DNA from: Desulfovibrio psychrotolerans
Lineage (GTDB): Bacteria > Desulfobacterota > Desulfovibrionia > Desulfovibrionales > Desulfovibrionaceae
Length of the DNA stretch: 64,000 bases
NCBI RefSeq assembly: GCF_013340305.1
Contig: NZ_BLVP01000010.1
Span: 186,001 to 250,000 of the forward strand
Direction: 5' to 3'
Shown here: in pieces, positions 1-64,000 of the stretch
Layout of the letters: each line of letters begins with the position of its first letter
How positions within the stretch are numbered: the first letter of the stretch is position 1
Position numbers and translations under genes: made by a program
Notes under the pieces: generated by a model
Told to the model about the DNA's origin: nothing
The model's input: the letters and a program-made list of their open reading frames with translations, nothing else
Database searches by the model: none

Positions 1-159
1 TATGCTGCCCTGGGGGGTGAACGAGGCGGAGTCCGTGTCAGGGTTGCCGGTCCCCATGCCCATGCATCCGGAAAGGGCCGTTGCCCACAGCAGGCAGCAG
101 ACGGTCAGCAATAGGGAAACCCGCCCGGTGCGGGGAGTCGTGGTGGTGGTATGATGCAC
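1..159 (-). CDS. Lipoprotein, N-terminal part (runs off the left edge)
   Basis: A reading frame starting with GTG at 159 stays open to the window edge (53 codons seen). A clear Shine-Dalgarno (GGAGGAAAC) lies directly before the GTG. The peptide has a short Thr/Arg-rich N-region, a hydrophobic stretch (residues 15-29) and the lipobox LSGC with Cys32 as the likely lipidated residue, followed by a Gly/Asp/Thr-rich linker. This is a typical class II signal peptide, so the product is probably exported and membrane-anchored. It follows leuB by 267 bp on the same strand. The mature domain lies outside the window, so no function can be given. Confidence 0.75.
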   Translation of the reverse strand, partial: MHHTTTTTPRTGRVSLLLTVCCLLWATALSGCMGMGTGNPDTDSASFTPQGSI

Positions 160-242
160 CGTTTCCTCCGAATGTACGCGATGGGGCGTATGATAGCGCA
201 GCGCGGGGCAAAATCCAAGAAAATCCGGCATGCCCGGCCTGA

Positions 243-290
243 ATATACGTTAGGACATACGCCAGGGCATACGTCTGGCCATACCCGTGG
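243..290. repeat. Four 12-bp degenerate tandem units
   Basis: Four contiguous 12-mers (ATATACGTTAGG, ACATACGCCAGG, GCATACGTCTGG, CCATACCCGTGG) share the pattern nnATACgynnGG. They lie between leuB and the lipoprotein gene. Non-coding as far as can be seen. Confidence 0.7.
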
Positions 291-327
291 CTGTGCCACT
301 TGGCCCATTCGCGCCGGTTGCGAACAG

Positions 328-362
328 CCCCGGAGCACCGGAACACATCCGGCACTCCGGGG
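328..362. other. Strong hairpin downstream of leuB
   Basis: Arms 328-342 and 348-362 form a 15-bp stem with two central mismatches and a 5-nt loop (CCCCGGAG.CCGGA / TCCGG.CTCCGGGG). It lies 65 bp beyond the leuB stop. No T-run follows on either strand, so it may protect the mRNA end or act as a weak terminator rather than a classical intrinsic one. Confidence 0.55.
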
Positions 363-426
363 CACATTAGATGCACCGTATGCGCAGCCTGCGCAAACAG
401 GCTTAAAGGGCGCGCTCCGTGTCCGG

Positions 427-1500
427 CTAAATGCGCTCCGCCACCAGATTGCCCATGGTGTTGCAGCCCACAAGGCTTTTGCCTTCTTCCATGATGTCGC
501 CTGTGCGGTAGCCTTCCTGCAGCACGCGCTGCACGGCGTTTTCAATGGCTTGTGCCTCGTCGTTCAGGCTGAAGGCATAGCGCAGCATCATGGCCACGGA
601 AAGGATGGTGGCCAGCGGGTTGGCCTTGTTCTGGCCTGCGATATCCGGCGCGGAACCATGGATGGGCTCGTACAGGCCGGGACCGCCCGCGCCCAGAGAG
701 GCCGAGGGCAGCATGCCTATGGAACCGGTGATGACTGCCGCCTCGTCGGAAAGGATGTCGCCGAACAGGTTGCCCGTGACAATAACATCAAACTGGTTGG
801 GGTTGCGTACCAGCTGCATGGCGGCGTTATCAACATACATGTGGGTGAGTTCCACTTCGGGATACTCCTTGGCAACCTCTTCCACCACCTCGCGCCACAG
901 GCGGGAAACTTCCAGCACGTTGGCCTTGTCCACCGAGCAGAGACGCTTTTCGCGCTTCATGGCGGCGTCAAAGGCAAGGCGGGCGATGCGGCGCACTTCT
1001 TCTTCATCATACACCATGGTGTTAAAGGCGGTCATCTTGCCGTCGCGCATTTCGCGGCCCACGGGCTGCCCGAAATAGATGCAGCCTGTGAGTTCGCGCA
1101 CCACCATAACGTCAATGCCGTCCTTCACAATGTCCGGGCGCAGAAAGCAGGCCTGTGCCAGTTCGGGGAACAGCTTGGCCGGACGCAGGTTGGCAAACAG
1201 CCCCAGCGCCTTGCGGATGCCCAAAAGGCCCTTCTCGGGCCGTCTGTCTCCGGGCAGGGTATCCCATTTGGGACCGCCCACCGCGCCCAGCAGCACGGCA
1301 TCGGCTGCCTTGCACGCGGCCACGGTTTCGTCCGGCAGCGGGTTTCCCGTGGCGTCTATGGCCACGCCGCCGATGAGCGCGTTGCTGTATTCCACGGTGT
1401 GACCGAATTTTGCGGCCACCTTGTCCAGCACAGCCACCGCCTGTTCCACAATTTCAGGGCCTATGCCGTCACCCGGCATCAGGCATATCTTCATATTCAT
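427..1500 (-). CDS. leuB: 3-isopropylmalate dehydrogenase
   Basis: Oxidises and decarboxylates 3-isopropylmalate to 2-oxoisocaproate with NAD+, the third step of leucine synthesis in the cytoplasm. The 357-residue product begins [17 protein letters not shown], the family's N-terminal nucleotide-site signature. It carries the substrate-site arginines ([18 protein letters not shown]), the motif [13 protein letters not shown] with the metal-binding aspartates, and the adenosine-site segment [21 protein letters not shown]. The ATG at 1500 is preceded by GGAG at 7 nt; a TTG 12 nt upstream is less likely. It is the last leu gene, 137 bp after leuD. Length and motifs are ordinary for bacterial LeuB. 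Confidence 0.97.
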
Positions 1501-1637
1501 GACCGACTCCAACGAAGAAGAGTGAGTTTTGTACTTATGAGTTTGTGTAATGCCTCCGGCGGACAGGGCAGAGCCCTGAACGCGAAGTGCGGAGTTGTCC
1601 GGCAGAGGCGTTCTTCCACAATAACCCTTCCGCTACG

Positions 1638-2132
1638 TTACGCGTTCAGCTTTTCCCTGACGTAGGGGATGAGTCCGCCCTTGTCGAGAAACTCGCGCAT
1701 AAACGCGGGCAGCGGCGGATAGGTTATCTCCGTGCCCGTGGTCCTGTTGGTGATGACACCCTTTTCAATGTCCACGCTTATGGTGTCGTGGTCGTTGATC
1801 TTGTGTATGTCATCGCCGATTTCTATGAGCAGAAGCCCCATGTTGAAGCTGTTGCGGTAGAAGATACGGGCGAAGGAGTGGGCGATAACCACCGGAATGC
1901 CCGCGCCGAGAATGGAAATGGGCGCGTGCTCGCGGGAAGAGCCGCAGCCGAAGTTCTCTCCGCCGACCATTATGTCGCCTTCCTTGACGCGCTTAACCCA
2001 TCCGGCCTCAAGGCCTTCCATGCAGTTGGCCCCCAGTTCCTTGGTGTCTGTGGTGACAAGGAAGCGGGCGGGGATGATGGCGTCGGTATCGATATGGTCA
2101 CCCACCTTGTGGGCAGTACCCTGATAGCTCAT
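1638..2132 (-). CDS. leuD: 3-isopropylmalate dehydratase small subunit
   Basis: Swivel-domain subunit that pairs with LeuC to isomerise 2- to 3-isopropylmalate. The 164-residue product starts [24 protein letters not shown] and contains [15 protein letters not shown], the loop that closes over the 4Fe-4S active site held by LeuC. The length matches the short LeuD form common in anaerobes and archaea rather than the roughly 200-residue enterobacterial form. Start ATG has GGAG 8 nt upstream. It lies 155 bp downstream of leuC; the gap is G+C-rich with small hairpins but no evident gene. Confidence 0.96.
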
Positions 2133-2287
2133 GTGTAAACTCCTTGTATCGGCCCTGTCCCGGTTACGCCGGGGCCGGGCCGCAACGATTGGTATGTCGC
2201 CGCTCGGGGCGCCGGGGCCGTTGTCCCTGCCGGGTCCGGGCAGTGCCCGGCGGCGGGAGGCACGGCCTGCCGAAGCGCCGCAGACTG

Positions 2288-3544
2288 TTACAGTGCGCGC
2301 GGGTCGGCAATTTCGCCCGCCACTGCGGAGGCGGCTGCCACGCAGGGGCTGGAGAGGTACACTTCCGACTCAAGGCTGCCCATGCGGCCCCTGAAGTTGC
2401 GGTTGGTGGTGGCTATGGCCACTTCGCCGTCCGCGAGAATGCCCATATGCCCGCCCAGACAGGGACCGCAGGTGGCGGGTCCCACTATGCAGCCCGCTTC
2501 CATAAAGATTTCAATAAGGCCTTCGCGCAGAGCCTGCTTCCAGATATTGGGGGTGGCGGGCAGAATGATGGTGCGCACGTGCTTGGCCACCTTGCGGCCC
2601 TTGAGAATGGCGGCTGCCTCGCGCAGGTCGCTTATGCGGCCGTTTGTGCAGGAGCCTACAACCACCTGATCAACGCGCACGTTCTTCACCTCTTCCACGG
2701 GGCGCACGTTGTCCGGCAGGTGGGGGCAGGCAATCTGCGGCGACATGCCGGAAACATCAAAGGCCACGGTGCGCTCGTACACCGCGCCGGGGCCAGCGGT
2801 CAGGAGCTGGTCCGTGCGGCCGCGCGCGGCGGTGTAGGCAAGGGTCTTTGCGTCGGCGGGAAAGAGGCCGCACTTGCCGCCCGCCTCAATGGCCATGTTG
2901 GCAATGCACATGCGCCCTTCCACGTCCAGCGCGTCCACCACGGGTCCGGAAAATTCCAGCGCCTTGTACAGGGCACCGGCCACGCCTATTTCGCCGATAA
3001 GCCTGAGCACAAGGTCTTTCGCACCCACATGTGCGGGCATGGTGCCGCTGTACTCCACGCGGATGGTGGGCGGAACCTTGAACCACGTGCTGCCCAGCGC
3101 CATGGCTCCGGCCACGTCCGTGGAACCGAGGCCGGTGGCAAACGCCCCAAGGCCGCCGTAGGTGCAGGTGTGGGAGTCTGCGCCCACCACAATGTCGCCG
3201 GGTCCCACAAGGCCCAGCTCCGGCAGCAGGGCGTGTTCCACGCCGCAGTCGCCGCCTTCGTAGTAGTGGGTTATTTCCTGCTCGGCCGCAAATTCGCGGA
3301 CACCCTTGACCTGAATGGCAGACTCTATGTCCTTTTGCGGGGTGAAATGGTCCATGACAAGCGCCACGCGGTCTTTGTCAAATACCTTCTGTGCGCCCAT
3401 GGCGCGGAAGGACTTGATGGCCAGCGGTGCGGTAATGTCGTTGGCAAGGGCCAGCGAGACGTTGCACTGGACAATCTGTCCCGCCTCGGTGATCTCCTGT
3501 GCCGTGTGCTTCTGCAGAATCTTCTGCACGAGGGTATGAGCCAT
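2288..3544 (-). CDS. leuC: 3-isopropylmalate dehydratase large subunit
   Basis: Aconitase-family subunit that binds the 4Fe-4S cluster and the substrate. Of 418 residues, visible motifs are the [25 protein letters not shown] segment (first cluster Cys), [13 protein letters not shown] (second Cys region) and [18 protein letters not shown] (remaining cluster Cys). Length fits the short, homoaconitase-like LeuC class that partners short LeuD proteins. The ATG starts 1 bp after the leuA stop codon and its GGAGG lies inside the leuA 3' end, so translation is probably coupled to leuA. Confidence 0.97.
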
Positions 3545-3545
3545 C

Positions 3546-5069
3546 CTATTTGTCCTCCTTTTCCTTCTTCGCCAGCCTGTTCAGCGCGTTCAGATACGCG
3601 CGCGCGCTGGCGACGATAATATCCGGTGCGGAACCGCGTCCCACGGACTCGATGCCGTTTTCTTCCAGCCGCACGGTCACCTCACCCTGCGCATCGCTGC
3701 CGCCGGTAATGGCGTTCACCGTGTAACGCTTAAGCTGCGGGCTGCGGCCCACAATCTGCGCAATGGAGTTGAATACCGCGTCTATGGGGCCCACGCCAAA
3801 GGTGGTGTGCCGCATCTCTTCATCATTCACGTCCATAACCACGGCGGCAGAGGGCGGAACGCCCACGTCGCTGGCCTGCACGGAGAGGTGCTTCAGGCGG
3901 TATTTGTCCGGTATGCGGAAGACCTCTTCATGGATGAGGGCTTCGATGTCTTCGTCGTATACTTTTTCTTTTTTGTCCGCGAGACGTTTGATGGCCTCGA
4001 AAACAATCTGAATCTGCTCATCGTCCAGCCTGTAGCCAAGCTCTTCCACCTTGCCCTTTATGGCGTTGCGGCCGGAATGCTTGCCGAGCACTATTTCCGT
4101 CTTCAGGCGTCCCACGGATTCAGGGGTCATTATCTCGTAGGTTTCGCGGTTCTTGAGCATGCCGTCCTGATGAATGCCCGATTCATGGGCAAAGGCGTTG
4201 GGGCCTACTATGGCCTTGTAGGGCGGTATGGCCTGCCCGATGATCATGGAGAGCAGGCGGCAGGTGGGAAAAAGCTGTTCGGTCTGGATGCGGTTTTCCA
4301 GCCCGTAGTAGCCGGAGCGGGTGCGCAGGGCCATGACCACCTCTTCCAGCGAGGCGTTGCCCGCGCGTTCACCTATGCCGCTTATGGTCACCTCTGCCTG
4401 CCGCGCACCGGCCTTGAGCGCAGAGAGCGTGTTGGCCACGGCGAGTCCCAGGTCGTTATGGCAGTGCACGCTGAACACGGCCTTATGGCTGTTCGCGGCC
4501 TTTTCCATGACATAGGCCACCATTTCGCCGAACTCCTGCGGCTGTGCGTAGCCCACGGTATCGGGAATGTTAATGGTCGTGGCTCCGGCGTCTATGGCGG
4601 TTTCCACCACACGGGCAAGGAAGTCCCAGTCGGAGCGCGAGGCGTCTTCCGCCGAAAACTCCACGTTGGAGGTGTAGCGGGCGGCGTACTTCACGGCCTC
4701 GCGGGCCATTTCCAGCACCTGTGCCGGTTCCTTGCGCAGCTTGTACTGCATGTGCACGGGGCTGGTAGCGATAAAGGTGTGTATGCGGGGGTTGGCACCG
4801 CCCTTTATGGCTTCCCAGCAACGGTCTATATCCGGCTCTATGGCGCGGCACAGGCCCGCCACCTGCACGTCTCTGATGGTGTTCGCAATGGCCTGCACGG
4901 CTTCGAAGTCGCCCTGGCTGGCGGCGGGAAACCCGGCTTCCATGATGTCTACGCCCAGCGTTTCCAGCTGGCGGGCGAGGCGGATCTTCTCCTGCATGTT
5001 CATGGTTGCACCGGGGGACTGTTCGCCGTCACGCAGGGTGGTATCGAATATGAAAACCTTGTCGGACAT
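3546..5069 (-). CDS. leuA: 2-isopropylmalate synthase
   Basis: Condenses acetyl-CoA with 2-oxoisovalerate, the committed step of leucine synthesis. The 507-residue product opens with [16 protein letters not shown] (metal and substrate site of the DRE-TIM barrel), contains [19 protein letters not shown] (metal-binding His-x-His) and [13 protein letters not shown], and ends with a C-terminal regulatory LeuA allosteric domain (about residues 370-500), so leucine feedback inhibition is expected. The ATG is preceded by AAAAGGAG at 8 nt. First gene of the leuACDB run; a candidate leader ORF lies 51 bp upstream. Confidence 0.97.
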
Positions 5070-5120
5070 GGTGATTGCTCCTTTTCTCGCGGCATGCCGC
5101 GTCTGTTGTTTGTTCAGGCA

Positions 5121-5246
5121 TTATCTCTGCTGCGCAGGCTGCCCGGTGTACCGGGCTGCCTTGCGTAGTCGGAGGTTGGCAAACTGCCTGACAAACGACA
5201 GGTGGTTCAGGTGCCTGCGCTGCATGTGTACGACTGCGTGTGCCAT
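5121..5246 (-). CDS. Candidate 41-residue leader ORF upstream of leuA
   Basis: A 42-codon frame (ATG to TAA) with a good Shine-Dalgarno (GGAG, 6 nt before ATG) ends 51 bp before the leuA start. The peptide begins MAHAVVHMQRRHLNHLSFVR and holds Leu codons at 13, 16, 25 and 27 plus four His and many Arg. Its end overlaps a CCCGG-TACA-CCGGG hairpin, and a perfect palindrome GCGGCATGCCGC (5089-5100) sits just before the leuA ribosome site. There is no run of Leu codons and no U-tract terminator, so this is not a classical attenuator. It may be a regulatory upstream ORF or a small protein; the product is not recognised. Confidence 0.45.
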   Translation of the reverse strand: MAHAVVHMQRRHLNHLSFVRQFANLRLRKAARYTGQPAQQR

Positions 5247-5344
5247 CAGGTGCTCCTATGGCCTTGTGCGGAACGGTCCGCGTTGCTTGCTGCCTGCCCG
5301 CCTTACACTGCAAGGGGGCGAAGTATACACGAAATGAAAAGGGG

Positions 5345-5390
5345 GAAAAGAGGAGTGTGACTACTCACACGACCTAGGAAGATAGGTCGT
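5345..5390 (-). terminator. Tandem hairpins at the end of pssA
   Basis: On the minus strand an 8-bp stem (5369-5376 with 5383-5390) overlaps the pssA stop codon. It is followed at once by GTGTGA-gtag-TCACAC (5355-5370) and then TCCTCTTTT. The second hairpin with its T-rich tail is a plausible intrinsic terminator or attenuator between pssA and the leu genes. Confidence 0.55.
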
Positions 5391-6126
5391 TTAGTAGCTT
5401 GGGAGAACGCCGGGATAGGTAGGCGAAGGTGTATACGGGGCCGGAAATGATGTATCCGGCAAACACCAGAAATCCCAGCAGCTTCGGCTCGGAAGCCACG
5501 AGCACGAAGATGAGGATGGCAGAAACCATCGAAGAGAACGGATGGGCCTTGAGAAACCCGTATTCCTTGAAGGATGCGTAGCGCACCCGGCTGACCATGA
5601 GGAAGGAAGTAATCAGGGTGGCGCCAAGGGCAAAGGCACCGAAATGGTCCTGCAGATACTCCGGCAGATACGGGGCAAAGAAGACCATGGTGGCAAGGGT
5701 GCAGCCGCCCGCAGGTGTGGGCAGGCCTATGAAGAACTTTTTGGGCGTAACGGCGGTGGATATGTTGAACCGTGCCAGACGCAGCGCGCCGCATGCGGCA
5801 AAGAGAAACGCCACGGCTATGCCCAAGCGGCCAAAGTCCTGCAGGTGCCACATGTAGATCATGAAGGCAGGAACAACGCAAAAGGCCACAAGGTCTACCA
5901 GCGAGTCGTACTGTACGCCGAATTCGCTGGCAGTGTTGGTCAGGCGGGCCACCTTGCCGTCCAGCCCGTCCATGAGGGCAGAAAAGAGCACGGCCATGGC
6001 GCAACCTTCAAAATTCCCCTGCGCAGCCCAGATCAGCCCCAGAAAACCTGAAAACAGGCTTGCCGTGGTGAAGAGGTTGGGGAGAATGTACACACCCCTG
6101 CGGGGGGTGGCGCGTTGCGTGCTCAT
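5374..6126 (-). CDS. pssA: CDP-diacylglycerol-serine O-phosphatidyltransferase
   Basis: Inner-membrane enzyme that makes phosphatidylserine from CDP-diacylglycerol and serine, feeding Psd. The 250-residue product carries the full CDP-alcohol phosphotransferase motif DG-x2-AR-x8-G-x3-D-x3-D at residues 56-78 (D56, G57, A60, R61, G70, D74, D78) and several hydrophobic helices. The start at 6126 has only a weak ribosome site; no better one is seen. It follows psd by 51 bp on the same strand, the usual psd-pssA pair, and lies upstream of leuA. Confidence 0.93.
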   Translation of the reverse strand: MSTQRATPRRGVYILPNLFTTASLFSGFLGLIWAAQGNFEGCAMAVLFSALMDGLDGKVARLTNTASEFGVQYDSLVDLVAFCVVPAFMIYMWHLQDFGRLGIAVAFLFAACGALRLARFNISTAVTPKKFFIGLPTPAGGCTLATMVFFAPYLPEYLQDHFGAFALGATLITSFLMVSRVRYASFKEYGFLKAHPFSSMVSAILIFVLVASEPKLLGFLVFAGYIISGPVYTFAYLSRRSPKLLNDLSS

Positions 6127-6177
6127 GCGTCTGCCGTGTGTCTTTTTTTCAATGAATCCGGCTCGTGCCGTGTGGTA

Positions 6178-6834
6178 TTACGGGTTGCCGCCGTCCCGCT
6201 TGCGGGCAAGAACGGTCTGGCCTGCGAACACCTGTTCGCCAACACTTACAGAGGGAACATAGTCGTCCGGAAGGTAAAGGTCAACCCGCGAGCCGAATTT
6301 GATCATGCCGAACCGCTCGCCGCGGGCAAGGCTGTCGCCTTCATCCACGCGGCAGACAATGCGCCGGGCAATAAGCCCTGCAATCTGCACCATGGTCCAG
6401 TGGCGTCCCTCGGTGTCCTGCATATTGTAGGCGCAGCGTTCGTTGTCGGTGCTGGCCTTGTCCCATGCGGCGTTCAGGTACTTGCCGGGATGGTACGAAA
6501 TGGCAGCCACCGTACCCGCCACAGGGGCGCGGTTCACATGCACGCTGAACACGTTCATGAATACGCAGATGCACTGGCGCGGTTCGCCGGTAAAGGGGTC
6601 CGGCATGTGCTGCACCTTGATTATCTTGCCGTCGGCAGGGCTTACGGCAAGGTCGGGCGCGGTGGGCACCACGCGTTCCGGGTCGCGGAAAAAGTGCAGG
6701 CAGAAGGCGAACAGCAGCAGAAACACCGTGGTCATGAACCAGCAGTCCATAAGGCCGAAGGCAATGGTGCCAAGGCCGGTGAGTGCCAGTGAGGGAACGC
6801 ATTCGGGAGTGAGGCCGATGGAAGCTTTGCGCAT
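6178..6834 (-). CDS. psd: Phosphatidylserine decarboxylase proenzyme (short, archaeal-type)
   Basis: Converts phosphatidylserine to phosphatidylethanolamine. At 218 residues it belongs to the short Psd class. The N-terminus has hydrophobic segments (about 12-48) followed by [10 protein letters not shown]. The self-cleavage site is visible as [11 protein letters not shown] with Gly181-Ser182; cleavage would turn the Ser into the pyruvoyl cofactor and give a small alpha chain of about 37 residues. No clear Shine-Dalgarno precedes the ATG. Pairs with pssA downstream; zwf ends 116 bp upstream. Confidence 0.92.
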
Positions 6835-6950
6835 GGTATGCTTGGGCCGGGAACAGGTCGCCGGACTTTGCTTTCAGGTTCGGAAAATGGTGTGTAGCGT
6901 GTCGGATAGCCCAAAACGGGGCGGTTTGCAAATATTTCCGGTGCGCGGCC

Positions 6951-8543
6951 TCAGGGCTGCTCGTGCGTGCCGCCCATCTCCGGCGGTCTGCGCCAGCGCG
7001 CGCCGATGGACCGCATAAGCGCATCCGCCGCCTGCGGGCCCCAGCTTCCGGCAGGGTAGGTGTGCAGGGGGCAGCGTTGCGGGTGTGCTGCCCATTCGCT
7101 GAGTACGGGATCAATGAGCGACCATGCGGCCTCCACTTCCTCCCGCGACCAGAACAGGGTGCGGTCGCCCTGCATACAGTCCAGCAGCAGCCGTTCGTAG
7201 GCGTCCGGCGGGGTCACGCCGAAGATATCCTTGTACTTGAAGGAGAGCGCCATGGTGGACATGCACGACTTGGGACCGGGCTGCTTGGCCTGAATGGTCA
7301 GGTCTATGCCCTCGTCCGGCTGAATTTTCAGCACCAGCACGTTGGCGGGCATCTGCGCCTTGGAAGAAAGGCCGAACAGCACATGCGGCACCCGCCGGAA
7401 GGTGACGGCAATTTCCGTAACCTTGCGGTGCAGCGCCTTGCCGGAACGTAGCATAAAGGGCACACCCTGCCATCGCCAGTTATCGATAAGTACCTTTGCG
7501 GCAACGTAGGTTTCCGTCACGGAATCCGGGGCCACATCCGGCTCGTTGCGGTAGGCGGGCAGGGAGGAAGCCCCGCCGGGAGCCGCTTCGTACTGCGCAC
7601 GTACCACCCAGTTGCACAGTTCGCCGCCCGTATCTCCGCATGGCCATGGGCGCAGCGAGCGCATGAGCTTGACCCGCTCGTCGCGCACGCTTTCGGCCTG
7701 AAACGAGGCCGGAGGCTCCATGGCGGTTATGGCGAGCATCTGGAGCATGTGGTTCTGAAACATGTCGCGCAGGCAGCCTGCGTTGTCGTAGTAGCCGCCC
7801 CTGTGCTCCACGCCCAGCGATTCCGCCGTGGTTATCTGCACGTGGTCAATGTAGCGTCGGTTCCATAGCGGTTCAAAGATGGCGTTGGCAAAGCGGAACA
7901 TGAGCACAGACTGCACGGTCTCCTTGCCAAGGTAGTGGTCCATGCGGAAAATCTGCGAGGGGGCCAGCGTTCTGCCGAGCAGGCTGTCCAGATGCAGGGC
8001 GGAGGCAAGGTCGTGCCCGAAGGGTTTTTCAAACACCACCCGCGCCCACGGTCTGCCTTGCGGGCCTTCATCCGTGAGGTCGGCTTCCGCCAGCCGCCGG
8101 GTGACAACGGGGTGCAGGTCGGGCGGCAGGGCAAGGTAGAAGAGGCGGTTGCCTGTGGCGTCAAAGTCACGGTCGCAGGTGGAGCAGCGCATGGAAAGGC
8201 GTTCGTAGGCGCGGGGATCGTTGTAGTCGCCGGAAACATACCGGCACATGGCGAGAAAGGCGTCCAGCTTCTCCTGCGCCACGGCGGCGGGATGCTCCGC
8301 GTGGGCAGCGGTTATGGCCTCGCGCATGCGTCCGCGGAACTGCTCGTCCGTCATGTCTGAGCGGGCAAAGCCCAGAATGTAAAAGCGGGAAGGCAGCAGA
8401 TTGCGCAGATGCAGCCCGTACAGGGCAGGAATGAGCTTGCGCTGCACAAGGTCGCCCGATGCGCCGAAGACGACAATGCCGCAGTCCTCTGCCGAGGCTT
8501 CCGCGCAGACGTTGGGTTGTTGCAGGGTAAAACGCGTTTCCAC
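6951..8543 (-). CDS. zwf: Glucose-6-phosphate 1-dehydrogenase
   Basis: First enzyme of the oxidative pentose phosphate pathway, making 6-phosphogluconolactone and NAD(P)H. The 530-residue product has the nucleotide-binding signature FGASGDLVQRKL (residues 26-37) and the substrate/catalytic segment RMDHYLGKE (200-208), a Met variant of the usual RIDHYLGKE. The start is GTG at 8543 with AGGAG about 9 nt upstream. It lies 178 bp downstream of gnd on the same strand; no lactonase gene (pgl) is in the pair. Confidence 0.96.
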   Translation of the reverse strand: METRFTLQQPNVCAEASAEDCGIVVFGASGDLVQRKLIPALYGLHLRNLLPSRFYILGFARSDMTDEQFRGRMREAITAAHAEHPAAVAQEKLDAFLAMCRYVSGDYNDPRAYERLSMRCSTCDRDFDATGNRLFYLALPPDLHPVVTRRLAEADLTDEGPQGRPWARVVFEKPFGHDLASALHLDSLLGRTLAPSQIFRMDHYLGKETVQSVLMFRFANAIFEPLWNRRYIDHVQITTAESLGVEHRGGYYDNAGCLRDMFQNHMLQMLAITAMEPPASFQAESVRDERVKLMRSLRPWPCGDTGGELCNWVVRAQYEAAPGGASSLPAYRNEPDVAPDSVTETYVAAKVLIDNWRWQGVPFMLRSGKALHRKVTEIAVTFRRVPHVLFGLSSKAQMPANVLVLKIQPDEGIDLTIQAKQPGPKSCMSTMALSFKYKDIFGVTPPDAYERLLLDCMQGDRTLFWSREEVEAAWSLIDPVLSEWAAHPQRCPLHTYPAGSWGPQAADALMRSIGARWRRPPEMGGTHEQP

Positions 8544-8721
8544 GGGGGTGTCTCCTGTCTTTTCACGTGTTCACGACCCGTTGCCCCGGCGCGTGTAGTG
8601 CCGGTGCAGATTGCGGGGGGCACACACGCCGGATGGCCTATTCCGGTGCCATGCAGCCGGAGGCGGCGCAGGGCGCATACGCCAGCCGCGTCGGGCTGTG
8701 GCAGCCGTTATGGGGCGGCGG

Positions 8722-9621
8722 TCAGCTCCGTTTTACGGCATGCCCGCCAAACTCGTTCCGCAGGGCCGCCAGCACCCTGTTGGAAAAGGCGTTGTCCTGC
8801 CGGGAGGCAAAGCGGCGGTATAGCGCCTGCGCCAGCACGGGGGCGGCAACACCGTGGTGCACGGTTTCCAGCACGGTCCAGCGTCCCGCGCCGGAATCTT
8901 CCACGTAGCCCTGAATGGAATCCAGTTGCGGGTCTTTTTGCAGCGCGGCCTCCAGCAGTTCCAGCAGCCACGACCGCACCACGCTCCCCCTGTTCCACAG
9001 GGCAGCCACGGCGTGCAGGTCCAGACCGGGGAAGGGGCCTTCGCGCAGCAGCTGGAACCCTTCGCCGTAGGATTCCATCAGCGCGTATTCAATGCCGTTG
9101 TGGACCATCTTGACAAAATGCCCGGCCCCCACAGGTCCCACGTGCCGCCAGCCATCGGCGGGGGCAAGGGTATCCAGCGCGGGGGCGGCAAGGGCAACGT
9201 GGGCCGCATCGCCGCCCACCATGGTGCAGTAGCCTTCCTCCAGTCCCCAAATGCCGCCGGAAACGCCCGCGTCCACGTATCCTATGCCGCGTTCCGCCAG
9301 CATGGCCGCCTGCGGGGCATCGTCACGCCAGTAGGAGTTTGCCCCTTCTATCACCATGTCGCCGGGAGAGAGCAGACCCGCCAGTGTTTCCAGTGTCTGG
9401 CGGGTCACATCGCCCGCCGGGAGCATGCACCACACAATGCGCGGCTGCGGGAGCATCCGCACCATCGCTTCCGGTGAATCCGCTCCCTGCGCGCCTTCCT
9501 GTACCATCTGCCGCACCTTGTCGGCAGAGCGGTTCCACACAGTTACCGTGTGGCCGCCGCGCAACAGGCGGCGGGCCATGTTCATACCCATTCTGCCCAG
9601 ACCCATCATAGCTATGTGCAT
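8722..9621 (-). CDS. gnd: 6-phosphogluconate dehydrogenase, decarboxylating (short type)
   Basis: Oxidative decarboxylation of 6-phosphogluconate to ribulose 5-phosphate. The 299-residue product is of the short GntZ/YqeC-like class, not the 470-residue enterobacterial type. It starts MHIAMMGLGRMGMNMARRL (Rossmann glycines) and contains YVDAGVSGGIWGLEEGYCTMVGG (substrate loop) and GPVGAGHFVKMVHNGIEYALM (catalytic Lys/Asn region). The ATG at 9621 follows GAGGAAAAGGA; an upstream extension to 9708 lacks support. Likely cotranscribed with zwf. Confidence 0.93.
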   Translation of the reverse strand: MHIAMMGLGRMGMNMARRLLRGGHTVTVWNRSADKVRQMVQEGAQGADSPEAMVRMLPQPRIVWCMLPAGDVTRQTLETLAGLLSPGDMVIEGANSYWRDDAPQAAMLAERGIGYVDAGVSGGIWGLEEGYCTMVGGDAAHVALAAPALDTLAPADGWRHVGPVGAGHFVKMVHNGIEYALMESYGEGFQLLREGPFPGLDLHAVAALWNRGSVVRSWLLELLEAALQKDPQLDSIQGYVEDSGAGRWTVLETVHHGVAAPVLAQALYRRFASRQDNAFSNRVLAALRNEFGGHAVKRS

Positions 9622-9875
9622 GGAAGCTTCCTTTTCCTCGTTATGGTTGCGGCGCGGTTCAGCATGCGCGCGCCATATCACTTCATGATTCTGTCCACAT
9701 TCTATCAACAGAGTGCCATGCGAATGACGGCCATATTCCTTTGCTGCACAGCGGGCGCAGAGCAGGGGAAAGGCTTATCCCACCGTAGCCCAAGGAGTGC
9801 GTCATGGCAACGGAAAGCGCCGTTTGCCGCGCTTACGCGATTTGCCTTCCCCCGTTTTCCTGCTAGGGTGCGGCC

Positions 9876-10613
9876 ATGCGAATAGCCGTGCTTTCAGACA
9901 TACACGCCAACCTTGAGGCGTTTGCCAGCGTGCTCGCGGATATGGATTCCCTTGCGTCACCGCCGGAAGAGATCATCTCTCTGGGCGACGTTGTAGGGTA
10001 CGGGCCGGACCCGGAAGCCTGCATAAGGCTGCTGCGTGAGCGGGGTATTCTTTCCGTGGCGGGCAACCATGAGCTGGGGGTGGCGCGGTCGGACTGCCGC
10101 AGGTGGTTCAATTCGCAGTCGCGCGAGGCGCTGAACCGCACCTGCAAGCTGGTGGGCGATGAGACGGTGGACTTCATTAAGACCCTGCCCATGACGCTGC
10201 AGCGGCATAACGCCCTGTTCGTCCACGGGCTGCCGCCCGATTCCGCCCTGAAGTATCTGTATGAAGTAGACGAAGGGCAGTTTGGTGACCTGTTCGGTTC
10301 GTTTGCGGAGCCGGTGGCGTTTATCGGGCACACTCACGAACTGGAGCTTGTGGCGTGGGACGGAACCGCCGTGCGCCGCGAGCCGCTGCGGGAAGGGGTG
10401 CGGACGCTGGATACGGCCATGCGGTATCTGGTGAATATAGGCGCGGTGGGGCAGCCCCGCGATGGCGACCCCCGCGCCAAGTACGTGCTGTGGGACACGC
10501 ACACGCGCGGGCTGGCAGTGCGGTTTGTGGAATACGATGTGGAAACCACGATCAGCAAGTTCGCGGCGGCGGGCATGCCGCAGCGGTATGCGGACAGGCT
10601 GCGCGGAAGATAG
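9876..10613 (+). CDS. Calcineurin-like metallophosphoesterase
   Basis: A 245-residue cytoplasmic phosphoesterase of the YfcE/ApaH-like superfamily. Metal-binding motifs appear in order: LSDIHAN near the N-terminus (D8, H10), LGDVVGYGPDP, AGNHELGV, then VHGLPP and FIGHTHELE. The substrate cannot be read from sequence; such proteins include phosphodiesterases and protein phosphatases. It is followed after 18 bp by a Ser/Thr kinase on the same strand, so a phosphatase/kinase pairing is possible but inferred from position only. Divergent from gnd. Confidence 0.85.
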   Translation: MRIAVLSDIHANLEAFASVLADMDSLASPPEEIISLGDVVGYGPDPEACIRLLRERGILSVAGNHELGVARSDCRRWFNSQSREALNRTCKLVGDETVDFIKTLPMTLQRHNALFVHGLPPDSALKYLYEVDEGQFGDLFGSFAEPVAFIGHTHELELVAWDGTAVRREPLREGVRTLDTAMRYLVNIGAVGQPRDGDPRAKYVLWDTHTRGLAVRFVEYDVETTISKFAAAGMPQRYADRLRGR

Positions 10614-10631
10614 CGCTATGGCGGAGAACAT

Positions 10632-12095
10632 ATGAAGATAGGCCGCTACGAGGTGCGCGGGCTGCTCGGCAGGGGCGGCATGGGCGCGGTATACAAGGTG
10701 GCGCAGCCGCTGACGGGGCGCATTGCGGCGCTTAAACTGCTGCGTCCGGCAGATGTGCTGGAAGACCTGATGGGCATGGACGCGCTTGCGGCAGCCTTTG
10801 AAAAAGAGGCGCGCATGATGGCTGCGCTGGACCACCCGAACATTGCCTCAGTCTGGGACTGCGACACAGCGGTGGTGGGCGGCGAGCGGCGTCCGTTCTT
10901 TGTCATGGAATATTACTGCCTCAATCTGGGTATGCTGCTGGGAGAAAGCTACAGGGTGGAGGCACCCACCCGGCGGCTGCCGCTGGACCGCGCCGTGGGC
11001 TATGCCCTGCAAACGCTGGACGCCCTTGCGCGCATGCACCACGCAGGCATCGTGCACCGTGACGTAAAGCCCTTCAATATCATGGTCACGGGACGTGACG
11101 AGGTAAAACTCATCGATTTCGGCCTTTCCCGGCTGCGCGGCGAAACCGCGCCCGTGCAGGAGCGGCCGCGCGGGGTAAAGGTGGGGTCGCCCTACTATGC
11201 GCCCCCGGAGCAGGAGCGCGACCCGGACGGCGTGGACGGCAGGGCGGACCTGTTTCCCGTGGGCATCATGCTGTACCGCATGCTCACCGGCGTTCTGCCC
11301 AATGACGACACCCTGCTGGCGCGTGAGGCGGCGCGCAGCGGCAACGGCGGGCAGCGTATTCCCCCCGCCAGCCGGTACAGCGATGATCTGGACGGGGCAT
11401 GGGACGAATTTTTCCATACCGCCACGGCGGAACACGCGCAGGACAGGTTTGCCGATGCCCACACCATGGCGGCGGAACTGCGCAGGCTGCGCGACCGCTG
11501 GCGGGGCAGGGTGCGTAGCGTGTGCAACCTGCTGGATGACGAAACCGGGCCTGTCCGTGCGCCGGAAGATGCCGGGGGAGCCCCCCGTGTGGTCCGCCGG
11601 GAACCCTGCAAGGTGGGGGTGCATGAGGCGCGCAGCCGGTTCGGGCTGGACGCGCTGTGGCGGCCCGTTTTTCCGGGCGGTGCCGCATCGCTTCCCCTGC
11701 TGGAAGACAACGGAGACGGCACCGTGCGTGATGAAGCCTCCGGCTGCATGTGGGTGCGCGGGAGCAGCGAGTATCCCCTGACATGGCAGGAAGCCCATGA
11801 GTATGTTGCCCTGCTGAATGAGACCGGCTTTGCCGGATACGCGGACTGGCGGCTGCCCACCGTGGAGGAACTGACCACCGTGCTGCGCGAGCCGCCCATG
11901 CTGGGCGATTACTGCGCGGCACCTGTTTTTGGCGATACGGGAACGCACGGGGCGCATGACGTGCTCTGGACGTGTGACAGGAAGTCGTATATGGCGGCAT
12001 GGTTTGTGAGCGCGTCCATGGGGTTTGTGGGCTGGCAGGACTTTACCTGCCGTTTCGGCGTGCGCGCCGTGCGCAGCGTGCAACGCAGGGCCTGA
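10632..12095 (+). CDS. Hanks-type serine/threonine protein kinase with C-terminal DUF1566 domain
   Basis: 487 residues. The N-terminal kinase domain (about 5-290) has the Gly loop LLGRGGMGAVYKV, the ATP-site Lys35, the catalytic loop HRDVKPFN (Asp144), DFG at 162-164 and an activation segment ending GSPYYAPPEQ; all key catalytic residues are present. A linker of about 65 residues leads to a Lcl/DUF1566-type C-terminal domain (about 350-485: EDNGDGTVRDEASGCMWVR, FAGYADWRLPTVEEL, FGVRAVRSVQ), usually found in secreted or surface proteins. No transmembrane helix is evident between them, so the whole protein seems cytoplasmic. ATG follows GGAG at 5 nt. Confidence 0.92.
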   Translation: MKIGRYEVRGLLGRGGMGAVYKVAQPLTGRIAALKLLRPADVLEDLMGMDALAAAFEKEARMMAALDHPNIASVWDCDTAVVGGERRPFFVMEYYCLNLGMLLGESYRVEAPTRRLPLDRAVGYALQTLDALARMHHAGIVHRDVKPFNIMVTGRDEVKLIDFGLSRLRGETAPVQERPRGVKVGSPYYAPPEQERDPDGVDGRADLFPVGIMLYRMLTGVLPNDDTLLAREAARSGNGGQRIPPASRYSDDLDGAWDEFFHTATAEHAQDRFADAHTMAAELRRLRDRWRGRVRSVCNLLDDETGPVRAPEDAGGAPRVVRREPCKVGVHEARSRFGLDALWRPVFPGGAASLPLLEDNGDGTVRDEASGCMWVRGSSEYPLTWQEAHEYVALLNETGFAGYADWRLPTVEELTTVLREPPMLGDYCAAPVFGDTGTHGAHDVLWTCDRKSYMAAWFVSASMGFVGWQDFTCRFGVRAVRSVQRRA

Positions 12096-12174
12096 GACGT
12101 TCCCGGCAAGGCGGTCAGCCGCGTTGCTGCGTGCTGTTCAGGGGCTTTCGCATGTCCGGTTGCGCGTCTTTTTG

Positions 12175-12324
12175 AACATGTCTAAACAGGCCAAAACAGG
12201 CCTAAGCAGGCCTAAACATGTGCGAACAGACCCGAACATGCACGAACAGACCCGAACATGCACGAACAGGCCCGAACATGCACGAACAGGCACGGACAGG
12301 CCCGAATGCGTTTGAACACGTCCT
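12175..12324. repeat. Perfectly phased decamer array (15 units)
   Basis: Fifteen contiguous 10-bp units without a single slip, consensus AACAKGCMCG (AACATGCACG, AACAGACCCG, AACAGGCCCG and so on). They fill most of the gap between the kinase gene and the Cys-cluster gene. No supported coding frame crosses it. Confidence 0.9.
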
Positions 12325-12380
12325 GCGCCTGCACCGCATCAATAACAGCCCGCAGGAAGTGACTTTTTAACAGGTAAATA

Positions 12381-12480
12381 CTGCCAGACAATGCCAGATA
12401 CGGTCAGATACGGTCATATACAGTCAGGCGCAGACAAGTTTGCCAGATTTACCAGATAGTACCAGATATCGTCAGACAAG
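12381..12480. repeat. Second decamer array (about 10 units)
   Basis: About ten 10-bp units with core YCAGATA (ctgccagaca, atgccagata, cggtcagata, cggtcatata ...), in exact register for the first six, then with 1-nt slips. It is unrelated in sequence to the first array 57 bp away, but has the same period. It ends 9 nt before the start codon of the next gene and supplies part of its 5' UTR. Confidence 0.85.
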
Positions 12481-12489
12481 GAGACCGCA

Positions 12490-13167
12490 ATGGGTCAGAC
12501 CATACAGAGAGAATGTACGCGCTGCGCCACCTGCTGCGCCAAGGGCGGCCCCGCCCTGCACAGACAGGACATGGCACTGCTGGAAAAGGGTGCCTTCGGC
12601 TACAAGGATCTCATCACCTTCCGGCGCGGCGAACTGATGCGCGACCAGATTTCCGGCGGGCTGGTGCCGCTGGAAGAGGAGATTGTGAAGCTGCGCGGGC
12701 GCGATGCCGCCTCGTGGACCTGCTGTTTCCTGAACGTGGTGGACAGGCTGTGCTTCATCTATGCCGACCGCCCGTCGGAATGCCGCGCGCTGGACTGCTG
12801 GAACCCGGAAACCATTGAAGCCATGTACAACAAGGACCGCGTGACCCGTGAGGATATTCTGGGCGCGGACTCCGGTGCGGCGGAACTGGTGCGCGTGCAT
12901 GAGGAAAAGTGCGGATACCCCATGCTGGAACGGCTTGCCGCCGCCTTTGATCAGGACCCTGCCGCGCGTGAAGCCTTTGCGGAAGCCGTGCGCTTTGACA
13001 TGGCGTTCCGCGCTGTGGTGCGCGAAAAGGCGGACATTCCCGCCAACGAGATGGATTTTTATTTCGGCCGTCCCCTTTCGGAAACGGCTCACATCTTCGG
13101 GCTGCGCGTGGTGGTCACAGAGCACGGCCCGCAGGTGGAGCGCGAATCTGCACCCGCAGCGGCATAG
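12490..13167 (+). CDS. YkgJ-family cysteine-cluster protein
   Basis: 225 residues of the family with a predicted Fe-S or zinc cluster (UPF0153-like). The N-terminus has CTRCATCCAKGGPAL; further Cys follow in TCCFLNVVDRLCFIYADRPSECRALDCW, which fits the family signature YxxRPxxCR. Cytoplasmic; no signal peptide. The biochemical role is unknown for the family. ATG is preceded by AAGGAG at 6 nt. A second protein with this domain type, fused to a phosphatase, is encoded at 40545-41840. Confidence 0.85.
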   Translation: MGQTIQRECTRCATCCAKGGPALHRQDMALLEKGAFGYKDLITFRRGELMRDQISGGLVPLEEEIVKLRGRDAASWTCCFLNVVDRLCFIYADRPSECRALDCWNPETIEAMYNKDRVTREDILGADSGAAELVRVHEEKCGYPMLERLAAAFDQDPAAREAFAEAVRFDMAFRAVVREKADIPANEMDFYFGRPLSETAHIFGLRVVVTEHGPQVERESAPAAA

Positions 13168-13342
13168 CCGTCTGCATAAAGCACGTTTTTCCAACAGACA
13201 GCGTACAAGGTAAGGCGCACGGAATATGGCTGCACATCATCACCATCACGGGCCGCACGGCAATCACGGGCACGGCTGCGGCTGCTGTGCGGAACACGGC
13301 GGCACGGCGGCAACGGCGGAAACGGGCGGCAAGGAGAGAGGC

Positions 13343-14314
13343 ATGTATATTGTCACCGGAGGGGCGGGGTTCATCGGCAGCGCCATGGTCTGGAAACTCA
13401 ATGAGATGGGCATAACAGACATCGTGGTGGTGGATAATCTGGCCAGCACGGAAAAGTGGAAGAATCTGGTCAACCGCACCTATGCGGAATACCTGCACCG
13501 GGACGCCTTTCTGGACCTTGTGCTGCACGACGAGGTGCCGTGGGAGGTAGAGGCCGTCATCCATATGGGAGCCTGCTCCTCCACCACGGAACGCGATGCC
13601 GACTTCCTCATGGACAACAACCTGCGCTACACCAAGGCCATGTGCGAATTTGCGCTGGGGCAGGGTGCGCGGTTCATCAACGCCAGTTCCGCCGCCACCT
13701 ACGGGGACGGCTCGCTGGGCTTTGATGATTCCGTGCAGACCATGCTGCGGCTCAAGCCGCTGAACATGTACGGGTACTCCAAGCAGCTTTTCGATCTCTG
13801 GGCACACCGCGAAGGCAGGCTGGACCAGATAGCCAGCCTCAAATTCTTCAATGTGTACGGGCCCAACGAGTACCACAAGGGCAACATGATGAGCGTGGTC
13901 TGTAAGGCGTTTTCGCAGATAGGGGAAACCGGCGTGATGAAGCTGTTCCGCTCGTACCACCCGGACTATGCCGATGGCGGGCAGATGCGCGACTTCGTGT
14001 ACGTGAAAGACTGCGTGGACGCGATGTGGTGGCTGCTCAGAAATCCCGATGCCAACGGCCTGTTCAACGTGGGCACCGGCACTGCGCGGGAATGGAACCA
14101 CCTTGCCCGTGCCGTGTTTGCCGCCATGGAGCGCGAACCTGTCATAGAGTACATGGATATGCCGGAAGAACTGCGCGGCAAGTATCAGTATTTCACGCAG
14201 GCTCCCATGCGCCGCCTCGCGGATGCCGGATGCCCCGTCCGCTTCCGCAGCCTTGAAGACGGCGCGCGGGATTATGTGCAGAACTATCTGGCGCAGGTAG
14301 ACCCGTATCTGTAA
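13343..14314 (+). CDS. hldD: ADP-L-glycero-D-manno-heptose 6-epimerase
   Basis: Makes ADP-L-glycero-beta-D-manno-heptose for the lipopolysaccharide inner core. From the ATG at 13343 the product is 323 residues, the usual length. Short-chain dehydrogenase motifs: TGGAGFIGS (5-13), DNLASTEKWKNLV, NASSAATYGDG (Ser115/116) and YGYSK (Tyr143, Lys147). This ATG has a strong GGAG at 6 nt. The frame is, however, open back to an ATG at 13226, which would add a 39-residue His/Cys-rich extension (HHHHHGPHGNHGHGCGCC) with a poorer ribosome site; see findings. A glycosyltransferase gene follows 71 bp downstream, consistent with envelope glycan work. Confidence 0.93.
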   Translation: MYIVTGGAGFIGSAMVWKLNEMGITDIVVVDNLASTEKWKNLVNRTYAEYLHRDAFLDLVLHDEVPWEVEAVIHMGACSSTTERDADFLMDNNLRYTKAMCEFALGQGARFINASSAATYGDGSLGFDDSVQTMLRLKPLNMYGYSKQLFDLWAHREGRLDQIASLKFFNVYGPNEYHKGNMMSVVCKAFSQIGETGVMKLFRSYHPDYADGGQMRDFVYVKDCVDAMWWLLRNPDANGLFNVGTGTAREWNHLARAVFAAMEREPVIEYMDMPEELRGKYQYFTQAPMRRLADAGCPVRFRSLEDGARDYVQNYLAQVDPYL

Positions 14315-14385
14315 CGTGCCGCAGGCAGTGACCGGCCCTGCGGCGTTTCCCGTCCCCTTCCTGTAGCCGGCTGCGCGGGTGCCCC

Positions 14386-16233
14386 ATGATTCAGGCGTTC
14401 ACTCCTTCCGGGCTTGATGTGCTTTTTGATGCCGTTCCCACGCTGGAATACGGCGCGGTGGGGCGTGAGCATGTCTGGCGGCATATCGTCACGGCCTTGC
14501 AGGCTGCAGATACCCAGCGCACCGGCACACCGGCATCCGCGCCTTACGGGGCGCACCCGGAGAGCGGCGCGGACCTGTGCCGGCGGTTTGCGCGGGAGAT
14601 GCTTGTCTGGGCATTGCAGGAAGACCCGCTGGACGCGCGTCTGCTGGGTGTTGCCGCAGCTTCTTCCAGACAGGATATGCTTGCGGGCGGTATCGCAACC
14701 ACATGCCCGACCGGATTTTCAGATGCAGGCCCGGGTGCAGGCCTGGGCGTGCGTTCAGGCAGCCGGCGGGACGGGCAAGACCGTCTGCCCTTTGATTGCT
14801 GGCACGCGCTGGCGCAGCCGCCCGAAGCGCACAGTCCGGAATGCGAGGCCCTTCGCTGCGCCGAAACGGAAGACGAACTGTGGAAGGCCCTGCCGTTCGG
14901 TACAGGCAGGCTCCGTCCCGGAGGCGGCGGGCCGCTGTTCTGGCTCCGCGAGGGGCTGGAGCGGGCGCTGGATGCGGGATTCTTCGACCTTGCCCGGCAC
15001 CTTGTGCAAGCCATGCCGGACGATGTGCCCCAGCGGCATGCCCTCATTGCGCGGCTGCACGCCGGATGCGTTCTGCACGCCCTGTATGCCTGCGGCGATG
15101 CGGACATGCAGGCGCATGAGGCCTTTGCCGCTCTGGATCGTGTGACGCATAAAGGGTTCGCCCTGTGGCGGACCATGCGCACGGCAGGGCTGCTTGCCCG
15201 TCGCGGCGACTCCGGCGCGGCGGCATCCGCCTGCGCGGGGCTGTGGCGGGCAACGGGGTTCCACCCCAATCTGACCCTGCTCACGTACGAACTTGCCTGC
15301 CCCGCCCCCGGTGCCGACCTGCACAATGCCGCCACCGCCACTGCCATTCTGCTGTATTCATGGAACAAGGCCGATCTGTTGCGGCAGACGCTGGAAAGCC
15401 TGCGCGCCACGGAAACCGGGGCCTCCCCCGTTTTTGTGCTGGATAACGGCTCCACCGATGCCACGCAGGATGTGATAGCCGCCGCCCGCGCATGGTGGCA
15501 GCCGGGCCTGTTCCGGGATATCCGGCTGCCGGTGAACGTGGGGGCACCCGCCGCCCGCAACTGGCTGCTCACCCTGCCCGAGGTGCGCGCCCGGTCATGG
15601 GTTGCCTTTCTGGATGACGATATTCTGCTGCCGCAGGGCTGGCTTGCCGGATTGTGGAACACGGCGGCGGCGCATCCCGGCGCGGGCGCGGTGGGCTGCA
15701 CCATCACCGACCACGGGCCGCCCCACCATGTGCAGGGGGCGGACTTTCATCTGCTGCCGCAGGAACACGGGCGGAAGATGTTCGGGGACATGGCGGAGCG
15801 CATTTTCGTCTATTCCTACCCCATGGGACAGAGCGACACGTCCATGCTCCGGTACACCCGGCCCTGCCTGCATGTTTCCGGCTGCTGCCACCTGCTGAAC
15901 ATGCGCGCGCTGGATGCCTGCGGCGGATTCGACATCCGCTTTTCTCCCAGCCAGTTCGACGATCTGGAGCGCGACATCCGCTCCTGCCTCGGGGGCTTCG
16001 CGTCCGTGTACAACGGGGCGGTCCGCATCCGCCATGTGCAGCACTCCAGCCTGCGTCAGGCGCGCACCACGGCCCAGAGCGGGCATATTCACGGCAACAA
16101 GATCAAGCTGGAAGGGCTGTTCCGCGACCGGGACGTGGCAGGGCTGCGTGCCGCCATGCAGGGGGCCGTGCGGGACGACCTGAAGCGGAAAACGGCAGAG
16201 CTGCACGCCCTGTTCGGCCCGCGCACGGTCTGA
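14386..16233 (+). CDS. Glycosyltransferase family 2 protein with long N-terminal region
   Basis: 615 residues. The first ~310 residues are Ala/Arg/Cys-rich with no motif I recognise. From about 316 a GT-A fold begins: ATAILLYSWNKADLLRQTLESL, VLDNGSTDAT, NVGAPAARN, then the metal-binding FLDDDILLPQGW. A later CCHLLNMRALDACGGFD...SQFDDLERDIRSCL segment resembles the acceptor-side half of such enzymes. No transmembrane helix is evident. The donor and acceptor are unknown; a place next to hldD suggests LPS or another surface glycan. The start at 14386 has only a weak ribosome site. Confidence 0.85.
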   Translation: MIQAFTPSGLDVLFDAVPTLEYGAVGREHVWRHIVTALQAADTQRTGTPASAPYGAHPESGADLCRRFAREMLVWALQEDPLDARLLGVAAASSRQDMLAGGIATTCPTGFSDAGPGAGLGVRSGSRRDGQDRLPFDCWHALAQPPEAHSPECEALRCAETEDELWKALPFGTGRLRPGGGGPLFWLREGLERALDAGFFDLARHLVQAMPDDVPQRHALIARLHAGCVLHALYACGDADMQAHEAFAALDRVTHKGFALWRTMRTAGLLARRGDSGAAASACAGLWRATGFHPNLTLLTYELACPAPGADLHNAATATAILLYSWNKADLLRQTLESLRATETGASPVFVLDNGSTDATQDVIAAARAWWQPGLFRDIRLPVNVGAPAARNWLLTLPEVRARSWVAFLDDDILLPQGWLAGLWNTAAAHPGAGAVGCTITDHGPPHHVQGADFHLLPQEHGRKMFGDMAERIFVYSYPMGQSDTSMLRYTRPCLHVSGCCHLLNMRALDACGGFDIRFSPSQFDDLERDIRSCLGGFASVYNGAVRIRHVQHSSLRQARTTAQSGHIHGNKIKLEGLFRDRDVAGLRAAMQGAVRDDLKRKTAELHALFGPRTV

Positions 16234-16254
16234 TCGGCGAGGCGTGTCCTGCTT

Positions 16255-16311
16255 ACAGCGTGCGACCGACCAGACAGCGTATAACCTATCGGACAGCGTA
16301 CGCCCCGGCGA
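16255..16311. repeat. Three 19-bp direct repeats
   Basis: Three tandem 19-mers each beginning ACAGCGT (at 16255, 16274 and 16293) in the gap between the convergent glycosyltransferase and receiver-kinase genes. Internal positions are degenerate. Confidence 0.7.
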
Positions 16312-16377
16312 AGCGGATAGGGCAGGCCGCAGGGCGCTACCCCATCGTATTCTTCCTCACCATTTGGGCCGTGTACG

Positions 16378-17847
16378 CTATGCGGGCAGGCTGAGGGTGA
16401 GCGTGAGCATCCCCTCTTCCTGACGCACCGAGAGCAGCCCCCCCACATCCTTGGCAAGGCGGTGCGCCACGGCAAGCCCCTGTGAAGGGCCGTCCTGTTC
16501 AAAGGGCATGAGCACATGCTCGGGGTGCAGGGCCACGGTGGTGTGCAGCGGGCCGATGACCGATATGTGCTGCTGCCCCGGCGAGAGGCTGCTGCGCAGG
16601 ATCAGGGTTTCGTCCCGCGCCATCTGCAGGCTTACATTGGTGATAAGGTTCATCCCTATGTGGGCAAGAATGTTGTGGTCCGACTGCACGGGCGGCAGAG
16701 AAGGGTCCAGTTCCAGCACCGGGGTTATGCCGTTTTTTGCCAGCCGGGGGCGCATAATGTCCGCGCAGAAGCGGAATATGCCGTTCAGCGAGCATTCCTG
16801 CAGGTTCACGGATACCGGGCTGAGATAATCGCGCAGGCGGTTCAGCAGCACTTCCAGCCTCTGGGCTTCGGAAAGAATTATCTCGGCCTCGGGCAGTTCG
16901 GGCATTTTTTCCCTGAGCCTGCGGGCAAAGCCGCCCAGTGCAAAGATGGGGTTGCGGAATTCGTGGGCAATCTCATCCGCCATGGCACCCAGCGTGTTCA
17001 GTTTTTCCCTCTGCACCAGCAACTTGTCCAGAAAGGCGTGTTCCGTCACATCCGTGAGCACGCCGTCCATGCGTCCGGCAAAGCCGTTTTTGGCATCCGG
17101 CGGCACAATGCTTATGGAGGTTGCCTGCAACTGGACGAGATACCCGTTGCGATGCTGAAATTGAAATTCGTGGAAAAACGGTTCCGAGGGGTTGGCAAAG
17201 GCGGCGGAAAATGCCGCGCGCGAGGCATCCTGTTCCGGGCAGTGGATGTGGCCCATGAACCAGTCCGGGTGGCCCAGTGCCGTCTCCGGGGCATAGCCCG
17301 TCACGGCGGCGCATGTGGCGTTGATGAAATTAAGCTGCAGCCGTCCGTCCATGGAAAAGACCACCACGGGCAGGTTGCGTACCAGAGAGTAGTAGCGGTT
17401 TTCCGCAATGCTCACGCGCTCCTTGAGCGATTTAAACTCAAGGCAGTTGCGCACCGTCTTTTCCAGCATGTCCATGTTTACGATGGGCTTGGTGATGTAG
17501 TCCCACGCGCCGGATTTAAAGGCGGCTATGGCGTCGTCTATCTCCGCCCTGCCGGAAACGATGATGATGGGAATGTCAGGCGATTCCCCCGCCAGCAGCC
17601 GCAGGAGCTTGCCGCCCTCTATGCCGGGTATGCCCAGGTCAAGCAGAACGGCATCCGGCTTTTCGTCACGGAATATCTGCAATCCCGCAAGACCGTTGTC
17701 TGTCTGAAGTACGGTGAAGCCCGCGTCTTCCAGCCAGAAGGCTATGGAATCGCGGACAACGGGGTCGTCCTCCACGGTCAGGATGGTGTATCCGTTCCGG
17801 GGCGGAGCCTCCGGGGGTATGGAATCTGAAAGCGTATCGGGCAGCAT
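16378..17847 (-). CDS. Receiver-PAS-histidine kinase protein with degenerate ATPase domain
   Basis: 489 residues from the ATG at 17847, which has GAGG at 6 nt; the longer open frame upstream is antisense noise. Receiver domain about 20-135 with acidic E26/D27/D28, phospho-acceptor Asp70 and Lys120. PAS domain about 150-270. HisKA helix with His295 (DEIAHEFRNP). The C-terminal HATPase_c (about 385-489) keeps an N-box-like MNLITNV, but the G1 motif DxGxG is replaced (VIGPLHTT) and the G2 motif GTGLGL is replaced (DGPSQGLAV). ATP binding is therefore doubtful. It follows mutL on the same strand; no cognate regulator is adjacent. Confidence 0.88.
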   Translation of the reverse strand: MLPDTLSDSIPPEAPPRNGYTILTVEDDPVVRDSIAFWLEDAGFTVLQTDNGLAGLQIFRDEKPDAVLLDLGIPGIEGGKLLRLLAGESPDIPIIIVSGRAEIDDAIAAFKSGAWDYITKPIVNMDMLEKTVRNCLEFKSLKERVSIAENRYYSLVRNLPVVVFSMDGRLQLNFINATCAAVTGYAPETALGHPDWFMGHIHCPEQDASRAAFSAAFANPSEPFFHEFQFQHRNGYLVQLQATSISIVPPDAKNGFAGRMDGVLTDVTEHAFLDKLLVQREKLNTLGAMADEIAHEFRNPIFALGGFARRLREKMPELPEAEIILSEAQRLEVLLNRLRDYLSPVSVNLQECSLNGIFRFCADIMRPRLAKNGITPVLELDPSLPPVQSDHNILAHIGMNLITNVSLQMARDETLILRSSLSPGQQHISVIGPLHTTVALHPEHVLMPFEQDGPSQGLAVAHRLAKDVGGLLSVRQEEGMLTLTLSLPA

Positions 17848-18084
17848 GCATGCCTCGTTCTGCTTTGGGCGGGAACCGGTTGCCGTAACGCGCAGTTCCG
17901 GGCTGTTTCCGGAGAAGCCGCGCACGCGGGTATACGGGACTGTCCGCGCCCGCCTTACCGTCACCGCACCTGCGGGAGTTGAGTGGTCAGCATACGGAGC
18001 GGGGACGCGGCCCGTCCAGTATAACCTTCTATACCCCTGCGGGTCATGCCGTGGCAACCGGTGCGTTGAAAAAAGCGCGGCATA

Positions 18085-18160
18085 CCGGAGCAGAGCGCCT
18101 CTTCCGGAGGGCCGCGCCGGAGCAGAGCGTCTCTTCCGGGAAACCGCGCCGGAACAGAAC
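18085..18160. repeat. 32-bp direct repeats (about 2.4 copies)
   Basis: CCGGAGCAGAGCG recurs at 18085 and 18117 and, as CCGGAACAGAACG, at 18149: a 32-bp period, with the first two copies highly similar (CTCTTCCGG shared). The array lies in the 316-bp gap between mutL and the receiver-kinase gene (17848-18163), just after the mutL stop. No gene is seen in this gap. Confidence 0.75.
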
Positions 18161-18163
18161 GGG

Positions 18164-20473
18164 CTAGCCCTTTCTCTTGAAGAGCTTCTCCAGCGTGGCG
18201 GAGTCGAACTGCAGCATGGTGGGCCTGCCGTGGGGGCAGTAGGCGCGGTCCGGCACCTCCAGCCACTGGGCGATAAGGCCCGCCGCCTCATCCGGTGTGA
18301 GCCGCTGGTTGGCCTTTATGGCGCTTTTGCAGGCCATGAGCACCCACATGTCGTCCATGGACCGGGACTGCCCCGACAGGGCCTCGCGCAGAAAATCGCG
18401 CGCCTCGGCCTGCGTGAGCGAGGCGGGTATGCCCAGCACCGCCACCGCACCGCTGCCCCGCGTTTGCAGGGAGAAGCCCATGTCGCCAAGCTCCGTCCAT
18501 ATTTCCTGCAACCGGGCCGATTCCGAGGCGTGCAGGGGCAGGCTCATGGGAATGGCAAGCAGCTGGGAGTGCCCCTGCGAGGCTTCGCGCCGGATACGCT
18601 GATAGAGAATGCGTTCGTGCACGGCGTGCTGGTCCAGCACAAGAAGCCTGTCGCGCCCCTGCCGCACAAGAAGATAGGTATCGCCCACCTGCCCCATATA
18701 GGTCAGGTCGCCCACGGTAATGCCGGCGGGGGCGGCGTGCGCCTCCTGTGCCGTGCCGTCCGCAGCATGCACGTCTTCCCCAGCTTCTCCAGTCTCTCCA
18801 GAAGCATGGCGTATATGCTCCCCGGCATAGCGGGCGGCAGGCGTTGGGCCGGATGCCACGGCATACCCAGCCGGTTCGCGGGCTTCCATCGCGGCGGGCA
18901 TGCTGTCCCGCCGCACGCCGGGGGCAGGGGTAAAGGCAATGCGCACCGGGTGGTCTTCCCCCGTGTCGTCCGCATCGCCAGAATGCCGCGTATCCCGTGC
19001 ACCGGTCAGGTCGCGCCGGGCATCCGTGCCGGAAGCTGCATCGGCATGGCCCTGCCTGCTGGGGGCGGTCCCTTCTTCCGAATTTTCTCCGTAGCCTGTG
19101 GGGGAGTATGCATCCGTCGCACCGGCTGCCGGTTGGTGCGCGGTCTGGTTCGCGGGGCTTTGCGCCTGCTGGCGCGGAATAACCGGGGCACTGTCCAGCA
19201 TCCCCCAGAACCCTTGGGGTCTGGCCGTATTTACCGGATGAGCCGGAATGGCACCATTTTCCGCACTCCTCCCCCCGTTCGGGGCGCTTTGGCCCGCCGC
19301 AACTCCGGCAGAGGAGCGGGCAGCGGCAAAGGGGTCTGTGCCGGGGGCCACCATGTCCAGCGATGTCAGGCTCTCCAGTGCCTGTTCCACGGCACGCCGC
19401 ACCGCCAGATACACGGCATTTTCATCGCGGAAGCGCACCTCACTCTTGGCGGGATGCACGTTGGCGTCCACCCACTCCGGGTCCAGTTCAAGGAACAGGG
19501 CCACCTGAGGATATTCCTTGCTGAGCAGCCTGCCCTTGTAGGCATCGCGTACCGCACGCAGCATAAGCCTGTCGTTCACGGCGCGGCCGTTAACCCAGAA
19601 GAGCATCCTGTCCGCACGGGGCTGGGCCTTCTGCGGGTGTCCGGCAAGCCCGTGGGCGCGGCAGCCCTGCCGCACCGCGTCAAAGGGCAGCATATCTTCC
19701 GTAATGGCGGGCGGCCACAGCACAGAGAGCCGGTCGCGCAGCGACTGATTGGCAGGAAAACGCCATACCTCCCGCCTGCCGATGGAAAAGGTCACTCCCA
19801 CGTCCGGGCGGGCAAGAGCAAGACGGGCCAGCAGGTCCTGGCAGCGTTTTGCCTCGGTGCTCTGGGTTTTAAGAAATTTGAGACGTGCGGGCACGTTGCC
19901 GAAGAGGTTGCGCACCTCCACCAGTGTGCCTCGGTGCAGGGCGGCCGGCCCCTGTTCGCGCACCATGCCGTGCTCCACAACAATGCGGAAGGCTTCTGCC
20001 GGACTTGCGGAACTTGCCGGACCTGTCGGACCTGCCGGACCTGTCGGACTGGCCGCGTCACCCGTTTCGGAAGCCGGAGCGGAGGTGATGGAAAAGGTGG
20101 AGACAGAAGCAATGGAGGGCAGGGCCTCGCCCCGGAAGCCGAAGCTGCCCACGCGCATCAGTTCATCCAGGCTGTAGACCTTGCTGGTGGCGTGGCGGGT
20201 GACGGCAAGCTCCAGTTCCTCAGCGGGAATGCCCGCCCCGTTGTCCCGCACCATAATCAGGGTCTGCCCGCCGTCTTCAATGGCCACGTCTATGTGCGTG
20301 GCTCCGGCGTCCAGACTGTTTTCCGCCAGTTCCTTTATGACAGAGGCGGGGCGTTCCACCACTTCGCCTGCGGCTATCTGGTTGCGAAGGTCCGGCGGCA
20401 GGGCGCGTATGGCCCGGCGCTGCTGCGTGCTGCTGGTGTATTCGGGCTTGTCTTGCATGGTGTGCGTGCTCAT
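18164..20473 (-). CDS. mutL: DNA mismatch repair protein MutL
   Basis: 769 residues from the ATG at 20473 (a longer open frame to 20545 is not supported; an ATG at 20458 is an alternative). The GHKL ATPase domain has IAAGEVVERPASVIKELAENSLDAGA, DNGAGIP, TSKV and FRGEALPSI. A long Pro/Ala/Gly-rich linker joins the C-terminal domain, which carries DQHAVHER (614-621), ACKSAIKAN and CPHGRP, the set seen in endonuclease-type MutL (species without MutH). The last Glu of DQHA-x2-E-x4-E is Gln625 here. A Gly/Pro/Thr/Ala-rich insertion coded by 9-bp repeats follows the FRGEAL motif. The receiver-kinase gene lies downstream. Confidence 0.95.
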   Translation of the reverse strand: MSTHTMQDKPEYTSSTQQRRAIRALPPDLRNQIAAGEVVERPASVIKELAENSLDAGATHIDVAIEDGGQTLIMVRDNGAGIPAEELELAVTRHATSKVYSLDELMRVGSFGFRGEALPSIASVSTFSITSAPASETGDAASPTGPAGPTGPASSASPAEAFRIVVEHGMVREQGPAALHRGTLVEVRNLFGNVPARLKFLKTQSTEAKRCQDLLARLALARPDVGVTFSIGRREVWRFPANQSLRDRLSVLWPPAITEDMLPFDAVRQGCRAHGLAGHPQKAQPRADRMLFWVNGRAVNDRLMLRAVRDAYKGRLLSKEYPQVALFLELDPEWVDANVHPAKSEVRFRDENAVYLAVRRAVEQALESLTSLDMVAPGTDPFAAARSSAGVAAGQSAPNGGRSAENGAIPAHPVNTARPQGFWGMLDSAPVIPRQQAQSPANQTAHQPAAGATDAYSPTGYGENSEEGTAPSRQGHADAASGTDARRDLTGARDTRHSGDADDTGEDHPVRIAFTPAPGVRRDSMPAAMEAREPAGYAVASGPTPAARYAGEHIRHASGETGEAGEDVHAADGTAQEAHAAPAGITVGDLTYMGQVGDTYLLVRQGRDRLLVLDQHAVHERILYQRIRREASQGHSQLLAIPMSLPLHASESARLQEIWTELGDMGFSLQTRGSGAVAVLGIPASLTQAEARDFLREALSGQSRSMDDMWVLMACKSAIKANQRLTPDEAAGLIAQWLEVPDRAYCPHGRPTMLQFDSATLEKLFKRKG
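19999..20052. repeat. 9-bp in-frame tandem repeats inside mutL
   Basis: Six 9-bp units of the type CCGGACCTG/TCGGACCTG (plus strand) encode on the minus strand a Gly-Pro-Thr/Ala collagen-like stretch within the MutL ATPase domain. Because the unit is three codons, copy changes keep the frame. Confidence 0.8.
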
Positions 20474-20672
20474 ATATCGTGCGTGCCTTGCGGGCCTTGT
20501 GCGCAGAACGGGCTGCGGGGTCGGTAGGGACACTGGCGGCAGCACCGGGCTACCCTGTTTTGTATCACGTGGGCGTGCCGGGCGAAAATGTCATGACAGC
20601 GGGCCACAGTTCGGAATATACTGGCATTATGGAATACTGTCGCGGGTATGTTTCGCGGCAGGAAAGGAGACT

Positions 20673-21332
20673 ATGGAAACGGGCATGGAGTTTGTCAACG
20701 TCTCATATACGTGGCCGGGCGGCAAGGGATTGCACGCGGTCAATCTGGCGGTTGCCCCGGGCGACTTTGTCATGATCGCCGGGCCTTCCGGTTCCGGCAA
20801 GTCCACCCTGCTGCGGCTGGCGGCACGGCTGGAGGAACCTGAATCCGGTGTTATCCGGTTTCAAGGAACGCCGCTCGCGGAATACGCGCCGCCCCTGCTG
20901 CGGCGGCGCATAGGGTTTGTCCAGCAGACCCCTGTTGTGGCGGAAGGGTCGGTGCGGGATAATCTGCTGCTGCCCTTCGGGTTCGCCGTAAACAGGGGAG
21001 AGGCAAAGCCGGATGACGAGGCCCTGCGCGGCTGGCTGGAGAGACTCGCTCTTGCCGGAGTGCGGCTGGAAGATGACGCGCGGGCTCTTTCCGTGGGGCA
21101 GCGGCAAAGGCTGTGCATCATCCGCTCGCTGCTGCTGCGGCCTGCGTTGCTCCTGATGGATGAACCCACCAGCGCGCTGGACAGGGAAAGCCGGGGGATT
21201 GTGGAACGCATGGCGGAAGAACTGAATGCGGCAGGTATGACCGTGCTCATGGTTTCCCATTCGGAGTATTGCCCCGTTGCCGTACACCGGTGCCTGACAG
21301 TACGGGACGGGCGGGTGGAGGAGGCCGCATGA
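20673..21332 (+). CDS. fetA: ABC transporter ATP-binding protein, FetA (YbbL) type
   Basis: 219 residues from the ATG at 20673, preceded by AAGGAG at 3-4 nt. Walker [11 protein letters not shown]-loop GFVQQTPV, signature LSVGQRQRL and Walker [13 protein letters not shown] are all present. Energises the permease encoded by the next gene, whose ATG overlaps this stop codon (ATGA at 21329-21332), so translation is coupled. In E. coli the FetAB pair exports iron and relieves peroxide stress; the substrate here is inferred from family. Divergent from mutL. Confidence 0.9.
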   Translation: METGMEFVNVSYTWPGGKGLHAVNLAVAPGDFVMIAGPSGSGKSTLLRLAARLEEPESGVIRFQGTPLAEYAPPLLRRRIGFVQQTPVVAEGSVRDNLLLPFGFAVNRGEAKPDDEALRGWLERLALAGVRLEDDARALSVGQRQRLCIIRSLLLRPALLLMDEPTSALDRESRGIVERMAEELNAAGMTVLMVSHSEYCPVAVHRCLTVRDGRVEEAA

Positions 21333-22111
21333 ACGGGGCGTATATGCAGATTTCGGTATGGCAGCTTGGAGTGGCGCTGCTGCTGGTCGCCGTGGCGGGC
21401 ATTGCCTCTGTGGTGTATGAACTGCGTTTGCAAAAAGATATTGCCGTGGGCACGGTGCGCACCTTCGCGCAGTTGTTTGCCATGGGCTATCTGCTTAAGA
21501 TCATATTCAATCTGAACAGTGCACTGCTGGTTATGGCCGTGTATCTGTGCATGACCTATTTTTCTGTGCGCATTATCAAGGGGCGGGTGAAGGAAAAGAG
21601 CGTGGACTACTATGCCCCGACCATGTTATCAGTAATGGTAAGTTACTCCCTTGTGACGTTCCTTGTAACGGGTGTCATCATCGGCGCAGACCCGTGGTGG
21701 TCGCCGCAGTACTTTATCCCCATAGGGGGGATGGTGGCGGGCAACTCCATGAACGCGCTGGCCATATGTCTGGAGCGGTTTTTCTCGGAACTGCGCGGAC
21801 GTAGGGACGAAGTGGAGATGATGCTGTGTCTTGGCGGGGACTTCCGCGAGGCCAGCAGGGAAATGTTCCGCAATGCCCTCAAGGCGGGCATGATCCCGTC
21901 GATCAACTCCATGATGGGAGTGGGCATTGTCTCCATTCCGGGCATGATGACAGGCCAGATTCTTGCCGGGGCAGACCCGGCAGACGCCGTGCGGTACCAG
22001 ATTGTGGTCATGCTCATGATCGTGGCGGCCACGGCACTTTCTTCCCTTTTAGTGCTCCATTTAGTGAGAAGACGTTGTTTCGGCCCTGCCATGAACCTGC
22101 TGACGCGCTGA
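21329..22111 (+). CDS. fetB: Iron-export-type ABC permease, FetB (YbbM, UPF0014) family
   Basis: 260-residue integral membrane protein beginning MNGAYMQISVWQLGVALLLV, with about seven hydrophobic segments. Family landmarks: PIGGMVAGNSMNALAICLERF and the cytoplasmic coupling region MLCLGGDFREASREMFRNALKAGMIPSINSMMGVGIVSIPGMMTGQILAGADP. The start is the ATG overlapping the fetA stop; the frame extends upstream but lies within fetA. Forms the membrane channel of the exporter. Confidence 0.92.
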   Translation: MNGAYMQISVWQLGVALLLVAVAGIASVVYELRLQKDIAVGTVRTFAQLFAMGYLLKIIFNLNSALLVMAVYLCMTYFSVRIIKGRVKEKSVDYYAPTMLSVMVSYSLVTFLVTGVIIGADPWWSPQYFIPIGGMVAGNSMNALAICLERFFSELRGRRDEVEMMLCLGGDFREASREMFRNALKAGMIPSINSMMGVGIVSIPGMMTGQILAGADPADAVRYQIVVMLMIVAATALSSLLVLHLVRRRCFGPAMNLLTR

Positions 22112-22200
22112 ACGGGCGCGTACCGCAGTGCGTGCGGAAGGGTTCATAGGCACTTCCCCGTTAGGGTAACATGTACGCCAGACCGTTCTGGAGGTGTGCC

Positions 22201-22509
22201 ATGCTTCAGCCGATCAATGAACTGCGCAGATTTCATCATCAGGTGTATGAGGTGGGAGTCTTTGATCCCGACCTCATGTATGTGGAATGCAAACATTGCG
22301 GGCGTCCCGTGCTGTGGAGCAAAGGGCGTACCTCGGAGATTCTGAAGGGAGTGGATGTGGCGCGCGCGGAACTGGACGCCTCATGCATGATTCTGACCCA
22401 CGGCTGTCCTCGTTGTGAACCGGGTGAGCGTCAGTTCCGGTTGCAGATCATCCGTGTGGACGGAGGATATGCCGAGGATGCCAAGGAGCAGCTCGTGGCC
22501 CATGCCTGA
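22201..22509 (+). CDS. Small protein with two CxxC pairs, function unknown
   Basis: 102 residues from the ATG at 22201 (GGAGG at 6 nt; an in-frame start 30 nt upstream has no ribosome site). Two Cys pairs, CKHCGRPVLW and CPRCEPGE, about 48 residues apart suggest a zinc-ribbon or similar metal site. No signal peptide or membrane helix. I do not recognise the family. It stands alone between fetB and a bidirectional terminator. Confidence 0.75.
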   Translation: MLQPINELRRFHHQVYEVGVFDPDLMYVECKHCGRPVLWSKGRTSEILKGVDVARAELDASCMILTHGCPRCEPGERQFRLQIIRVDGGYAEDAKEQLVAHA

Positions 22510-22546
22510 ACAGGCATATAGGGCCGGAGTTTCCCGTGGCTTCTGA

Positions 22547-22581
22547 AAAAGGCCGCTCCCCGAACGGGGGGCGGCCTTTCC
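22547..22581. terminator. Bidirectional intrinsic terminator
   Basis: Stem AAGGCCGCTCCCC / GGGGGGCGGCCTT with a short loop, flanked by A and T residues on the two sides. It separates the plus-strand fetAB/small-protein unit from the convergent FMN oxidase gene. Confidence 0.85.
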
Positions 22582-22603
22582 TGTTGACAGGGGAGAGCGG
22601 CGG

Positions 22604-23626
22604 CTACTGGCCCAGCACATCCACCAGAATTTCCGGGGTGGCGTCCGCAAGGCTCTTGCAGCCCGTGAGCACCATGGCGGCGAGCAGTTCGCCCTGCAGT
22701 TGCTGAATGTATTTGCTGGCGCCTTCCTCCAGTCCGCCCACGGTAGCAATGGAGAAGGGGCGGCCAATGAGCACGGCATCCGCACCCAGCGCGACCATTT
22801 TAAGCACGTCTGCCCCGGTGCGCACGCCGCCGTCCACCAGCACGGTAATGTCTTTGCCCACGGCCTGCGCAATATCAAACAGCACATGCGCGGTGCCGGG
22901 GGTGTGATCCAGAACGCGCCCGCCATGGTTGGAAACCACTATGGCGCTTGCGCCCACGTCTACAGCGGCCTTGGCGTCATCCACGCACATAATGCCCTTG
23001 AGGATGAATTTGCCGGGCACGCGGCCGATAATTTCCTTGAGCTTGGCGGGAGACTTGGGAGAAACGGGTCGGCCCATCTTGGCAAGGGTGATGAGACCGG
23101 CAGCGTCAATATCCATGCCGAAGATTTTGCAGCCTGTCTCTGCTGCCTTGTCCAGCTTGGCGTAGAGCTCTGCGTCTTCCCACGGCTTGATAAAGGGTAT
23201 GCCCTTGCCGTTCACTTCTTTGATGGCGGCAAAACCCGCCTCGTGAATGAAGGGGGGCACGCCGTCGCCGGTACAGCCTATGATGCCGTTGGCAACGCAG
23301 GCCTTAAGCTTGCCGGCGATGTATTCATCTTCCGTGACCTTGCCGCCCATGTTGAACGAAACACCGCCGATGGGGGCGGCGATAACCGGAATGGCAAGGT
23401 CAACTCCCAGCACTTCGGTCGTGGGATTGGGCGTGGTGATGGAGTGGATGAGGCGCATGCGCAGTTTGTAGTCTGCAAGGGCTTCCACGTTGGCGGTGAA
23501 GGAAGAACCCGTTCCAAGGCCGCCCATGCCGGGCACTTCGCCCGCGCAGGCCTTGCCGTTGCAGACGGGACAGACGCGGCAGAAACCTTTCATGCGTTCG
23601 CGTGCAGTGGTGCGCACATCTTTCAT
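22604..23626 (-). CDS. FMN-dependent alpha-hydroxy-acid oxidoreductase (lactate oxidase/dehydrogenase-like)
   Basis: 340 residues with an FMN TIM barrel: IAAPIGGVSFN, the Lys of FILKGIMCVDDA, the catalytic His in SNHGGRVLDHTPGT and the phosphate-binding DGGVRTGADVLKMVALGA...GRPF. The N-terminus carries a Cys cluster CRVCPVCNGKAC, not found in classical lactate oxidases, which may bind an Fe-S centre or metal. Probable substrate is a small 2-hydroxy acid such as lactate, inferred from family and from the upstream FadR/LldR-like regulator. ATG has GGAG at about 9 nt. Confidence 0.88.
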   Translation of the reverse strand: MKDVRTTARERMKGFCRVCPVCNGKACAGEVPGMGGLGTGSSFTANVEALADYKLRMRLIHSITTPNPTTEVLGVDLAIPVIAAPIGGVSFNMGGKVTEDEYIAGKLKACVANGIIGCTGDGVPPFIHEAGFAAIKEVNGKGIPFIKPWEDAELYAKLDKAAETGCKIFGMDIDAAGLITLAKMGRPVSPKSPAKLKEIIGRVPGKFILKGIMCVDDAKAAVDVGASAIVVSNHGGRVLDHTPGTAHVLFDIAQAVGKDITVLVDGGVRTGADVLKMVALGADAVLIGRPFSIATVGGLEEGASKYIQQLQGELLAAMVLTGCKSLADATPEILVDVLGQ

Positions 23627-23706
23627 GATTCAATTCTCCTGATTACAAAACGTTATCCGCAAGTATCTACTGTGTTCCAAGGCAGGGCAGGCGCAGAGCG
23701 CATATG

Positions 23707-23725
23707 CCGGACCGTAAGCGTCCGG
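23707..23725. other. Hairpin between the GntR regulator and the oxidase gene
   Basis: Perfect 6-bp inverted repeat CCGGAC-N7-GTCCGG in the 123-bp spacer. No T-run follows, so it could be an mRNA processing or stability element, or a protein site. The regulator and oxidase could still form one transcript. Confidence 0.4.
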
Positions 23726-23749
23726 TTCGTTTTCACGCTCCCGGGCACT

Positions 23750-24463
23750 TCAGGAGTCACCGTCAAATACCAGCCCCTGCACCTCTGAAAGATGCTCCCG
23801 CATGGTAAGTTCCGCCGTATCCGGGTCGCCTGCTTCAATGGCTTCCAGGATACGGCGGTGCGCCTGCAAGGATGCGATGCGGCGTTCCTCGCTTTGCAGG
23901 GATTGGTTGCGGGTTTCCGCCAGTTTGGACTCGGCGCGGGTCACCACGTCCAGAAACAGCGGGTTGCCGGTAGCCATGGCGATGAGTTGATGAAAGTGCA
24001 GGTCAGCATAGCCTGTGTTTTCATCTCCCTCGCATTCCATCTCCTGCATGGAGAGAAGTTGCCGCAGAGCTTCCAGATGCCCCTGTGTGCGCGATTCCGC
24101 TGCCAGCCGCGCAATCTGCGGTTCAATGGCCTGCCGGAACTGAAAAAGCTGCCACAGCCGCACCCTCTGCTGTGTCATCACCTCGGCAAAGGGGGCCAGC
24201 AGATCCCCTCCGGGCGGAAGCGACACGTAGGTTCCATCGCCCCGGCGGCTTTCCAGCACGCCGTTTTCCTGCAAGGCGCGTATGGCCTCGCGCAGGGAAC
24301 TTCTGGAAACCTTAAACACTTCAGCGAGTTTGCGTTCCGGAGGCAACTTGTCTCCGGGCTTTATTTCGCCGGACTCCAGCAGTTCGCGGATGCGTTCCAC
24401 AACGCGCTCGTAAATTTTCGTCTGCCCTGTCGTGCCAGCCAGATCGGGATTGTGCGTATCCAT
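23750..24463 (-). CDS. GntR-family (FadR subfamily) transcriptional regulator
   Basis: 237 residues from the ATG at 24463, preceded by GAGGGG. N-terminal winged helix (about 17-85: YERVVERIRELLESGEIKPGDKLPPERKLAEVF, SRSSLREAIRALQENGVLESRRGDGTYV) and an all-helical FCD ligand domain with metal-site His residues (LHFHQLIAMATGN, EAHRRILEAI-type segment QAHRRILEAIEAGD, MREHL). It precedes the 2-hydroxyacid oxidase gene on the same strand, so it is probably an LldR/PdhR-like regulator of that gene and of itself; a matching palindrome lies 42 bp upstream. Confidence 0.9.
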   Translation of the reverse strand: MDTHNPDLAGTTGQTKIYERVVERIRELLESGEIKPGDKLPPERKLAEVFKVSRSSLREAIRALQENGVLESRRGDGTYVSLPPGGDLLAPFAEVMTQQRVRLWQLFQFRQAIEPQIARLAAESRTQGHLEALRQLLSMQEMECEGDENTGYADLHFHQLIAMATGNPLFLDVVTRAESKLAETRNQSLQSEERRIASLQAHRRILEAIEAGDPDTAELTMREHLSEVQGLVFDGDS

Positions 24464-24504
24464 AGCCCCTCGGCGTGGCGACCAGTCTTCCGGCAGTGGT
24501 TGAT

Positions 24505-24515
24505 TGGTCAGACCA
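24505..24515. promoter_or_regulatory. FadR-family operator TGGTCAGACCA
   Basis: Perfect palindrome TGGTC-A-GACCA, the classic TGGTnnnACCA core of PdhR/LldR/FadR-type operators, centred about 47 bp upstream of the GntR start codon and downstream of an A+T-rich possible -10 (TTTTAT on the minus strand). Consistent with autoregulation. Confidence 0.65.
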
Positions 24516-24970
24516 CACTGTACATGCATTGCGGATAAAATACCAGAACCGAATCCGTGCCGCAGAAGGCATGCGGCATGGTGCTTTCTTTGCCATTTGC
24601 AGTGCGCAGAGGGTACGGCGTGGTGTTGCCGTACAAGGCGCTTACAGCATTGACAGAGAGTGCCACATTTAGTGCTACCAGAGGGCTGAGAAAAAGCAAT
24701 CATTATATGGGGTAATATTGAAAGGAAGATATTCATTCCGCAATGCGGAAGCACGGGGAAGTGCGGGCATGGGGGCTGTGCGATGGCCAAACCATGCCCG
24801 CACGTTGCATTCCGGGACGGGTTATTTCTTATGTTCTTCCCTGCCTGCCTGCCTGCACGCCTGTCTGGCTGTCTGCCTGTGCATGGCCTGCGGCAAGAGC
24901 GTGTTTTTCGTGCGTATGGCTACGTTGCCGCAACACGCGCAGGGTGAGCGGAAGACGGGTGCGGAAACAG
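24516..24970. other. Gene-free region with a tetranucleotide-like repeat
   Basis: About 455 bp with no supported gene between the divergently placed regulator start and the 3' end of the AhpD-like gene. It contains a palindrome TTCCGC-AAT-GCGGAA (24736-24750) and an imperfect CCTG/TCTG run (24839-24882, about 11 units). Open frames crossing it are short and lack ribosome sites. Confidence 0.6.
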
Positions 24971-25534
24971 CTACCCTCTCTGCTGTCTGAAGGCACGGTC
25001 CATGGTGGCTATGCTCAGCATGTTTGCCCCGTGTGCCACGGCATCAAAGATATCCCTGTCTTCCCATCCTGCAGTTCGTGCTTCGGCAAGGCTTTGCGCC
25101 GGTATGCCCTGCTGCGCGACCACAGCCTGTGCCACAAGGCGCAGGAGCAGCTGTTCGTGGTCTTCCAGCGCGCCTTCGCCGGAAAGGGCAGGAAGGTCTG
25201 CGGGGGCGGCGGCGTGGTCGTACAGGGCTTCAAGGTCCGGCTTGTTCATGCCGCAACGTTGCAGCAGTGCGCTGTTATACTCCGTGCAGCAGCCGTACCC
25301 CAGCGAGCGCGCCACGGTGTAGCGGATGGCGGCCAGCAGCGGAAAGCTGAGCGCGGGGTGCGATGTGTAGTGGCGAATGAGCTCAAACTGCTTTTCCAGC
25401 AGATGCGGACTGGCGGAAAAAAGCTGCAACGGCTCCGGAACGGACGCGGGCGAAGGAAAGGCTGCGTAGATCTTCTGCACAGATTCGGGGGCGGCGGCAA
25501 CGTCTTGCGGGGTGGTGAAACGGATGGAATACAT
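24971..25534 (-). CDS. AhpD-like / carboxymuconolactone decarboxylase-fold protein (tentative)
   Basis: 187 residues from the ATG at 25534 (AAGGAG at 6 nt). Helical, with the segment RYTVARSLGYGCCTEYNSALLQRCGM, which resembles the AhpD/CMD core where a Cys-containing motif precedes a His/Asn; here two adjacent Cys replace CxxC. It may be a peroxidase or thiol-based detoxification protein. The TetR-family gene lies 99 bp upstream on the same strand, and near-identical operator sequences precede both genes, so this is probably the target of that regulator. Family assignment is moderate. Confidence 0.6.
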   Translation of the reverse strand: MYSIRFTTPQDVAAAPESVQKIYAAFPSPASVPEPLQLFSASPHLLEKQFELIRHYTSHPALSFPLLAAIRYTVARSLGYGCCTEYNSALLQRCGMNKPDLEALYDHAAAPADLPALSGEGALEDHEQLLLRLVAQAVVAQQGIPAQSLAEARTAGWEDRDIFDAVAHGANMLSIATMDRAFRQQRG

Positions 25535-25550
25535 GGAGACTCCTTGGTAG

Positions 25551-25565
25551 TAGACTGGTCGTCTT
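25551..25565. promoter_or_regulatory. Candidate TetR operator before the AhpD-like gene
   Basis: TAGAC-TGGTC-GTCTT, a near match to the palindrome TAGAC-N5-GTCTA found at the TetR gene's own promoter. It lies 17 bp upstream of the start codon, just before the ribosome site. Confidence 0.65.
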
Positions 25566-25633
25566 GTTAAAGTGTACACAAAACCGGGCGGCAAGCCGCA
25601 CGGCAACCTGGGAGCAGGTCTGTCCGGAACATC

Positions 25634-26287
25634 TTATAGGCAGGCTTGGCCGCCAGACTGGTTGGCAGGCAGGGTTGCAGGCTCGGCGTCAGACCGGGAG
25701 GTAACTGGCCGGGAGAGCAGAATTTCCGAGAAAAAACGGCGGCAGAGGATAAGCGGGTCAGCGGAGCGGGTCACCTTCATGCGGATAATGGCCCCGTGCC
25801 AGCAGGAAACCAGAAAATAGGCTGTCTCCGCAGGATCAAGATCGGCCCGTATTTCTCCTGTCTCCTGTCCCTGCCGGATAAGGTGCTCAAAGCCCTTTGC
25901 CATGCGGTCCATGGCGGCACGCAGGTGCTGCTGGAACGGTTCCGAAAGCCCGCCCATTTCCTGCGCAAGATTGCCTATGGGGCAGCCGCGTGTGCAGCCG
26001 TGCTGACGGAAGTAGTCTTCAAAGGTGCTCAGTATGGTCTGGATGCGTGTGAAGGCAGAGAGCGAGGTGTCGCGTGCAATACGCAGAAATATCTGGCCGA
26101 AACTGGCGGAAAAATGGTCCACCACCGCAAGGCCGAAGGCTTCCTTGCTTTTGAAATAATGGTAGAAGGACCCCTTGGGCACACCGGCTGCCTCCAGAAT
26201 CTCCTTGAGCCCTGTGCCCGTGAAGCCTTGGCGGTGGATAAGCTCCGCCCCTGTCTCAATAATGCGTTGCCGTGTTTCTTCGCTCAT
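25634..26287 (-). CDS. TetR/AcrR-family repressor, NemR-like
   Basis: 217 residues from the ATG at 26287 (a TTG two codons upstream is possible). N-terminal HTH: TRQRIIETGAELIHRQGFTGTGLKEILEAAGVPKGSFYHYFKSKEAFG. The ligand domain has CTRGCPIGNLAQEMGGLSEPF, at the place where NemR has its reactive Cys (a GC-x-x-NL-x-E context), so electrophile or oxidant sensing is plausible. There is no Shine-Dalgarno; the promoter predicts a leaderless or nearly leaderless mRNA. Downstream target: the AhpD-like gene. Confidence 0.88.
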   Translation of the reverse strand: MSEETRQRIIETGAELIHRQGFTGTGLKEILEAAGVPKGSFYHYFKSKEAFGLAVVDHFSASFGQIFLRIARDTSLSAFTRIQTILSTFEDYFRQHGCTRGCPIGNLAQEMGGLSEPFQQHLRAAMDRMAKGFEHLIRQGQETGEIRADLDPAETAYFLVSCWHGAIIRMKVTRSADPLILCRRFFSEILLSRPVTSRSDAEPATLPANQSGGQACL

Positions 26288-26295
26288 GGACAAGC

Positions 26296-26324
26296 TATTA
26301 GACCAGTCGTCTAGTCAGCGTCAA
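26296..26324 (-). promoter_or_regulatory. TetR gene promoter with operator between -35 and -10
   Basis: On the minus strand TTGACG (26324-26319) and CTAATA (26301-26296) are separated by exactly 17 bp. The spacer and -10 edge hold the palindrome TAGAC-N5-GTCTA (26299-26313). Transcription would start within a few bases of the ATG at 26287. Confidence 0.7.
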
Positions 26325-26429
26325 CAAAAAACTCTACCGGCATCTCGCCACACAGACGCATATGCCGCGCAGGGGGCTATTGCTGTCTTCAGCCACGTGG
26401 CCGAAGGCGTTGCAGGCGGCGCACTGCGT

Positions 26430-27182
26430 CTAGTGCGCCACCACCTTGCCCAGAAAATCCTTGAGCCGGGGATTGGACGGATTGCTGAAGAACGTGGCCG
26501 GGTCGCCTTCCTGCTGAATGACACCCTGATCGATGAAGATAACGCGGTCAGCCACTTCGCGGGCAAAGTTCATCTCGTGCGTCACCACCACCATGGTCAT
26601 GCCTTCGGTTGCCAGCTTCTTCATAACGTCCAGCACTTCGCCCACCAGTTCGGGGTCCAGTGCGGAGGTGGGTTCGTCAAACAGGATAACCTTGGGCGAC
26701 ATGGCCAGCGAACGGGCAATGGCCACGCGCTGTTTCTGCCCGCCGGAAAGCTGGTCCGGGTAGCTGTTGGCCTTGTCCGGCAGGCCCACCTTTTCCAGCA
26801 GCTTCAGGGCAATGGCATCCGCTTCGGCGCGGGATTTGCGCCGCACCTTCACAAGGCCGATGGTCACGTTCTGCAAGACAGAAAGGTGCGGGAACAGGTT
26901 GAACTGCTGAAAGACCATGCCCGCTTCCGAGCGAACGTAGTTGATGTCGGTTTCCGGGGCGTACAGGTCGTGCCCGTCTACCACAATGGTGCCGGAGGTG
27001 CGTTCCTCCAGCCTGTTGATGCAGCGCAGCACTGTGGATTTTCCCGATCCGGAAGGCCCGAGAATAACCACCACTTCGCCCTGCCGGACGGAAAGATTAA
27101 TGCCTTTCAGCACCTCGGTGTCGCCGAACCGTTTGTGCAGGTCGCGTATTTCTATCATGGGTCTGTGGGTAGCATTGTTCAT
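26430..27182 (-). CDS. glnQ: Polar amino acid ABC transporter ATPase (glutamine type)
   Basis: 250 residues. Walker [11 protein letters not shown]-loop [11 protein letters not shown], signature [16 protein letters not shown], Walker [15 protein letters not shown] and switch VVTHEM, all typical of the GlnQ/HisP subfamily. The first ATG (27182) begins 12 bp after the permease stop; a later in-frame ATG (MIEIRDL) has no ribosome site. Third gene of the glnH-glnP-glnQ order. Powers uptake of glutamine or a related polar amino acid. Confidence 0.92.
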
Positions 27183-27194
27183 GGCAGGTGTCCC

Positions 27195-27872
27195 CTATCT
27201 GGAACCGCGCTCGGCGAGTTTGCGTTCATACATGCGCAGCACCTTGGCGATGGAAAGCGTCATGCACAGGTAGACAAGGGCAACGGTGAGATACACCTCA
27301 AAAGAACGGAAGTTCACCGCCACAATTTCCTGCCCCTGCCGGGTCAGTTCCGCCACGCCTATGACGGTGAGCAGCGAGGTATCTTTCAGGCTGATGATGA
27401 ACTGGTTGCCCAGCGGCGGAATCATGCGGCGGAATGCCTGCGGCCAGATGATGTAGAGCATGGTCTGCATGCGGGTAAGGCCGATGGAGCGGCCCGCTTC
27501 TGCCTGTCCGGTATCAACCGATTGAATGGCGCCACGCACAATTTCCGCGATATAGGCACCGGAGTTTACGGCAATGGTGATAATGCCCGCCGTAACCGGG
27601 GCTATGCGCATGCCTGTGGCCAGCGGAACGCCGAAATAGAGAAACAGGGCCTGCACCACCATGGGCGTGCCCCGGATGATTTCAATGTAGGTGAGCGAGA
27701 GGTACCGGGGCAGGGCGGGGCGCGATATGCGCATAAGACCGGCGGCAACGCCGATGAAAAAGCCGAACAGAAGCCCGACCACGGTAAGGTATATGGTCAT
27801 CTCCACGCCTCTGGTGAGCAGGGGCAGGGTTTCCCACATTACGTCGCTTTTAAACTGAAAAGCCATGAACAT
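27195..27872 (-). CDS. glnP: Polar amino acid ABC transporter permease (glutamine type)
   Basis: 225-residue inner-membrane protein of the HisM/GlnP family. Hydrophobic segments are separated by the family motif YIEIIRGTPMVVQALFLYFG and the cytoplasmic EAA loop EAGRSIGLTRMQTMLYIIWPQAFRRMIPPLGNQFI, which docks on GlnQ. AAGG lies just before the first ATG; a second ATG two codons later is possible. Separated from glnH by a strong hairpin. Only one permease gene is present, so a homodimer is expected. Confidence 0.92.
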   Translation of the reverse strand: MFMAFQFKSDVMWETLPLLTRGVEMTIYLTVVGLLFGFFIGVAAGLMRISRPALPRYLSLTYIEIIRGTPMVVQALFLYFGVPLATGMRIAPVTAGIITIAVNSGAYIAEIVRGAIQSVDTGQAEAGRSIGLTRMQTMLYIIWPQAFRRMIPPLGNQFIISLKDTSLLTVIGVAELTRQGQEIVAVNFRSFEVYLTVALVYLCMTLSIAKVLRMYERKLAERGSR

Positions 27873-27918
27873 TCAGCCTTTGCTTGCGTGTAGAGAAGGT
27901 GCGCGTTGTACGGAGAAA

Positions 27919-27949
27919 GGATACGGGCGCGGCAACCGCGCCCGTATCC
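27919..27949. other. Strong intercistronic hairpin between glnH and glnP
   Basis: Perfect 14-bp stem GGATACGGGCGCGG / CCGCGCCCGTATCC with a 3-nt loop and no T-run. Such elements after a binding-protein gene usually protect the upstream mRNA and lower readthrough, giving more GlnH than membrane components. Confidence 0.75.
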
Positions 27950-27964
27950 GCAGGGGGTACGAAA

Positions 27965-28705
27965 CTAGTTCTTGGCAGGCGCGAAGCCGAACCACTTAAT
28001 GTACATCTGTTCGTAGGTGCCGTCAGCCTTCATGTCGGCAAGGGCCTTGTTCACGTCGGGAACGAGCTTGGAACCCTTGGGGAAGCCGATGCCGTAAGCC
28101 TGACCCTGATAAGTGGGGCCAACAACCTTGACCTGACCCTCATACTTGGAGGCAAAGTCCATGACCACGGGCATGTCAAAGATAACCGCATCGGCACCGC
28201 CGGAGAGCAGTTCCATGAACATGCCGTCGTTGTTGGGGAAGAGCTTCACCTTTTCTTTCTTGGCAAAGGTGTAGGCAAAATCCACGCTGGAGGTGGCAAG
28301 CTTGGTGGCTATGGTGGCATCCTTCAGGTCTTCAATGCCGTTCACAGCGGTGTTGTCGGCCTTCACCAGCAGGGACAGACCGGAATCATAGTAGCCGTCG
28401 GAGAAATCCACCACTTCCTGACGCTCAGGCTTGATGGTAATGCCGGCCACGGCTGCGTCAATGCTCCCGGCCTGCAGGCCGGGGATGATGCCGTTAAAGT
28501 CCATGGGCTGGAAGGTGAATTCCAGATTCAGGCGCTTGGCGATCTCCTTCCACATGTCAATGTCGAAGCCGACGTACTCGTCGCCTTCCTTGTACTCGAA
28601 GGGCTTGAAGTTGGTGTCATGCGCCACAATCAGCTTGTTGGCAAAGGCGGCGGTAGACATGCCCAGAGCGACGAGAACGGTCAGGACTGCAAGTAAACGT
28701 TTCAC
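27965..28705 (-). CDS. glnH: Glutamine-type periplasmic substrate-binding protein
   Basis: 246 residues with a Sec signal peptide ending AAFA (about residues 1-22). The mature SBP_bac_3 domain shows DTNFKPFEYKEGDEYVGFDIDMWKEIAKRLN, the ligand-site IIPGLQAGSIDAAVAGITIKPERQEVVDFSDGYY and a Type-II hinge. The start is GTG at 28705 with GAGGAGG at 7 nt. First gene of the transporter operon; the strong ribosome site and following hairpin fit high expression. Confidence 0.93.
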   Translation of the reverse strand: MKRLLAVLTVLVALGMSTAAFANKLIVAHDTNFKPFEYKEGDEYVGFDIDMWKEIAKRLNLEFTFQPMDFNGIIPGLQAGSIDAAVAGITIKPERQEVVDFSDGYYDSGLSLLVKADNTAVNGIEDLKDATIATKLATSSVDFAYTFAKKEKVKLFPNNDGMFMELLSGGADAVIFDMPVVMDFASKYEGQVKVVGPTYQGQAYGIGFPKGSKLVPDVNKALADMKADGTYEQMYIKWFGFAPAKN

Positions 28706-29124
28706 GCGAATACCTCCTCAGGAACGGGTTAGGGACAGTTGTTCATGCCGGTGTGCCGGTGCATGAAGATTACCGGTGCAACGATCATCGCTTCCTCTGT
28801 GCCCAGAGGCGTCATGCTCCGCGTTCGTGGAGAATGACATTAACAGATAATTGTTGCCAGAAAAGTGCGACAAAATCAATCCAAAAGCCCTGTCGACAGC
28901 GCATTTGCGCAACGTAGCACAGCACTCTTTGCGTGCAGAAAACGCTCCCGCACCATCGTTTTTTACAGACGAAAATGGCCCGAAACGATGCGGACACCAC
29001 GCACGTAGACAGGGCCATACGCCGCAATCAGATGTGCCTTCGCCACAGCCAGATGTGCCTTCGCCACAGCCAGATGCGCCCTGCGCAGCAATCGGATGGC
29101 ACATGCCGACGTCGGTGCGTGCGG
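28706..29124. other. Gene-free region upstream of glnH with 21-bp repeats
   Basis: About 420 bp between the glnH start and the LysR gene's 3' end. It must hold the glnH promoter, but no convincing -35/-10 pair was found. It contains tandem 21-mers CAGATGTGCCTTCGCCACAGC at 29029-29049 and 29050-29070, identical to each other, plus a decayed third copy to 29089. An open plus-strand frame reads the repeats but has no ribosome site. Confidence 0.7.
29029..29089. repeat. 21-bp tandem repeat, two identical copies and one partial
   Basis: Two identical contiguous 21-mers followed by a 19-nt diverged copy (CAGATGCGCC...GCGCAGC). The period is two DNA helical turns. Confidence 0.85.
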
Positions 29125-30009
29125 TCAGCGGATTGTCATAATCTCCGTAAGCGTGTCGCGCAGCCAGCGCCCCGCAGGGCCAAGGGGCCGGGTGGGGGTC
29201 CACATGATATAGGCCGGAGCACCGTGCGGAACGGGATGAAACGCAAAGTGCAGCCGCACCAGCCGCTGCTCGGCAATATCCTGCTGCATGGCATGCTCCG
29301 GGAGAAAGGCCCATCCGGTGCCGTTGCGCACAAGCGCGTGTATGGCCGGGTTGCCGTCGCACCACCAGGGGCGGTGTGCCACGCGCTCGTCCACGCAGCG
29401 TTCTCCGCCCCGGCTGGAAACGATGATCTGCCGGTGGGGAGCCACATCCTCGCGGCTCAGGTCGCCGCGCCCCGCAAGGGGGTGGGCGGGCGAAGCCACC
29501 GGAATGAACCGCACGGTATGCACCAACTGCGCAGGGGCAGAAACCGGAAGGGGCGCAAGGGGCACAATGTAGCCCAGATCAGCCCTGCCGCCTGCTACCA
29601 TTTCGCCTATGTCGCCCAGCGCGCCCATGAGCATCTCCAGTTCCACGTCCGGCCATTGGCGGCCGAAATGCCGGAGCACGGAGGCGGCAACGTCTTCCGG
29701 TATCAGGTCGTCTGCCGCAAAGGTCACGCGGCTCTCCGTGCCGCCTGCAAGACCTGCCGCAAAATGCTCCAAGCGGGTGCACGATTCCATGGCCTGCACG
29801 GCCTCGCGCAGAAGGGCGGAGCCTGCCAGCGTCAGTTCCGGTTTGTGCCCTGCCCGGTCAAAAAGCGTGACGCCAAGGTCGATTTCCAGGTTGGCAATGG
29901 CCGTGCTCACGGCTGACTGAGCGCGTCCGAGCTGGCGCGCCGCAGCAGAAAAAGAGCCTGCTTCGGCTGCCGTAACAAATGTTTTCAGTTGATCAATGGA
30001 GAATGGCAT
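29125..30009 (-). CDS. LysR-family transcriptional regulator
   Basis: 294 residues. N-terminal HTH: IDQLKTFVTAAEAGSFSAAARQLGRAQSAVSTAIANLEIDLGVTLFDRAG; C-terminal periplasmic-binding-like effector domain. Divergent from a PACE-family efflux gene with a 100-bp shared spacer that holds a GATGGA-N11-TCCATC dyad, the arrangement of AceR/AceI. So it is probably the local activator of that efflux gene. The start ATG lacks a strong ribosome site. Confidence 0.9.
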   Translation of the reverse strand: MPFSIDQLKTFVTAAEAGSFSAAARQLGRAQSAVSTAIANLEIDLGVTLFDRAGHKPELTLAGSALLREAVQAMESCTRLEHFAAGLAGGTESRVTFAADDLIPEDVAASVLRHFGRQWPDVELEMLMGALGDIGEMVAGGRADLGYIVPLAPLPVSAPAQLVHTVRFIPVASPAHPLAGRGDLSREDVAPHRQIIVSSRGGERCVDERVAHRPWWCDGNPAIHALVRNGTGWAFLPEHAMQQDIAEQRLVRLHFAFHPVPHGAPAYIMWTPTRPLGPAGRWLRDTLTEIMTIR

Positions 30010-30032
30010 TTGCCATGTCTATCTGAAAATTC

Positions 30033-30055
30033 GATGGACTTCAACTTTATCCATC
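30033..30055. promoter_or_regulatory. Candidate LysR-regulator operator
   Basis: Perfect inverted repeat GATGGA-N11-TCCATC in the shared promoter region of the divergent LysR and PACE genes, 23 bp upstream of the LysR start codon and about 55 bp upstream of the PACE start. Size and placement fit a LysR recognition site. Confidence 0.6.
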
Positions 30056-30109
30056 TTGGCCTGAGCGCTATATCCCCCGTGGTCCGCAATGGCGGAAAAG
30101 GAGTGGTCT

Positions 30110-30547
30110 ATGCGTTCCGGATGGGACAGATTGCGACATGCCGTACTTTTTGAGGTGGTGGCCCTGCTGCTGGTCACGCCCGTGGCGGCGCGTATCATCG
30201 GTACGGAAATGGGAAAGACGGCGCTGTTCGCCGTGGGCATGAGCACGCTGGCTATGGTGTGGAACGCCGCATACAACTGGCTGTTCGACATGTCGCTGCT
30301 TCGTTGCGGCAGGCCGCTGCAGCCGCGCGGGTTCCGGGTGCGGGCGGTGCATGCGGTGCTGTTCGAGGCCGGGCTGTTTGCGGCAGCCGTCCCCTTTGCC
30401 ATGGCTATGCTGGATCTGGATGTCTGGCAGGCCGTGCTGGCAGAAATTGGGCTGGCAAGCTTTTATATGGTGTTCGCCTACCTGTACAACTGGGCATATG
30501 ACGTGGTTTTTCCCGTTCCCGTGGCAGCGTGCGTGTCCGGCGAATAG
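30110..30547 (+). CDS. PACE-family proton-coupled biocide efflux transporter (AceI-like)
   Basis: 145 residues from the ATG at 30110 (AAGGAG at 6 nt; an ATG 21 nt upstream has no such site). Four transmembrane helices in two BTP repeats. All four family motifs are visible: RLRHAVLFE (helix 1), WNAAYNWLFD (helix 2), RAVHAVLFE (helix 3) and YLYNWAYD (helix 4). The Glu in the first motif is the proton-coupling residue in AceI. Expected to export cationic biocides or, natively, short diamines; the substrate is inferred. Confidence 0.92.
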   Translation: MRSGWDRLRHAVLFEVVALLLVTPVAARIIGTEMGKTALFAVGMSTLAMVWNAAYNWLFDMSLLRCGRPLQPRGFRVRAVHAVLFEAGLFAAAVPFAMAMLDLDVWQAVLAEIGLASFYMVFAYLYNWAYDVVFPVPVAACVSGE

Positions 30548-30578
30548 CTATGGCCGCCGTTGGCGGCAGCAAACGGAT

Positions 30579-30609
30579 AAGGCCCCGTCCGGTAGTCGGA
30601 CGGGGCCTT
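30579..30609. terminator. Bidirectional intrinsic terminator
   Basis: Perfect 13-bp stem AAGGCCCCGTCCG / CGGACGGGGCCTT with a 5-nt loop between the convergent PACE and ald genes, with short A and T flanks. Confidence 0.85.
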
Positions 30610-30648
30610 TATCGTGTTCGGTCTGTCGAGTGCTCTAGGGCCTGCCTG

Positions 30649-31755
30649 TTACAGCAGCGCCTCGTCAGGCGTAATGGCAGCCATGCCAAAGGCGGCACCC
30701 ACGGCAGGACAGGTCAGCTTGCCCTTGTAGGTATTCAGTCCCAGCGCCAGCGCGCGGTCCTTGCGCAGGGCATCCACGCCGTGGTTGGCTATGGCAATGG
30801 CATAGGGCAGCGTCTGGTTGCCAAGGGCAAGGGTGGAAGTGCGCGGCACGGCTCCGGGCATGTTGGCCACGCCGTAGTGGACCACGCCGTCCACAACGTA
30901 GGTGGGCTGATCATGGGTGGTGGCCTTTATGGTTTCCACGCAGCCGCCCTGGTCAACAGCCACGTCCACGATGACGGAGCCTTCCTTCATGGTCTTGAGC
31001 ATGTCGCGGGTGATAAGGTGGGGAGCCTTGGCACCGGGAATGAGCACGGCTCCGATGACCAGATCGGCCTTTTTCACCCATTCGCGTATGTTGGGTTCCG
31101 TGGAGGTAATGGTGGTAATGCGTCCGCCGAACACATCATCAATATATTGCAGGCGGCCATGGTTCACGTCCAGAAGGGTGACATTGGCCCCAAGTCCCAC
31201 AGCCATCTTGGCCGCGTTAATGCCTACAACGCCGCCGCCCAGGACCACCACCTGCGCCGGCGGAACGCCGGGAACGCCACCCAGCAGCACGCCGCTGCCA
31301 CCCATGGGCTTTTCAAGAAATTTAGCGCCTTCCTGCGTTGCCATACGCCCAGCCACTTCAGACATGGGGGTGAGCAGGGGCAGGGCTCCGTTGGGCAGTT
31401 GCACGGTTTCGTAGGCAATGCCGGTTGTGCCGGAGGCGAGCAGAGCATCGGTCAGCGGTTTGTCGGCTGCAAGATGCAGGTAGGTGAAGAGCAAAAGCCC
31501 TTCGCGCAGGTACTTGTATTCCTTGGCGATGGGCTCTTTCACCTTGTAGACCATGTCGGCGGACCATGCCTTGTCAACGTCCACCATCTGCGCGCCCGCA
31601 GCCACGTAGTCCTCATCGGGGCAGCCGCTGCCCACGCCCGCACCTGTCTCTACCAGAACGGTGTGCCCGCGGCGGACAAGGGATTCCACAGCACCGGGGG
31701 TGGCTGCAACGCGGTTTTCCAGTGTCTTGATCTCTTTCGGGATGCCAATGATCAT
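30649..31755 (-). CDS. ald: Alanine dehydrogenase
   Basis: Reversible NAD-dependent conversion of L-alanine to pyruvate and ammonia. 368 residues from the ATG at 31755 (AAGGAG at 7 nt), beginning [20 protein letters not shown]. It has the substrate Lys in [12 protein letters not shown], His in [10 protein letters not shown] and the NAD-binding [28 protein letters not shown]. The C-terminal [24 protein letters not shown] is family-specific. Monocistronic, with a hairpin and inverted repeats in the leader (31785-31899). It can supply pyruvate when alanine is catabolised. Confidence 0.96.
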
Positions 31756-31784
31756 GGGATTCTCCTTAATATGTCTGTGTTGAG

Positions 31785-31822
31785 GAGGGGTATCCCTGCT
31801 TCCATGTTCCGCCGTACCCCTC
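31785..31822 (-). promoter_or_regulatory. Hairpin in the ald leader
   Basis: On the minus strand GAGGGGTA and TACCCCTC pair perfectly (8 bp) around a 22-nt purine-rich loop, ending 30 nt before the ald start codon. No known riboswitch class was recognised in it. Confidence 0.45.
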
Positions 31823-31842
31823 TGCGCAACGCTCCAGCTTTG

Positions 31843-31899
31843 CTCCAGTATGTACATGGCTGGAGTATGGCAGACAAGGAAAAATAACGTTTTTGTCTG
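31843..31899. promoter_or_regulatory. Two inverted repeats upstream of ald
   Basis: CTCCAG-N11-CTGGAG (31843-31865) and CAGACAA-N15-TTGTCTG (31871-31899, A+T-rich centre). Their centres are about 31 bp apart, roughly three helical turns, as might suit an Lrp-type or other dimeric regulator of ald. The regulator is unknown. Confidence 0.45.
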
Positions 31900-32528
31900 A
31901 AAAGCGGGAAAATTTAATTGGATCGTGTGAATCTTTTAGCAATTTTGATGAATGACGCATGTGAAGCAAGTGCCGCTCCTTCATTGGCAGGTGGCGCGCC
32001 AGAAGTGCCGCCTTGCAGGCTTACAGCAGTGCGTCATGGCGGGCGGCAGAGAGAATTGCAGAAGTTTGCAGCACTGCCATGATTTTCGGTTCTTTTGCGG
32101 ATACAATCACTTTGCGAACGCTAAAATGCAAAAGTGCATTTGTAAAACGGGGTGTTTTGACCGGAGTGTGTTGAGCGGAATGGCAATGCGGATGATGCCG
32201 TATGCTGTCGATGTTCCGCGCTTCGCATGCAGCGGTGGCATCCGGAAAAAATCCGCCAGAAGCCGCCAAATTTTGCCGGAATCTTCTGGAATCTGCCGTA
32301 TTCTGGTGGAATCTGCCGGAGCCTGAACGAGTTGCCCGCAGGCGGTATCGCGCGCGCGTGGGGAGGGGGGGGAAGCAGCGAACCCCGCCGGAGCGGGGTT
32401 CGAAATGAAGCAGATGGGGGCGTGCCCGGCACCTTGCCCGGCAGAAAGCCTGATGCCGTGCAGGCATATCTTGCCTCACTGCACAGGTCTGTCTTCCGGT
32501 CGGCACCCTGCATGGCGCCTTGCGGTGC
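31900..32528. other. Long gene-free region between ald and the HU gene
   Basis: About 630 bp without a supported gene. The left part (31900-32160) is A+T-richer and probably holds ald upstream promoter sequence. A decamer array lies at 32251-32330, a G-run near 32359-32372 and a perfect hairpin GAACCCCGC-CGGA-GCGGGGTTC at 32380-32401, about 130 bp beyond the HU stop, which might end the HU transcript although no T-run follows. Open frames here overlap on several strands and lack ribosome sites. Confidence 0.6.
32251..32330. repeat. Decamer array (about 8 units)
   Basis: Contiguous 10-mers in fixed register with consensus ATCTGCCGGA (ATCCGCCAGA, AGCCGCCAAA, TTTTGCCGGA, ATCTTCTGGA, ATCTGCCGTA, TTCTGGTGGA, ATCTGCCGGA, GCCTGAACGA). 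Non-coding. Confidence 0.75.
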
Positions 32529-32822
32529 CTACGCGTCGTTCAGTTCAGAGCGGAACTTGCGGGAGAGGCGAAAAACCACAACCTTGCGCGGGGGCAGGGT
32601 AATGGTTTCGTCCGTCTGGGGGTTGCGTCCCTTGCGCGCCTTTTTGTCATAGGCTTCAAACTTGCCGAAGCCGCTGACGAGAAGCGAGTGGTCTTTTTTT
32701 ATGGCGCCTTTCATGATTTCGAGCAGGGACTCGACAATATTCTTCACCTCTGCACGGTTTCTGTCAGTCTGTTCGTAGATGGAATCCACGATATCCGCTT
32801 TGGTGAGCGTCTTTCCGTTCAT
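32529..32822 (-). CDS. HU/IHF-family DNA-binding protein (IHF-alpha-like)
   Basis: 97 residues: MNGKTLTKADIVDSIYEQTD, the beta-arm region SLLVSGFGKFEAYDKKARKGRNPQTDETITLPPRKVVVF and a C-terminal helix. GRNPQT with the Pro at the tip of the DNA-binding arm is the HU/IHF signature; KxRKGRNPQT..I.L is closer to IHF-alpha. A dimeric nucleoid protein that bends DNA and often assists sigma-54 promoters. ATG has GGAGG at 5 nt. Monocistronic. Confidence 0.93.
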   Translation of the reverse strand: MNGKTLTKADIVDSIYEQTDRNRAEVKNIVESLLEIMKGAIKKDHSLLVSGFGKFEAYDKKARKGRNPQTDETITLPPRKVVVFRLSRKFRSELNDA

Positions 32823-33548
32823 AATGTCCTCCCGGTTGTCCGGTCAAAACACGGTTAACCAAGTTGATGCCGTCTGTGAGGGCAAGACCCTTCAGACCCG
32901 GCTGGGTACTCGTTCGTGGACCAGTGCTTCGGGCGTAAGCGGTTCGGTTGCGGCAGTTGCCGCGTCAGTACCGGCACCGTGTGCCCGCGCGTTGTTATAA
33001 AAACTCTTCCGGATACGGCCTGGCATGCTGCCCATTGCGATATCCGGTAACTATGTAAAGGCCATCCGCTGAAAGGTGTGTCGTGTTCCATTGTCCGGAA
33101 AATCCCCCGTAATGCGGGGCAGCCTGATGCAGGAGAGGGTGATAATGATATCCTTTCTTATCTCTCTAGACTTTTCTAAGATTTCAGGCTTGTTAGGCTG
33201 GAATTACCTTTTTGTGCGGTTTTACAGACCATGTACTGGTTATATACACAATATAGCGGTGTATTACAAGTTTTTTTTGTTTCATTCTTGCATGTTACGA
33301 GAAACGCTTGTGCACAATTTCACGCACGGCCAATGCAATGGGGCAAGAGCGTTGCGGGATGTACCCGTCATGCTGTTTGCTCTGCCCAGTGCGTTGGTGC
33401 ATCCTGCCCGTGGGTTTTGCAGTTTGCTTTGACGGAACCGGTTATGCCCGTTATAGTGTGCTTTGCGCCCGTTCATGCCGCCATGCCGGGCAACTATATG
33501 TAACCACTTGTTGTTTCTACACCTATTCATACTATTTGGTTGTACGGC
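32823..33548. other. Long gene-free, A+T-rich region
   Basis: About 725 bp between divergent genes. The left part holds the HU promoter region. From about 33140 to 33300 the G+C content drops sharply. It contains a Fur-box-like stretch GATAATGATATC...CTTATC (33141-33162), a CCCCC/GGGGG hairpin near 33105-33119 and an A+T-rich stem (ATACAC / GTGTAT) followed by T8 near 33243-33274, which resembles an intrinsic terminator. A small RNA is possible but unproven; no protein gene is supported. Confidence 0.45.
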
Positions 33549-34622
33549 ATGACTATTTCGAGTGGTATTATTTTCTCGCATCCAGAGGCCGCCGCAAGAG
33601 CGCACTGCGCAGGCGCACCGGATATCCTGCCTTTTTTCATGCCCTTTGCCGGTTGCAAAACCCGTTGCCTCTATTGCGCCCAGAACATGCAGACCGGCAT
33701 GGCTTATGCTGCCGGGGCGCATGCGCGGGAGGCAGAGCTTCAGGCGGCCAGTGTCCGGCTGCGTGACCTGCTGACCGAAAGGGCGCAGCGCAACGCGCAG
33801 GCAGTGGAGCTGGCGTTTTACGGCGGCACCTTCACAGCCCTGCCCGATGACTGGCCAGAGCGGTTTCTGGCAGTTGTGCAGCCTTTCATGGAGGCAGGCA
33901 GCGTGCTCGGTGTGCGCTGCTCCACGCGGCCCGATGCGGTCAGCGTGCCGCAGCTGCTGCGCCTGAAGGCACTTGGTCTGCGCACCGTGGAGCTTGGCGT
34001 GCAGACGTTTGACAATGACGTGCTGGCGCGGAGCCTGCGCGGGTACGACGGCGAAACCGCCTCTGCCGCCTGCCGCATGGTGCATGAAGCCGGGCTTGGG
34101 CTGGGCATCCAGCTTTTGCCCGGGCTGCCCGGGCATACCCCGGCGATGCTGGCAGGAGATATGCGTGCCGCCTGTGCCCTGCGGCCCAAGACCATGCGGC
34201 TGTATCCCTGCGTAGTGGTGCGCGGTACCGGGCTTGCCCGGCTGTATGAGCGGGGCGAGTATGCCCCGTGGACTCTCGATACCGCCGCAGAAGCCTGCGC
34301 GTCTGCCCTGCGCGTGGCGTGGCGGCACGGGGTGCGGGTTATCCGCATCGGGGTGGCGCAGGAACCGTCGTTTACAGAAAACGTGCTGGCAGGCCCCTAT
34401 CATCCGGCCTTCGGGTCCATGGTGCGGGGGCGTGCCCTGGTTCCCTATATTCTCCGGCGGGTAGAGGCCCTGGGGCGCGCCCCAAGGTTGCTCATGGCTC
34501 CGCAGGGTGTACGTGGAGAATTCTGGGGGTACCGGAGCGAATGCAGGCCGTTGTATGCTGCCGCAGGGCTGGAACCTTCCAAGGTCTGCTGGTGGGGGGC
34601 ACAGGTGTTTTGCCTGCTGTAG
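33549..34622 (+). CDS. Radical SAM protein, Elp3-like catalytic core without acetyltransferase domain
   Basis: 357 residues. The 4Fe-4S motif is CKTRCLYCAQN (CxxxCxxC) near residue 36, followed by AFYGGTFTALP and VRCSTRPDAV, LGLRTVELGVQTFDNDVL, and GIQLLPGLPGHTP, the order seen in the Elp3/MiaB-like (COG1243-type) core. No GNAT domain follows. The reaction is unknown. Start assumed at the ATG 33549; a TTG 9 nt upstream is in frame. There is no Shine-Dalgarno; a TACTAT -10-like box lies just upstream (33528-33533), so the mRNA may be nearly leaderless. Confidence 0.8.
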   Translation: MTISSGIIFSHPEAAARAHCAGAPDILPFFMPFAGCKTRCLYCAQNMQTGMAYAAGAHAREAELQAASVRLRDLLTERAQRNAQAVELAFYGGTFTALPDDWPERFLAVVQPFMEAGSVLGVRCSTRPDAVSVPQLLRLKALGLRTVELGVQTFDNDVLARSLRGYDGETASAACRMVHEAGLGLGIQLLPGLPGHTPAMLAGDMRAACALRPKTMRLYPCVVVRGTGLARLYERGEYAPWTLDTAAEACASALRVAWRHGVRVIRIGVAQEPSFTENVLAGPYHPAFGSMVRGRALVPYILRRVEALGRAPRLLMAPQGVRGEFWGYRSECRPLYAAAGLEPSKVCWWGAQVFCLL

Positions 34623-34675
34623 TCACTCTGTTCCGGTTAGTGCGTCCGTCTTGCGTCATCTCGCCTCTCCGGGGC

Positions 34676-34744
34676 ATCCGGCTCATTATATCCGGCTCAT
34701 TATATCCGGCCATGCGTATCCTCTCGTGCGTATCCTTCATGCGT
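34676..34744. repeat. Five 14-bp tandem units
   Basis: ATCCGGCTCATTAT twice, then ATCCGGCCATGCGT, ATCCTCTCGTGCGT and ATCCTTCATGCGT (13 bp), immediately downstream of the radical SAM gene. The first two units are identical. Confidence 0.85.
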
Positions 34745-34894
34745 ATCCGGCGTTTGGGTCTGTATTTGCCCTGTTGACCTGCGGCGCAAAAACCGACACT
34801 ACTGTCCCTGCGGTACGGAACGGGCGGACACCTCGCGGGTGACGGGCCGGAAGTGAAGAATCAGAGGCCGGGGGGCCGTTATGGGGAGGAACGG

Positions 34895-35680
34895 ATGGCA
34901 GATGATCAGGGACAGCAGAATACGCTTGAGATATTGCTGAAGAATTTCAAGCCCGCAGGATTCTTTTCCAGTGCGGGCAAAAGCACGACACATCAGAGTA
35001 AAAGCGCGGTAAACCAGCGGCAGATTCTATGGGCTGTGCGCACCCTTGCTTCGGGAGCCGTGGAGGTGGTGCCGCTGGTGGGCGGAATGCCTGCTCCCAC
35101 ATCCATGCGGCTTGCCAAGAAGGTGGAACGGCCCCGTTTTGCAGAGCAGTTCTGGCCGGAACCGGATATGTATGTGCGCGATGCCATGCATACGTTTGCG
35201 GGCAAACCCGAGCTTGCCGAATATCCGCAGACCGTTGCGGATACAACCCGGCGGTATCTGCCGCTTGTGCTGGTCTATCTGGCTACGGGACAGCGCGATA
35301 AAGCGGAAACCATCATCGATTTTCTGGTGCAGCACGGTGTGCCGCTCTGCGAAAAGCAGAAGAAGCTGCTCAACCGTGTGGCCGTGGAATTGCGGCGTGC
35401 GGGAGACACGGAAGGCGCGCTGGGCTGCTATGCCTCCATCCGTAAGTATTACGGGGAAGACGAGCACTTGCACTTCAACATCGCCCGTACCCTGTGGGAT
35501 ACAAAGCGGTTTGCCGAGTGTCTGGAGCATCTGGACAAGTGCCTCGCCATAAACCCGAATCTGACCGTAGCCCGGCAGTTCCGCGATAAACTGGCCGCCA
35601 TCCTCGCCAAGGGCGGCAAAACCCCAAAAACCCCCAAAACCCCCATAGTGGTGGACAACAGCTTTTCCATAACCGGATAG
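34895..35680 (+). CDS. Tetratricopeptide-repeat protein
   Basis: 261 residues from the ATG at 34895 (GGAGG at 5 nt). The N-terminal third is basic and of unknown fold. The C-terminal half shows TPR-like helices (LPLVLVYLATGQRDKAETIIDFL, LNRVAVELRRAGDTEGALGCYASI, LHFNIARTLWDTKRFAECLEHLDKCLAINPN). It ends with a GGKTPKTPKTP repeat tail. Cytoplasmic, presumably a protein-interaction scaffold; partner unknown. A methyltransferase gene follows 81 bp later on the same strand. Confidence 0.8.
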   Translation: MADDQGQQNTLEILLKNFKPAGFFSSAGKSTTHQSKSAVNQRQILWAVRTLASGAVEVVPLVGGMPAPTSMRLAKKVERPRFAEQFWPEPDMYVRDAMHTFAGKPELAEYPQTVADTTRRYLPLVLVYLATGQRDKAETIIDFLVQHGVPLCEKQKKLLNRVAVELRRAGDTEGALGCYASIRKYYGEDEHLHFNIARTLWDTKRFAECLEHLDKCLAINPNLTVARQFRDKLAAILAKGGKTPKTPKTPIVVDNSFSITG

Positions 35681-35761
35681 CCGGGGTCTGTTACGGCCGC
35701 AGCAAGGCCATAACGGATTTGAGAAAAGCTCAGGGAAGTCATTCCTTTTCGGAAGGGAGCT

Positions 35762-36463
35762 ATGTCTCAATCGTCCCATACTACGTCAGACGTTCGCATA
35801 AATCCGGGCATAGGGAACTATTTTCTCGGCGACCAGTACCGTTGCCAGGAGAAGTGTATTACCGAGGGGTTCTGGACGGCAGACCGTATAGCGGCAGAAG
35901 TTGATAACGGCTCAAGGCCGGTACTTGACTGGGCGTTGTCCTGCCTGCCTCTGGATACGCGCCTCTCAATACTGGACATCGGCTGTGGTCCGTCACAGAA
36001 AATGGCAAGCCGGCTCGGGCAGTATGATCATATTTCAGTAACAGGGCTGGATTCGGCTGAAGCAACGGCTCTGGCAAAGGCTTTTAATCCAAAAGGAACC
36101 TACCTTGCCTGCGATCTGGATTCAGATGAATCTATCGCGCAGGCTTCAGAAAAAATGACGCTTTTTGATGTTGTCTTTTGCTTTGACGTCATTGAGCACG
36201 TTCTTCATCCAGAAAAAATGCTTCAGCTCATCCGTTTGCATTCCCATAAGGATACCAAGATTTACATCACAACCCTTGAGCGTGATGTATCCAAAAATGC
36301 AGGCAGGCTGGATGAAGGATCCAGAAAGGCCGAGCATGTCAGAGAGTGGAATCAGCATGAGTTTCGTAGTTTTCTGGAATATATGGGCTTTGCCATTCAT
36401 GAGGTAAAAATTACTCCCATGAAGTTTGAACAGCACTGTCAGACCATGCTGTGCTCCATTTGA
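35762..36463 (+). CDS. Class I SAM-dependent methyltransferase
   Basis: 233 residues. Motif I LSILDIGCGPSQKM, the acidic SAM-ribose strand TGLDSAEA, DLDSDESI and post-I FDVVFCFDVIEHVLHPEKML place it in the Methyltransf_11/23 group. The substrate is unknown; proteins of this group act on small molecules, lipids or glycans. AAGGGAG lies just before the ATG. Its base composition is unlike its neighbours (one 60-base line at 36181 is about 43% G+C by hand count), which suggests acquisition from elsewhere. Followed by a strong terminator. Confidence 0.85.
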   Translation: MSQSSHTTSDVRINPGIGNYFLGDQYRCQEKCITEGFWTADRIAAEVDNGSRPVLDWALSCLPLDTRLSILDIGCGPSQKMASRLGQYDHISVTGLDSAEATALAKAFNPKGTYLACDLDSDESIAQASEKMTLFDVVFCFDVIEHVLHPEKMLQLIRLHSHKDTKIYITTLERDVSKNAGRLDEGSRKAEHVREWNQHEFRSFLEYMGFAIHEVKITPMKFEQHCQTMLCSI

Positions 36464-36527
36464 TCCGGTTCTAGGGACAAATGGCCCCGGCTTGTCCCAA
36501 ACACCGCGCCATAACCGGAAATACTAA

Positions 36528-36564
36528 AAACCCCCGCACCAGCCTATTGCCGGTGCGGGGGTTT
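36528..36564. terminator. Bidirectional intrinsic terminator
   Basis: Perfect 13-bp stem AAACCCCCGCACC / GGTGCGGGGGTTT with an 11-nt loop, between the plus-strand methyltransferase and the minus-strand MCP gene. Confidence 0.88.
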
Positions 36565-36583
36565 CTGTACTGTTCCGCATAGC

Positions 36584-39310
36584 CTATTCTTCCCGCATTA
36601 CGCGGATAAGCTGCTGCAATTCTTCGGCCCGCTTGGCCAGTTCCGTAATGGCGCGGTTGGCCTCGTTCATGCCCCGGGCCGTCTCTGCGGCAATGCGGGT
36701 CACATCCTCCACCGCGCGGCCCACTTCCTCGCTGGTGGAAGACTGTTCTTCCGCCGCCGTGGCAATGGACTGCACCTGATCCGCCGTGCCGCTTATAGCG
36801 GTGACAATGGAGCGCAGGGTCTGGCCGGAGTTGGTCGCCAGCCCGGTAGAGGTTTCCACTGCCTGCGCGGCGCGGTTTACACCTTCTATGGAGAGCGATG
36901 CCCCCTGCTGTATGGCGGTAATGGCCTTGCCCACCTCTCCGGTGGCCTGCATGGTTTTTTCCGCCAGCTTGCGCACTTCGTCCGCCACCACGGCAAAGCC
37001 CCTTCCGGCCTCGCCCGCACGGGCGGCCTCTATGGCCGCGTTCAGCGCCAGCAGGTTGGTCTGGTCAGCAATGTCCTGAATAACGGTTATCACGTTGCCC
37101 ACAGCGGCGGTCTGTCCGCCAAGGTTATCCATAAAGCCTTTAAGTTCAGCAGCCTGCGCGCGCATAACGGCAATGGAGGCGATAAGCTGCTCCACTTCCT
37201 GCTGGCCCTCGCTGGCCTGCTTGCGGGCTGTTTCGGCGTTGTCCGCCGCGCTGGCGGCATTGCGGGCCACGTCCATGGAGGTGGCGCTCATCTGTTCCAT
37301 GGCCGCCGCCGTTTCCGAGGCGCGCTCAGACTGGCGGCTGGCCCCGGCAGAGGCACCCTGCACCTGCCCGGACAACGCCCCTGCGGACGAGGCAACCTGC
37401 TCGGCAATATGGATGGCGCGTGAAGCCACGGAGGCTATCTTCTCGTTCTTGGCCTGAATCTCCGCTTCCTGCGCCCGTATGGTGGTAAGGTCGTAGTACA
37501 GGGTAAACGCGCCTATCTGCCGGTTATCCAGATCGAAAATGGGCGTGGCGTTTACGTGCAGCACATGCTCCCTGCCTGCGGCGGCAATGGTCATTTCGCC
37601 CTCGGTTTTGCGGCGCGTGTCCAGTGCTTCGTCCGAGCGTGTCTTGCGGGATTCGTCATTGAAGAAGAACTTGCCCACGGTCTGCCCCATATAAGAGGCG
37701 GCGTCCCCGGTCTTGCCCGTGATTTCCAGAAGCCGTTTGCCCATGAAGGTGATGCGGCGGTCCGTATTCAGGGTCATACAGGGAAAACTGTCGGAAATGG
37801 CGTTGAGTATGCCCTGCGAGAACCCGAGGCGTGTCTTCAGTTCGCCCACCATGTGCTGGATGGATACCTTGAGCAGTTCCAGTTCCGCAGGAAAACTGCC
37901 GTCTATGGACGCCTTGAAGTCGCCATCGGCAACAGCCTTGGCGTAGGCGCCCAGTCGGTTCACAGGCCCCACAATGCGGGAAACCACGGTAACGGCGAGC
38001 ACCGTGCCCGCAAGAATGAACACCAACAGCGCTATGCCGCCCGCCGCCACCATGGAGGTGCGGGTGCTGTCCGCCATGGCCTCCACCTCGCGGCTTATGC
38101 GCATGGCTTCGGCTTCATCCATCTGCGCCACCAGCGCCCAGCGCTGGCCCAGCACGTTCACGGGCTGCCAGGCGGCCAGGGTGCGCACGCCGCGGTAGTC
38201 TTCCGCAAAGCCCTGTCCGGTTTGGCCGCTCAGGGCCTCCTGCACCGGAGCGGTGCGGATGCTTTCCGCAAGCACATCCAGTTCCGTATCATGAAAGCGC
38301 GAGGAGGTCCGGCGTTTGCCGTCCGGGCCTACAAGATAGGTTTCGCCGCTCTCGCCCAGCCCGAAGGTGTCAAACTGTCCCTGATTAAGGAGCATGGCAT
38401 TGAGGGACTTTACAGGAAGCGCAAAGGCGAGGGTGGCAACATACTGCCCGCCGTCGAACACAGGCGTTGCCATAAAGGCGGTAGGGGCGTTGCCCAGTGG
38501 TTCGTAAGGGGCAAAGTCGGTGCTGACTATGCTCTCTCTGCCGTTTTGTCCGGCTTCGTCCGCCAGAGCATAGGCTTTGGCGAGGCCGCTGTCTGCCAGC
38601 GGGCCGCCGGAGATGGTGGAAGCAAAGTCCGGTGCCTTGGTGACGGAGTAGAGCACCTGACCCGTACGCGGCAGAATAAGGTAGATGTCGCGGTAGCCGA
38701 ACCGTTGCGCGTAGTCCAGAAACACGGGGTGAAAGCGCAGGTGGTTGTCGGTGTAGCCGGTGAATACGTTGTCCGCTTCAAGCAGTTCCTGCCTTTTGGC
38801 GTGGTCTGGCTGCGACTGGATGAACAGCTTCCACAGTACCACCGCGTTAGGGTCTGCCGGAACGTAGGCATCGGGCGGAGAGGGCCGGTACTCAGGGGCT
38901 ATGGCCGAATGGGTGGCAAAGGAAGGCTGCGCCAGAAAAGCCGGGCCTGCCACAAGGGCGGCAAGCTCTTTGCGCAAAGGCTCTATGGCATCGGGTGGGG
39001 TTTCCGATTCGTGGCGCACGATTTCAAAATCGTAGGCAAAGGCCAGCGCGGCATCAATGGCGGTGCGCCCCTTGGCAAAGGTGGCAAGCTGGTCTTCCAT
39101 GCCGCGCAGAAGGTCTGCCACCTGCACGGATTTTATGCCGCGCAGGGTGGCGAGCTGGCTCTGGGCGCGAGACTGCAGCGCCTGCGAGCTTGCCTCGCCC
39201 ACTTCGGCCATGCCGCCCGAACCCATTTTCCACATGGTGGCGGCAATGCCCAGCATGCCCAGAACCATGACGGAAAGAACGCTGACAAGCAGTTGCTTTT
39301 TCAGTGTCAT
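36584..39310 (-). CDS. Methyl-accepting chemotaxis protein with large periplasmic sensor and PAS domain
   Basis: 908 residues from [12 protein letters not shown] (39310). TM1 about 5-25; a periplasmic sensor of about 400 residues, dCache-like ([23 protein letters not shown]); TM2 about 425-450 ([17 protein letters not shown]); HAMP; a PAS-type domain ([27 protein letters not shown]); then the MCP signalling domain with hairpin tip [44 protein letters not shown]. It ends [11 protein letters not shown] without a CheR-tether pentapeptide. Ligand unknown. Monocistronic. Confidence 0.92.
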
Positions 39311-39699
39311 ACTATTTCTGCCTTTCAGGAAGGTGCTTCGCCTGCCTGCTGCGGAAAGGGCCATTCCCTGCATATTCCGTCAGCCGTACAGGCGTTGTGC
39401 CCGTGCCACGTCCGGCCCTCCGATAGTGTGCGCACACTCTTGCTGCCGTCAGGCTCTGCAACCTGAAGACAGCGTATCCCATACATCGTGCGTGTGCGCG
39501 CATGTTCCGGGACCATGCTTCCCGGAAATAATATATCAGACGGCCATAGATGCACATGCAGCCCCCGTTGCAGACATCCGCCATAGAGAGGGGAGAATGT
39601 ATGAGACGCAGTGCCATGTCAATGCCGCATTGTTCAATGCTGCAAAAGTGGCTTCAGCATCAGACAAGATACATTTTTGTAGGTTCCCGCCGTCCGTTT
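39311..39699. other. Gene-free spacer between the DUF4197 and MCP genes
   Basis: About 390 bp, no supported gene. It must carry the MCP promoter (minus strand), but no sigma-28 or sigma-54 consensus was recognised. No tandem repeat array was found here. Confidence 0.5.
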
Positions 39700-40470
39700 T
39701 TATTGCGAAACGGAACCGAACACCTTTTTCAGAATGTCTGAGGTGCGCGCCGCAGGGTTGGTCCGTATCTTGGCCTCTTCTTCCGCCATAATGGTAAATA
39801 TGCCGTGTATGGTTTTATCCGTGACGTAGCCGTCCAGATCCATGGCAGATGCGTCCATGAGCGGACTCAGGCTTTTCAGCTTGCCAGCGTAATTCTTGTA
39901 GGCTCCTGTAACATTGGCCTTTTCGGTAGACTTCTCCACAATGGGGCGGATGCGCGTAGTCAGGTCGCCCGTGGTGGTGCGCTGAAAATAGCGGGTGGCA
40001 GCATCCTTGGGACCGTTCAGTATGGCGCGGGCATCGTCAAACGACATCTCGCTTATAGCCTTGTAGAAGATGGAGGCCGTTTCCGTGGTTGCCTGCTCCG
40101 CCGCGCTGTTCATGGTCTGAATGAAGTTGTCTGCAAGAGCGTCCTGCCCCAGCGAGCGGGCTATCTTTTCTCCTGCCTGCAGGTGCTGCGGCATGGGAAT
40201 GCGGACAGAAGGCGTGTTCAGAAATCCCCCGTCCTTGCCCAGAAAGGAAACGGAGTTCCCCACGGTGGTGCGCAGGGCTTCCTTGAGTCCCTGTGCGATG
40301 TCGCCCGTGGAAAGTCCGGACTGCGCAGCCTGTGTTCCGGTGGTCTGGCTGCCGGGCATAACGGTCTGTTTGAGCGTGTCCATGATGCCCGCCCGTAGCG
40401 GGAGCACGGAAACAAGTAACAGGGCCGCGCACAGGGCGGCGCGGTGGATGAAGGGACGGTATACGCGCAT
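39700..40470 (-). CDS. DUF4197 family exported protein
   Basis: 256 residues with a signal peptide (hydrophobic core AALCAALLLVSVLPL, likely cleavage after LRA). The rest matches the DUF4197 pattern: GDIAQGLKEALRTTVGNSVSFLGKDGGFLNTPSVRIPMPQHL, MNSAAEQATTETASIFYKAI, DDARAILNGPKDAATRYFQ, and TDKTIHGIFTIMAEEEAKIRTNPAARTSDILKKVFG. The family is widespread in proteobacteria, periplasmic, and of unknown function. ATG has AAGGAG at 7 nt. Downstream of the seven-gene operon by 74 bp on the same strand; whether it is part of it is unclear. Confidence 0.85.
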   Translation of the reverse strand: MRVYRPFIHRAALCAALLLVSVLPLRAGIMDTLKQTVMPGSQTTGTQAAQSGLSTGDIAQGLKEALRTTVGNSVSFLGKDGGFLNTPSVRIPMPQHLQAGEKIARSLGQDALADNFIQTMNSAAEQATTETASIFYKAISEMSFDDARAILNGPKDAATRYFQRTTTGDLTTRIRPIVEKSTEKANVTGAYKNYAGKLKSLSPLMDASAMDLDGYVTDKTIHGIFTIMAEEEAKIRTNPAARTSDILKKVFGSVSQ

Positions 40471-40544
40471 GGAAGGTCTCCTTTAAGTGAGCGGAATAAG
40501 GTCAGCATGCGGAGCATACTGCGGATGAGGGGAGAGCGGTAGTA

Positions 40545-41840
40545 TTATTCCGCCGAATCGGCAGAGGAGAGCGGGGTGCAGCAGACATCCTTGGCGCAGA
40601 GCATCTTCTGGAACACGGTCTGCACGTATTTGCCGGAAAGCACATCCGGCAGGGAAAAGCGCAGTGGGTCCGCTTCAGGCAGGTTGCCGGAAAGAGCTAG
40701 AAAAACCTGAGCGGAAAGTTCTTTCAGCGGCTCGACAAGCTGCTCCTGCCACAGGGCGGCGCTCTGCGTCTCCCCAAGGCCGAAGAGGCGGCACTTGAGC
40801 GGCCTGTAAGTGTAGAGCATGCACAGGTCGCTGCACACCGCGCCGTTCGGGTGGGCTTCCTGCGGCGCAGCCGACAGCTCCGCGTCATGGTCGTGCTGTT
40901 CCGCGTCATGGCCGTGCTGCGCCGGGGCATCCTCTTGGGGGGCGGCAGATTCCGTGTTCAGGGGACACAGCGTGTCTGCCGCAGAAAGGCAGTAATCTCC
41001 GGCAAGCCCCTTGCGCGCGTTCCGTTCTCTGCGGGAGGCATCCACGGCACGGCGGATGATCTCGCTGCGCTCCGTGGCGGGAATGAGCGTGTTTATGCGG
41101 CTGCTCAGCACCAGCGCCTCAATGAGGGTAAGCGAAACGGGCGATCGGCAGCACTGGCTGTGGTCGCGTCCGCAGCGCGGGAACGGCGGCAGGCTGTCCA
41201 GCGCGGTTTCCACCTGCGTTTCCAGCGCCAGATAGCTGGTAATGAACGGCGCAAGGTCCACCGTTTTACCGAACTCCAGCGAAGGTTCACACACGGTGAG
41301 GGGGGTGTTCTGCCTGCCATACCGGCGCACGGTGCGCCATTGGTCGTAGTTGGCGGGCTGGGAGCGCAGGCGTTTGAGCGTGCGCGCCGCAAGCTGGTGC
41401 CCCAGTCCCTTGCGCAGCAGGTAGGCGTTCAGCACGGTGCCCGTTCTGCCAATGCCGTGGCGGCAGTGCACATAGACGTGCTTGCCCAGAAAAAGGGCTT
41501 CATCCACCCACTCCAGCGCCTTGTCCAGCGCTTCCAGTTCCGGGGCTTCTTCGTCAATGATGGGAAGATGGTAGACCTCAAAACCGGCCTCCCGTTCTAT
41601 ATTGGCCAGTTCCGTCAGTTCATCGCACAGGTTAAGAATGCACTGTATGCCCTGCGCAGAAAGGGCCTTCAGGTGCGCGCGTGCGTGGGGAGCGGGCCCC
41701 GCGCCCAGATGCGACGTAACCCAGTGCACGGGAAACGCCGGGTCCGGCGCAGGCGTGCCCGAAGGCTCCACGGGACGCATAAAATCCGTAAGGCAGCGTT
41801 TAAGGGTGCACCCCAGTCTGTGCAGCAGCGTCTGTCCCAC
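40545..41840 (-). CDS. Dual-specificity phosphatase fused to a YkgJ-like Cys-cluster domain
   Basis: 431 residues. The N-terminal tyrosine/dual-specificity phosphatase domain (about 35-175) has the P-loop VHCRHGIGRTGT (HCX5R with Cys126 and Arg132) and the general-acid loop region IIDEEAP. The C-terminal half has Cys clusters CGRDHSQCC, GDYCLSAADTLCP and CSDLCMLYTYRPLKCRLFG, which matches the YkgJ signature YxxRPxxCR; a His/Asp-rich insert (HGHDAEQHDHDAE) lies between. GTG start overlapping the upstream gene's stop codon. Last gene of the operon from 50008; probable phosphoprotein phosphatase with a metal or redox-linked tail. Confidence 0.85.
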   Translation of the reverse strand: MGQTLLHRLGCTLKRCLTDFMRPVEPSGTPAPDPAFPVHWVTSHLGAGPAPHARAHLKALSAQGIQCILNLCDELTELANIEREAGFEVYHLPIIDEEAPELEALDKALEWVDEALFLGKHVYVHCRHGIGRTGTVLNAYLLRKGLGHQLAARTLKRLRSQPANYDQWRTVRRYGRQNTPLTVCEPSLEFGKTVDLAPFITSYLALETQVETALDSLPPFPRCGRDHSQCCRSPVSLTLIEALVLSSRINTLIPATERSEIIRRAVDASRRERNARKGLAGDYCLSAADTLCPLNTESAAPQEDAPAQHGHDAEQHDHDAELSAAPQEAHPNGAVCSDLCMLYTYRPLKCRLFGLGETQSAALWQEQLVEPLKELSAQVFLALSGNLPEADPLRFSLPDVLSGKYVQTVFQKMLCAKDVCCTPLSSADSAE

Positions 41841-44311
41841 TATTCGCGGTTCTCCAGTGCGTCAAGGTCCAGCATGAACGCCTGTTCCGCCTCGTCAATC
41901 TGGTCATGGCGGGTCAGCCCCATATCCATCATGCGGGTGCGTGCGAGCAGAAGTCCCAGCAGGGCAAGTCGTTTCTGGATAACAGCATCCGTTTCCGCCG
42001 GGTGCCGTGCATCCAGCATGTCCCCCCGCGTGGTGACGGAAAAGCCGAACCGGGTAAGGATGCGTTCAATAAACGTCAGCCGCAGCACCCGTTGTTCCGG
42101 TCTGCCGCCGCCGCCCTTGAAGCGGAATTTGATGTAGTTCTGCCGGTCGTCCGGCCCGCAAAGGGTGTCTATGATTGAAAAATGGTAGCCCAGCCGCATC
42201 ATCATGTGCATGTAGGTGAGTGAAAGAACAGCATAGCTTGCCAGTTGCGGCGAATCCGGGCTGATGATGCCGCCGCTTATGCGGTCCATTTCCTGCCAGT
42301 CCATGTGGCGCAGATGGGTGGGCCACTGCACCCGGTCGCTGGAAAGCCCGAACCAGAGCGCCCACATGGGAACGGAGCGGATATCGTCCGGCGTTATTTC
42401 CGGCTTGCCTGCTGCGGAATGGAAAAGACCATTTTCCAGATTCAGCAGGTACATGGAGATGGGCACCTCCGTGCGCAGCTTCCGCGCCCCTGCCAGCCCG
42501 CGTCCGGAGCGTCCCACAAGGGTGAACATCTCTTCCACGCCGCGCTCGTGGGCAAACCGCACCAGATCGTGCATAGACCGGCAGAACTCCGGCGCAAAGT
42601 TGTCTGCCAGCGGGTCGGTGAGGTTCAGCTTGGCAATGCGGGGCATAGCAGCGCCCAGCCGCCTCATGGCTCCCAGCGGGCGCGGGGTGACAAAGGTTTT
42701 CTCCGGCAGCGAGTCCGGCTTTCCGGTATGCACGGTGCCCCGCAGCCCGTCCACGGTTATGGTGCTCCCGTGCTGAATGGTATCAAGGCACCCCTCCGCT
42801 TCCACTATCACGGGCAGGCCGAACTCCCGCGCCACAGAGGCGAAATGGCTTGCCCTGCTCCCGCGTTCCGCCACCACGGCCGCAAGCCTGTCCATAACGC
42901 GGGAAAGCGCGGGGCCGAGGTTGCGCGTCACCAGCACGGTTCCGCGGGGCAGATTCTGAATGTCGCTGCACTGCGGAATAACCTGTGCCGTGCCCGCCGT
43001 AAGCGCCGCCGCACCCGCAGGCGTGGCAGAGAGCAGGGCGGGAAGGTCCGGCGGGCCAAAGGGCTCCTCCGGGCTTGCATCGACGGTGCTTATGGCCCGG
43101 CTTTGCACCACATACAGGCGGTTGCGGGTATCCATAACCCACTCCACGTCCTGCGGTGCCCCGAAGAGTGCTTCCAGCCGCATGGTATGTTCCGCCAGCC
43201 GTTTCAGCGTGGGCACGGGCACGGGAAAATCATCCTTCCGCGCAATAATCCTGTGCTGTGGCCTGCGCGAGAGCAGGGCCGTGTGCGCAGCTTCGGAACC
43301 GTCCACCAGTGCCTCGCCCAGCCCTTCCACGGCGTAGGCGGCAAGAACACCGTGCTCCCTGTCCGGTGCGGGCAGGTTATCGTGGCGTTCCGGGTCGCGG
43401 GTGTAAACCACGCCCGCGCAGGCGGCATCCACCATGGGCATTATGAGCACCGCCATGGGCGTTTCGGCGTCCGCAAGTCCGTGCATAATGCGGTAGGCAA
43501 GGGCACGCGGAGCATACTTGGAGGCCACCACGTTCTTCCACGCTTCCACAATGTCGGCGGCGGCCACATTGAGCTGCGAGGCATACTGCCCGGCAAAAGA
43601 GGCCTCGCCGTCTTCCGCCACGGCACTGGAGCGCACCGCCAGCAGCCTGCCCCCTGCCCCAAGCTCCATGGCCGCGATTTCTATCTCGTTGGCAATGGCT
43701 TCCGGCATGTCCGCTTCCTGAATAAGCAGCTGCATTTCATCCGCCAGCGCGGCAAGTTCCGCCGGGTCGGTGAGCCGTATCTGGCGCAGCCGCGCATCCA
43801 GTTGCGGGCGCAGTTCGTTGGCTTCTATGAAATAGTGGTAGGTGCTGGCCGCAACAACCATGGCGGGGGGCAGCGGCAGGTCGGTTTCACGGGCTATGCG
43901 CGCCAGATGCAGCGCTTTGCCGCCGGACTGATTCTCGTGCAGGTGGGCTTCTTCCAGCGGAAAGACAAAGGGCGGGGTTATTTCCGATTCCGGAACCGTT
44001 ACCGCCATGCGCACGTAGAAATGAATCTTGGAAAAATAGTCCTGCAGGTCCATGTACCGGGTGGGTCCCATGGATTGCAGCTGCTCTATGAGTCCGCGCA
44101 GGTTTCTGCCCAGCTCCTCGCACAGCCATTCCACGCGTGCCCAGTCCGCATGTTCCCGCCCGTAGTGAATCTCCTCAAGGTCTGCAATGAGTTCAAGGCA
44201 TCTGTCGTCCAGACGCAGCAGTTCCTTAAAGGCATTGTATTTGTTGCGCAGCAGGGTGCCGGGGGCAAAAGCCTGATACGTCCAGTGCAGGAAGAGTTCG
44301 CGAAACGACAT
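41840..44311 (-). CDS. PEP synthase/PPDK-like phosphotransferase lacking the PEP-binding barrel
   Basis: 823 residues. An N-terminal region (1-120) of unknown fold is followed by a PPDK_N ATP-grasp domain (about 128-410: GGKALHLARI, LAVRSSAVAEDGEASFAGQY, DVEWVMD, QSRAIS) and the swivelling phosphohistidine domain with AERGSRASHFASVAREFGLPVIV, where His489 is the expected phospho-carrier. The last ~270 residues do not show the PEP/pyruvate TIM-barrel motifs (no SxGTNDL or CGE-type segments), so it is not an ordinary PEP synthase. The acceptor is unknown, as in rifampin phosphotransferase-like enzymes. It lies between a response regulator and a phosphatase. Confidence 0.82.
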   Translation of the reverse strand: MSFRELFLHWTYQAFAPGTLLRNKYNAFKELLRLDDRCLELIADLEEIHYGREHADWARVEWLCEELGRNLRGLIEQLQSMGPTRYMDLQDYFSKIHFYVRMAVTVPESEITPPFVFPLEEAHLHENQSGGKALHLARIARETDLPLPPAMVVAASTYHYFIEANELRPQLDARLRQIRLTDPAELAALADEMQLLIQEADMPEAIANEIEIAAMELGAGGRLLAVRSSAVAEDGEASFAGQYASQLNVAAADIVEAWKNVVASKYAPRALAYRIMHGLADAETPMAVLIMPMVDAACAGVVYTRDPERHDNLPAPDREHGVLAAYAVEGLGEALVDGSEAAHTALLSRRPQHRIIARKDDFPVPVPTLKRLAEHTMRLEALFGAPQDVEWVMDTRNRLYVVQSRAISTVDASPEEPFGPPDLPALLSATPAGAAALTAGTAQVIPQCSDIQNLPRGTVLVTRNLGPALSRVMDRLAAVVAERGSRASHFASVAREFGLPVIVEAEGCLDTIQHGSTITVDGLRGTVHTGKPDSLPEKTFVTPRPLGAMRRLGAAMPRIAKLNLTDPLADNFAPEFCRSMHDLVRFAHERGVEEMFTLVGRSGRGLAGARKLRTEVPISMYLLNLENGLFHSAAGKPEITPDDIRSVPMWALWFGLSSDRVQWPTHLRHMDWQEMDRISGGIISPDSPQLASYAVLSLTYMHMMMRLGYHFSIIDTLCGPDDRQNYIKFRFKGGGGRPEQRVLRLTFIERILTRFGFSVTTRGDMLDARHPAETDAVIQKRLALLGLLLARTRMMDMGLTRHDQIDEAEQAFMLDLDALENRE

Positions 44312-44391
44312 GCCGTTCCCTGAAGGTTGGCCCGTCCCCCAAGCCCGGCATGGCGGGTGAACAGGTGTTGCGCGCCGTAAGCGGCCGGTAG

Positions 44392-44751
44392 CTACAGTCC
44401 CATTACCTCATCAACCTTGTCTTCCAGCTCTTCCTTGTCAATGGGTTTCACGCAATACTCGTTGGCACCCAGCTTCAGCGATTCGCGCGCTGTCTCCAGC
44501 GTGGGATACCCGGTGAGCATGATAACCCGTATGTCCGGGCAGCGGCGTTTAAGCTCTTCCAGCACCTGCACCCCTGTCATCTTCCGGAGTTTTATATCCA
44601 GAATGGCAAGGTCCGGGCAGGCTGCCCCGGCGTGGTTTATGGCTTCCTCCTCATCGGTGAATACGGTTACAGAGTGCCCTTTGCGTTCCAGAATACGCTT
44701 AACCAGCACGCCTGCGTCTATCACATCATCCAGTACCAGAATGGAGGCCAT
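44392..44751 (-). CDS. Single-domain response regulator
   Basis: 119 residues, receiver domain only: acidic D8/D9, phospho-acceptor Asp52 (LAILDIKLRKMTG), Thr80 (VIMLTGYPT) and Lys102 (YCVKPID). No output domain, so it works as a phospho-relay or by binding another protein. Its ribosome site (GGAG) lies in the gap after the kinase gene, whose stop is 5 bp away; the kinase is the obvious partner. Confidence 0.93.
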   Translation of the reverse strand: MASILVLDDVIDAGVLVKRILERKGHSVTVFTDEEEAINHAGAACPDLAILDIKLRKMTGVQVLEELKRRCPDIRVIMLTGYPTLETARESLKLGANEYCVKPIDKEELEDKVDEVMGL

Positions 44752-44756
44752 GGGTA

Positions 44757-46874
44757 TTACTCCGTATCGCTTGCGGCCTCTGCAGGCCGGTTTTTGTCTT
44801 TGCAGGTTCTGGGTTCGTACCCGTCAGAAGATTCCAGCGGCAGGGTAACGATAAAGGCCGTGCCGGGACCGTGGGTAATGCCCGCCAGCGTTTCTTCGTC
44901 AATCATGCCCTGCGGCAGCGGGCTTACGGCCTCAATGGTTCCCTCGTGGTCTTCAATGATGCCGAAGGAGACAGAAAGCCCCAGTCCCGTGCCCTTGCCC
45001 ACCGGCTTGGTGCTGAAAAAGGGGTCAAAGATTGCCTTCCTGTCCTCTTCCCGTATGCCGCTGCCCGTGTCCATGAATATGGCGGTTATGGTAAAGTTGG
45101 CCACATCCAGCCGGGTGACAATCTTGATGATGCCGCCGCACTCCGTGGCTTCCGCCGCGTTGGAGAGCAGGTTTATCCACACCTGTTTCAGCTTTTCCGG
45201 GTCGCCGTAGATAACGGGAAACCGGTCATCAAGGTCGGTGATAATTTCCAGATGGTCCAGTTTAAAGGCGTGCCGTATGAGCTGCACCACCTCCATAACG
45301 GAGTTGTTGAAGCACATTTCCTTTTTCTCGCTGCTGGTCTGACGTGAAAAACCCAGCAGGTCGGCGACAATCTTGCGGCAGAACTTTGCCTGTTTTTCAA
45401 TGATGGCAAGGTCTTGATGAATCTGGCTTTCCGGCGGAACATCTTCCTGCAAAAGCTGCGCATAGCCGAGTATGATGCCCAGCGGGGTGTTTACCTCGTG
45501 AGCCACGCCGCCTGCCAGTTTGCCCACAGACTCCATTTTCTGTGAGTGGATGAGCTGGTCCTGATAACTCTTCAGGTCCGTGATGTCGCGGGCAGTGGTC
45601 AGCACGCCGATAATGCGCTGGCGTTCGTCCAGCACGGGAACGCGCAGAATATGGAACCAGCGGCGCACCCCTGCGGCGGAAACGATAAGCGCCTCTCGGT
45701 TCACCGGAGTGCCGTCGCGCAGAATGGCGCGGGTTTCCGCCTGCCGTTCCGGGTCTGTAAGCGGGGAAATAACATCCGTTTCGGCCAGGCCGATGATCTC
45801 GTGTTCTTCATTGCCGAAAAACCGGGCAAAGGCCCTGTTCACCGCAAGATAGCGGAAGTTACGGTCTATCAGCGACACCTGGTCGGGGCTTACGGAGAGG
45901 ATGGTGCGCAGCAGTTCCTGCTGGCGGGTAATGTCTTTCTGTGCCCTTTGCAGGTCCGTTATGTGCTTGCGCAGCGAAAGAGCCATCACATCAAAGGTTT
46001 CGGAAAGTTCCTGAATCTCGTCTCCGGCGTTTTCCAGAAACACGGGGCATTCACGGCAGTTGCTCATCTTGCCGGGGTAGTCTTCCGGATTGCAGTTGGC
46101 GCACATGGTTCCGGCAAGGTACCAGCAGCGGCGCTCCGTGTCGCCGTAGGCGGGGCAGTCTCTTCCTTGGCACTGCTGAATTTCCCAGCAGTTGCGATGC
46201 AGGTGCACGCCGGTGTCCAGTTCCAGATTGCCGCGAACCATTTCTTCCGCATGTTCGCGCAGCTGCCCCAGCCGCAGCGAGATGCGCCGCGCAAACTGGG
46301 TGGAGATGAATATGGCCACCAGCAGGGCAATGCCCGCAAGCCCGGCAATAGTCACAATAAGCCCCTGCACCACCTCCTGCGCCTTGGTGTGCGAAAGGCC
46401 TATGCGCGCAGTACCCACAGACCTGCCCGCCACCACCACGGGCACGGCAAAGTCGTAGATGCGTTCCCTGCCTGTATCCAGCAGGCGCACGCTTTTGCTC
46501 TCTCCGTAGGGAACAAGGTTGGCGGCACGAAGGTCGCTGGGAAATCCGCCCGCAAAGCTGTGCACCAGAATACGGTGCTTATCGTCCAGAAAAAAGGCGT
46601 AGAGAATGTCTTCATCCACAGAATGCAGCTCGTCCACCATGTTCTTGAGTACCAGCAGGTCCACGGAGAGCATGGGGTCTGCCGCGCGCAGGGCAAGGTT
46701 GTCCGCCAGCACCTGCCCGCGTCGCTTGGATTCCTGAAGCAGCGCGTCAGCCGATATGCGTGTTACAGCCGTTGCCAGCACAATGGACGACAAAACGACA
46801 ATGAGCGTGATGCCCAGATTGAGCTTGTTGCGGAAGCGCATGCGGGAGAGGCGCAGATACTTGAGCGGCAGCAT
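44757..46874 (-). CDS. Membrane histidine kinase with HAMP, eight-Cys cluster and PAS
   Basis: 705 residues from the ATG at 46874 (GAGG at 7 nt; a GTG one codon earlier is possible). TM1 about 18-38, a periplasmic sensor to about 168, TM2 about 170-192, HAMP, then a Cys-rich insert with Cys 229, 235, 240, 250, 258, 261, 273 and 276 (NCWEIQQC...RRCW...CANC...CREC), of the two-CW type. A PAS domain (about 320-435), HisKA with His459 (GGVAHEVNTPLG) and a complete HATPase_c (DTGSGI, GKGTGLGLSVSFG) follow. The Cys cluster could sense redox state or metal. Its start overlaps the stop of the PhnD-type gene. Confidence 0.92.
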   Translation of the reverse strand: MLPLKYLRLSRMRFRNKLNLGITLIVVLSSIVLATAVTRISADALLQESKRRGQVLADNLALRAADPMLSVDLLVLKNMVDELHSVDEDILYAFFLDDKHRILVHSFAGGFPSDLRAANLVPYGESKSVRLLDTGRERIYDFAVPVVVAGRSVGTARIGLSHTKAQEVVQGLIVTIAGLAGIALLVAIFISTQFARRISLRLGQLREHAEEMVRGNLELDTGVHLHRNCWEIQQCQGRDCPAYGDTERRCWYLAGTMCANCNPEDYPGKMSNCRECPVFLENAGDEIQELSETFDVMALSLRKHITDLQRAQKDITRQQELLRTILSVSPDQVSLIDRNFRYLAVNRAFARFFGNEEHEIIGLAETDVISPLTDPERQAETRAILRDGTPVNREALIVSAAGVRRWFHILRVPVLDERQRIIGVLTTARDITDLKSYQDQLIHSQKMESVGKLAGGVAHEVNTPLGIILGYAQLLQEDVPPESQIHQDLAIIEKQAKFCRKIVADLLGFSRQTSSEKKEMCFNNSVMEVVQLIRHAFKLDHLEIITDLDDRFPVIYGDPEKLKQVWINLLSNAAEATECGGIIKIVTRLDVANFTITAIFMDTGSGIREEDRKAIFDPFFSTKPVGKGTGLGLSVSFGIIEDHEGTIEAVSPLPQGMIDEETLAGITHGPGTAFIVTLPLESSDGYEPRTCKDKNRPAEAASDTE

Positions 46875-47914
46875 CACAATGCCTCAGGTTCCGCGCCGGA
46901 AATGTCGGGCTTGGGGATGGCGGGGTCTGCAAAGGTTCCTCGCGAAAGGTCGTCGGGCACAGCGTCAGATGTGGAAACCTGCTCATCTGCCGGAAGCGAG
47001 AACCGGGTTTTTTCAATAAGCTCCCGCACCGAGTCATAGTCTGTATCACTGGCAGGAAGAATACGGCTTATGCCCGCTGCCGCAAGAATGGGAACATGCA
47101 CGGGGTTTTCCGGCGAAAGCTTGAAAAGTGCTCTGGCAATGGCGTTAATGGTTTCTTCCGGCAGCCCCCTGCGGGCAGAAAAGAGCCATTCCGGGTAGCC
47201 GCGCGTGGTGGCCAGAATACGCAGTTTCTCAAGGTCCACCTTGTCCTTCACAATCTCCAGCGTGCCCTCTCGTATGGAGGCAATGTCGTACTTGCCCGCG
47301 TAAACGGCAAGCACAGCCTTTTCCTGCTTGCCGCCGGGGCCGGGCGCAAAGGCTATTTCCGCAAAGTCTTCCTGCCGTATGCCATGATCCAGAAAATGCC
47401 CCAGCGCGAACAGGTAGCCGCCTGCGGAGAGCGGGTCCACGGCAATCCAGCGTTTACCCCGGCAGTCGTCCAGCGTGCGGATATCCGGATTGTCAGCGCG
47501 GACAATGATCTGCCCCCGAAAGTCCGCACTGCCGGAGGCATCCACAATGCGCGCAAACGCGCGTGCGCCGGATTTGGCCATGCTTACGTAGGTGAACGGG
47601 TTGGTGAAGGAAATGTCTATGTCGCCGCGCTCCACCAGCCTGCGGTGCTCCTCAAAGGTGTCGGGAAAGACCTGCCGCATGGAAAGGCCTGTTTCTCTGG
47701 CGAGATATTCCACCAGCGGATTGTGCCGCCGGTAGGAAACGGTGTGCGAGTACTGGGGAAGATACGCGTAGGTGATGGAGGGAGTCGGTTCCGGCACGCG
47801 CACTTCTTCACGTTTGGACATGTCCACACGCACCACGGCTTCGTCTTCTCCGCAGCCGTACAGAACGGGAAGAGTAAGGAGCATCCAGACAAGCAGGGCG
47901 GTAAAGCGGGGCAT
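46874..47914 (-). CDS. PhnD/SsuA-type substrate-binding lipoprotein
   Basis: 346 residues. Signal peptide with lipobox PVLYGC (Cys21). The mature part is a phosphonate/phosphite-binding-like type II periplasmic fold: YLPQYSHTVSYRRHNPLVEYLARETGLSMRQVFPDTFEEHRRLVERGDIDISFTNPFTYV, GQIIVRADNPDIRTLDDCRGKRWIAVDPLSAGGYLF. No ABC permease or ATPase is linked; its stop codon overlaps the histidine-kinase start (TGATG), so it probably acts as a ligand receptor for that kinase rather than a transporter part. ATG has GGAG at 7 nt. Confidence 0.88.
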   Translation of the reverse strand: MPRFTALLVWMLLTLPVLYGCGEDEAVVRVDMSKREEVRVPEPTPSITYAYLPQYSHTVSYRRHNPLVEYLARETGLSMRQVFPDTFEEHRRLVERGDIDISFTNPFTYVSMAKSGARAFARIVDASGSADFRGQIIVRADNPDIRTLDDCRGKRWIAVDPLSAGGYLFALGHFLDHGIRQEDFAEIAFAPGPGGKQEKAVLAVYAGKYDIASIREGTLEIVKDKVDLEKLRILATTRGYPEWLFSARRGLPEETINAIARALFKLSPENPVHVPILAAAGISRILPASDTDYDSVRELIEKTRFSLPADEQVSTSDAVPDDLSRGTFADPAIPKPDISGAEPEAL

Positions 47915-47931
47915 GGCAAGGCTCCTGCCGG

Positions 47932-48699
47932 TCAGGCGGTTCCCCCTGCGGATTCGGGCACAGGGGCCATGGCGGTGTTCTTCCTGTCGCGTTTGTCGGT
48001 GGCCCCGGCAGATGCCTGTTCATCGGCACACAGGCGGGCTGTCTCCGCAACTGCGGCAGGCGTTTCCGTTCCGGTTTCAGGGTGCGCTGCCCCGTTCGTA
48101 ACTTCGTTTGTATCGGTCGGTTTCTGGCCGAACAGGTCGCTCCAATGGCGCATGGGTTCTATGGCCTTTGCATCCTCGGTACGCATGCGCGCCACCCTGC
48201 GGAGCAGGGGAATATGCTGGCGGATGCGGCTCAGCCCGTAACGGAGCGGAATGTAACACGCAAGCACAACAAATGTGTAGCCCAAAGGCTTGTCAAAATA
48301 CGGAACGGTGTGAACGGCAATCCCTTCAAACCGGGATTGCAGCCATGCCATGGCAAAGGGCAGCGGAAGGATGGAAACGGAGAACAGCGCTGCCTGAGAG
48401 AAGAAATATTTGCCGAAGTAGTCGTTGGCAAATTTGTTGGTGGCCTTGTAGCTGGCTTTGTCCTTGCTGACTATGGCCTCCACGGAAAGGTTGTGCATGT
48501 GCACCATCTTGGTGCTGAGCGAGGCGTAGTGCCTGCGGTTGCACAGGTAGACCAGCGAGAGAAAGATTTCGCCCACAAGCAGAATCCACAGGGAGAGAAT
48601 GGCCGTACCAAGCCAGAAGCCCGCCTCTGCCGGTTCCAGCCAGCGGTAGGGGGCTATGAGAACGGGGTCTACCATCTGAAGCAGGGAAGAGAAATCCAT
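47932..48699 (-). CDS. Membrane protein of unknown function (operon gene 2)
   Basis: 255 residues from the ATG at 48699 (GGAG at 6 nt; the frame is open upstream only because it reads through a 21-bp repeat array). Hydrophobic helices at about 25-52, 100-120 and 137-155, with a conserved-looking cytoplasmic loop CNRRHYASLSTKMVHMHNLSVEAIVSKDKASYKATNKFANDYFGKYFF. The C-terminal 75 residues are polar, Thr/Ala/Glu-rich and probably disordered. I do not recognise the family. Lies between the TauE-like exporter and the PhnD-type lipoprotein. Confidence 0.8.
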   Translation of the reverse strand: MDFSSLLQMVDPVLIAPYRWLEPAEAGFWLGTAILSLWILLVGEIFLSLVYLCNRRHYASLSTKMVHMHNLSVEAIVSKDKASYKATNKFANDYFGKYFFSQAALFSVSILPLPFAMAWLQSRFEGIAVHTVPYFDKPLGYTFVVLACYIPLRYGLSRIRQHIPLLRRVARMRTEDAKAIEPMRHWSDLFGQKPTDTNEVTNGAAHPETGTETPAAVAETARLCADEQASAGATDKRDRKNTAMAPVPESAGGTA

Positions 48700-48738
48700 G
48701 CGCGCTCCTGTGTGGTCTGCCTGCCGGCGTGTTGTCTG

Positions 48739-48850
48739 TCCGGCGAGTATCTGGCGGACCTTGTTGCCGGTCCCGCGGACCCAATTTTCTGTCCCGCGGA
48801 TCAGGGTACCTGTCCGGCGGACCCTGTTACGGGTCCGCCGGACAGGCAAG
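48739..48850. repeat. 21-bp degenerate tandem repeat (about 5 units)
   Basis: Units at 48750-48770, 48771-48791, 48792-48812 and 48813-48833 are each exactly 21 bp with core TCCSGCGGAYC, flanked by partial units. The array fills the gap between the TauE-like gene and operon gene 2. Confidence 0.85.
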
Positions 48851-48862
48851 TGTGGGCTAAGG

Positions 48863-50008
48863 CTAAGGCAGAATCTTCAGGCCGAAGAGACCCTGCGTGG
48901 TGTACTTAATGCCTACGTACATGGCCACCACGATGAACAGGCGTTTCAGCCAGATGTCCGGAATGTACTTGGAAGTGCGGGGACCGATGACGGAACCCAC
49001 GAAGATACCCACCAGCTCGGCGCCGATGAGGGGCCAGAAGATGGGGGTGTTGGAAACGAACATGAAGGTGAAGATGGAGGTGATCATGCTGATGAGCACC
49101 GCCAGAGCGGAGGTGCCTGCCACAAGGTACATGGGCAGACCGGCAACGCTGGTGAGGAAGGGCACGAGCAGGAAGCCGCCGCCAACGCCCAGGAAGGAAG
49201 CCAGACCGGCGATGAAGAAGCCGCCGACGAGGGGAATGAGCGGATTGAAGGAGAACTCAACGCCAAAGAAGGTGAACACGCACTTGTTGGGGGCAAAGGA
49301 AATAACCTTCACGCCCATGGCTGCGGTATCAACCTTGGAGCCGCTCTTGATAGAGGCTTCAAACGCCTTGGCGGCTTCCTTGGCCTTTTTCTTGGATTCC
49401 TGTCCCTTGGGGGTGGTTTCCCAGAACAGGTAGCAGCCGAGGGCAAGCACGAACAGGCCGAAGTAGCCGATATAGGCCTTCAGCGAAATTTTGCCTGCGG
49501 TGAGCCAGGGAATAAGCGATGCACCGGCGATGGAGGAAAGGCCAAGTGCCAGTGCCAGCGGCAGCACCAGCCGGCCCATGCGCCAGTAGTTGAAGGAGGA
49601 GATGGCGGCGGATGTACCCACCAGCCACTGGTTGGACACGCGGATGGAGTCGGTGACCAGCTTGTTCAGGGTGGGGGAAGTGTCCTTGAAGCTGGAGGCA
49701 TAGGAGCCGAAGCCGAACACGGTAATGTGGCCCACGCCTGCCATAATGCCGCCGAATGCGCCGATGGTGGAGAATATCCAGCCTACCCACACGGCCCAGG
49801 CAAAGCCGAGCAGCAGGTTTACGTTAGGTGCGCCGGGAATGCCCAGAAAGCCCGTGGGAGCTTCGGGGTTAATGTGCCCGGGCTCCGTGCCCACGGGAGC
49901 GGAGGCAATGGCTTCCTGCAGGCGCTGCGCCCATGCGGGTTCCATGAACGCAAGCACTGCCATAACAGTGAATGCCAGCATGAGAAGTGATTTTTTCGAC
50001 TTGAACAC
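48863..50008 (-). CDS. TauE/SafE-family sulfite/organosulfonate exporter-like membrane protein
   Basis: 381 residues, GTG start at 50008 with AAGGAG at 6 nt. N-terminal signal-like segment (MFKSKKSLLMLAFTVMAVLAFMEPAWA) then about eight transmembrane helices in two TauE/SafE repeats: AVWVGWIFSTIGAFGGIMAGVGHITVFG and PLVGGFFIAGLASFLGVGGGFLLVPFL, with the repeated G-x-GGG-x-LLVP motif, separated by a Lys-rich cytoplasmic loop. Family members export sulfite, sulfoacetate or related anions; in a sulfate reducer sulfite is a natural candidate. First gene of a seven-gene minus-strand operon. Confidence 0.88.
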   Translation of the reverse strand: MFKSKKSLLMLAFTVMAVLAFMEPAWAQRLQEAIASAPVGTEPGHINPEAPTGFLGIPGAPNVNLLLGFAWAVWVGWIFSTIGAFGGIMAGVGHITVFGFGSYASSFKDTSPTLNKLVTDSIRVSNQWLVGTSAAISSFNYWRMGRLVLPLALALGLSSIAGASLIPWLTAGKISLKAYIGYFGLFVLALGCYLFWETTPKGQESKKKAKEAAKAFEASIKSGSKVDTAAMGVKVISFAPNKCVFTFFGVEFSFNPLIPLVGGFFIAGLASFLGVGGGFLLVPFLTSVAGLPMYLVAGTSALAVLISMITSIFTFMFVSNTPIFWPLIGAELVGIFVGSVIGPRTSKYIPDIWLKRLFIVVAMYVGIKYTTQGLFGLKILP

Positions 50009-50464
50009 GTTGTACTCCTTGCGGTTGCAACCAAGCAGGTTGATTGACTGGGCAGGTGCTCCCAACGCGCGGGAGGTTCCTGCCGTTGGCGCAAATGCTA
50101 CTTGCTTCCTCTGTACACTGCGCGGGCGGCCTTCCGGCAGCCCGCACCGGGAACGCTGGGCGCCCGGCGAACGGCATTTTCCAGTAAACGCGAGATAGCA
50201 GCGGGGCACAGCGGCAGCAAGGAGAACCGACTATGGGAAAACAATCACTTTTTTTCACAAGGAAAGGCCAAAAGAACGCCGCTGTGGCTCGTCAGCTTGT
50301 GAAAGCAGTCACAATCAAATTATACAATATGTTAAAATAAAGGGGATTATAATGTTTTGCGCAGGCCGTATGGAAAACGCGCAGCACGGTGTTTCTACGT
50401 TTTCCAAGTCGGCGTGGCGGCAACGGCGCGCCGGTTGTTGCCGGTTGCGGTCTGTCGCCGCCTG
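50009..50464. other. Regulatory region upstream of the TauE-headed operon
   Basis: About 455 bp with no gene. On the minus strand it carries TATAAT (50324-50319) followed directly by a TTGTGA-N6-TCACAA site; a weaker half-site pair (TTGTGA...GTGATT) lies near 50243-50262. A tandem GCCGGTTG duplication is seen near 50430-50450. The long leader (about 290 nt from the site to the GTG) is unexplained. Confidence 0.55.
50297..50314. promoter_or_regulatory. CRP/FNR-family (HcpR-type) binding site
   Basis: TTGTGA-AAGCAG-TCACAA, a perfect dyad identical to the HcpR consensus described for Desulfovibrio (TTGTGA-N6-TCACAA). It begins five bases after a TATAAT box on the minus strand, so it would overlap the transcription start and act as a repression site for that promoter. 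Confidence 0.7.
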
Positions 50465-51244
50465 TTACCGTGCCATAAGCCCGGATTCAAACCGGCTGAT
50501 TATGGCATCGTAGGAACCGTCACTCTTCATGGCTTCCAGACTGGCCGTCCACTCGTCAATGATTTTGGAGTCCGTGTCACGGGAAAAGGCTATGTACAGT
50601 TGCTCGTCGGTCACTTCCAGCACCACTTCCAGCCAGTCCGGAGCCTTGCCCGCGCGTGCGGCAGCAAAGGTGCCCGTGGGCCATGACTGAAACCACAGGT
50701 CTATGCGATCTTTGGAGAGCAGGTGTACCATCTGCTCGGGCGCGCCCGGCACAATGTACAGGTTGGTGAAGCCGCGTTGCTGAAGGTACTGCTGTTCAAA
50801 ATAGTCCTGAAGAACCCCCACCGTCAGGGAACGGGCATCTTCCAGTGAGGCAATATGGACGGGGTGCCCCCGCCGTTTGAACATAACCACGTGCGAGGTG
50901 TAGATGGGGCCGACCCAATGGAACAGGTCTTCGCGCTCCGGGGAACGTACGGTGGAAAAAAGGGCCACGTTGGGGGTTGCCAGCGCCTTGGCATAGGCTC
51001 TGGACCACGGCAGAACCCGGATGCCCGATGGGGTGTGCGTACGGGTGCGGCGAATGATCTCCCGCACCACCTCGGCGCACACGCCGCGAACCTCTCCCTG
51101 TCGGGTGTAATTGAGCGGTGCAAGTTCCTCCGTCAGCACCTGCAGGGAATGAGGCATGCCCTTCTGTCCTGCGAAACCCGGCGGGGCAAGTGCAAGCAGA
51201 CCGAGCAGCAGCGCAGCCACGTACCGGATTCTCCATATGATCAT
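50465..51244 (-). CDS. Periplasmic solute-binding protein, SBP_bac_3 family
   Basis: 259 residues from MIIWRIRYV (51244; AAGGGG before the ATG). Signal peptide with core AALLLGLLALAPPGFAG. The mature domain has the amino-acid-binding-like pattern (LQVLTEELAPLNYTRQGEVRGVCAEVVREIIRRT, VALFSTVRSPEREDLFHWVGPIYTSHVVMF, DGSYDAIISRFE). No transporter genes are adjacent, so it may be an orphan receptor. It lies between the acyl-CoA-synthetase/GNAT gene upstream and the TauE operon's regulatory region downstream. Confidence 0.85.
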   Translation of the reverse strand: MIIWRIRYVAALLLGLLALAPPGFAGQKGMPHSLQVLTEELAPLNYTRQGEVRGVCAEVVREIIRRTRTHTPSGIRVLPWSRAYAKALATPNVALFSTVRSPEREDLFHWVGPIYTSHVVMFKRRGHPVHIASLEDARSLTVGVLQDYFEQQYLQQRGFTNLYIVPGAPEQMVHLLSKDRIDLWFQSWPTGTFAAARAGKAPDWLEVVLEVTDEQLYIAFSRDTDSKIIDEWTASLEAMKSDGSYDAIISRFESGLMAR

Positions 51245-51316
51245 GCCATTCCCCTTGTCATCTATTCCTGTAAGGAAACTTTGTAAGGTTTGCAAGCAGG
51301 CAGGGGAAGGGCCGTG

Positions 51317-54004
51317 CTATTCGTCATCGTCAATGACCATTTCGAAGTGGTGCACGTCGTCATCAAAGTCCTTGGTCACGGTAAATCCGAGCGAGCGGGC
51401 AAGCTCAATCATGCCCTTGTTGTCGCTGAGGGCGGCACCGATGATGCGCTGTGTCCGGCGGCTCTGGAGATACCGGAGAATTTTTTCCATGAGCAGACGT
51501 CCAAGGCCCATGCGTTTCAGGTCAGACCGCACGGCAACGGCAAATTCGGCGCTGGTGTTGCCCGCCTGAATCATGGCGCGGGCCACCCCCAGCGTCTTGT
51601 ACGGGCCGTCCGGTGCCTGCCCCTTGGCGATAAAGGCCATCTCGCGGTCGTAGTCAATCTGGGTAAGCTTGACCATCTCCGCACGGGGCAGGGTGCCCAC
51701 GTTGCCGAAAAAGCGGAACCGTTTGTCTTCCGGTGACATGTGTTCCAAAAAATCCCAGTGGTCCGGTTCGTCTTCGGGCCGTATGGGCCGCAGGTCCACC
51801 TTGGAACCGTCTTTAAGCTGCACGCACTCTTCCAGCTCCTTGGGGTACGGGCGTATGGCCAGTTGCTCCGTGCCGGAGGATGTGGTCCATGCAATGCGGA
51901 TGTTTGCGTCCAGCGCCACCACGCCCTCTTCATCCGCAAACAGGGGATCAATTTCCAGTTCGAATATTTCCGGAATGTCGATGATCAGCTGGGAAACCTT
52001 GACCAGCGTGGAGTGAACGGCGTCCAGATCGGCGGCGGGAATATCGCGGTTGCCCTTGAGCAGGGTGTGGATTCTGGTGCGGGTGATGAGTTCGTGGGCA
52101 AGGCTCATGTTCAGGGGAGGCAGAGCCGTCTGCCTGTCCTGCGTGATGGAAGCCAGCGAACCGCCCTGCCCGAAGCGGATAATGGGGCCGAACACAGGGT
52201 CTGTGGCGGTTTCCACGGCCAGTTCGCGGGCTCTGGCGCGGCGGGTCATGCGCTGCACAATAAAGCCGGAAATGCGGGCGTCCGGCTGGTCGTGCCGCAC
52301 GCGGGAGACTATGGCCTCTGCCGCCGCAAGCACATCCTCTTCCGATTCAAGGTCAAGGGCCACCCCGCCCGCCAGCGACTTGCGGTAGATATCCGGCGAG
52401 TTCACCTTAAGCACCACGGGAAAGCCAATCTCCTGTGCCGCTGCCGCCGCCTCTGCCGCGTTGGCGGCAATGCGTGTTTCCACAATGGGAATGCCGTAGG
52501 CAGAAAGCACGGCGCACGATTCCTGAATGGTGAGCATCTGCCGTTTTTCTTCCAGGGCGGAAACCACAATGCCGCGCACCATAAAGGCGTCCGGGTGGAA
52601 GTCATCCGGCAGCGATGCCGGGGCTTCCACAAGCATTTCCTGGTTGCGGCGGTACTGCACTAAGTTCAGAAAGGCGCGCACGGCCTTGTCCGGCGTGAAA
52701 AAGGAAGGGAATCCCGCCTCGGTGAATCGTTTCCGCGCCGATTCCGCATCGTCTATGCCCAGCCAGCTGGTGAGCAACAGCTTTTTGGTCTTCTTGCACG
52801 CCTTGATAACGTGTTCCGCAATTTCAGAGCTGTCCACCCCCGCCGTGGGCACGTGCATGACCAGAAGGGCGTCCACATCGGTTTCACGCAGCAGGGTGGT
52901 CACGGCCTTGGCGTACATCTCGCCGTCCGCGTCGCTGCGCATGATAAGGGGGTTCCAGTAGGACCAGCCGCTGCCAAGTTCATTGTCCAGTGTCTGGCAG
53001 GTTTCTTCGGAAAGCTCGGCAAGCTGCCCGCCGCCCTCCAGCAGCATGTCCGTTGCCAGAAAGCCGGGCCCGCCGCCGTTGGTGACTATGCCCAGACGCT
53101 CGCCCTTGAGCGGTCGCGCAAGGGCAATGGTCTCCACGGTGTCAAACAGGGTGTCTATGTCGAACACGCGCAGCATGCCCGCCCGGCGGAAGGCGGTGTC
53201 ATACACATCGTCCGAGCCGAGCAGCATGCCGGAATGGGCTGCGGCGGCTGCCGCACCCGCTTCAGACCGGCCCGCCTTGATAACCAGCACCGGTTTGTTG
53301 CGGGCAAGGGCGCGCACGGCAGACATGAACTGGCGGGCATTTTCAATGGTTTCTATGTACAGCAGCACGGCGCGGGTAGAAACATCGTCGTTCAGGTAGT
53401 CCAGCACATCTTCAAAGTGGATGTCGTACCTGTCGCCCAGCGAGATAAAATGGGAAAATCCTATGCTCTTGGAGGCAGCCCAGTCCAGTATGGTGGTGAA
53501 CAGCGCATCGGACTGGGTGACAAAGGCCACCTTGCCGGGCAGGGCGTCTCGCTGTGCCACGCTGGCGTTAACGCCCACCGAGGGATTGATGAAGCCGAGG
53601 CAGTTGGGGCCGAGCACCCGCACGCGGTATTTTTTGGCCACGTCGAGCAGTTCCCGCTTCTGCACTTCCAGTTTTTCGCGGTTAAAGCGGAAGTAGCCGC
53701 GCGACATGATAATGGCGTTCTGCGTACCCCGTTTGCCAAGCTCTTCTATGTAGCCGGGGATGGTTTCCGGTGGTGAACAGATTATGGCAAGGTCCGCCGT
53801 CAGGGGCAGGGTGTCTATGGCGGAGTAGCTGGGAATGCGCATCACGCTGCCCACATGCGGATTCACAGGCAGCACCGGGCCGAGGAACTTGCCCGCCAGC
53901 AGGTTCTTCATGATGATGTTGCCGGGCTCTCCCGGCTCATCCGTCGCGCCTATGACCACAACTGAAGTGGGCTTGAACATCAATTCCAGTTTTGACGCGC
54001 TCAT
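51317..54004 (-). CDS. ADP-forming acyl-CoA synthetase-like protein with C-terminal GNAT domain (Pat/PatZ architecture)
   Basis: 895 residues. CoA-binding domain (about 10-140: VVVIGATDEPGEPGN...VLPVNPH), succinyl-CoA-ligase-like domain with the loop GRSEAGAAAAAAHSGMLLG containing His257, an ATP-grasp domain (about 485-715: FPVVLKVNSPDIYRKSLAGGVALDL) and a C-terminal GNAT domain (about 735-890: GVARAMIQAGNTSAEFAVAVRSDLKRMGLGRLLMEKIL). Known homologues acetylate Acs on its active-site Lys. Here His257, the phospho-carrier of true ADP-forming synthetases, is retained, so ligase activity may remain. Divergent from acs. ATG has GGGGAG at about 4 nt. Confidence 0.9.
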   Translation of the reverse strand: MSASKLELMFKPTSVVVIGATDEPGEPGNIIMKNLLAGKFLGPVLPVNPHVGSVMRIPSYSAIDTLPLTADLAIICSPPETIPGYIEELGKRGTQNAIIMSRGYFRFNREKLEVQKRELLDVAKKYRVRVLGPNCLGFINPSVGVNASVAQRDALPGKVAFVTQSDALFTTILDWAASKSIGFSHFISLGDRYDIHFEDVLDYLNDDVSTRAVLLYIETIENARQFMSAVRALARNKPVLVIKAGRSEAGAAAAAAHSGMLLGSDDVYDTAFRRAGMLRVFDIDTLFDTVETIALARPLKGERLGIVTNGGGPGFLATDMLLEGGGQLAELSEETCQTLDNELGSGWSYWNPLIMRSDADGEMYAKAVTTLLRETDVDALLVMHVPTAGVDSSEIAEHVIKACKKTKKLLLTSWLGIDDAESARKRFTEAGFPSFFTPDKAVRAFLNLVQYRRNQEMLVEAPASLPDDFHPDAFMVRGIVVSALEEKRQMLTIQESCAVLSAYGIPIVETRIAANAAEAAAAAQEIGFPVVLKVNSPDIYRKSLAGGVALDLESEEDVLAAAEAIVSRVRHDQPDARISGFIVQRMTRRARARELAVETATDPVFGPIIRFGQGGSLASITQDRQTALPPLNMSLAHELITRTRIHTLLKGNRDIPAADLDAVHSTLVKVSQLIIDIPEIFELEIDPLFADEEGVVALDANIRIAWTTSSGTEQLAIRPYPKELEECVQLKDGSKVDLRPIRPEDEPDHWDFLEHMSPEDKRFRFFGNVGTLPRAEMVKLTQIDYDREMAFIAKGQAPDGPYKTLGVARAMIQAGNTSAEFAVAVRSDLKRMGLGRLLMEKILRYLQSRRTQRIIGAALSDNKGMIELARSLGFTVTKDFDDDVHHFEMVIDDDE

Positions 54005-54651
54005 GTCGCTCCCCGCCGCAAAGGGTTACCAGGCTGTTCGTGTCTGCTGCCTGCCGTCCGTCTTTCCGGCTTCGGACGTTCTGTGGACGTTCTGTCACTG
54101 CACTCGCCGCCGTACTTTTGTCATCAGACTCTCTGCTGCCGATGTTGCATATTTTCACGGCTTGGGGCGTGAAGTCAATTTGCATCTGCCCGATTTCGCT
54201 GGTTTCCGTCTGCGAAAAGGTGTTTTGGGTTCTGCGCTGCGCATCACTCCTCGCCATTCCTGCATTGCGGGGCAGAATCGCTTCCCGCCGCAGTCTGCAC
54301 AACGCCGTTTACCGAAGGAGAACCCCTTCGTCTGTCTTTCGTCCTGCTCCCGTCCGGTGTTCGTCTGGTGTTCGTCTGGCACTTGCCCGACATTTTTCAG
54401 GCGTCTGAGTGGCGTCCGTCTGGCGTCTGTGTGGCACATGGCTGGCTTTCGCCGGGCATTTTCGACCACTCACCGAAAAGAGCTGGCGCAATGCTTTAAA
54501 GCAGGTACGCTGAGGTGTATAGAGAATCAGACATGTCTTCCGCCCCGTACACGGTTTGGGAGCCTTACAGCGAAAGATGTGTAATGTATGATGGTTGCAT
54601 TGCCTCGCGGGCGAATTCTCCGTGACCGTCCAATAACAAGGAGAGCACAGC
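54005..54651. other. Divergent promoter region between the acyl-CoA synthetase/GNAT gene and acs
   Basis: About 650 bp with no supported gene. It contains an identical pair of 11-mers GGACGTTCTGT (54074-54095) and a 13-unit 11-bp array (54323-54465). An A+T-rich stretch TGTAATGTATGAT (about 54579-54591) is a possible acs -10 region. No sigma-54 motif was recognised. Confidence 0.6.
54323..54465. repeat. Perfectly phased 11-bp array (13 units)
   Basis: Thirteen contiguous 11-mers in unbroken register, consensus GGCGTTCGTCT (for example GGTGTTCGTCT twice, GGCGTCTGAGT, GGCGTCCGTCT, GGCGTCTGTGT, GGCACATGGCT). Non-coding, about 190 bp upstream of acs. Confidence 0.88.
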
Positions 54652-56637
54652 ATGAGCCAGACACGAATTGAAAGCATGATGGATGAAAAAAGACTTTTCG
54701 AGCCGCCTGCGGAGGGCCGGGAAACCGCGTGGGTCAAGTCCATGGAAGAATACGAGGCGCTGTACAAGCGGTCCATGGAAGATAACGAAGGCTTCTGGGC
54801 GGAGCGCGCAGGCACGCTTATCGACTGGTTCACGCCGTTCACCAAAGTCCTTGAGGCGGATATGGATACCCCGTCCATAAAATGGTTTCAGGACGGCACG
54901 CTGAACGTGGCCTATAACTGCGTGGACAGGCATATTGCCAACGGGCGCAGGAATAAGGCCGCCATCATCTGGCAGGGCGAGCCGGATGAGGACGTGAAGG
55001 TCTACACCTATCAGATGCTGTATGATCAGGTCTGCCGTTTCGCCAATGTGCTCAAGGCACAGGGCGTGGGCAAAGGGGACCGTGTGGCCCTGTACATGCC
55101 CATGATCCCGGAACTGGCCGTGGCCATGCTGGCGTGCGTACGTATCGGTGCTGTGCACTCCATTGTCTTTGCAGGATTTTCCGCCGTGAGCCTGCAAAAC
55201 CGCGTTCAGGACTGCGAGGCCAAGGTGCTGGTCACGGCAGACGCCGTGCTCCGTGCCGGGCGCACCATCCCGCTGAAGAAGAATGCGGACGAAGCCCTGC
55301 GGGAATGCCCCAGCGTAACCCGTGTGGTCGTGGTCAATCGTGCCAACGCCAACGTGGACTGGGTGGAAGGGCGCGACCTGTGGTGGCATGAGCAGATGAA
55401 GGCCCCCGGCATATCCGGTCACTGCCCCTGCGAACCCATGGAGGCGGAAGCCCCCCTCTTCATCCTGTACACCAGCGGCTCCACGGGCAAGCCCAAGGGC
55501 GTGGTGCACACCACCGGCGGCTACCTGACCTACACCGCCCACACCACGCAGTGGGTGTTCGACCTCAAAGACAGCGACGTGTACTGGTGCACAGCGGACG
55601 TGGGCTGGATTACCGGACACTCCTATATCGTCTACGGCCCGCTGGCCCTTGGCGGCACCACGCTTATGTTCGAAGGGGTACCCAGCTATCCCGGACCGGA
55701 CAGATTCTGGCAGGTGGTGGAAAAGTTCCGCGTGAACATCTTCTACACCGCCCCCACGGTTATCCGTTCGCTCATGCGTGAAGGGTCTGAATGGACCCGC
55801 AAGCACGATCTTTCCAGCCTGCGGCTGCTGGGGTCCGTGGGCGAGCCCATCAATCCCGAGGCGTGGATGTGGTATCACGAACACATCGGCGGCAGCGCGC
55901 TGCCCATAGTGGATACGTGGTGGCAGACAGAGACGGGCGGCATCATGATTTCCGCACTGCCTTTTGCCACGCCGCTCAAGCCCGGTTCCGCCACTCGCCC
56001 TCTGCCCGGTGTGGACGCACGCATCGTCCGGCCGGACGGAACGGACGCGCAGCCCAACGAGGGCGGGCACCTGATTATCCGCAAGCCGTGGCCCGGCATG
56101 CTGCGCGGTGTGTTCGGCGACCCTGCGCGCTACAAGAGCACGTATTTTGAACGGTTCCCCGGTGCCTACGAGGCTGGAGACGGCGCGCGGGTGGACAGCG
56201 ACGGCTATTTCTGGATCATGGGCCGGCTGGACGACGTTATCAACGTTTCCGGGCACCGCATGGGCACGGCGGAAATCGAATCCGCCCTTGTGTCCCATCC
56301 CTCAGTGGCAGAAGCCGCCGTGGTGGGTATGCCCCACGCCATAAAGGGTGAGGCCATATACGCGTACGTTACGCTTTCTGCCGATGTGGAAGAAACGGAA
56401 GAACTGCGCGCCGAGTTGCGCACATGGGTGCGCAAGGAGATAGGCCCCATTGCCTCGCCGGAAGTGCTGCAGTTTGCGGACGGTCTGCCCAAGACCCGCA
56501 GCGGCAAGATTATGCGGCGGATTCTGCGCAAGATTGCGGGCGGCTCTACCAGCGATTTTGGTGATACCTCCACTCTTGCCGACCCCGGCGTTATAGCTGA
56601 CCTTATTGAAGGCAGGGTGGATCTGACAGGAAGATAA
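54652..56637 (+). CDS. acs: Acetyl-CoA synthetase (AMP-forming)
   Basis: 661 residues, cytoplasmic; activates acetate to acetyl-CoA through acetyl-AMP. Motifs in order: [19 protein letters not shown] (P-loop-like A3), [29 protein letters not shown] (A5), [35 protein letters not shown] (A7-A8) and [16 protein letters not shown] (A10) with catalytic Lys619, the residue acetylated by Pat-type enzymes. ATG has GGAG at 8 nt. The divergent neighbour has the architecture of that acetyltransferase. Followed by an intrinsic terminator. Confidence 0.97.
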
Positions 56638-56695
56638 CCGGAGCGATAGCCCGAGACGCTGTAGTAAGAATCTCTGTTAGTATCGTGATTATCTG

Positions 56696-56728
56696 TGCGG
56701 CCTGCCTATGCGGGCCGCATTTTTATTT
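56696..56728 (+). terminator. Intrinsic terminator of acs
   Basis: Stem TGCGGCC / GGCCGCA with a 10-nt loop followed by T6ATTT. Confidence 0.85.
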
Positions 56729-57005
56729 GCGTGCATCCCGGCAAAAATGGCAAGAAAACGACTCGGGGCTGCGGTAATTTCTCCCGAAAAGAAAGAGCAA
56801 GGTGTTCTTGCTAATTGAAGTTCGTTTTCATTAACGCTATGCCATTTCGGAATACACGGTTTCAAGACAACTGGATGCGTGTCGTTTTTCTCCCGCCACA
56901 GGGTGTAGAACAGGGGGTTTTATGCAGGAAGGCGCGGGGAATACCATCGCAATGTTAGCGGTAATGCAAGATATGACGTCCGGTATGGCAACAAGGGAGT
57001 GAGAC
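56729..57005. other. Spacer upstream of the double-Cache MCP
   Basis: About 277 bp, A+T-richer, with an inverted repeat AGCAAG-N5-CTTGCT (56796-56812). Probably holds the MCP promoter; no sigma-28 or sigma-54 consensus was recognised. Confidence 0.45.
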
Positions 57006-59177
57006 ATGAAGTTGCGGACAAAAATGACAGGGTTTCAGGCCATCGCCACGGTAGTGATCGTATCCGTGCTGAGTGCGGTGTTCATCATGGAATTGATATC
57101 GTACAGCAGCGCAGAATCGGAAAAGTACCGCACCGAGGCCATGCAGAAGGAAGAAGAAAGACTGCGGGATTACGTGAACATGGCTGTCGGTTCTGTGGAA
57201 GCGTATCTTCAGCGTTCCAAGGACGTGGAGGCGCTGAAGCAGGAAAAGATGGCGGACCTGAAAACCGTGGTGGACGCCCTGTCATCGCAGATAGCAGGAC
57301 TGCGCGAAAGCAGACCGGATATGGACGAGGCCCGTTTCGGTGCGGAAGTGGCGGCTCTTGTGGCCGCCGTTCGTTTTGACGGCGACAACTACCTGTGGAT
57401 TAACGACATGACGCCCCGGATGGTCATGCACCCCGTTGATGCCTCCATGAACGGAAAAGACCTTTCCGGCGTTCGCGATTCCAAAGGCAACCAGCTGTTT
57501 ATGGATATGGTGCGCATGTGCCGCGAACACGGCGAGGGTATGGTTTCCTACTACTGGGCCAAGCCGGGGGAACGGGAAGAAACGCTTAAGATTTCCTACG
57601 TGCGGCTCATCCCGGGGCTTAACTGGATTATCGGTACCGGCGCATGGATAGAGGATATCACGCAGGAGATGCAGCAACGCGCCATGGAGCAGGTTGCCCG
57701 CATGCGCCTTGGTGACGGGAACTATTTTTGGATAAACGACACTGCGGGCGTTATGCTCAGCCATCCCAACGGCGCGCTCGTGGGTACGAACATGATGGAA
57801 ACCCGTGATAAGAACGGCAAGCCCTATTTCCGGGAGATAGTTACCACCGCCGGTGCGCGGGGAGAGGCCGTGGTGGATTACGTCTGGCCCAAGGATGGGT
57901 CCGACAGGCCGGAACCCAAGCTGTCCTATGTACGCCTTGTGCCTGAATGGAACTGGATGGTGGGCATGGGTATTTATGTGGACGGCGTGGAATCGGCCAT
58001 TGCCGCGCGGCAAAAGGCCACGGACGAAACGGTTTCCGGTGTGGTGCGTCTTGTCGCTCTGCTTTCGGCCGTCATTCTGGCCGTGGTGCTGGGCATCAGC
58101 TTCCTGTTCACGCGCTCCATTACCAACACCCTGGGCGGCGAACCGGATGAAATGGCAGACATAGCCTCCACGGTTTCACGCGGTGATCTGACCTTTGCCT
58201 TCGGTGACCGGTTGGCGCAGGGGGTTTTTGCCTCGCTCAAGGAGATGGTGGGAAGGCTTATCGGCGTGGTGCGGGAAATTCAGGCCGCAACCGAGCAGGT
58301 GGCTGCAGGGGCAGAGGAATTGGCTTCTTCGTCCGAAAATATGTCGCAGGGTGCCACCATGCAGGCTGCTTCCGTGGAAGAGGTTTCCGCTTCCATGACC
58401 CAGATGCTGGCCGGAGTGCGCCAGAACGCAGAAAATGCGCGAACAACCGAGTCGCTTGTCACCAAAGCCGCCCAAGATACGCGCCAGTCCAGCGACGCAT
58501 TGCGCCGCACTGTGGAAGTGATGCATCAGATTGCGGACAAGATTGGCTTTATTGAAGAGATTGCCCGGCAGACAAACCTGCTTGCCCTGAATGCCGCCAT
58601 TGAGGCCGCCCGGGCGGGTGAGCACGGCAAGGGCTTTGCCGTGGTGGCTGCAGAGGTGCGCAAGCTGGCAGAGCGTTCGCGTGAGGCGGCGGGCGAGATA
58701 ACCGAGCTTACCGGTTCCAGCGTTTCCGTGGCGGAAGAGGCAGGCAAAATGCTTGCCGCCGTGGTTCCGGATATTCAGCAGACGGCTGATATGGTCCGCG
58801 AAATTGCCGCCGCCTGCGCTGAGCAGGAATCCGGCGTGGGACAGATTAACTCGGCCGTGGCACAACTGGATACAGTTATTCAGCAGAACGCTTCTGCATC
58901 TGAGGAGCTTGCCTCCACGGCGGAAGAGTTTTCCGCGCAGGCAGTGCAACTGCAGCAATCCATAGCCTTTTTTACCCTTAACGGCAGGGCGGGCGCGGAG
59001 CGCAGAGGGGCGGGACATGCCCGCACAGGCGCACGCGGGGCCGCTGCTTCCGGGCGGAAGATTGGGCATAAGCAGGGCGCAGGAGCCTTGCCGCAAGGCA
59101 CGGCAGGAAAGGGCGCACCCGCAAAAGGGGTGCAGCTTGCCCTGACCGATGAAGACGGAGAGTTTGAGCGGTTCTAG
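57006..59177 (+). CDS. Methyl-accepting chemotaxis protein with two tandem Cache domains
   Basis: 723 residues. TM1 about 10-32; two sCache_2-like repeats, each with the pattern G-D-G/D-N-Y-x-W-I-N-D ([19 protein letters not shown] about 119-137; [19 protein letters not shown] about 236-254); TM2 about 345-370; HAMP; MCP signalling domain with [43 protein letters not shown] flexible Gly/Ala/Arg-rich tail ends EFERF, which fits the CheR/CheB-docking pattern x-[FW]-x-x-[FW]. ATG has GGGAG at 6 nt. Ligand unknown; tandem Cache sensors often bind small organic acids. Confidence 0.93.
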
Positions 59178-59204
59178 AACCGTCAGACCATTCCGCGGAT
59201 ACGA

Positions 59205-59239
59205 AGTCCGGCGCGGTTTTTCTGCGCCGGACTTTTATT
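59205..59239 (+). terminator. Intrinsic terminator of the MCP gene
   Basis: Perfect 10-bp stem AGTCCGGCGC / GCGCCGGACT with a 9-nt T-rich loop followed by TTTATT. Confidence 0.88.
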
Positions 59240-59521
59240 GTCTCAGAAGCATGCCGAAGAGCAGGGGGAACCGTGAAAAAGCAATTGTCTGCCATACAAA
59301 GGCGCGTTGTTGCGTGTTGTGGCACACGGCAGGCCTCTGCGCCGCGCTAGCGGCCACTGACGGGGGCAGTTTCCGCACGCAAAAGGCAGCCGGTTAGAGC
59401 GAGTCTGCTGGCGGAGTGGTTCCCCGAAGAACTACAAATACTTTGACTGATATTCATGGACATGTAATTAATAGGCAAACAACTGGCGCGGTATGCGCCA
59501 CAAACAAGCCAGGAGGCTGTG
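59240..59521. other. Spacer between the MCP terminator and a small ORF
   Basis: About 280 bp with no gene. The right half is A+T-rich (around 59432-59482) and contains GGCGCGG-tat-GCGCC-type symmetry near 59486-59501; probably the promoter region of the two overlapping genes that follow. Confidence 0.45.
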
Positions 59522-59701
59522 ATGTTCAGCAAGCTACTTTCCGCCCATCAGGCAACGTGTAAGAGCCATGGTCGCCCCGCCGACAAACGCTGGGAAAAAC
59601 CATTTGAACGGAGTGTGACGGTAGTAAATGGTTGGCGCCACAAGTTCGTCAGTTTCTTCAGAGACCCCTACCCCGGAGGTTGGCATGAACGACAGTCTTA
59701 G
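59522..59701 (+). CDS. Small 59-residue basic protein
   Basis: ATG at 59522 with an excellent AGGAGG 5 nt upstream. The peptide (MFSKLLSAHQATCKSHGRPA... to ...PYPGGWHERQS) is rich in Lys/Arg/His and aromatic residues, with no membrane helix and a single Cys. Its 3' end overlaps the next gene by 17 bp in another frame, suggesting translational coupling. Family not recognised; it could be a real small protein or a leader whose translation exposes the next ribosome site. Confidence 0.55.
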   Translation: MFSKLLSAHQATCKSHGRPADKRWEKPFERSVTVVNGWRHKFVSFFRDPYPGGWHERQS

Positions 59702-60542
59702 TCGCAGATCCACGCCCCGCTTCCCCGACGATGTCCTGATTTCTTTGGCAGTTTCGTGCCTATCGGTTTTCTCTCCCAACACACCGCTTGTGGCGATGCC
59801 CATTCCGGTCAAAGATGCATCCGCCTCAGTGTGCCACGCAGGATTCAATCCCGCCATTCCGTGCCCCTATTCCCGTCCTCGTTCGTTGCCCCGCAGGTCA
59901 CTATCCCATGCCGTACTGGTGTGGGTCCTCATCTTCGCCATCCCCATGGCGCTATTCATTCAAGCGCTCGCCAGGTTCTCTCCGCCTGAGCGAGGCGTGA
60001 CATCATCGTCCGTTTCGGTGCGAGGAACGGTCAATCACGAGCCGGTCCGGACGGTGCCTCAGGCCCCGCAGGTGCAGGGCATGGGTTTCCGCTCCAAGAC
60101 GGCTCCCGCATACTTTGAGAAAACCGTCTTTCGCCTGAGCCCGGAGCAGGTTATGGTGCTGCGCGACAGTTTTGATGATGAATTGGCAAAGCTTAAGGCT
60201 CGGGGCTTGCGGAGTGAAGATGTCCTGCATCTCCACGTAGAAGGTTCGGCAAACTACGTGTCGGCTCCCGATGCCATAGTGGCAGAGTATGATGGCCCTG
60301 CAATCAGTGGAGTGAACGTTCTGCATGCAGACGGCAGCAAGCGGGTTCACAGTTATGCGGTGGGCGCAAAGTTGACAAATATCGATCTGGCCGTGTTGCG
60401 CGCTCATGCTGCATACCAGGCTGTGCAGAACATGCTGCCCCTTGGAATGAAGGTAGGGGTAAGCTACTCTGCGCGTGAATTTGCGACGGAGAATCCTGAA
60501 CTGCGCATGGCCCAAGTGACAATATCCGCCCGCAGCGAGTAG
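59685..60542 (+). CDS. Membrane-anchored protein of unknown function
   Basis: 285 residues from the ATG at 59685 (GGAGG at 5 nt, inside the preceding small ORF). A Pro/Ser/Arg-rich N-terminal segment of about 72 residues, one transmembrane helix (VLVWVLIFAIPMALFIQAL, about 77-95), then a soluble C-terminal domain (about 120-285) with alternating strands and helices (FRLSPEQVMVLRDSFDDELAKLKARGL, DVLHLHVEGSANY, VAEYDGPAISGVNVLH). The end ELRMAQVTISARSE and the HVEGSA segment recall OmpA-like or PilZ-independent periplasmic folds only vaguely. No function assigned. Followed by a strong terminator. Confidence 0.7.
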   Translation: MNDSLSRRSTPRFPDDVLISLAVSCLSVFSPNTPLVAMPIPVKDASASVCHAGFNPAIPCPYSRPRSLPRRSLSHAVLVWVLIFAIPMALFIQALARFSPPERGVTSSSVSVRGTVNHEPVRTVPQAPQVQGMGFRSKTAPAYFEKTVFRLSPEQVMVLRDSFDDELAKLKARGLRSEDVLHLHVEGSANYVSAPDAIVAEYDGPAISGVNVLHADGSKRVHSYAVGAKLTNIDLAVLRAHAAYQAVQNMLPLGMKVGVSYSAREFATENPELRMAQVTISARSE

Positions 60543-60610
60543 GGCAAAGGCGTTTGCGGAACTGCTGCGCAGGTCGGGTGCGTGGTCTGCGCACGCGTGG
60601 TATAACGGCA

Positions 60611-60648
60611 AAACCCCGACTCCGCCTGAGGTGGCGGGGTCGGGGTTT
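60611..60648. terminator. Intrinsic terminator, probably bidirectional
   Basis: 16-bp stem AAACCCCGACTCCGCC / GGCGGGGTCGGGGTTT (one G-T pair) with a 6-nt loop, between the membrane-anchored protein gene and the convergent thioredoxin-like gene. The rest of the gap to 60873 shows no gene. Confidence 0.85.
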
Positions 60649-60873
60649 ACGGCATTCCCAAGGAATCCCGCAGGGTGCAGATGTGTGTGTTGTCTCGTGT
60701 CCGGTTGCCTGAGCACCGCTGCATCAGGCACATTCTGCATGTTCCCCGCCGGAAGCACCCTGCGTTCCGGAGAGGGGAAGCTATCCCCCCCCTGCTACGT
60801 CACCGGAGCATCCCCATGCTCCCGGCGCGTTTTCCCCCGTGCACGGACGGTTACCCGTTCCGTGCGGTGCGGT

Positions 60874-61290
60874 TCACTGCCGTTTCCAGAAGCGGAGTCT
60901 GTCGGACAGGCACGGTACGGGATTGACCATGCTGTTCAGTTGCCCGTGCTCCGGGTCAAGCTGGTCCAGTTCGCTGTAATCATCGACGAGCATGATGTTC
61001 ATGAGATTCAGAGCATCTGCGTAGCCGAGGAATCTGGTCTTCTCTTCCCCCAAATAGAAGAGAATGTACGACGGTGTTCCCGCGATGGCGTATGTCCTGG
61101 AGAACTCGGAGTAGTATTCCGGGTCCATCAGGCAGACCGTGAATTTGTGCCGGAAGGTTTCTGCAACCTTGCGGAGGACTTCCATCTGTTCTTGATGCAG
61201 GGCATCGCTCTCAATACAGCCAGCAAGTACCGGGCGTGTTTCCTGCCTGAGCAACCGGGCGAATTCTGTAGGTGAATAGGTAGTCAACAT
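60874..61290 (-). CDS. Thioredoxin-fold protein without the CxxC active site
   Basis: 138 residues. The N-terminal ~105 residues follow the thioredoxin pattern: strand-helix TRPVLAGCIESDALHQEQMEVLRKVAETF at the active-site position, KFTVCLMDPEYYSEFSRTYAIAGTPSYILFYLGEEKTRFLGYAD with the cis-Pro (GTPSYILF). The CxxC is reduced to a single Cys (AGCIESD), so disulfide reductase activity is unlikely; it may be a binding or single-thiol protein. ATG has GAGG at 8 nt. Transcribed from a near-consensus sigma-54 promoter, with the activator gene just upstream. Confidence 0.8.
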   Translation of the reverse strand: MLTTYSPTEFARLLRQETRPVLAGCIESDALHQEQMEVLRKVAETFRHKFTVCLMDPEYYSEFSRTYAIAGTPSYILFYLGEEKTRFLGYADALNLMNIMLVDDYSELDQLDPEHGQLNSMVNPVPCLSDRLRFWKRQ

Positions 61291-61324
61291 GGCTGTATCC
61301 TCTGTTGCTGTTCTGTCTTTGTAT

Positions 61325-61341
61325 TAGCAACAGCGATGCCA
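61325..61341 (-). promoter_or_regulatory. Sigma-54 promoter of the thioredoxin-like gene
   Basis: Minus strand TGGCAT-CGCTG-TTGCT (then A) matches the -24/-12 consensus TGGCAC-N5-TTGCW with one mismatch, and GG-N10-GC spacing is exact. It predicts a start about 12 nt downstream and a 5' UTR of about 25 nt with the GAGG ribosome site. Confidence 0.85.
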
Positions 61342-61419
61342 TGCATAAATAATCCAATAAGATCAATATATTAATCGCGATTCTCTGTGCGGATGCGTGG
61401 TGGAAAGGAAGAATGGCGG

Positions 61420-61483
61420 TGTCTCATGAGACAGTGCTGTGTCTCATATGTCTCAATAATGTCTCATGAGGTGTCTTGAGACA
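61420..61483. promoter_or_regulatory. Cluster of TGTCTCA/TGAGACA sites (candidate enhancer)
   Basis: A perfect 14-bp palindrome TGTCTCATGAGACA (61420-61433), single TGTCTCA half-sites at 61440 and 61449, TGTCTCATGAG at 61460 and TGTCTTGAGACA at 61472-61483. The cluster lies about 80-145 bp upstream of the -24 element, where bacterial enhancer-binding proteins bind. Confidence 0.75.
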
Positions 61484-61576
61484 TGTTGGGTCGGCAGCGT
61501 CTTCTGGCGGGAGGGGAGGGGGCGCCACTGCGGCCTGCTGCGCAGGTTTCGTGCTGCGGGAACACGATGCGGTCGG

Positions 61577-61664
61577 GGCTGGCCGATGGCAGACCGATGG
61601 CAGACCGATGGCAGACAGATGGCAGACCGATGGCAGACAGATGGCAGACTGGTGGCTGGCTGGC
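61577..61664. repeat. 11-bp tandem array (about 8 units)
   Basis: Contiguous 11-mers in register: GGCTGGCCGAT, GGCAGACCGAT (three copies), GGCAGACAGAT (two), GGCAGACTGGT, GGCTGGCTGGC. It lies between the enhancer cluster and the activator gene's 3' end. Several open frames read it, but only because the array has no stops. Confidence 0.88.
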
Positions 61665-61768
61665 GATAGGCAAACGACTGCAATAGATTGCCGGGCGACC
61701 GGCGGCGCCTTGTGGCACCGGTGACGATTGGTAGTGACTGGCGGGCGCGGGAAAGAGGCGGGTGGCGG

Positions 61769-64000
61769 TCAGTAATCCAGTCCCAGTTCGCGCATTTTGC
61801 GATAGAGCGTGGCCCGCCCTATGCCCAGCAGGCGGGCGGCATGCGCCTTGTTGCCATGAGCAGCCCGAATGGCGTTGGCTATGTCCTGTGCGGAGAGGTC
61901 ATGAAAGGCGGGGCGGCGGCCAGAATGAGACAGGTAAGGCGGATGGGACAAGCCAAGCGAATGAGGCAGGTTGTGTAAGCCGGCCATATACTCCTGTTCC
62001 GCCGGATACGCCTGCTTGGCAGAAGGGGAAAGGTGCGGAGAGTCCGGTTGCAAAGGCTGCGTCCTGCCGTTCATCGGCCCGTGATGTGGTGCGGAAGACT
62101 CTCCCGTAAAAGAAGGCGGCGCAGCGGATGGAAAGGCAGGAGAGAGGGGGGCATATCCATGGTTGCCCGGTGCCTGAAGGAACGGCGGATGCGGCATCAG
62201 TTGCGCACCCTCGTTACCGGACGCGGCAGTCAGGATTTCCGGCGTGAGGTGTTCCATGCCTATGGTGCCTGTCCGGCACAGAATGCAGGCATGCTCCACA
62301 GCATGTTTCAGTTCGCGTACGTTGCCCGACCACGGATGCCGCATGAAAAAATGCATGGCGTCATCAGAAACGCCCTCAATCTCGGTTTTCAAAGTCCGGT
62401 TAAAGTACTCCGTAAAGTGGCTGATGAGCAGGGGAATGTCATCCCGCCGCTCCCGCAGCGGCGGCAGGTGCACATGCATCACGTTCAGGCGGTAGTAGAG
62501 GTCAGCCCGGAAGCTGCCTTCGCGGACCTTGCGGAGCAGGTCGGCATTGGTGGCAGCCACAATGCGCACATCGGCCTTGCGTGTGGCCGTGTCGCCCACA
62601 CGTTCAAACTCCTTGGATTCCAGAAAACGCAGCAGCAGCACCTGAATGCGCAAAGAAATGTCGCCTATCTCGTCCAGAAAAATGGTGCCGCCTTCCGCAG
62701 CCTCGAAACGCCCTGCGCGGTTGCTGACCGCGCCGGTAAACGCGCCGCGCACATGGCCGAAGAGCTCGCTTTCCAGCAGGCTTTCCGACAGGGCGGTGCA
62801 GTTAACCTTTACCAGCGGGCCTGCGGCACGCGGCCCGTTATGGTGCAGGGCGTCTGCCACCAGTTCTTTTCCGGTGCCGGATTCACCCGTAACCAGCACG
62901 GTGGTATCCACCTCTGCCAGATTTTCCAGCAGGGTGTAGAGTTGCTGCATGCGCGCGCTTTTGCCCACTATGCTGCGGAAGGAGTGGCGTTCTTTGAGCT
63001 GGCGTTCCAGCGAGGCAAGCCGGGTTATGTCGCGGATGAGCAGCACCGCCCCGTCCATGGTGCCGCCTGCGGAAACCAGCGGTGAACAGCTGAGCACCAG
63101 CGCCTTGTCCATGCCCTCGTGCCGGTATTGGGTACGAAATTCGCGTACAGTCTGGCCTTGGTCAATGGTGCTGGCAAAGACTTGCAGGCAGGCGGCGGTG
63201 GCGTGGCGACATATTTCATGGAACGGCCTGCCCGCCACAAATTCGGCTCCGGCACCGAAAAAAGCCTCTCCCGCCCTGTTCACGCTGAGGATACGGCGCT
63301 GCCGGTCCACGGTGATAAGCGGGTCCTGCATGGAGGAGAACACGGCTTCCAGATTCTGCCGGTAATGTTCCTTTTCCGCCAGCGTGCTGCGCAACCGGGT
63401 ATTGGAGTCGGTAAGTTCCCGGGTGCGCTCCGCCACTTGCTCCTCAAGGGTGGTGTTAACCTGCTCCAGATGGCGGTAGAGGCGGAAGTTCTCCAGCAGG
63501 GTGGCGGAAGCAAAAAGTGCCACCGTGATAAGGTAGTGGCTTATGTCCGCCATGTCGCCGCGTTCTCCCGGTTCGTTGCCGAGAATGCCCGCAAACATGC
63601 CCAGCGGGCCGGATGCGGTGGAAAGGGGGTGCAGCAGCATTTTCCCCATCTGGGTCGTGACCACCGAGGGCTTGTTTCTGCCCAGAGCCCACGCGAAGGT
63701 GCGGTCTTCTATGAGCAGGGCTGTCTCCCGCCGGAAGGATTCGCGCATGTCGGGGTGGGAGCACCATGCAATGTCGAACTCGAAGGTCGCCTCATCCGCC
63801 AGCAGCATGCAGATGCCGGAAAAGTCCATGAGGGCAGAAAGCTTGGCGGCGGTTTGCGAGAGAATGGACGTTTCGTTTTCCAGTTCGTTCAGGCTGTTGC
63901 CGAACTGGCCCATGGAGGCGGCCAGCTCCAGCGCGCGCAGCGTGGCGCGGCGTTCTTCCGTGAGGGCAAAGTGGTGTTCGTGCTGGCTGGGTTCGCCGCC
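61769..64000 (-). CDS. Sigma-54-dependent transcriptional activator (5' end outside the window)
   Basis: At least 743 residues; the frame continues through the right edge, so the apparent ATG at 63913 is internal. Visible order: coiled-coil and GAF-like region (FSGICMLLADEATFEFDIAWCSH), a long coiled coil (EQVNTTLEEQVAERTRELTDSNTRL), a PAS domain (VFSSMQDPLITVDRQRRILSVNRAGEAFFGAG), the AAA+ domain (Walker A GESGTGKE, the GAFTGA loop, Walker B GGTIFLDEIGD, sensor regions) and a C-terminal Fis-type HTH (IANAIRAAHGNKAHAARLLGIGRATLYRKMRELGL). All elements needed to activate sigma-54 are present. It is the natural candidate to bind the TGTCTCA dyads and drive the thioredoxin-like gene. Confidence 0.93.
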   Translation of the reverse strand, partial: GGEPSQHEHHFALTEERRATLRALELAASMGQFGNSLNELENETSILSQTAAKLSALMDFSGICMLLADEATFEFDIAWCSHPDMRESFRRETALLIEDRTFAWALGRNKPSVVTTQMGKMLLHPLSTASGPLGMFAGILGNEPGERGDMADISHYLITVALFASATLLENFRLYRHLEQVNTTLEEQVAERTRELTDSNTRLRSTLAEKEHYRQNLEAVFSSMQDPLITVDRQRRILSVNRAGEAFFGAGAEFVAGRPFHEICRHATAACLQVFASTIDQGQTVREFRTQYRHEGMDKALVLSCSPLVSAGGTMDGAVLLIRDITRLASLERQLKERHSFRSIVGKSARMQQLYTLLENLAEVDTTVLVTGESGTGKELVADALHHNGPRAAGPLVKVNCTALSESLLESELFGHVRGAFTGAVSNRAGRFEAAEGGTIFLDEIGDISLRIQVLLLRFLESKEFERVGDTATRKADVRIVAATNADLLRKVREGSFRADLYYRLNVMHVHLPPLRERRDDIPLLISHFTEYFNRTLKTEIEGVSDDAMHFFMRHPWSGNVRELKHAVEHACILCRTGTIGMEHLTPEILTAASGNEGAQLMPHPPFLQAPGNHGYAPLSPAFPSAAPPSFTGESSAPHHGPMNGRTQPLQPDSPHLSPSAKQAYPAEQEYMAGLHNLPHSLGLSHPPYLSHSGRRPAFHDLSAQDIANAIRAAHGNKAHAARLLGIGRATLYRKMRELGLDY

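Follow-up and report, generated by a model that had tools for sequence, protein, structure and literature searches.

The window, which is the whole 64 kb stretch of DNA analysed here, holds seven open reading frames on the minus strand at positions 40545-50008, all of them present and open. From the upstream end these encode: a TauE/SafE (TSUP) permease of 381 aa (48863-50008, with a GTG start at 50008; PF01925, 1.7e-23); a small membrane protein of 255 aa without a Pfam family, called MP below (gene 2; 47932-48699); a PhnD-type periplasmic lipoprotein (46874-47914; PF12974, Phosphonate-bd, 5.4e-62); a sensor histidine kinase (44757-46877) with the Pfam layout sCache, HAMP, Cys-rich linker, PAS, HisKA and HATPase; a lone receiver of 119 aa (44392-44751; PF00072, Response_reg, 4e-24); a PEP-synthase-like phosphotransferase of 823 aa (41840-44311; PF01326, PPDK_N, 2.8e-58; PF00391, PEP-utilizers, 7.2e-21); and a dual-specificity-type Cys phosphatase of 431 aa (40545-41840; PF00782/PF22784/PF22785, DSPc/PTP-SAK/Tc-R-P). 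Pfam supports the reading of every operon gene except gene 2. Gaps measure 163 bp between TauE and gene 2, 17 bp between gene 2 and PhnD, 5 bp between kinase and receiver and 80 bp between receiver and phosphotransferase; the PhnD and kinase genes overlap by 4 bases, and the phosphotransferase and phosphatase genes by 1 base. The ORFs, domains and junction coordinates confirm the seven co-directional genes described in an earlier note on this DNA, with its overlaps at 46874 and 41840 and its 5-bp gap at 44751-44757.

Upstream of the permease gene, at 50297-50314, lies a perfect palindrome, TTGTGA-N6-TCACAA, a candidate site of the HcpR/Rex/CRP type. It is the sole match with at most one mismatch in the 64 kb, where 0.11 are expected. 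The palindrome is also perfect upstream of TauE in L074, L134, L135, L136 and L162, that is, in five of 57 upstream regions (37 from the order set and 20 from a genome-contig set, with at least two organisms in both), and three of these five loci are labelled Solidesulfovibrio. It is not a constant feature of TauE upstream regions.

The earlier note took the operon to be undescribed. In fact all seven genes, with the same order and annotations, make up the published Desulfovibrio ‘nitrate cluster’ DVU0251-DVU0245/Dde_0598-Dde_0605 (Korte 2014, PMC4001038, in the excerpts used here), which runs TauE, hypothetical, PtxB/PhnD, histidine kinase, receiver, PPDK-like, dual-specificity phosphatase. 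The equation is based on gene order and annotation (PMC4001038, Table 3), and by these the window TauE is the counterpart of DVU0251/Dde_0598; the receiver gene is 360 bp long in both. A DUF169 gene like Dde_0597 is absent beside the window operon, and according to the same excerpts D. vulgaris has no homolog of it either. Real and conserved as a module, the operon corresponds to the nitrate cluster.

Conservation was scored at 23 loci from other genomes of the same taxonomic order (presumably Desulfovibrionales) that hold a phosphotransferase ortholog flanked by no less than 9 kb of upstream and 2.5 kb of downstream sequence. ‘Present’ refers to thresholds that we set on BLAST or HMM bits, and ORFs were called mechanically, such that some starts, overlaps or missing calls are artefacts; the 80 loci listed by name are the top 80 among 565 confirmed stretches, and neither D. 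vulgaris Hildenborough nor D. alaskensis G20 is among them. A five-gene core (PhnD, kinase, receiver, phosphotransferase and phosphatase) is found at 21 of the 23 loci. All seven genes occur at 11/23, with L080 carrying them as two divergent groups, and TauE is missing from 11/23. The seven-gene order exceeds chance. Where there is room downstream the phosphatase is present at 33/34 same-order loci. Outside the order the core appears at 8/34 well-flanked loci, and what is mainly kept is the phosphotransferase-phosphatase pair (55/59). Phosphatase presence tracks dsrA (25/27 versus 119/270, Fisher p 5e-7, relatedness ignored). The idea of one functional module is supported. As for the conserved co-occurrence proposed for relatives, it holds for the core and in part for the full set; scattering of the genes, named as a sign against a module, is seen for TauE, which is absent as above or, in the genus g19, placed apart.

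The sensor genes have intact key residues. In the receiver, D8, D9, D52, T80 and K102 are found in 34/34 aligned rows, and Pfam places no output domain after it. The kinase phospho-His460 is kept in all 33 rows, as are Cys 230, 236, 241, 251, 274, 277 and 500 (33/33), with Cys259 in 97% and Cys262 in 61% of the 33. Lipoprotein Cys21 of the PhnD protein is kept in over 90% of 33 rows. The closest PDB chain to this protein is ArrX (7.8e-14), followed by HtxB/PtxB; the TtrS model matches it at 1.1e-10 with 40.7 bits, below the cut-off of 750.

AioR and ArrR carry a DNA-binding output, whereas the window regulator is a 119-aa receiver without one. Otherwise the operon resembles sensors of the AioXSR/ArrXSR kind, of which it is a variant: in both an adjacent PhnD-type periplasmic protein, membrane kinase and response regulator stand by an oxyanion-handling system (PMC5908839, in part). 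Further differences are that in the window the phosphotransferase and phosphatase come after, and that a permease takes the place of the molybdoenzyme. AioX and ArrX are PhnD-like receptors for arsenic oxyanions, and in the excerpted account ArrX bound none of the other ligands tried, thiosulfate included (PMC5908839). PhnD-like sensing of thiosulfate and tetrathionate is described for ThsSR/TtrSR (PMC5408782, in part), which likewise combine it with a kinase and regulator, as proposed here; in those systems the PhnD-like domain belongs to the kinase, as its sensor domain, while here it is a separate lipoprotein, and the thiosulfate regulator is FixJ-like, an output that the window receiver lacks. 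ArrX as closest solved relative and these precedents support the earlier suggestion of a PhnD-type receptor feeding the kinase, and make a sulfur-type anion a reasonable ligand.

The phosphotransferase consists of an N-region (1-115), an ATP domain (~116-415), a swivel domain with the phospho-His (~440-535) and a C-terminal domain (~546-823). PEP synthase, solved as 8a8e, 5hv1 and 2ols, has the same order of ATP, His and C-terminal domains, and its ATP-binding residues and catalytic His are also present in the alignment with 8a8e; the ATP domain and the swivel domain with its His are shared with rifampin phosphotransferase too. These residues of the window protein, including His489 (counting Met1), are invariant in 21/21 phosphotransferases. 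Alignment with 8a8e extends only to residue 553. Beyond this the PEP/pyruvate domain of PEP synthase is exchanged for an unassigned domain, with no Pfam match past residue ~525, and the PEP synthase model TIGR01418 scores 221 bits against a cut-off of 739.75. NCBIfam scores for PTS enzyme I and rifampin phosphotransferase are far below their cut-offs, and these identities were rejected. In the predicted structure (pLDDT 84.6) the helix and strand order of the C-terminal domain differs from that of an (alpha/beta)8 barrel. Searches of the PDB with this domain gave nothing at E 0.001 by Foldseek (best 0.02), a best Z of 5.5 by VIA to chlorophyll catabolite reductase, within the range of common arrangements, and a best profile match to PDB sequences of only 0.16. 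With no clear PDB match we therefore name no fold, which does not imply a new one. The earlier note's phosphotransferase is supported as an intact phospho-His enzyme adjoining a Cys-phosphatase; its dikinase label is not supported, as the part that binds PEP or pyruvate is missing.

The phosphatase has the motif HCRHGIGRT and, at its C-terminal end, a Cys cluster resembling YkgJ. In 18/18 phosphatases HC(x)5R and six Cys of the C-terminal part are invariant; PF03692 (YkgJ) matches 13/18 members weakly at E up to 1 (best 1.1e-4), and the window's own member has no match.

The permease assignment is clear, at 84 bits against the PF01925 cut-off of 32.6; a sequence search for solved relatives gave nothing at E up to 1. 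Sulfate reducers have TSUP proteins in abundance, with functions that cannot be predicted (PMC5840216, in part). MP genes have TauE within 300 bp in 32/35 and 17/19 cases in two locus sets, and share a conserved WPxPFALAW...RF block. The predicted model of MP (pLDDT 90.4) would be a transmembrane segment, a long helical hairpin and a second transmembrane segment. By Foldseek nothing significant was found for it (best E 0.48, with 7tut_8 at rank 18), and its sequence had no match among PDB sequences. In a second structure comparison the two best chains came from TMCO1/multipass-translocon entries (Z 9.2 and 7.7) and are, on our reading, presumably TMCO1 itself; the better, 7tut_8 (Z 9.2, rmsd 3.6, 139 aligned), is below the tool's caution level for helical folds. 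EMC3/TMCO1 (PF01956) matches neither the window MP nor, at E up to 10, anything in the source genome; it matches 2/19 MP relatives at E up to 1 (best 0.022) and the gene-2-like protein of L173 at 0.00077, below cut-off. This suggests, as a lead, that MP is TMCO1-like. The window TauE would then differ from other TSUP/TauE permeases in its pairing with a predicted TMCO1-like protein.

Phosphotransferase paralogs exist, as the source genome has eight matches to it. In g19 (11 loci, taken from 15 genomes with an MP match) the TauE-MP pair sits apart from the core and beside a catalytically dead phosphotransferase copy at 11/11 loci. These copies keep the N-region and the C-terminal domain and have lost the His domain and the ATP motifs; a full-length gene is found elsewhere in all 11 genomes. 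The dead copy beside the separated pair supports a link between phosphotransferase and permease. Further dead copies occur at L080 (662 aa) and, as a weak match, at L128 (38 bits for the C-terminal part). The nine loci with TauE or MP and no core (L107, L109 and L121-L127) yielded none, with only about 0.7-0.8 kb of sequence past MP in L121-L123. At L141, L149 and L154, TauE, MP and phosphotransferase occur together without PhnD, this kinase or the phosphatase. A search of main texts in the open-licence literature found no report of dead phosphotransferase copies and no paper explaining an action of the phosphotransferase or phosphatase on the permease.

Mutants in the cluster have been described (PMC4001038, in the excerpts used here). 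In D. vulgaris the highest nitrate fitness, 11.44, belonged to the TauE mutant. When isolated, D. vulgaris strains mutated in TauE, MP, receiver or phosphotransferase grew equally with and without 100 mM nitrate, while the phosphatase mutant was inhibited (PMC4001038). Since the phosphatase insertion confers no resistance there, polarity onto the phosphatase does not account for the resistant phosphotransferase insertion. A phosphatase mutant of D. alaskensis was nitrate-resistant as well (+2.08); in the pooled D. vulgaris assay the MP mutant had a score of -5.82, yet the isolated mutant was resistant (one growth, in triplicate); and the kinase gene DVU0248 is annotated as a pseudogene, its isolated mutant having little or no nitrate advantage (PMC4001038). 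Resistance was limited to nitrate and did not extend to nitrite or chloride (PMC4001038). Its authors propose a leaky thiosulfate transporter, and their discussion quotes unpublished data that G20 cluster mutants are mildly sick with thiosulfate as acceptor (PMC4001038). DVU0245, DVU0251 and ‘TauE’ do not occur in the main text of a 2023 D. vulgaris fitness paper (PMC10102598).

We propose, as close to an even call, that the cell senses a thiosulfate-like anion outside and that reversible phosphotransfer sets the state of TauE as an uptake permease. The PhnD-type lipoprotein would bind a sulfur oxyanion, with thiosulfate as the best guess, and the Cys-cluster kinase would pass its signal on to the lone receiver. 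Lacking a DNA-binding part, the receiver would pass its output to the phosphotransferase, for which allosteric control seems at least as likely as a phosphate relay. The phosphotransferase would load phosphate from ATP onto His489, and it and the Cys-phosphatase would oppose each other, the target being the TauE-MP permease or one of its partners, with phosphotransfer turning anion uptake on, the phosphatase turning it off and the end domains of the phosphotransferase facing the permease. If nitrate uses the uptake route of the sensed anion, then loss of the permease or its activators would give nitrate resistance. The gene set, its conservation, the intact catalytic residues and, in one genus, dead paralogs next to the permease are present in the DNA, and the mutant phenotypes were shown by others in relatives; the ligand, the transport direction, the phosphate acceptor and the order of steps we infer. 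The isolated D. vulgaris mutants, the suggested thiosulfate transporter, the conserved core, the g19 dead copies, the grouping at L141, L149 and L154, the PhnD-like oxyanion sensors and the link with dsrA favour the proposal. It is weakened by the resistant D. alaskensis phosphatase mutant, the pool score of the MP mutant, the kinase mutant with little or no advantage, the unpublished state of the thiosulfate data, the failure of ArrX to bind thiosulfate, the core loci that lack TauE, the nine loci with no dead copy and the small share of the core outside the order. A bolder version is doubtful, though worth stating: the output of this two-component system would be an ATP-driven swivel-His phosphotransferase, in place of DNA binding or a second messenger, that is opposed by a Cys-phosphatase and toggles TauE; the dead g19 paralog would be a fixed permease subunit; and a bacterial TMCO1-like partner would be required.

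The earlier note had TauE exporting the sensed anion. The family is named for a sulfite exporter, and direction is unreadable from sequence, but nitrate resistance of permease mutants speaks for uptake; the TauE fitness gain in nitrate is hard to reconcile with export, and the thiosulfate sickness of G20 mutants, from unpublished data, also counts against it (PMC4001038). We consider export very improbable. Signal flow could alternatively end in transcription, through an unlinked DNA-binding regulator of the TauE operon or a regulon, with the enzyme pair making and removing a signal. In L173 (Desulfogranum) a sigma-54 NtrC-type regulator (Pfam) comes after the pair, many Desulfobulbales loci have similar-sized receiver proteins after the pair, and the HcpR/Rex-type palindrome can be set beside rex mutants with the same nitrate phenotype (PMC4001038). 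Against this, the window operon has no NtrC gene, its receiver has no output domain, and the g19 dead copies adjoin the permease and not a regulator. The nitrate resistance of rex mutants may also have another cause, such as Rex acting on sat. Control by transcription is unlikely, if the most serious of the alternatives.

The enzyme pair might instead act on a small molecule, as a variant of PEP synthase, the nitrate phenotype being a side effect on energy or redox state. This rather improbable reading draws on the shared ATP-His-C-terminal domain order, the paralogs in the source genome, the wider retention of the enzyme pair than of the sensor genes, and the Cys clusters of kinase and phosphatase, which suggest redox input; it sits poorly with the missing PEP-binding domain and a C-terminal domain without Pfam family or clear solved fold, with the linkage to permease and sensor, and with the nitrate-specific resistance (PMC4001038). 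Redox at those Cys clusters might even be the signal itself, in a module for redox or nitrosative stress that senses no oxyanion. Seven linker Cys and Cys500 are nearly invariant in the kinase, the phosphatase has its six, the palindrome is of HcpR/Rex type, and Korte quotes an upward expression trend of the cluster in nitrate and nitrite (PMC4001038). No nitrite phenotype is reported in the same excerpts, however, and the PhnD receptor in the core of 21/23 loci argues for a ligand signal. We rate a redox module as quite improbable.

Nitrate dosing in oil fields is meant to curb sulfide, and mutations in the cluster defeat nitrate in laboratory strains (PMC4001038, in part). Control of TauE uptake by phosphotransfer would, if true, name an entry route of nitrate, and probably of thiosulfate, into sulfate reducers together with its cellular gating; it would add a new output type to two-component signalling, and one group of PEP-synthase-like proteins from Desulfobacterota would gain a function. 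With dead paralogs next to the permease, the idea is open to a direct test. New here are the five-gene core, the persistence of the enzyme pair, the co-occurrence of phosphatase and dsrA, the domain swap in the phosphotransferase, the g19 dead copies, the TMCO1-like prediction for MP and the upstream HcpR/Rex-type palindrome.

Scans for sigma-70 promoters and terminators gave no excess over shuffles, and Rfam had no match at gathering scores in 39000-51500. Between TauE and MP, at 48732-48849, lies an array of GTCC-GCGGAC-type palindromic units with 21-base spacing, which may be foreign to the system.

The minus strand carries seven genes between 50008 and 40545, bearing out the operon described in an earlier note: a TauE permease, a membrane protein (gene 2), a PhnD-type lipoprotein, a kinase, a receiver, a phosphotransferase resembling PEP synthase, and a phosphatase. 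Pfam search assigned families to six of the seven, and none to the window's gene 2 protein. Junctions are tight apart from gaps of 163 bp between TauE and gene 2 and of 80 bp between receiver and phosphotransferase. Judged by alignment, the active-site residues are intact and conserved: kinase His460 (33/33 rows), receiver D8/D9/D52/T80/K102 (34/34), the ATP-site residues and catalytic His of the phosphotransferase (21/21; His489 counted from Met1, alignment column H488), and the HC(x)5R motif and six C-terminal Cys of the phosphatase (18/18). In the kinase linker seven Cys are each kept in 97-100% of 33 rows, and Cys500 is kept in all 33.

The earlier note took this for an undescribed sensing and phosphotransfer module with a PhnD-type receptor. 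The gene arrangement is confirmed and the proposed function, receptor included, is partly supported; the novelty does not stand, since the same genes in the same order are printed in Table 3 of Korte 2014 (PMC4001038), as TauE, hypothetical protein, PtxB/PhnD, PAS/HAMP kinase, receiver, pyruvate-phosphate-dikinase-like protein and dual-specificity phosphatase. By gene order and annotation the window operon matches the published nitrate cluster (DVU0251-DVU0245; Dde_0598-Dde_0605). A 2021 paper (PMC9723548) is cited beside Korte 2014 for this cluster. The cluster is known by phenotype; in the open-licence literature searched we did not find its mechanism described.

According to Korte 2014 (PMC4001038), 100 mM nitrate made no difference to the growth of isolated D. 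vulgaris mutants in TauE, hypothetical protein, receiver or phosphotransferase (for the hypothetical protein, the gene 2 counterpart, in one growth run, in triplicate), and it inhibited the isolated phosphatase mutant. In D. vulgaris the kinase gene carries a pseudogene annotation; the isolated mutant in this gene gained little or nothing. Pool data partly conflict with these results: the hypothetical protein scored -5.82 in the D. vulgaris pool, and the phosphatase +2.08 in the D. alaskensis pool, against the isolated D. vulgaris mutant. By these data the trait that nitrate exploits depends on each of permease, gene 2, receiver and phosphotransferase; the phosphatase acts in the opposite direction in D. 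vulgaris, though not so in D. alaskensis.

Conservation was read at 38 loci with a phosphotransferase ortholog, fetched from 81 genomes of the same order, 23 of them with enough flank. The five-gene core from PhnD to phosphatase is present in 21 of the 23, and the phosphatase in 33 of 34 loci with room downstream. Co-occurrence of all seven genes, the check proposed in the earlier note, is seen in 11 of the 23 (in one, L080, as two divergent groups), TauE being absent from the fetched stretch in 11. A scan of named genomes, from which the best 80 of 565 stretches were taken as loci, gave the phosphatase in 67 of 71 with room; among the 44 sufficiently flanked loci, 16 have the core and 9 the full set of seven. 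Fifteen of these 80 bear Desulfovibrionales-type names; nearly all others carry Desulfobacterota or deltaproteobacterial labels, and one is Nitrospiraceae. Without the 15, the figures are 55/59, 8/34 and 2/34, and kinase, receiver and PhnD can sit on the opposite strand. Wide retention of the pair and scarcity of the core outside Desulfovibrionales-type loci indicate that phosphotransferase and phosphatase are the tight unit, the sensor part being mainly, not exclusively, a Desulfovibrionales arrangement. A phosphatase ortholog occurs in 27 of 297 phylum genomes; dsrA is found in 25 of these 27 and in 119 of the 270 genomes without the ortholog (Fisher p 5e-7, relatedness ignored), the two phosphatase genomes that lack dsrA being MAGs with a completeness of 62-67%. 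L190 (isolate fen_1308), a MAG outside Desulfobacterota that bears a Nitrospiraceae label, also has the five-gene core, a possible transfer between sulfate reducers.

The phosphotransferase aligns to solved PEP synthase over the ATP and His domains, the alignment ending at residue 553. Its last 270 residues are conserved within the family, with no Pfam family by search and no clear fold when the predicted model was compared with solved structures. Most telling is genus g19 (11 loci fetched, of 15 genomes having gene 2): in 11/11, TauE and gene 2 are separated from the core, and a phosphotransferase relative of 566-721 aa comes after them. These dead copies retain the N-region (69-82 bits) and C-terminal domain (141-169 bits), with a worn ATP domain (42-78 bits versus 426 in an intact phosphotransferase); all 11 lack the ATP-site motifs and the His domain (at most 5 bits). 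Elsewhere, all 11 genomes also encode a full-length phosphotransferase next to the phosphatase; in G055 the contig stops at this pair, so the sensor genes are out of view. L080 has a 662-aa dead copy downstream of TauE, gene 2, PhnD and kinase. Together, these suggest that the end domains can accompany the permease once catalysis is lost; nine other loci with TauE or gene 2 and no core have no dead copy, which counts against a general rule. Dead relatives after TauE and gene 2 were seen at L110-L120 and L080, and weakly at L128, while four loci of genus g3 (L107, L109, L125, L126) retain TauE and gene 2 without sensing core or dead copy.

Two modes of output can be weighed, pure transcription control and control of permease activity. 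Given the mutant data and the dead copies that neighbour the g19 permease, we favour the latter: the phosphotransferase, set by the sensor, would control the permease, and the receiver's control over the phosphotransferase may be allosteric. We file the operon with the PhnD-type oxyanion-sensing systems, as a variant whose proposed type of output is not described among the papers found.

The solved chain nearest the PhnD protein is ArrX, then HtxB and PtxB. In signal systems for arsenic oxyanions AioX and ArrX serve as the first component, and the other ligands tested on ArrX, thiosulfate included, were not bound (PMC5908839); thiosulfate and tetrathionate are sensed through PhnD-like domains of ThsS and TtrS (PMC5408782). 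By analogy with these precedents a sulfur oxyanion would be a reasonable ligand. Thiosulfate is favoured only by a remark in Korte 2014, whose authors suggested a leaky thiosulfate transporter (PMC4001038), and by distribution among sulfur reducers. On hydrogen, strain G20 gives off thiosulfate to concentrations of up to 5-7 mM (PMC4215793), so that a way of taking it back up would presumably be useful.

In the two locus sets, TauE lies within 300 bp of gene 2 in 32/35 and 17/19 cases. Of the five exceptions, L124 lacks TauE throughout 17 kb, L098 begins at a contig end, and TauE is more distant in L091, L151 and L163. The gene 2 model, a confident one (pLDDT 90.4), predicts a TM helix, a long helical hairpin and more TM helices. 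Foldseek alone gave it no significant match; in a second structural look, chains of two TMCO1/multipass-translocon entries ranked first and second (Z 9.2 and 7.7), which we take to be TMCO1. Weak Pfam matches of gene 2 relatives to EMC3_TMCO1 point in the same direction as the model, and Pfam gave no EMC3_TMCO1 match in the source genome. The short protein that neighbours a long form of TauE aligns with gene 2 (hhalign probability 91, E 1e-6). The predicted TMCO1-like fold is a lead, not family membership.

Neighbourhoods vary. In L173 (Desulfogranum), and by gene order in L195, the pair is accompanied by a receiver and a different kinase, by a molybdopterin oxidoreductase and a 4Fe-4S protein, and by a long TauE with a gene-2-like protein and an NtrC regulator. 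In this Desulfobulbales version the oxidoreductase lies at L173 2466-9923, with the 4Fe-4S protein, and at L171 17819-20668, with a NarJ-like part. A 4Fe-4S protein immediately precedes TauE in L092 (Pfam), a similar one is so placed in L089 (by eye), and 171-aa ORFs occupy the spot in further loci. L141, L149 and L154 combine TauE, gene 2 and full phosphotransferase without PhnD and phosphatase. At L139 (4314-9567) the pair adjoins a group made up of a long TauE and a gene-2-like protein together with a chemotaxis receptor and a second, weakly PhnD-like protein, possibly a chemotaxis input for the same anion. Just upstream of the phosphotransferase in L205 and L206 are PTS enzyme I-like and 337-aa thiamine-monophosphate-kinase-like proteins (both by eye).

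Between TauE and gene 2, palindromic GTCC(G/C)GCGGAC units with 21-base spacing are arrayed at 48732-48849, possibly an operator or an RNA processing/attenuation site. Directly upstream of the operon lies an SBP_bac_3-type periplasmic binding protein (50465-51295, minus strand). A perfect TTGTGA-N6-TCACAA palindrome at 50297-50314 has no second match in the window, where 0.11 would be expected if one mismatch at most is allowed. The HcpR1 site is TGTGA-N6-TCACA, and Rex binds identical sites (PMC5701242). Upstream of TauE in other regions the palindrome is perfect in 5 of 57 and imperfect or absent in the remainder.
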